From an uncultured Shinella sp. (GTDB taxonomy: Bacteria; Pseudomonadota; Alphaproteobacteria; Rhizobiales; Rhizobiaceae): a DNA stretch of 18,039 bases. Both the position numbers and the translations under genes were made by a program. The DNA is taken from NCBI RefSeq assembly GCF_946479415.1, contig NZ_CAMLFY010000094.1:1-18039 (forward strand). The letters are read 5' to 3'. This document shows positions 1-18,039 of this stretch, piece by piece. The number at the start of each line of letters is the position of its first letter. Position 1 is the stretch's first letter. A model generated the notes under the pieces. The model was not told the origin of the DNA. It did no database searches and was given only the letters and a program-made list of their open reading frames with translations.

Positions 1-116
1 CAACGGGGATTTGGGCGCATGTTTCGTTTCGGGAACAACGAAGCCGAAAAGGCGGACGCCATGGGAACGGGAAAGCTCACCCTTTTTGAAAGTTGTCGTC
101 ACGGGAACCTCGTCCG

Positions 117-1034
117 ATGACGGCGGCGGCGCTTGAACCGATCGCCGAAACCCCCTCCACCTCCCGGCGCCGGGCCTGGATGCGGAGCGAAGAGGCCCGT
201 GGCCTCGCCATGATCTCGCCGACCTTTCTCTATGCGCTGGCGCTGCTCTTCCTCCCTGTTATCATCGTCATCGCCTACAGTTTCTGGACCCAGAACTACC
301 TCGAGATCGACCGCACCTTCACGCTGGAAAACTACCGGCAGGCGCTGACGGAACCGATCTATCGCGACCTCTTCGTCCGCTCGCTGTGGATCTCGCTGAC
401 GGTCAGCGTCGTCACCGTCGTTTTCTCCTATCCGGTCGCCTGGTTCATTTCCTTCCATGGCGGCGTGCACAAGAACCTCTGGCTCTTCCTCATCACCGTG
501 CCCTGCTGGACGAGCTACCTGCTGCGCGTCATGTCGTGGAAGGTCATTCTGGGTTATGGCGGCGTGATGAACACCGGCCTCATCTCGATGGGCCTCATCG
601 ACAAGCCGGTGACCTCGCTGCTCTACAATTCCAACGCCGTCGTCATCACGCTGGTGCACAGCTGGGCGGCCTTCGCCATCCTGCCGATCTACGTCTCGCT
701 GCAAAAGGTCGACCGCACGCTGATCGAAGCCGCGCGCGATCTCGGCGACAGCAGGATCAAGGCGTTCTTCCGTATCACCCTGCCGCTCTCGCTGCCCGGC
801 GTCATCTCCGCCTTCCTGATCGTGATGATCCCGACCGTCGGCGACTATGTGACGCCACGCCTCGTCGGCGGCAAGGACGGTGTGATGATCGCAACCGCCA
901 TTCAGGCGCAGTTCGGCAAGGCCGCCAACTGGCCGCTGGGTGCCGCCCTGTCGGTGACGACCATGGTGCTCGTCTCGCTTTCGGCCGCAGCGATCGTCCT
1001 CGCGCTGAAATTCACCATCCGGAGGATCAAATGA
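117..1034 (+). CDS. ABC transporter permease, spermidine/putrescine type (PotB-like)
   Basis: This 305-residue integral inner-membrane protein is one half of the channel of a binding-protein-dependent importer. About six hydrophobic segments are visible, the first near residues 32-55, after a polar arginine-rich N-terminus of about 28 residues. The cytoplasmic EAA loop that docks to the ATPase reads EAARDLGDSRIKAFFRITLP, followed by hydrophobic segments and the typical PTVGDYVTPRLVGG stretch of the PotB class. ATG at 117 was chosen. A TTG at 93 in the same frame would add eight residues but has a poor ribosome site, and an in-frame stop lies at 87. The gene overlaps the next permease by four bases (ATGA, 1031-1034), so the two are one translational unit. 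The substrate cannot be read from a permease, but the family handles polyamines and related cationic or opine-like compounds. Confidence 0.9.
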   Translation: MTAAALEPIAETPSTSRRRAWMRSEEARGLAMISPTFLYALALLFLPVIIVIAYSFWTQNYLEIDRTFTLENYRQALTEPIYRDLFVRSLWISLTVSVVTVVFSYPVAWFISFHGGVHKNLWLFLITVPCWTSYLLRVMSWKVILGYGGVMNTGLISMGLIDKPVTSLLYNSNAVVITLVHSWAAFAILPIYVSLQKVDRTLIEAARDLGDSRIKAFFRITLPLSLPGVISAFLIVMIPTVGDYVTPRLVGGKDGVMIATAIQAQFGKAANWPLGAALSVTTMVLVSLSAAAIVLALKFTIRRIK

Positions 1035-1855
1035 GCATCCTCACCCAGCGCCTGCGCTTCATTCCGTTCCTGCCCATCTATGTGGCGCTCTATTTCCTGT
1101 TCCTCTACCTGCCGATCCTGCTGCTACCGATCTTCTCCTTCAACAATGCGGCCACCACCACCTTCCCGCTCGCCGGCTTCACGACCAAGTGGTACGCCTC
1201 GCTTTCCGGCAATTCGGTGATGCTGGAAGCGGCGTGGAACAGCCTGATCGTCGGCCTGTCCGTCTCGCTGCTGTCGACCGTGCTCGGCATCTGCGCGGCC
1301 CGTGCCATCACGCGCTATCGTTTCCGTGGCCAGCGCGCCGCCGCCGGCCTCATCATGGCGCCGCTCTTCCTGCCGGAGATCATCGTTGCCGTCTCGCTCC
1401 TGATGATCGTGCTGGCGATGGGGGTGGAACTGTCGCTCGTCACCGTCATCCTCGGCCAGACGGTGTTCTGCGTGCCCTATGCCATGTCGGTGCTGGTCTC
1501 CGGCTTCGAAGGCTTCGACCGCAGCCTGGAGGAAGCCTCCTACGATCTCGGCGAGACCGCCATCGGCACCTTCCGTCGCGTGACGCTGCCGGTGGTGGCG
1601 CCCGCCATCGTCTCCAGCCTGCTCGTCACCTTCACCATCTCGCTCGACGAGTTCATCCTCGCCTTCTTCCTCTCCGGCACCGAGCCGACGCTGCCCGTCT
1701 ATATCTGGGGCCAGCTGCGCTTTGCCGCCAAGCTGCCGGGCGTGCTGGCGCTCGGCACGATCATGCTCGTCGCCTCCATCCTGATGCTCACCCTCGCCGA
1801 AATCCTGCGCCGCCGTGCCGAACGCCGCACGCAGCTGGCGCATGCCCTGCCCTAG
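1031..1855 (+). CDS. ABC transporter permease, spermidine/putrescine type (PotC-like)
   Basis: This 274-residue protein is the second inner-membrane channel subunit and should pair with the permease directly upstream. A GGAGG ribosome site at 1021-1025 sits five bases before the ATG, and the ATG overlaps the previous stop codon. Hydrophobic segments are seen at about residues 11-35, 62-85, 100-130, 130-155, 180-205 and 235-262. The EAA coupling motif reads EEASYDLGETAIGTFRRVTLP, followed by the PotC-type stretch TFTISLDEFILAFFLSG. The TAG stop lies inside the left arm of a 20-bp hairpin (1851-1893), so the hairpin forms across the end of the gene. The distance to the ATPase start is 109 bases, longer than elsewhere in this operon. 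Confidence 0.9.
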   Translation: MSILTQRLRFIPFLPIYVALYFLFLYLPILLLPIFSFNNAATTTFPLAGFTTKWYASLSGNSVMLEAAWNSLIVGLSVSLLSTVLGICAARAITRYRFRGQRAAAGLIMAPLFLPEIIVAVSLLMIVLAMGVELSLVTVILGQTVFCVPYAMSVLVSGFEGFDRSLEEASYDLGETAIGTFRRVTLPVVAPAIVSSLLVTFTISLDEFILAFFLSGTEPTLPVYIWGQLRFAAKLPGVLALGTIMLVASILMLTLAEILRRRAERRTQLAHALP

Positions 1856-1905
1856 AGACTGTCTGGTTCATCCTGAACCAGACAGTCTCTAGGTTTCTTT
1901 GTTTT
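1851..1905 (+). terminator. Strong hairpin with T-rich tail after the second permease
   Basis: A perfect 20-bp stem with loop TCC (1851-1893) is followed by the T-rich run TTTCTTTGTTTTCG from 1894. The shape fits an intrinsic terminator or an attenuator placed inside the transporter operon. It would lower ATPase expression relative to the permeases, or protect the 3' end of the permease message. Because it belongs to a repeat element, it may have no selected role. The T-tract is interrupted, so termination may be partial. Confidence 0.5.
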
Positions 1906-1956
1906 CGTTTGTCTCTTCGGGAAAACCGGTTCCCACTTTTCCCGGACAAACTCTAG
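1852..1956. repeat. Rhizobial intergenic mosaic palindromic element (RIME-like)
   Basis: The element is bounded by CTAGAG (1852-1857) and the inverted CTCTAG (1951-1956). It holds two dyads. The first is a perfect 20-bp stem, 1851-1870 with 1874-1893, around the three-base loop TCC. The second is an 8-bp stem CGGGAAAA/TTTTCCCG (1918-1925 with 1937-1944) around an AACCGGTT core. The GGAAAACCGGTTCCCACTTTT core with CTAGAG ends is a dispersed repeat motif I associate with Rhizobiaceae intergenic regions. The assignment to the RIME family is from memory. The element includes the stop codon of the permease on one side and runs into the ribosome site of the ATPase on the other. Confidence 0.7.
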
Positions 1957-1964
1957 GAGTTCTC

Positions 1965-3074
1965 ATGAGCGACCGCGCTATGATCCAGATCGAAAACGTC
2001 TCGAAATTCTACGGCATCTACAAGGCGCTGGACGATGTCTCGCTGTCGATTGCCGAAGGCGAATTCTTCTCGCTGCTCGGCCCCTCCGGCTGCGGCAAGA
2101 CCACACTTCTCCGCTCCATCGCCGGCTTCGAGAACCCGACGGCGGGCGAGATCTATATCGACGGCGTACCCTCGCTGGCCCTGCCGCCGAACAAGCGTCC
2201 GACCAATATGGTGTTCCAGAGCTACGCCATCTTCCCGCATCTCGATGTCGCGGAAAACGTCGCCTATGGCCTGAAGCGGCTCAAACTCTCGCCCGAAGAA
2301 GAAAAGAAACGCGTCGGCGATGCGCTCGACATGGTCCGCCTCTCCGGCCTCGGCCAGCGCAAGGCGCATGAGCTCTCCGGTGGCCAGCGCCAGCGCGTAG
2401 CGCTCGCCCGCGCGCTTGTGATGCGCCCGAAGGTGCTGCTGCTCGACGAACCGCTTTCGGCGCTCGACAAGAAGCTGCGCGAGGAAATGCAGGTGGAGCT
2501 GCGCACGCTGCAAAAGGCCGTCGGCATCACCTTCATCCTCGTCACGCATGACCAATATGAAGCGCTCGCCCTTTCCGACCGCATCGCCGTGATGTTCGGC
2601 GGCCGCATCGCGCAGATCGCGAGCCCGAAGGAAATCTACCAGCGCCCGCGCACGCGCAAGGTCGCCGATTTCCTTGGCGGCATGAATTTCCTCAAGGCTA
2701 AAGTGCTCGGCGAACAGGGCAATGCCGTCTCCATCGATGCCGCTCGTTTCGGCGCCGTCCAGCTGGAAAAGCCGCAGGGTTTTACCGCCAGCAACGGCCA
2801 CGTCACCGTCGGCATACGCCCGGAGCGCCTGCGGCTGCTCTGGGATGACGACCGCGCGCCGCACGAGCTCGCCGGCCGCATCGAGAACCGCGCCTATTTC
2901 GGCGAGGTCACGCATCTGACGGTCGGCATCGACGGGCTGGAACAGCCGCTCTCAATGGTCGAGACGAACAATTTCGGCGCCGACGACTTGCCGGTCGGCG
3001 CCGAAATCCGCCTTGCCTATGATCCGGATGCATTCGTGCTTCTGGCGGAAGATCCACCTGTCACGCGGGTGTAG
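1965..3074 (+). CDS. ABC transporter ATP-binding protein, spermidine/putrescine type (PotA-like)
   Basis: This 369-residue cytoplasmic ATPase powers the importer made with the two upstream permeases. Walker A GPSGCGKT is at residues 39-46, the Q-loop glutamine at about 85, the ABC signature LSGGQ at 137-141, Walker B VLLLDEP at 157-163, and the H-loop histidine at about 195. The C-terminal part (about 240-369) contains the VGIRPERLRL stretch of the TOBE regulatory domain found in the CUT1/POT group. ATG at 1965 is preceded by AGGAG at 1955-1959 with five bases of spacing. A reading frame open upstream into the repeat element would give a non-conserved N-terminus, so it was not used. After the H-loop the sequence reads HDQYEAL, where HDQEEA is usual in PotA. 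The gene ends nine bases from the convergent DUF982 gene. Confidence 0.92.
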   Translation: MSDRAMIQIENVSKFYGIYKALDDVSLSIAEGEFFSLLGPSGCGKTTLLRSIAGFENPTAGEIYIDGVPSLALPPNKRPTNMVFQSYAIFPHLDVAENVAYGLKRLKLSPEEEKKRVGDALDMVRLSGLGQRKAHELSGGQRQRVALARALVMRPKVLLLDEPLSALDKKLREEMQVELRTLQKAVGITFILVTHDQYEALALSDRIAVMFGGRIAQIASPKEIYQRPRTRKVADFLGGMNFLKAKVLGEQGNAVSIDAARFGAVQLEKPQGFTASNGHVTVGIRPERLRLLWDDDRAPHELAGRIENRAYFGEVTHLTVGIDGLEQPLSMVETNNFGADDLPVGAEIRLAYDPDAFVLLAEDPPVTRV

Positions 3075-3083
3075 CGCCGCCGC

Positions 3084-3335
3084 TCATTTTTCCCGCACGA
3101 AGACATGGGCTTCGACGGCTGCGGCGATAAAGGCATTGCGGGCCTCCGATGGCGGCTTCCTGCCCTCCAGAACGGCAGCACACGCCTTTCGCGCCGCTCT
3201 CAACTGCCGACCTCGCTGGACCGGCCAATCGACAACCAGCGCTCGCGCCGCTTCCTGCGTGCTGGCCACGGTGCGATATTGGCCGAGCCGCGGCGTTTCG
3301 AAGGTGATGGGTTTACTCCAGCGTTTAGGGTCCAT
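3084..3335 (-). CDS. DUF982 family small protein
   Basis: This 83-residue soluble protein belongs to DUF982, a family common and often multicopy in rhizobia and of unknown function. The recognisable features are the opening SKPITFETP, the central RTVASTQEAARALVVDWP, the RGRQLRAARKAC stretch, and the ending EARNAFIAAAVEAHV. ATG at 3335 was chosen because the conserved domain starts within eight residues of it. A longer frame from 3416 adds a cysteine-rich stretch that runs through the terminator hairpin and was rejected. A GAGGT about eight bases upstream could serve as ribosome site. The gene is convergent with the ABC ATPase and lies downstream of a terminator, so it probably has its own promoter, which I could not identify. 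Confidence 0.8.
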   Translation of the reverse strand: MDPKRWSKPITFETPRLGQYRTVASTQEAARALVVDWPVQRGRQLRAARKACAAVLEGRKPPSEARNAFIAAAVEAHVFVREK

Positions 3336-3374
3336 GACGCAATACCTCACGCAATACCAGACCCTTCTCAACGC

Positions 3375-3403
3375 AAAACGCTCCCGAAGCGTTCCGGGAG
3401 CGT
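3375..3403 (-). terminator. Rho-independent terminator after the 63-residue gene
   Basis: On the minus strand a perfect 9-bp stem (ACGCTCCCG, 3395-3403 with 3378-3386 on the plus strand) encloses an eight-base loop and is followed at once by TTTTGCG. It lies 34 bases past the stop of the 63-residue gene, which is the normal place for an intrinsic terminator. It also sits between that gene and the DUF982 gene, so the two are probably separate transcripts. Confidence 0.7.
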
Positions 3404-3436
3404 CATAGACGAACAATTCGCTTTGCAGATCCGGCG

Positions 3437-3628
3437 CTATTCGCCGGACAGGGGAAAGCTATCGGATGCGAAAGCTGCGGACAGACCCAAACGGATGGAC
3501 TGGCCATCGGACCAGTTTTGCGCATGACTCTGAATCTTGAAAGATCGTTGCAACTCCTCGCCGTCCTCAACGACAACGACGATCCACTCGTCAATGTCGG
3601 GAATGAGCGTAACAGAGTTTGGCTGCAT
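3437..3628 (-). CDS. Small hypothetical protein, 63 residues
   Basis: I cannot name this protein. The reading frame starts with ATG at 3628 after an AAAGGGGG ribosome site with about seven bases of spacing, and a terminator hairpin follows its stop. The product is short and acidic, without a signal peptide or membrane segment. The stretch DIDEWIVVVVEDGEELQRSF followed by SHAQNWSDGQSIRLGL looks like a compact beta-rich fold. From memory, small proteins with a similar DEWIV...F...GQ..RLGL pattern occur in rhizobia, often beside DUF982 genes. It lies between the convergent halves of the transporter cluster and shows no obvious link to it. Confidence 0.6.
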   Translation of the reverse strand: MQPNSVTLIPDIDEWIVVVVEDGEELQRSFKIQSHAQNWSDGQSIRLGLSAAFASDSFPLSGE

Positions 3629-3750
3629 AGCCGCCCCCTTTCGTTCACTGGGGCGGAAGCTCCTTAACTTTCGGCAGTGGCGCCCGTTTCAATTGCCACC
3701 GCTGCAACCATCATACGTCCTTTTCGCTGAATGTCGAATGAAGGATGCGT

Positions 3751-3776
3751 GACCTCGCCCCGGCAGGAGCGAGGTC
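3751..3776 (-). terminator. Stem-loop after the binding-protein gene
   Basis: GACCTCGC (3751-3758) and GCGAGGTC (3769-3776) form a perfect 8-bp stem with a ten-base loop. The stem starts eight bases after the stop codon of the minus-strand binding-protein gene. No T-tract follows on the minus strand, so it is either a weak or Rho-assisted terminator or a 3'-end stabiliser. Confidence 0.45.
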
Positions 3777-3783
3777 GGCGTTC

Positions 3784-4866
3784 TCAGTAACCCGATTTGA
3801 TCTTCTCGAATTCGGCGATCATCTTCTGCCGCAGTTCCGTCGGCATCGGCGACTGGAAGAGCGTGTTGGCCACGAAGGCATCGACGTCGGCATAGCCCTT
3901 GTCCTTCAGAATCTTCGGATCGACGGCCGCCATGCCCTTGGCATTGGAATGGCCATAGCCCCAGCTCTCGACCATATAGGCGGCGACAGCGGGATCGGTG
4001 ACGGCATTGAGATAATCATAGGCAAGATCCGGGCTCGCCTCACCCCCCTTCAGGCGCACATAGCCGCAGACCCAGGTCGAAAGGCCTTCCTTGGTGTCCT
4101 TCTTGATGGCGACGGGCTGGCTCTCGGCCTGCAGGGTCGTCGCCGTCTCGTTCCAGGCCCAGGCGAGGTCAACCTCGCCGCTCGCCATCGCCTGGCTCAG
4201 GTCCGTATTGTCCGTCCAGTAGAGCCGCACATTCTTGTGCACCTCGCGCAGGAAGGCGGAGGCCTCCTGGAACTGCGCGTCCGTCATCGTCGTCCAGTCC
4301 TTGAGACCGATGGCGAGACTTGCCAGCGCATAGGCGTCATCGACATTGTCGCCGATCGACACGCGGTCCTTGAACTTGGGATCGGCAAAGGCCTTGAGCG
4401 AGGCGACTTCTTCCGGCTTCACCGTATCGGTGCGATAGGTCAGCACCGTGTTGCCCCATTCGAAGGGAATGAACCAGGCGGTGCCGTCATCCGACGTCAT
4501 CAGGTTCTTCATCGCCTTGAAATTCGGCAGCACATCGTTCCAGGAGGCGAGCTTGGCCGTATCGAGCGGCTCCAGCATGCCCGCTTCGCGCCATTTCACG
4601 ATGCTTTGCGCACAGGGGTGCGCCACATCCGCCTTGAAACCGGACCGCAACTTCTGGAACGCCTCTTCCTCATCCCCGAAGAAGGAGAAATCCGGCGAGC
4701 CGCCATGCTTTTCGCTATAGGCGGGGTGAAAAGCCGGGTCTTCGTAACCGGACCAATCGAAGACGGTCAGGCTATCGGCGGAGAAGGCAGGAAGGGCGGG
4801 TCCGAGGGCAAGGACGGCGGCAAGTGCCGCTGTCGTAAGATACCTGGCCGTGTTCGCAGTCGTCAT
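3784..4866 (-). CDS. Periplasmic polyamine-type substrate-binding protein (PotD/PotF-like)
   Basis: This 360-residue extracellular solute-binding protein should deliver the ligand to the PotBC-like permeases. Residues 1-30 form a Sec signal peptide with an alanine/leucine core and likely cleavage after AFSA, giving a mature start of DSLTVFDWSGYEDPAF. That opening is typical of PotD/PotF-class proteins. The later EWGNTVLTYRTD, WTDNTDLSQAMASGEVDLAWAW and ESWGYGHSNAKG segments correspond to the two-lobe binding cleft of this class. ATG at 4866 follows AAGGAG with six bases of spacing. The open frame continues upstream across the regulator gene but has no protein-like sequence there. The gene lies 29 bases after the TetR gene and forms the end of the minus-strand operon. 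It is separated from its likely permeases by the two small rhizobial genes. Confidence 0.9.
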   Translation of the reverse strand: MTTANTARYLTTAALAAVLALGPALPAFSADSLTVFDWSGYEDPAFHPAYSEKHGGSPDFSFFGDEEEAFQKLRSGFKADVAHPCAQSIVKWREAGMLEPLDTAKLASWNDVLPNFKAMKNLMTSDDGTAWFIPFEWGNTVLTYRTDTVKPEEVASLKAFADPKFKDRVSIGDNVDDAYALASLAIGLKDWTTMTDAQFQEASAFLREVHKNVRLYWTDNTDLSQAMASGEVDLAWAWNETATTLQAESQPVAIKKDTKEGLSTWVCGYVRLKGGEASPDLAYDYLNAVTDPAVAAYMVESWGYGHSNAKGMAAVDPKILKDKGYADVDAFVANTLFQSPMPTELRQKMIAEFEKIKSGY

Positions 4867-4895
4867 GCCGTTCTCCTTCCCCGTTTTCGGGTTCC

Positions 4896-5606
4896 CTATT
4901 GTGGTTTTGGTCCTTGCAAAGTGAGATGCTTCGGGAAGGCCACGACGACGAAGGCGATGGCCGCCTCCAGCGCTTTTTCCCGCGTCGTGCCGTCGCCCAT
5001 CATCAGGCGCAGCCACAGGCCTTCCAGCATGGCGCAGAGCGACAGCGCCATCGGTTCCGGTTCGTAATCGTAGCCGCCCTCCGCCTTGAGGTCGGCACAG
5101 AGCGCGATCACCGTCTCCTGGTATTTGACGTCGCGCGCGCCGCACAGCGCCTGATAGGTCGGCCGCGACTTGGCCTCGCCCCAGAAGGCACACCAGGCGG
5201 CAAGCTTGCGCTTCGTGCAGATCTTTCGGTCGAAATCCGCATGCACGATGGCCCACAGGCGGCTGGCGACGCTGGGACCGGCCTTTTCGAGCGCCGAATT
5301 CCAGTGGTCGCCATACTCTTCCGACATGAATTGCAGCGTGGCGATGAGCAGGTTTTCCTTGCTCTCGAAGTGGAAGTTGACGATCCCGCGGGACAAGCCC
5401 GCACCATCGGCCACATCCGCCAGCGTCGTGTCGGAATAGCCGCGCTTGGCCAGCGAATCGATCGTCGCCTCGATGAGCTGCTGCCGTCTCGTTTCCTTGG
5501 AAGCCTTGCGGCCCCGCTTCTCGCCGTCACCCGAGCCCTGATCAGCCCCGCCTGCCCGCATCTTCACCGTCACCTTGCCTTTGGGATTCTTCAGCACGAC
5601 CGTCAT
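4896..5606 (-). CDS. TetR family regulator, BetI-like
   Basis: This is a 236-residue DNA-binding repressor. The helix-turn-helix lies at about residues 61-82 (TTLADVADGAGLSRGIVNFHF). The preceding RRQQLIEATID and the ligand-domain stretch AAWCAFWGEAKSRPTYQALC resemble BetI, the choline-sensing TetR regulator. The ATG at 5606 is fixed by a four-base ATGA overlap with the shifted frame of the methyltransferase. A TTG at 5654 and an ATG at 5561 are alternatives. The first 40 residues are a lysine- and glycine-rich extension not usual in TetR proteins. It is co-transcribed with the methyltransferase upstream and the binding protein downstream. The 16-bp palindrome at 6511-6526 in the divergent promoter is its best candidate operator. 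BetI likeness suggests a quaternary or methylated amine as inducer, which is inference. Confidence 0.88.
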   Translation of the reverse strand: MTVVLKNPKGKVTVKMRAGGADQGSGDGEKRGRKASKETRRQQLIEATIDSLAKRGYSDTTLADVADGAGLSRGIVNFHFESKENLLIATLQFMSEEYGDHWNSALEKAGPSVASRLWAIVHADFDRKICTKRKLAAWCAFWGEAKSRPTYQALCGARDVKYQETVIALCADLKAEGGYDYEPEPMALSLCAMLEGLWLRLMMGDGTTREKALEAAIAFVVVAFPKHLTLQGPKPQ

Positions 5607-6422
5607 GGGCGAATTCCCGCGGCCGGCCTGCTTGCGCGCAGATGAGTGGGACAATGCTCCCCGCTGTCAAGAACCTTCTGCATGGCGGTCCAGGTGCGGA
5701 TGTTCTTGGCGACATAGGCCTCGCCGACGGCGACAACAGCCTCCGCATAGAGCGGCCCTTTCAGCCGTTCCAGTTCGCCGTGCGCCACGTCGCGATACCA
5801 GGGCATTGCGGCTCTCGGCGACGCCATCGACGAAGCCCGCCTGCGCCATCGCCCGCAGAGTGCGCTGCGAGGAGGCCATGCCGAAACTCAGCCCTTCAGC
5901 AGCGACATAGTCGTTCATCTCGGCGCTTGGCTCGCCGTCATGCCCGATCAGCCAATCCGAGGCGGCAAGCATGCCGCCTGGCCTCAGCACCCGGAACAGC
6001 TCGGCAAACAACGCCTCCTTGTCCGGCACATGGATCATCGCATCCTTGGAGAAGACGACATCGAATGCGCCGTCATCGAACGGCAGCCGCCCCGGCGGGC
6101 GGGCGACGAACCGCGCGATGGACGAAAGCGCCTGCGCGGCCGCAGCCGCCTTCGCCCGCTCGATGACGGGTTGCTCGACGTCATAGCCGACGATCTCCGC
6201 CGGACGGTAGGTCCTCGCGATATGCAACGTGATGCCACCGGCGCCGCAGCCGAAATCGAGAATGGACTTGCCCGTAAGATCGATGCCCGCAAGCACGCGA
6301 TCCACCTCCGCCGGGCCGCCAGGCGAAAGATAGCCCTCGCCCCACATCACGCCGAGGAAGCGGATCGCCGCCTCGTCATATTCCGCTTCCGTAGCTGCAC
6401 CGTTATCGACTGCCGCCGTCAT
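5603..6422 (-). pseudogene. SAM-dependent methyltransferase, phosphoethanolamine N-methyltransferase-like, frameshifted
   Basis: The gene starts at ATG 6422 after AGGGA. The first 207 residues carry YLSPGG at 31-36, the SAM-binding LDFGCGAGG at 55-63, DAMIH at 127-131 and LRPGGML at 146-152. This order matches the PMT family (phosphoethanolamine N-methyltransferases). Tyr15 and His131 fall where the catalytic Tyr-His pair of Plasmodium PMT lies, by hand alignment. Near 5801-5803 the frame breaks. The original frame runs into junk and stops at 5667, while the -1 frame continues the family-like sequence WYRDVAHGELERLKGP to DSGEHCPTHLR and stops at 5603. Removing one C (minus strand) restores RNAWYR and gives 272 residues, close to the family length. 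The restored stop overlaps the TetR start as ATGA, which argues that the gene was intact recently. It may be a true pseudogene, a sequencing error or a programmed slip. Confidence 0.8.
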
Positions 6423-6474
6423 GGCTTCCCTGCTCTTGCGGCCCCATGGCCGGTGCGCTTTCCATTGGATCGAA

Positions 6475-6502
6475 ATTCTAGCGCATAATCAGACGATTGC
6501 AA
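6475..6502 (-). promoter_or_regulatory. Candidate sigma-70-type promoter for the minus-strand methyltransferase operon
   Basis: Read on the minus strand, TTGCAA (6497-6502) and TAGAAT (6475-6480) are separated by 16 bases. Both hexamers are close to the -35 and -10 consensus. The start codon of the methyltransferase is 52 bases past the -10 box. TTGCAA is its own reverse complement, so it could also contribute to a plus-strand promoter, but I found no convincing -10 box on that side. Confidence 0.5.
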
Positions 6503-6510
6503 GATACTTG

Positions 6511-6526
6511 CTGAATGATCATTCAG
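6511..6526. promoter_or_regulatory. 16-bp palindrome, candidate TetR-type operator
   Basis: CTGAATGATCATTCAG is a perfect palindrome in the 163-base divergent region. It lies 59 bases before the first flavoprotein start and just upstream of the candidate minus-strand -35 box. The TGAATG...CATTCA pattern is shared by several known TetR-family operators, such as that of Bacillus FadR. A second dyad, GCAAG-ATA-CTTGC (6499-6511), abuts it. The BetI-like regulator encoded in the minus-strand operon is the natural ligand-responsive partner. Binding here could control both operons at once. Confidence 0.6.
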
Positions 6527-6585
6527 AATATCTGGACAGCATTTTGCTTTTGATGCAGCTTTTAGAAACAAGGGAGACATCAAAA

Positions 6586-8205
6586 ATGCAAAAGTACGAT
6601 GCCCTGATTGTCGGCGGCGGCCACAACGGCCTGGTGACGGCCTGTTACCTCCAGCGCGCCGGCCTCAACGTTCTCGTCGTGGAAAAGAACGGCTGGGTCG
6701 GCGGCGCGGCCACCAGCCGCGAGCTGACGCCCGGCTTCCTCTATTCCAACTGTTCCTATGTCTGCTCGCTGTTTAGGCCGGAGATCATGCGCGATCTCGA
6801 ACTGCCGAAACACGGGTTGCAGGTGATCTCCTATGAAGGCGGCGCGGTCTTCACCCGCGACGGCGACTACCTTGCCTCCTACCGCGACCACGACAGCCAC
6901 CGCCGCGAATTCGCCCGCTATTCCAAGCGCGATGCGGAAGCCTATGAGCGCTATGCCCGCGACGTGACGCGCCAGTGCCGCTTCATCCAGCCGCTCCTGA
7001 TGCGCACCGCCCCCGACCCGTTCGGTTTCCGCCCGCGCGACATTTCCGAGCTGCTCTATCTGGCGAAAAAATTCGGCGAATTCAGCCCGCACGAAATGGC
7101 CGAGACGCTGCGCTTCTGGACCATGTCGATCTCCGACTTCCTCGACGAATATTTCGAGACCGACGTCATCAAGGCCTATCTGGCGCTGTCCGGTATCATC
7201 GGCACCGCACTCGGCCCGATGTCGCCCGGCACGGCCTATGTGCTGCTGCACCATTATATGGGCGAGGTCGACGGCTCGGTCGGCGCTTGGGGCTATGCCC
7301 GTGGCGGCATGGGCGCGGTCACGCAGGCCCTGTCCCGCTCCTTCCAGGCCTCCGGCGGCACGATCCGCACGGATGCGGAGGTCTCGAAGATTTTAACGCG
7401 CGGCGGCCGCACCACCGGCGTCGTGCTGGCCAATGGCGATGAGGTGCGCGCCGATCTCGTCGTCTCCAATGCCGATGTGAAGCGCACCTTCCTGAAGCTT
7501 GTCGAGGAACAGGACCTGCCCGGCGACTTCGTGCATCGCGTCAAGCACTTCAAGATGCGCGGCTCCTCCGGCAAGGTGAACATCGCGCTCGACAGCTTGC
7601 CGGAGTTTCCGGCGCTACCCGAGGGCTCGAACTGCATTCGCGGCGACATGCATTTCACCGACAGTATCGAGCGCATGGAACGTGGCTACGACGACTGGAA
7701 GGCCGGGCGCTGGTCCGCGGATCCCTTCCTCGACATGATGATCCCCACCCTGCTCGACCCGACCATGACCTCGCCCGGCAAACATTTCATGAGCTGTTTC
7801 GTGCAATATTGCCCGCCCAAGGTGGAGGGCCGTGACTGGACGGATGCCGACCGCGATGCCTTCGCCGAGACCGTCATCAGCCAGATCGCCGACTATTCGC
7901 CTGGTTTCCGCGACCGCATCGTGCATATGGAAGTGCGCACGCCACGCGAGATCGAGGCGGAAGTCGGCTTGACCGAGGGCAATATCTTCCAGGGTGAACT
8001 CACCTTCGATCAGCTTCTCTTCAACCGGCCGGTTCCCGGCTATGCGCAATACCGCAGCCCCATCCATGGGCTCTATATGTGCGGCTCCTCCACCCATCCG
8101 GGCGGCGGAGTGATGGGCGCGCCCGGCCGCAACGCAGCCGCCGAAATCCTGCGCGACCTCAAGCGTGCCCCCGAACAGATGAGCAAAGCCCATGACGTCA
8201 TTTGA
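6586..8205 (+). CDS. FAD-dependent oxidoreductase, phytoene desaturase/PYROXD2-like (first of two)
   Basis: This is a 539-residue cytoplasmic flavoprotein of the amine oxidase/CrtI-like superfamily. The N-terminal Rossmann motif IVGGGHNGLVTACYLQRAG (about 8-26) with VVEKNGWVGGAATSRE binds FAD. The C-terminal cofactor-binding motif GLYMCGSSTHPGGGVMG is near residues 495-511. ATG at 6586 was chosen because AGGGAGA lies eight bases upstream and the FAD motif starts a few residues later. The frame is open back to 6421, but that would run through the promoter region. In this superfamily such enzymes oxidise C-N or C-C bonds. No carotenoid genes are nearby, so a desaturase role in carotenoid synthesis is unlikely. 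It heads an operon with a second flavoprotein, a GcvT-fold protein and a small protein, overlapping the next gene by 14 bases. Confidence 0.88.
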   Translation: MQKYDALIVGGGHNGLVTACYLQRAGLNVLVVEKNGWVGGAATSRELTPGFLYSNCSYVCSLFRPEIMRDLELPKHGLQVISYEGGAVFTRDGDYLASYRDHDSHRREFARYSKRDAEAYERYARDVTRQCRFIQPLLMRTAPDPFGFRPRDISELLYLAKKFGEFSPHEMAETLRFWTMSISDFLDEYFETDVIKAYLALSGIIGTALGPMSPGTAYVLLHHYMGEVDGSVGAWGYARGGMGAVTQALSRSFQASGGTIRTDAEVSKILTRGGRTTGVVLANGDEVRADLVVSNADVKRTFLKLVEEQDLPGDFVHRVKHFKMRGSSGKVNIALDSLPEFPALPEGSNCIRGDMHFTDSIERMERGYDDWKAGRWSADPFLDMMIPTLLDPTMTSPGKHFMSCFVQYCPPKVEGRDWTDADRDAFAETVISQIADYSPGFRDRIVHMEVRTPREIEAEVGLTEGNIFQGELTFDQLLFNRPVPGYAQYRSPIHGLYMCGSSTHPGGGVMGAPGRNAAAEILRDLKRAPEQMSKAHDVI

Positions 8206-9748
8206 TGCCATCGTAATCGGTGCCGGCCACAACGGCCTTGCCGCCGCCACCCGCCTCGCCAAGGGCGGTCGCCGCGTTCTGGTGCTGGAAGCGGCAAACG
8301 AACCGGGCGGCGCCACCCGCGGCCGCGAATTCGCCCCCGGCTTCCGCTCCGCCGGCCTCGCCCATCTCGTCAACCGGCTGGATGCCGAGGTCGCCAAGGA
8401 TATCGGCCTCGACCTCAAGGGCGATGAGAACCTGCTGCCGACAACGGTGCTTGACGGCTCCGGCAGGGCGCTCACACTCCACGGCGCCTATGGCGAAAGC
8501 ATCGACGGCGTCTCCACCGAGGAAGCCGCCGCCTTTTCGGCGATGCGCAAGAAACTCATTTTCCAGGCAAGCATCCTCAAACGCTTCCTCCGCCGCCCGC
8601 CGCCGCAGATCGGCGCGGTCTCGCTCGGCGATCTCTCGACACTCGCCGGCGCCGGGCTCAGCCTGATCCGCAAGGGTCGCAGCGAGGGCCGCGATTTCCT
8701 GCGCATGCTCTTGATGAACGTCGCCGATGTCACCGACGAATACCTGACCGACGACCGCCTCAAGGGTCTTCTCGCCTTCGACGCCACGCTCGGCATCCAT
8801 CTCGGCCCGCGTTCACCGACCTCCCTGCTCGGCCTCTATTATCGCCTGACTGGCGACGTCGCCGGCCAGACCGGCGGCCAGTTCGTACCGGCGGGCGGCA
8901 TGGCGAGCATCGCCCCCGCCTTCCGGCGCGCGGCGGAAAAAGCAGGCGTCACCATCCGCTGCGCGACACCCGTCGCCCGCATCCTCGCCGATCGCGGCCG
9001 CGCCAGCGGCGTCGTTCTCGGCGACGGAACGCAGATCACCGCCACCGTCGTCGTTTCGGCCGTGCATCCGCAGACGACGTTCCTGCACCTCGTCGATCCC
9101 GCCGAAAGCGGCACCGGCTTCGTGCGCTCGGTGAAGAACGTGCGCAGCCACGGCAATGTCGCCAAGCTGGACCTTGCGCTGGACCGCATGCCCGACTTCA
9201 CCGGCCTGCCGCTGGAAGCCCGCAACGGCCGCATCGTGCTGGTCCGCTCGAAAGAACAGGTCGAGACGGCCTTCAACCCGGCGAAATACGGCGAGTTCTC
9301 CACCGATCCGGTCATGGAGATCACGCTGCCGAGCCTCGCCGACCCCTCCCTCGCCCCATCCGGCGCCTGCACGCTCTCCGCACTCGTGCAATACGCGCCC
9401 TACCGCCTCAAGGCCGGCTGGGAGCACGGCAAACCGGCCTTCCTCAAGATCGTTCTGGAAACACTGGAGCGTCACGCGCCCGGTATCGGCAAATCCATCC
9501 TCGCGGCCAATCTGATGACGCCGGTCGATATCGAAGCGGAATACAATCTGCCCGGCGGCCATTGGCATCACGGCGAGTTGCAGGCCGACCAGCTGCTGGT
9601 CAACCGCCCGACGGGGGCGGCTTCCGGCTACAAGACGCCGATCGAGGGCCTCTATCTCGCCAGCGCCGGCGCGCATCCCGGCGGCGGCATTTCCGGCCTG
9701 CCGGGCTGGAACGCCGCGCGCCACATCCTTTCGGGAGCGACAGCATGA
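8192..9748 (+). CDS. FAD-dependent oxidoreductase, phytoene desaturase/PYROXD2-like (second of two)
   Basis: This 518-residue flavoprotein comes from the same superfamily as its upstream neighbour. It carries IVIGAGHNGLAAATRLAKGG (about 7-26) with LEAANEPGGATRGREF, and ends with GLYLASAGAHPGGGISGLPG near 488-507. The two proteins share the C-terminal pattern IEAE..L..G....GEL..DQLL.NRP before the glycine-rich motif, but differ widely elsewhere, so they are old paralogues rather than a recent duplication. ATG at 8192 overlaps the preceding gene by 14 bases and has no clear ribosome site, which suggests translational coupling. The stop overlaps the next start (ATGA, 9745-9748). Tight coupling of two distinct members suggests either a heteromeric enzyme or two successive oxidation steps. 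The substrate is unknown. Confidence 0.88.
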   Translation: MTSFDAIVIGAGHNGLAAATRLAKGGRRVLVLEAANEPGGATRGREFAPGFRSAGLAHLVNRLDAEVAKDIGLDLKGDENLLPTTVLDGSGRALTLHGAYGESIDGVSTEEAAAFSAMRKKLIFQASILKRFLRRPPPQIGAVSLGDLSTLAGAGLSLIRKGRSEGRDFLRMLLMNVADVTDEYLTDDRLKGLLAFDATLGIHLGPRSPTSLLGLYYRLTGDVAGQTGGQFVPAGGMASIAPAFRRAAEKAGVTIRCATPVARILADRGRASGVVLGDGTQITATVVVSAVHPQTTFLHLVDPAESGTGFVRSVKNVRSHGNVAKLDLALDRMPDFTGLPLEARNGRIVLVRSKEQVETAFNPAKYGEFSTDPVMEITLPSLADPSLAPSGACTLSALVQYAPYRLKAGWEHGKPAFLKIVLETLERHAPGIGKSILAANLMTPVDIEAEYNLPGGHWHHGELQADQLLVNRPTGAASGYKTPIEGLYLASAGAHPGGGISGLPGWNAARHILSGATA

Positions 9749-10977
9749 ACGCCATGACGAAATCCGCCGCCGACCTGCGCCGTGCCGCCCGCGACCATAT
9801 CCGCGTGCCCCGCCTCGAAACGCCGTTCCACGAGCGGCTGATGGCGATCAGCGAGGTCAACGACTGGTACAACTGGGCCGGCTACAAGGCGCCGCATTCG
9901 CTGACCGACGGCGAACTCGAATATTTCGCCATCCGCTCCACCGCCGCGCTGTTCGACATTTCGCCCATGGTGAAATACCGCATCGCCGGCCCGGATGCGG
10001 AACGCTACCTCAACCGCCTGACGCTGCGCGACGTGCGAAAACTCGGCGTCAACCGCGTGCACTACACCGCCTGGTGCGACGACCATGGCCATGTGCTCGA
10101 CGACGGCACGCTGTTCCGTCTCGGCGAACAGGAATTCCGTCTCTGCTGCCAGGAACGCCACCTGCCCTGGCTGCTCGACAGCGCTTTCGGCTTCACCGTC
10201 GACATCCGCGAGGAGACGGAGGAAATCGCCGGCCTCGCACTGCAAGGCCCGACCAGCTACGCCGTGCTGCGCGATGCCGGTTTCGCCGGTGTAGAACGGC
10301 TGAAACCCTTCGACATCGCCACCTTCCCGCATGAGGGCGGCGAGGTCGCGATCTCGCGCACCGGCTTTACCGGCGATCTCGGCTACGAACTCTTCATGCC
10401 GCGCGCCAGGGCACTCTCGCTCTGGGACCGGCTGTGGGTGGCCGGCGAGCTTCATGCCATCCGCGCCATCGGCTATGGCGCGCTGAACCAGACGCGCATC
10501 GAGGCCGGCTTCATCGTCGCCAATGCGGATTTCATGACGGCCGAGGCGGCCCTGCGCGCCGACCGCGTGCGCATGCCGGACGAAATCGGCCTCGACTGGC
10601 TGGTCGATCCGGACAAGCCGAACTTCAACGGCCGCCGCGCCATTCTCGATGCGCGGCGGAATCAGACTCTCAAGCACATCCTGGTCGGCCTTGAAATCGA
10701 AGGGAATATTTCCGCCGAACATGCCATCGTCTACCACCGGCAGAAGCATGAAGCCGGCCTCGTCACCGCTGCGATCTGGTCGCCGACGGCCAAGCGCAAC
10801 ATCGCCATTGCCAGCCTGGAGCGGCCCTACGGCTCGAAGTTCACCGAAGACCTTTGGGTCGAGATCTATGCGATGCGCGAGCTGAAATACCAGAAGATGA
10901 TGAAGCGGGCGAAGATCGTGCCCCGCCCCTTCGTCAAGCTCGCCCGCCGCACGACGACCCCGCCGGGCCTCAAATAG
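9745..10977 (+). CDS. GcvT-fold aminomethyltransferase-like protein (folate-dependent demethylase type)
   Basis: This 410-residue protein has the fold of the glycine-cleavage T protein and of folate-dependent demethylases such as DmdA and the dimethylglycine/sarcosine oxidase C-terminal domains. Visible marks are ALFDISPMVKYRIAGPDAERYL (about 68-89), the HVLDDGTLFRL stretch with the aspartate pair at 119-120 that aligns with the conserved VIDD of GcvT, LALQGPTSYAVL (164-175), SRTGFTGDLGYELF (204-217) and IGYGALNQTRIEAG (242-255). An N-terminal extension of about 45 residues precedes the core. The usual role would be to take a methyl or methylene group from an amine to tetrahydrofolate. No GcvH or GcvP partner is present, so a glycine-cleavage role is unlikely. 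It starts by ATGA overlap with the second flavoprotein and abuts the following small gene. Confidence 0.87.
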   Translation: MNAMTKSAADLRRAARDHIRVPRLETPFHERLMAISEVNDWYNWAGYKAPHSLTDGELEYFAIRSTAALFDISPMVKYRIAGPDAERYLNRLTLRDVRKLGVNRVHYTAWCDDHGHVLDDGTLFRLGEQEFRLCCQERHLPWLLDSAFGFTVDIREETEEIAGLALQGPTSYAVLRDAGFAGVERLKPFDIATFPHEGGEVAISRTGFTGDLGYELFMPRARALSLWDRLWVAGELHAIRAIGYGALNQTRIEAGFIVANADFMTAEAALRADRVRMPDEIGLDWLVDPDKPNFNGRRAILDARRNQTLKHILVGLEIEGNISAEHAIVYHRQKHEAGLVTAAIWSPTAKRNIAIASLERPYGSKFTEDLWVEIYAMRELKYQKMMKRAKIVPRPFVKLARRTTTPPGLK

Positions 10978-11226
10978 ATGGACGAGGAAACCCGCCGCAA
11001 CTGGGAGATCATCGCCATGCCGCCTGGAGCCGAATGGTCCGGGCGCGCACGCTATGCGGCGGCGATGTATTTCTGCCAGCGCGGCGACATGGCGCCGGAG
11101 GTGCTCGAAATCTACCGCATCTGTTCGCGGCTCGATGCGGAGGACCCGGTCTCCGTGCTGCGCCGCTGGCAGGTCGGCGCGGAATGGATCGCGAAGCTGG
11201 AAGCCTATCGCGGCCGATCAGTGTGA
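10978..11226 (+). CDS. Small protein of 82 residues, unrecognised, coupled to the GcvT-like gene
   Basis: I do not recognise this protein. Its ATG follows the upstream TAG with no gap (TAGATG at 10975-10980), so ribosomes finishing the GcvT-like protein would probably restart here. Codon use with high GC at third positions matches the operon. The product is soluble, with tryptophans in NWEII, EWSGRARYAAAMYF, RRWQVGAEWIAK and two cysteines (about residues 33 and 49). Most of it looks helical. It lacks a signal peptide, membrane segment or metal-binding cluster. Position at the end of a catabolic operon suggests an accessory subunit or assembly factor of one of the upstream enzymes. Its last nine bases overlap the end of the convergent AcrR-like gene. 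Confidence 0.75.
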   Translation: MDEETRRNWEIIAMPPGAEWSGRARYAAAMYFCQRGDMAPEVLEIYRICSRLDAEDPVSVLRRWQVGAEWIAKLEAYRGRSV

Positions 11227-11841
11227 CGGCGTGGGTCCCGAATAGGTGGCAAAGAGCCGGCGCAGCGCATCCTTGCCTTCGCTGGCGATATCGAACCGGC
11301 GTCCGAACAGCAGCCATTCAGAGCACAAACCCTTGATGACCCAGCGCAGCATGGAGGCGGCCGAACGGGGCGTCCAGGCCCCGCCGAGCTTGCCCTGCCC
11401 CTGCGCCTTCGCGAAGGCCGCTTCCAGCGCCTGCATGTGCTCGTCGTCGAGATCGTTCTGCCGCTCGGAGATGACAGCGAATTCGCCGGTATTGTCGCAG
11501 CGCAGCAGAATGGAGAGGATGCGCTGGCGGTGCTCGTCCTCGGCCAGCAACTCCAGCCATTCGCGGCCAACCCGCTCGAGCACGCCGAAGACATCGGCAT
11601 TCTCGGCCTCCAGCTCGCGGGCGATCAGCTCTTCCTGCGGCATGGGCAGCGAATTGTAGAGTTCCAGCACCAGATCCGCCCTATTGGCGAAGTGCCAGTA
11701 GATGGCGCCGCGGGTGACCCCCGCGGCGCGTGCCACATCCTCCATCGAGGCATGGGCGACACCTTTTTCGTAGAAGACCTTTTCGGCCGCCAGCAGGATC
11801 TGCTGGCGGGTTTCCTTGGCCTCTGCCTTGGTCCGGCGCAT
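11218..11841 (-). CDS. TetR family repressor of the RND efflux operon (AcrR-like)
   Basis: This 207-residue repressor has its helix-turn-helix at about residues 31-51. The stretch AAGVTRGAIYWHF is the same as I recall for E. coli AcrR, and the opening RRTKAEAKETRQQIL is also AcrR-like. The C-terminal ligand domain, with WVIKGLCSEWLL near the end, is expected to bind structurally varied drugs. ATG at 11841 starts six bases after the pump gene stop, with GGAG overlapping that stop region. It is therefore the last gene of the efflux operon rather than divergent from it, so it would repress its own synthesis through the promoter near 16390. It ends convergently with a nine-base overlap with the 82-residue gene. 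Confidence 0.9.
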   Translation of the reverse strand: MRRTKAEAKETRQQILLAAEKVFYEKGVAHASMEDVARAAGVTRGAIYWHFANRADLVLELYNSLPMPQEELIARELEAENADVFGVLERVGREWLELLAEDEHRQRILSILLRCDNTGEFAVISERQNDLDDEHMQALEAAFAKAQGQGKLGGAWTPRSAASMLRWVIKGLCSEWLLFGRRFDIASEGKDALRRLFATYSGPTPSH

Positions 11842-11847
11842 GGCGGC

Positions 11848-14800
11848 TTACTCCGCCGGGCTGGTTGCAGCCGGCGCCGGCTCCTCCTTCTTTTTCCCGT
11901 AGCCGAACAGCTTCATCACGAAGACGAAGAAGATCGGCACGAAGAAGATGGCGAGCACGGTCGCGGTGATCATGCCGCCCATGACGCCGGTACCGATGGC
12001 GCGCTGGCTGCCCGAGCTTGCGCCGGTCGCGATCGCCAGCGGCAGAACGCCGAGCGTGAAGGCGAGCGAGGTCATCAGGATCGGGCGGAAGCGCAGGTGG
12101 CAGGCCTCGATGGTCGCATCGATCAGCGACTTGCCAGCCTCCATCTGCTCCTTGGCGAACTCGATGATCAGGATCGCGTTTTTCGCCGAAAGGCCGATGA
12201 TCGCGATCAGGCCCACCTTGAAGTACACGTCGTTCGACATGTCGCGCATGGTGACGGCCAGCACCGCGCCGATCACGCCGAGCGGCACCACGAGGATGAC
12301 CGCAAACGGGATCGACCAGCTTTCATAGAGGGCAGCAAGGCACAGGAAGACCAGGAGGATCGACAGGCCGACAAGGATCGGCGCCTGCGAACCGGACTGG
12401 ATTTCCTGCAGCGACTGACCCGTCCACTCGTAGCCGAAGCCCGGCGGCAGCTGGGCGGCAAGCCGCTCCATTTCGGCGATCGCATCACCGGAAGAGAAGC
12501 CCGGCTTGGTCTCGCCGCTGAGGCGCATGGACGGATAGCCGTTGTAGCCAACCGTCTGCGTCGGCGCCATCATCCACTCCGCGGTCGCAAAGGCCGAGAG
12601 CGGAACCATGCCGCCGCTCGAATTGCGCACGTTGAGTTTCAGAAGGTCGGCCACCTGCATGCGTTCGTTCTGGTCCGCCTGCACCGTCACGCGCTGCATG
12701 CGCCCGGCATTCGGGAAGTCGTTGACATAAGTCGAGCCGAGATTGGTCGAGATCGTCGAATTGATATCGGCGAAGGTCACACCGAAGGTGTTGGCCTTCT
12801 CGCGATCGATCACGACATTGACCTGGGCCGCATCCGGCATGCCCTCGACGCGAACGCCCGTCACGACATTGCTCTGGGCCGCAAGGCCGATGAGCTGCCC
12901 CGTCGCGGCCGACAGCGCCTGCTGGCCGAGACCACCGCGATCCTGCAGACGGAACGAGAAGCCGCCCGTCGTGCCGAGACCCTGGATCGGCGGCGGCGAC
13001 AGCGCGAAGCTGATCGCATCCTTGATCTGGCTCATCGCCATGCTGGCACGCCCGGCAATCGACTGCGCGGAGTTTTCAGGCCCGCGCTCGCTCCAGTCCT
13101 TCAGCGTCACGAAGGCAAGGCCGGCATTCTGACCCGCCCCGAAGAACGAGAAACCGTTGATGCCGACGATCGTGTTGACGGCGGATTCCTGACCGAAGAT
13201 CTTTTCGGTCTGGGCCAGCACTTCGTCCGTACGGTGGCCGGTGGCTTCCGAAGGCAGCTGCATCATGACGATGACGAAACCCTGGTCCTCGTCCGGCAGG
13301 AACGACGACGGCAGCTTCATGAACATGTAGCCGAGGCCCGCGAGGATGGCGATATAGATCACCATGAAGCGGCCCGTCCGGCGGATCAGCCAGCTGACCG
13401 TGCCGCTGTAACCGCGCGACGAGCGGTCGAAACCGCGGTTGAACCAGCCGAAGAAACCACGCTTGGTGTGGTGGTGCCCCTTCGGAACCTGCTTGAGGAA
13501 GCTGCCCGCGAGTGCCGGCGTCAGCGACAAAGCGAGGAAGGCCGAGAACAGGATCGAGACGACCATCGTCAGCGAGAACTGCTGGTAGATGACGCCGACG
13601 GCACCGGGGAAAAAGCCCATCGGAATGAACACCGAGGCGAGCACCAGCGTGATGCCGATGACGGCACCGGTGATCTGCTTCATCGCCTTTCGGGTCGCCT
13701 CCTTCGGCGGCAGCCCCTCTTCCGACATGATACGCTCGACGTTTTCGACGACGATGATTGCGTCGTCAACGAGGATGCCGATGGCGAGCACCATGGCGAA
13801 CATGGTGAGCACGTTGATCGAGAAGCCCATGGCGAGCATGACGGCGCAGGTGCCGAGCAGGGCGACGGGAACGACGAGCGTCGGGATGATCGTGTAGCGA
13901 ATGTTCTGCAGGAACAGGAACATCACAAGGAAGACGAGACCGACAGCTTCTAGCAGCGTGTGCAGAACCTTTTCGATCGACACCTTCACGAAGGGCGAGG
14001 TGTCATAGGGGATCGAATATTCGAGGCCCGGCGGGAAGAACTTCGACAGTTCGTCCATGCGCGCCTTGATCGCTTCCGAGGTCGCCATGGCGTTGCCGCT
14101 CGGCGAAAGCTGAACGCCGATGGCGGCGGACGGCTTGCCGTTGAGGCGCGTCGAGAACGAATAGGTTTCGCCGCCCACTTCGACGCGGGCAACGTCACGC
14201 AGGCGCACGGCCGAACCATCCGCATTGGCGCGCAGCACGATGGCGCCGAACTCTTCCGGCGTCGTCAGCTGGCCCTTGATGTTGACGGGGGCCGCGATCT
14301 GCTGGGTGATCGGGTTCGGCTGGGCACCGATGGAACCGGCCGCGATCTGGGCGTTCTGCGCCTGCACGGCGGCGGTGATATCCGCAGCCGTCAGATTGAG
14401 ACCGAGCATCTTGGCGGGATCGAGCCAGACGCGCATCGAACGTTGGGTTGCAAACAGCTGCGCACGGCCGACGCCGGGCACGCGCTGCACTTCCGAGAGA
14501 ACGTTGCGGTTGAGATAGTCGCCGAGGCTGATCGCATCCATCGAGCCGTCGGTGGAGGTGAGCGAGACGATCAGCAGGAAGCCGGAGCCGGCTTCCTCGA
14601 CCTGCACGCCCTGGCGGCGCACGGAATCGGGAAGACGCGGTTCGACGCGGCTGATGCGGTTCTGCACATCGACCGAAGCCTGCGACGGGTCGGTGCCCGG
14701 CGCGAAGGTGATGTTGATTTCGGCCGAACCCGAAGCGCTCGAGGTCGATTCGAAATACAGCATGCCTTCCACGCCGTTCAGCTCATCCTCGATGAGCTTG

Positions 14801-14985
14801 GTCACGCTCTGGTAGGTGTCCTGCGAGGACGCGCCGGCATAGGAGGTCGAGACCGAAATCTGCGGCGGCGCGACGTTCGGATATTGCGAGATCGGCAGCA
14901 ACGGGATGGAGATGGCGCCGGCAATCATGATGAAGATCGCCACGACCCAGGCGAAAATCGGCCTGTCGATAAAGAAACTGGGCAT
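11848..14985 (-). CDS. RND multidrug efflux pump, HAE1 family (AcrB/BepE/SmeB-like)
   Basis: This 1045-residue inner-membrane proton-drug antiporter is close in length to E. coli AcrB (1049). The N-terminus FFIDRPIFAWVVAIFIM is the standard first helix of the family. The proton-relay pair lies in GILVDDAIIVVENVERIM with Asp407 and Asp408, the same numbers as AcrB, and the relay lysine is in GLSAKNAILIIEF at about 935. Two large periplasmic loops follow helices 1 and 7, as expected for a trimeric pump. ATG at 14985 is preceded by AAGGA overlapping the stop of the adaptor gene, 11 bases away. The adaptor upstream and repressor downstream make it one operon. No TolC-like channel gene is in the window, so one must be supplied from elsewhere. 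A long plus-strand open frame opposite this gene is a codon shadow. Confidence 0.95.
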   Translation of the reverse strand: MPSFFIDRPIFAWVVAIFIMIAGAISIPLLPISQYPNVAPPQISVSTSYAGASSQDTYQSVTKLIEDELNGVEGMLYFESTSSASGSAEINITFAPGTDPSQASVDVQNRISRVEPRLPDSVRRQGVQVEEAGSGFLLIVSLTSTDGSMDAISLGDYLNRNVLSEVQRVPGVGRAQLFATQRSMRVWLDPAKMLGLNLTAADITAAVQAQNAQIAAGSIGAQPNPITQQIAAPVNIKGQLTTPEEFGAIVLRANADGSAVRLRDVARVEVGGETYSFSTRLNGKPSAAIGVQLSPSGNAMATSEAIKARMDELSKFFPPGLEYSIPYDTSPFVKVSIEKVLHTLLEAVGLVFLVMFLFLQNIRYTIIPTLVVPVALLGTCAVMLAMGFSINVLTMFAMVLAIGILVDDAIIVVENVERIMSEEGLPPKEATRKAMKQITGAVIGITLVLASVFIPMGFFPGAVGVIYQQFSLTMVVSILFSAFLALSLTPALAGSFLKQVPKGHHHTKRGFFGWFNRGFDRSSRGYSGTVSWLIRRTGRFMVIYIAILAGLGYMFMKLPSSFLPDEDQGFVIVMMQLPSEATGHRTDEVLAQTEKIFGQESAVNTIVGINGFSFFGAGQNAGLAFVTLKDWSERGPENSAQSIAGRASMAMSQIKDAISFALSPPPIQGLGTTGGFSFRLQDRGGLGQQALSAATGQLIGLAAQSNVVTGVRVEGMPDAAQVNVVIDREKANTFGVTFADINSTISTNLGSTYVNDFPNAGRMQRVTVQADQNERMQVADLLKLNVRNSSGGMVPLSAFATAEWMMAPTQTVGYNGYPSMRLSGETKPGFSSGDAIAEMERLAAQLPPGFGYEWTGQSLQEIQSGSQAPILVGLSILLVFLCLAALYESWSIPFAVILVVPLGVIGAVLAVTMRDMSNDVYFKVGLIAIIGLSAKNAILIIEFAKEQMEAGKSLIDATIEACHLRFRPILMTSLAFTLGVLPLAIATGASSGSQRAIGTGVMGGMITATVLAIFFVPIFFVFVMKLFGYGKKKEEPAPAATSPAE

Positions 14986-14996
14986 CGTTGCGGTCC

Positions 14997-16289
14997 TTAC
15001 TTGGCTTGCTCGGTCTTGGCGGCATCGCCGCCTTCGGCCTTGCCGGCTTCGCCAGCCTTCGCATCAGTAGCCTTCGCATCAGCCGGCTTCGCGTCGCCGC
15101 CTTCGGCTTCAGCACCCTCGGCGGCCTGCTTCCGCGCATCGGCCGCCACGGCATTCGGATCCCATTCCGAGGGCACGACTTCCGCACCCGGCTGAACCTT
15201 CTGGAAGCCTTCGACGATGATCTTCTCACCATCCTTCAGGCCATCGGTGATGACCCAGCGCGTACCGGCAGCGCGCCCGATACGCACGGGGCGCGGGCCG
15301 GCCTTGTTGTCGGCGGCAACAATATAAACCAGGGCGCTACCCGAGGCGTCACGCTGAACGGCCTGCTGCGGCACGAGAACGGCGCCCTTCTCGATGCCCT
15401 GCTCGATCTGCACGCGCACATACATGCCCGGCAGGAGATCACCGTCCGGGTTGGGGAATTCACCACGCAGCGTCACCTGACCCGTCGTCTCATCGACGGC
15501 GGCTTCAGAGAACAGCAGCTTGCCGAGCTGCGGATACTGCGAACCGTCGTCGAGCATCAGCTTGACGTCGGCGGAATTGTTGTCGGCCATCAGAGCGCCG
15601 TCCTCCAGCGCCTTGCGCAGGCGGATGAGGTCGGTCGCGGACTGGGTGAAGTCGGCATAGACGGGATCGAGCTGCTGGATCGTCGCGAGGTTTTCCGTGC
15701 CGCTGGTCGAAACCAGCGCACCCTCGGTGATCAGCGCACGGCCGATACGGCCGCTGATCGGCGCCTTGACCTCGGTATATTCGAGGTTGAGCTTGGCAGT
15801 CGCAAGACCCGCTTCGGCAATGGCGACGTCGGCGTCGGCCTGCGCCAGCTTGGCAATGGCGTCGTCATAGTTCTGCGCGGACGAGACGTTCGACTTTTTC
15901 AGCTGCTCCTGGCGAACCGTGTCGTTCTTCGCCTGGGCCTGCACGGCCTTGGCGCGGCGCAGCGTCGCCTCGGCGCTATCGACCTGCACCTTGAACGGCG
16001 CCGGATCGATCCGGTAGAGCACGTCGCCCTGCTTGACCAGCGAGCCCTGCTCGAAGACGCGCGCGATGACGATGCCCGACGCGCGCGGACGGACTTCCGC
16101 GGTGCGGGTCGCCGCGATACGGCCCGGCAGGTCGTTGGTGATCGGCACGTCCTCGGCCTTCACCGTGATGACGGCCACCTGCGGGGGCGGAAAGGAAAAG
16201 CCTCCCTGCGCCGCCTGCTCATCGCTGCAGCCGGCAAGGATCAAAAGGGCGCCAAAGGTCGCAATCGAAATCGGTCTCGTGAAACGCAT
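14997..16289 (-). CDS. RND efflux membrane fusion lipoprotein (AcrA/BepD/SmeA-like)
   Basis: This 430-residue periplasmic adaptor links the RND pump to an outer-membrane channel. The signal MRFTRPISIATFGALLILAG ends with lipobox LAGC, giving lipidation at Cys21. The family layout follows: barrel and lipoyl halves at about 65-100 and 175-205 (RASGIVIARVFEQGSLVKQGD and APISGRIGRALITEGALV), a coiled-coil hairpin at 105-170, and C-terminal beta domains to about 375. ATG at 16289 was chosen because GGAAG precedes it and it gives a clean lipoprotein signal. An ATG at 16301 would add four residues and lacks a ribosome site. Residues from about 382 to 430 form an Ala/Lys/Glu/Gly/Asp-rich tail of imperfect repeats that most AcrA proteins lack. 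It is the first gene of the efflux operon. Confidence 0.93.
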   Translation of the reverse strand: MRFTRPISIATFGALLILAGCSDEQAAQGGFSFPPPQVAVITVKAEDVPITNDLPGRIAATRTAEVRPRASGIVIARVFEQGSLVKQGDVLYRIDPAPFKVQVDSAEATLRRAKAVQAQAKNDTVRQEQLKKSNVSSAQNYDDAIAKLAQADADVAIAEAGLATAKLNLEYTEVKAPISGRIGRALITEGALVSTSGTENLATIQQLDPVYADFTQSATDLIRLRKALEDGALMADNNSADVKLMLDDGSQYPQLGKLLFSEAAVDETTGQVTLRGEFPNPDGDLLPGMYVRVQIEQGIEKGAVLVPQQAVQRDASGSALVYIVAADNKAGPRPVRIGRAAGTRWVITDGLKDGEKIIVEGFQKVQPGAEVVPSEWDPNAVAADARKQAAEGAEAEGGDAKPADAKATDAKAGEAGKAEGGDAAKTEQAK

Positions 16290-16343
16290 GGGTTCTTCCA
16301 TAGGCGATGCCGGCAAAGGGGCGGCGGGTGCTGAAAACGAAGA

Positions 16344-16371
16344 GATGCGGTGGCCGAAGGACCACCGCATC
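16344..16371 (-). promoter_or_regulatory. Strong hairpin in the leader of the efflux operon
   Basis: GATGCGGTGG (16344-16353) and CCACCGCATC (16362-16371) form a perfect 10-bp stem. In minus-strand RNA a G-U and a C-G pair extend it to 12 bp with a four-base loop. On the minus strand it is followed by TCTCTTCGTTTTC. It lies between the predicted transcription start and the adaptor gene, so it would sit at the extreme 5' end of the efflux message as a stabiliser or attenuator. It could instead terminate readthrough from the upstream sugar ABC operon, whose last gene ends at 16478. Confidence 0.55.
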
Positions 16372-16373
16372 AC

Positions 16374-16397
16374 AACATACAAACAGGGCTGTATGTT
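16374..16397. promoter_or_regulatory. AcrR-type operator at the efflux promoter
   Basis: Perfect 8-bp inverted arms AACATACA and TGTATGTT are separated by eight bases, 24 bp in all. The E. coli AcrR operator has the same layout with arms TACATACA and TGTATGTA, so only the outermost base of each arm differs. The site overlaps the predicted -10 box of the efflux promoter, which fits repression by the AcrR-like protein encoded last in this operon. Confidence 0.75.
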
Positions 16398-16416
16398 AAA
16401 TCCTGACGTTTGACAA
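16388..16416 (-). promoter_or_regulatory. Candidate promoter of the efflux operon
   Basis: Read on the minus strand, TTGTCA (16411-16416) is a good -35 box and TACAGC (16388-16393) is a weak -10 box at 17 bases. The weak -10 lies inside the AcrR-type operator. A start near 16381 is predicted, leaving a leader of about 90 bases. The region 16290-16477 holds this promoter, the operator and the leader hairpin, and no further gene. Confidence 0.45.
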
Positions 16417-16477
16417 TCGTAGATCACGCCCGAAACGGCCGCAATCCGTCCCGATCACGGATTCGTGATGAGGGACC

Positions 16478-17479
<1,002 letters not shown>

Positions 17480-17490
17480 CCGATTTCCCC

Positions 17491-18039
17491 TTAAAGCTTG
17501 ACCGTCTGGCCGGTACGCACACTTTCATCGGCCGCAAGGCAGATCCGAAGCGACTGCACCGCATCGTCCATATGCCGCGTAAGATCGATGTCCTCGCGGA
17601 TGGCCTTCAGGACATAGGCCTGTTCCCGGTCGCAGAGCTCCTGGTGACCGGGCTCGCCCGCCATCTTCAGGTCCTCGTCCGGCGACAGGAACTTGCCGTC
17701 CGGGCCGGTCGCGGCATTGTGAACACGGATGACCGCCGTCTTGGTGTGTGTGTCGATATCGTCCGACTTGGCATTCGGATCCATGACGATGGAAACCGAG
17801 CCGTTCGGCGACATGACGTCCTTCACGAAGAAGGCGGTTTCGGAGATCATCGGCCCCCACGCAGCCTCGTACCAGCCGAGCGAACCATCATCGAACAGCA
17901 CCTGGAGATGGCCGTAATTGTACATGTCCGGCTTGATCTCGTTCGACAGCCGCAAGCCCATGCCGCGCACCTCGACGGGCTTGGCATCGGTGATCTGGCA
18001 CATCACGTCGACATAGTGCACGCCGCAGTCGACGATCGG
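17491..18039 (-). CDS. Gfo/Idh/MocA family oxidoreductase, C-terminal part
   Basis: Only the last 182 residues are present, and the frame is open to the window edge. The sequence from [15 protein letters not shown] onward matches the substrate-binding domain of the Gfo/Idh/MocA NAD(P)-dependent dehydrogenases, where the D.GVHY.D histidine region follows the catalytic lysine. The Rossmann domain and that lysine lie outside the window. Later stretches [23 protein letters not shown] and [30 protein letters not shown] are typical of the C-terminal sheet and final helix. Pairing with a CUT1 sugar ATPase suggests oxidation of the imported sugar or polyol, such as an inositol-like compound. This is inference from context. 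Confidence 0.88.

Follow-up and report, generated by a model that had tools for sequence, protein, structure and literature searches.

A divergent gene cluster in an uncultured Shinella sp. probably specifies the breakdown of an amine that is N-methylated, for example a trimethylammonium compound (rough probability 0.7). The locus looks like a conserved, apparently unstudied pathway, most of which appears to be carried on the window, i.e., the 18,039-nucleotide stretch of contig NZ_CAMLFY010000094.1 analyzed here. In our best model, a PotD-like solute-binding protein and PotBCA would import the amine, a Rieske monooxygenase would take off the first methyl group, and two flavoproteins, Fl1 and Fl2, would oxidize the remaining N-methyl groups to an iminium or formaldehyde. 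A GcvT-fold protein would trap the one-carbon unit on tetrahydrofolate (THF) as 5,10-methylene-THF, so that Fl1, Fl2, and GcvT together would form a three-polypeptide counterpart of dimethylglycine dehydrogenase. A class III aminotransferase would then transaminate the freed primary amine (many relatives also encode a monoamine-oxidase-like enzyme), a TetR-family regulator would repress from a palindrome in the common control region, and P82, a small helical protein, would act as an accessory protein of the pathway.

What the analysis establishes is which genes are present, how well they are conserved, which of them occur together, which families they resemble, and that the palindrome exists; from these we infer all of the catalysis and its sequence of events, what the regulator acts on, and what P82 does. 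A preliminary description of this DNA had proposed that the gene set takes up and breaks down an N-methylated or quaternary amine, which the conserved neighborhood and the linked Rieske and aminotransferase genes support, with the BetI, PotD, and CrtI family cut-offs not reached. The pairing of a quaternary-amine-type Rieske oxygenase with a class III aminotransferase strengthens that reading in particular. If it is right, soil and root bacteria recycle one-carbon units from methylated amines into the folate pool by a pathway whose GcvT gene was present in 50 of the 218 genomes sampled from a single family.

Organization and Conservation of the Locus

The window carries, in order, PotBCA on the forward strand, the binding protein, TetR regulator, and methyltransferase genes on the reverse strand, and Fl1, Fl2, GcvT, and P82 on the forward strand (Table 1). 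Fl1 and Fl2 overlap by 14 bp and Fl2 and GcvT by 4 bp, while GcvT and P82 abut. Open reading frame and domain analysis confirmed the two divergent, tightly overlapped operons with a common control region, as well as the PotBCA-like channel genes nearby, which lie to the left of the operons (93..3074). The gene content initially assigned to 4896..11226 was recovered for the TetR regulator, methyltransferase, flavoproteins, GcvT fold, and P82, but the binding protein lies outside that range.

Conservation of the neighborhood in related genomes had been set beforehand as a test, and the full set of binding protein, TetR, Fl1, Fl2, GcvT, and P82 was present in 76 of 80 related loci, almost all of them Rhizobiales going by record titles. 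Three of the four incomplete loci (L036, L048, and L055) are truncated at contig ends; the fourth, L051, is without Fl1. In line with the initial statement that no characterized pathway has this gene set, none was found in the open-licence PMC literature.

Table 1. Features of the window, with coordinates, strand, and the domains or analyses on which each assignment is based.
Feature	Coordinates	Strand	Basis
PotB-like ABC permease	93..1034	+	PF00528; NCBIfam PotB 203.1 bits vs. cut-off 348
PotC-like ABC permease	1031..1855	+	PF00528; NCBIfam PotC 189.4 bits vs. cut-off 326
PotA-like ABC ATPase	1965..3074	+	PF00005 + TOBE_2; TIGR01187 352.5 vs. cut-off 355.6
PotD-like solute-binding protein, pocket changed but conserved	3784..4860	-	PF13416; alignment to PotD structures
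BetI-like TetR-family regulator, BetI-type C domain	4896..5654	-	PF00440 + PF13977
SAM-dependent N-methyltransferase-like gene, frame broken near 5804	5597..6422	-	Methyltransf_11
Conserved part of divergent control region	6468..6560		Window aligned with 15 loci; limits judged by eye
CTGAATGATCATTCAG, a 16-bp perfect palindrome and likely TetR operator	6511..6526		Motif search
Fl1, PYROXD2/CrtI-type flavoprotein, 539 aa	6586..8205	+	PF01593, PF01266, PF13450
Fl2, Fl1-paralogous flavoprotein, 518 aa	8192..9748	+	PF01266, PF01593
GcvT-fold protein of 410 aa, putative acceptor of one-carbon units on folate	9745..10977	+	PF01571 + PF08669
P82, 82-aa helical protein, unnamed family	10978..11226	+	AlphaFold2

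Linked Rieske Oxygenase and Aminotransferase

Neither the aminotransferase gene nor the Rieske gene falls within the window; both were identified in S. curvata and other relatives. In the nearest relative the Rieske gene lies leftward by a few kilobases, just beyond the window edge. Among 25 genomes checked, a subset of the 80 loci, every one had a class III aminotransferase hit no more than 14 kb from GcvT, and every one also encoded, somewhere in the genome, a Rieske oxygenase resembling carnitine and betaine monooxygenases. The S. curvata aminotransferase exceeded the PRK07036 cut-off (682.6 vs. 618), and a better-scoring aminotransferase was located elsewhere in the genome in four of the 25 (G001, G678, G687, and G689). 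Across the 218-genome family sample, 50 genomes had both GcvT and Rieske genes, none had GcvT only, seven had Rieske only, and 161 had neither (Fisher's test, 4e-42, shared ancestry ignored). The two genes shared a contig in 44 of the 50 genomes, lying within 20 kb of one another in 37; they were 35–346 kb apart in three genomes and on different contigs in six.

In the PDB, the linked Rieske protein is matched best by carnitine monooxygenase CntA; the linked protein's score against GbcA is below the family cut-off (136.2 vs. 670). By motif match, the S. curvata protein (from L163) contains the Rieske C-X-H…C-X-X-H motif, and a Glu aligns with CntA E205. In CntA this Glu is the bridging carboxylate that precedes the iron-site histidine, and some Group V Rieske members have a Cys-X-X-Cys pair (PMC10952381). 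The S. curvata protein is without that pair, reading NEGYHVAMAH where the Rsk1 protein of L124 reads NECLHCPGIH. No Rieske reductase gene was noticed beside the locus.

Flavoproteins, GcvT-Fold Protein, and P82

The start of Fl1 was placed at 6586 rather than at the mechanical ORF start of 6421, and a 539-aa database protein matches it at 100%. Fl2 is 32.7% identical to Fl1. The PF01266 DAO domain scored above cut-off in both Fl1 (61.8) and Fl2 (56.7, its top Pfam match), with the best stretch N-terminal, and the top NCBIfam models for both were CrtO and CrtI. Two flavoproteins of the CrtI/amine-oxidase-like kind named in the preliminary description are present by domains, but scores remained below the family cut-offs for CrtI (TIGR02734, 238.1; 130.5 and 116.6 bits for Fl1 and Fl2, respectively) and CrtO (NF045689, 1000; 311.6 and 189.7 bits).

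The early assignment of a GcvT fold was borne out by Pfam domains above cut-off (GCV_T, 188.3 vs. 25.6; GCV_T_C, 33.8 vs. 25.9 bits). Aligned with 1woo, 1yx2, and TMAO demethylase, the protein retains the conserved Asp of the "DD" motif near the folate. By both NCBIfam and PDB its nearest match is the C-terminal, folate-binding part of TMAO demethylase, although the score of 253 bits covers only profile positions 375–734 of 763 and is below the NF053776 cut-off of 1100. It likewise fell below the cut-offs for glycine cleavage T-protein (TIGR00528, 155.6 vs. 235.85 bits) and DmdA (NF009133, 109.9 vs. 410 bits). The flavin and GcvT parts are separate genes, and not a DAO-GcvT fusion of the dimethylglycine dehydrogenase type.

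P82, singled out at first as an unrecognized 82-residue protein, matched nothing in Pfam, NCBIfam, or PHROGs. We collected 1504 relatives, and AlphaFold2 predicted five helices with a mean pLDDT of 90.2. It was present in at least 1 of 385 genomes across the class (the center genome itself) and at least 13 of 297 across the order, four weak ones being forms in which a P82-like domain is fused to a DMSP-lyase-like cupin (L124–L127); these counts are lower bounds because the query is short and candidates were scored only in part.

That cupin is one reason to consider whether the flavoproteins and GcvT work on another bond (S-methyl, O-methyl, or plain C–C or C–N dehydrogenation) while the amine genes serve another part of the molecule. 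The GcvT-fold family includes DMSP, vanillate, and syringate demethylases, which appeared as weak matches; DmdA, LigM, and DesA act on S- or O-methyl groups, and CrtI-type enzymes are classically C–C desaturases, which also counts in favor of such chemistry. We nevertheless judge it unlikely, given that GcvT scores 253 bits with TMAO demethylase against 110 with DmdA, that its gene is found together with an aminotransferase gene and a Rieske gene of the quaternary-amine type, and that dimethylglycine dehydrogenase-like DAO+GcvT fusions take its place in L180, whose genome has the Rieske gene and no GcvT of this type at the search threshold. There, the neighbors of the aminotransferase and Rieske genes are two such fusions and an MttB-family gene. 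A point against the main model is that, for five of the seven genomes with Rieske only, no replacement demethylase was identified among the genes examined in the stretches retrieved (5.2 kb for L179).

Importer and Proposed Substrate Type

The importer resembles PotABCD, with all four equivalog scores below cut-off (PotD, 82.6 vs. 582; PotA, 371.8 vs. 482; PotB and PotC in Table 1). The PotA-like start at 1965 is inferred; the mechanical ORF starts at 1899. This likeness raised the candidate of polyamine import and breakdown, i.e., a locus for putrescine- or spermidine-type amines with the flavoproteins as amine oxidases, and a MAO/putrescine-oxidase-like gene in 52 of the 80 loci and the presence of putrescine and polyamine enzymes among class III aminotransferases are consistent with it. 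Alignment of the binding protein to PotD structures sets this reading back, because, of the four acidic residues that line the PotD pocket, three are substituted, with the four aromatics retained, in 76–78 of 78 rows. Ordinary polyamine breakdown is not known to involve GcvT or Rieske genes. We regard a polyamine function as quite improbable and favor a monocation or zwitterion over a diamine as the substrate of the N-methylated amine pathway. The aminotransferase and the MAO-like oxidase were also considered as mutual replacements; this was rejected, as L165 and L166 have both and each of the 25 genomes has the aminotransferase close to the operon.

Methyltransferase, Regulator, and Control Region

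The methyltransferase first described as PMT-like does have phosphoethanolamine N-methyltransferases as its nearest PDB entries (best match, phosphomethylethanolamine N-methyltransferase 2, 5wp5), but its frame is broken in the window, running from 6422 to ∼5805 and then in another frame from ∼5803 to ∼5597. The ORF as listed spans 5667–6422 on the reverse strand, and the break means that its last ∼45 residues are a frame-shifted tail. The gene was found in 68 of the 80 loci, in a single frame in 67, and also in L128, L176–L178, and L182–L184. N-methyltransferase chemistry is the opposite of demethylation, and its presence in 68 loci counts against our main model. It would suit a system that makes or cycles a methylated osmolyte, in which the methyltransferase builds a quaternary amine and the remaining genes degrade or salvage it. 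We consider this very unlikely, in that the gene was not found in 12 of the 80 loci (two of which, L036 and L055, are truncated where the contig stops) and has a disrupted frame in the window, whereas the uptake and demethylation genes persist.

The regulator had been called BetI-like; it is indeed a TetR-family protein with a BetI-type C domain, but it falls below both BetI cut-offs (TIGR03384, 119.5 vs. 201.3; NF001978, 113.7 vs. 118 bits). With Fl1 starting at 6586, the divergent control region comprises 6423–6585. Its palindrome, a probable TetR operator, was matched once in the window at ≤3 mismatches (0.04 expected; present in 8 of 200 shuffles). Related TGAAT-(0 or 4 bases)-ATTCA forms occur in 26 of the 80 loci, and two TGAAT/ATTCA-type copies lie upstream of Fl1 in the distant L131. 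The motif was not found in the other 54 loci, nor in L163, the S. curvata stretch holding the gap between PotB and the aminotransferase gene.

Distant Loci and the PYROXD2 Family

The Fl1-Fl2-GcvT tandem recurs in other Alphaproteobacteria (L124, L128–L133, and L140–L142). In L128, L129, L131, and L132, a class III aminotransferase gene lies close by. In L125–L127, the stretch retrieved holds an importer along with Rieske genes and no pair of flavoproteins, which counts against the model. Inherited synteny without common function is highly improbable as an explanation, since, even with 80 loci that are almost all Rhizobiales and a co-occurrence test that takes no account of phylogeny, the genes keep together when order or partners change (L027, L124, L128, and L176–L182) and GcvT and Rieske genes co-occur even when on different contigs or far apart.

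In a provisional comparison, Fl1 shares 39.9% identity over 552 aa with human PYROXD2, and other alphaproteobacterial relatives score alike, with or without GcvT neighbors. Some close Fl1 relatives bear a UniRef name beginning "Pyridine nucleotide-disulfide oxidoreductase domain-." A phylum-wide search recovered Fl1 in 33 of 299 genomes at E ≤ 1e-100. In a separate set of 16 Fl1 relatives viewed in context, six were without adjoining Fl2-GcvT (L134–L139), a point against the model. The precise function of the human protein is described as little known (PMC8777681), and association studies tie PYROXD2 variants to blood N6-methyllysine and N6,N6-dimethyllysine and also to trimethylamine. This link, together with the apparent likeness of Fl1 to PYROXD2, makes an N-demethylase role for the family testable. 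Tentatively, and at somewhat worse than even odds, PYROXD2-family flavoproteins may be N-methylamine dehydrogenases, with Fl1-Fl2-GcvT a split dimethylglycine dehydrogenase counterpart that draws on a different family of flavoproteins, and with human PYROXD2 performing the same chemistry on N6-methyl- and N6,N6-dimethyl-lysine. The rhizobial operon would then be a dedicated route for one trimethylammonium compound, for which N6-trimethyllysine itself and a betaine of an omega-amino acid are possible candidates; transamination would be its last step, and P82 would represent a novel accessory domain.

Comparison With Known Systems

Glycine betaine is converted to glycine by the GbcAB Rieske monooxygenase followed by dimethylglycine and sarcosine demethylation, and the proposed pathway would similarly use a Rieske enzyme for the first methyl group and flavin- and folate-linked enzymes for later ones. 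It differs in its PYROXD2/CrtI-type flavoproteins, adjoining class III aminotransferase, PotD-type import, and a Rieske protein below the GbcA cut-off. Dimethylglycine and sarcosine dehydrogenases would share with it the FAD-dependent oxidation of an N-methyl group and the transfer of the one-carbon unit to a GcvT domain; those enzymes are DAO and GcvT fusions, whereas the locus encodes separate polypeptides, including two paralogous CrtO/CrtI-like flavoproteins. The C-terminal part of the TMAO demethylase Tdm (PDB 9q59 and 9q5a) is the nearest solved relative of the locus GcvT by sequence, but nothing in the locus protein corresponds to the Tdm N-terminal part. Among Group V Rieske enzymes, CntA and the stachydrine demethylase Stc2 are the closest comparison, the linked enzyme sharing the Glu at the CntA E205 place, although the Shinella-type enzyme differs in the absence of the Cys-X-X-Cys pair. 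Human PYROXD2, with a provisional ∼40% identity to Fl1, differs in being mitochondrial (PMC8777681).

Gene Content and Conservation of the Operon

The Fl1 protein of the window, one of two paralogous PYROXD2/CrtI-type flavoproteins (Fl1 and Fl2), is identical to a database protein of Shinella sp. M27, and the top-matching locus to the window is that of Shinella curvata; both assign the window to a Shinella. The methyltransferase gene (5597–6422, minus strand) is divided between two frames near position 5804, and it lies in a single frame in 67 of the 68 loci that have it; the break reflects either a frameshift of recent origin or an error in the assembly. Relatives of the TetR regulator and efflux genes that follow P82, the 82-residue helical protein, adjoin the operon in Shinella loci and some near relatives.

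Genes of the window and P82-cupin fusion genes of other loci
Feature	Location	Strand	Basis or remark
PotB, PotC, PotA	left end of window, in that order	+	ORFs, domain and profile matches
PotD-like binding protein, BetI-like TetR regulator, methyltransferase	after PotA	-	ORFs, domain/profile matches
Fl1, Fl2, GcvT, P82	after methyltransferase; Fl1 start 6586	+	ORFs, domain/profile matches
TetR regulator, AcrB-family pump (PF00873), membrane-fusion partner (by position only)	11218-16427, directly past P82	-	regulator and RND efflux genes
ABC ATPase with TOBE domain; end of GFO/IDH/MocA-like oxidoreductase (weak match)	16478-18039, right edge	-	
P82-like domain fused to DddQ-like (DMSP lyase family) cupin	L124:9929-10771; L125:9207-10082; L126:9921-10820; L127:9934-10791		

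We confirmed 178 relatives of the GcvT-fold protein (GcvT) in one genome collection, and conservation counts refer to the best 80 of these. The preliminary description had proposed a search of other genomes for conserved co-occurrence of both flavoproteins, GcvT and P82, and such a neighborhood exists: the binding protein, TetR regulator, Fl1, Fl2, GcvT and P82 occurred together in 76 of the 80 loci. Contig ends cut three loci that lack the full set (L036, L048, L055), and Fl1 is apparently missing between TetR and Fl2 in a Mesorhizobium locus (L051, ∼7.8–10 kb). P82 was found in 79 and the methyltransferase in 68 of the 80 loci, and Fl1 is highly conserved (77–99% identity to that of the window across 77 loci). 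A monoamine-oxidase-like flavoprotein lies between PotA and the binding protein in 52/80 loci (e.g., L065:1383-2693) and is absent in Shinella loci. An opposite-strand gene after P82 in 35/80 loci, mostly Mesorhizobium (e.g., L069:11612-12682), which we take to be an M19-type dipeptidase, had no match among NCBIfam profiles.

Because Fl1 starts at 6586, the shared control region spans 6423–6585. Within this region, a stretch of approximately 90 bp shows high conservation between the window and 15 related loci and surrounds a perfect palindrome at 6511–6526. Palindromes of the form TGAAT-(0 or 4 bases)-ATTCA were present in 26 of the 80 loci, with none seen in the other 54; the distant locus L131 carries the form twice upstream of Fl1.

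Linked Rieske Oxygenase and Aminotransferase Genes

Divergent from PotB in S. curvata lies a gene for a class III aminotransferase, its longest ORF starting ∼75 bp past the point matching the left edge of the window, and a Rieske oxygenase gene lies a few kb farther on, past a D-Ala-D-Ala carboxypeptidase-like gene. Whole-genome searches of the genomes of 25 of the 80 loci placed an aminotransferase match within 14 kb of GcvT in all 25, with a better-scoring match elsewhere in four (G001, G678, G687, G689), and recovered the Rieske oxygenase in all 25 (single copy at the threshold used, identity at least 71%). Among 218 genomes evenly drawn from the family (E ≤ 1e-120), 50 had GcvT of this kind and 57 the Rieske gene; the latter was present in all 50 GcvT genomes, alone in seven, and neither was found in 161 (Fisher's p = 4e-42, a statistic that ignores common descent). 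The two genes shared a contig in 44 of the 50 genomes, lying within 20 kb in 37 and within 30 kb in 41, with gaps of 35, 37, and 346 kb in three genomes; they were on separate contigs in six.

Seven stretches carrying the Rieske gene without this GcvT (L176–L182; L179 is only 5.2 kb) all have a class III aminotransferase nearby, that of L178 being a different member of the class. They also contain an importer (five of seven: L176–L178, L181, L182), a TetR relative (five: L177, L178, L180–L182; those of L180 and L181 are weak), the methyltransferase (four: L176–L178, L182) and P82 (L177, L182); P82 can thus occur alongside the Rieske and aminotransferase genes where this GcvT is lacking. Adjoining the Rieske/aminotransferase pair in L180 is a row (11930–19688) comprising an MttB-family gene, genes for two DAO+GcvT fusions and a further class III aminotransferase gene, and L181 has a PF01593 amine oxidase gene. 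The genes examined in the remaining five stretches yielded no replacement demethylase; L176 and L177 each encode a hydrolase of the beta-lactamase fold.

The Flavoprotein-GcvT Module in Other Genomes

An Fl1 relative (E ≤ 1e-60) was present in 31 of 190 genomes sampled from the class, and 20 stretches were fetched, 16 around Fl1 matches and four around P82 matches. Fl1, Fl2 and GcvT are consecutive in nine of the 16 (L128–L133, L140–L142); six (L134–L139) had neither Fl2 nor GcvT found beside Fl1, and L095 stops within Fl2, too short to score. The row was found in 6/6 complete stretches whose Fl1 is at least 52% identical to that of the window. A class III aminotransferase is nearby in L128, L129, L131, and L132. 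L124, fetched via P82, likewise has the row, coupled there to two Rieske genes, an importer of the PotF type and a P82-cupin fusion.

P82 and the Binding Protein

P82 has 1504 relatives, with no Pfam domain among the 120 listed. Its AlphaFold2 model has five helices (mean pLDDT 90.2) and no clear PDB match. A P82-like motif, P-x-G-x-x-x-S-G-x-x-R-Y-x-A-A-M, occurs at the N-terminus of DddQ-like cupins in L124–L127, loci with an importer of the PotF type and a pair of Rieske oxygenases. P82 may be a pathway subunit or substrate-handling protein.

Aligned to PotD, the binding protein keeps the aromatics W36, Y39, W236, and W263, whereas at positions taken as PotD ligand residues, E36, D168, and D257 are replaced by G, N, and C, and E171 by D. 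These states hold in 78/78 aligned rows (77 loci plus the window), except N172 (76/78). From the aligned residues, a diamine would suit this pocket less well than a monocation or zwitterion.

Proposed Pathway and Comparison With Known Systems

The top solved relative of the linked Rieske protein is carnitine monooxygenase CntA (122.6 bits, PDB search), followed by 3vca and 4qup, both of which we take to be stachydrine demethylase (4qup is titled "Monoxygenase; demethylase"). Its top NCBIfam model, a glycine betaine monooxygenase subunit, scored below cut-off. The motif NWKSVRDVDNEGYHVAMAH is unchanged in eight of 11 compared sequences of this type and differs at 1–3 positions in the remaining three. 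By motif comparison (PMC10952381), the protein keeps the Glu corresponding to CntA E205, whereas the Cys-X-X-Cys pair characteristic of some Group V enzymes is missing.

Against an approximate human PYROXD2 query sequence, identity was 39.9% for Fl1 (552 aligned residues, 389 bits) and 32.0% for Fl2 (544 aligned residues, 235 bits); the two flavoproteins are 32.7% identical to each other. Several close Fl1 relatives carry the UniRef name "Pyridine nucleotide-disulfide oxidoreductase domain-...". Other alphaproteobacterial Fl1 relatives score similarly against this query with or without GcvT neighbors, and we therefore claim family likeness, not orthology. In one cohort study, a PYROXD2 missense variant accounted for 50% of N6-methyllysine and 48% of N6,N6-dimethyllysine variance (PMC8109053), and another report links trimethylamine to PYROXD2 variants (PMC8777681).

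The genes present, their co-occurrence and the way their partners change all agree with a proposed N-methyl amine catabolic pathway, in which a Rieske enzyme would act first, flavin/folate enzymes later, and a transaminase last. Chemistry of the proposed type is known. Within the reach of our searches, which covered open-licence PMC papers, the enzyme set is undescribed; it comprises a PYROXD2/CrtI-type pair, free-standing GcvT, P82, a class III aminotransferase and an altered PotD-like importer.
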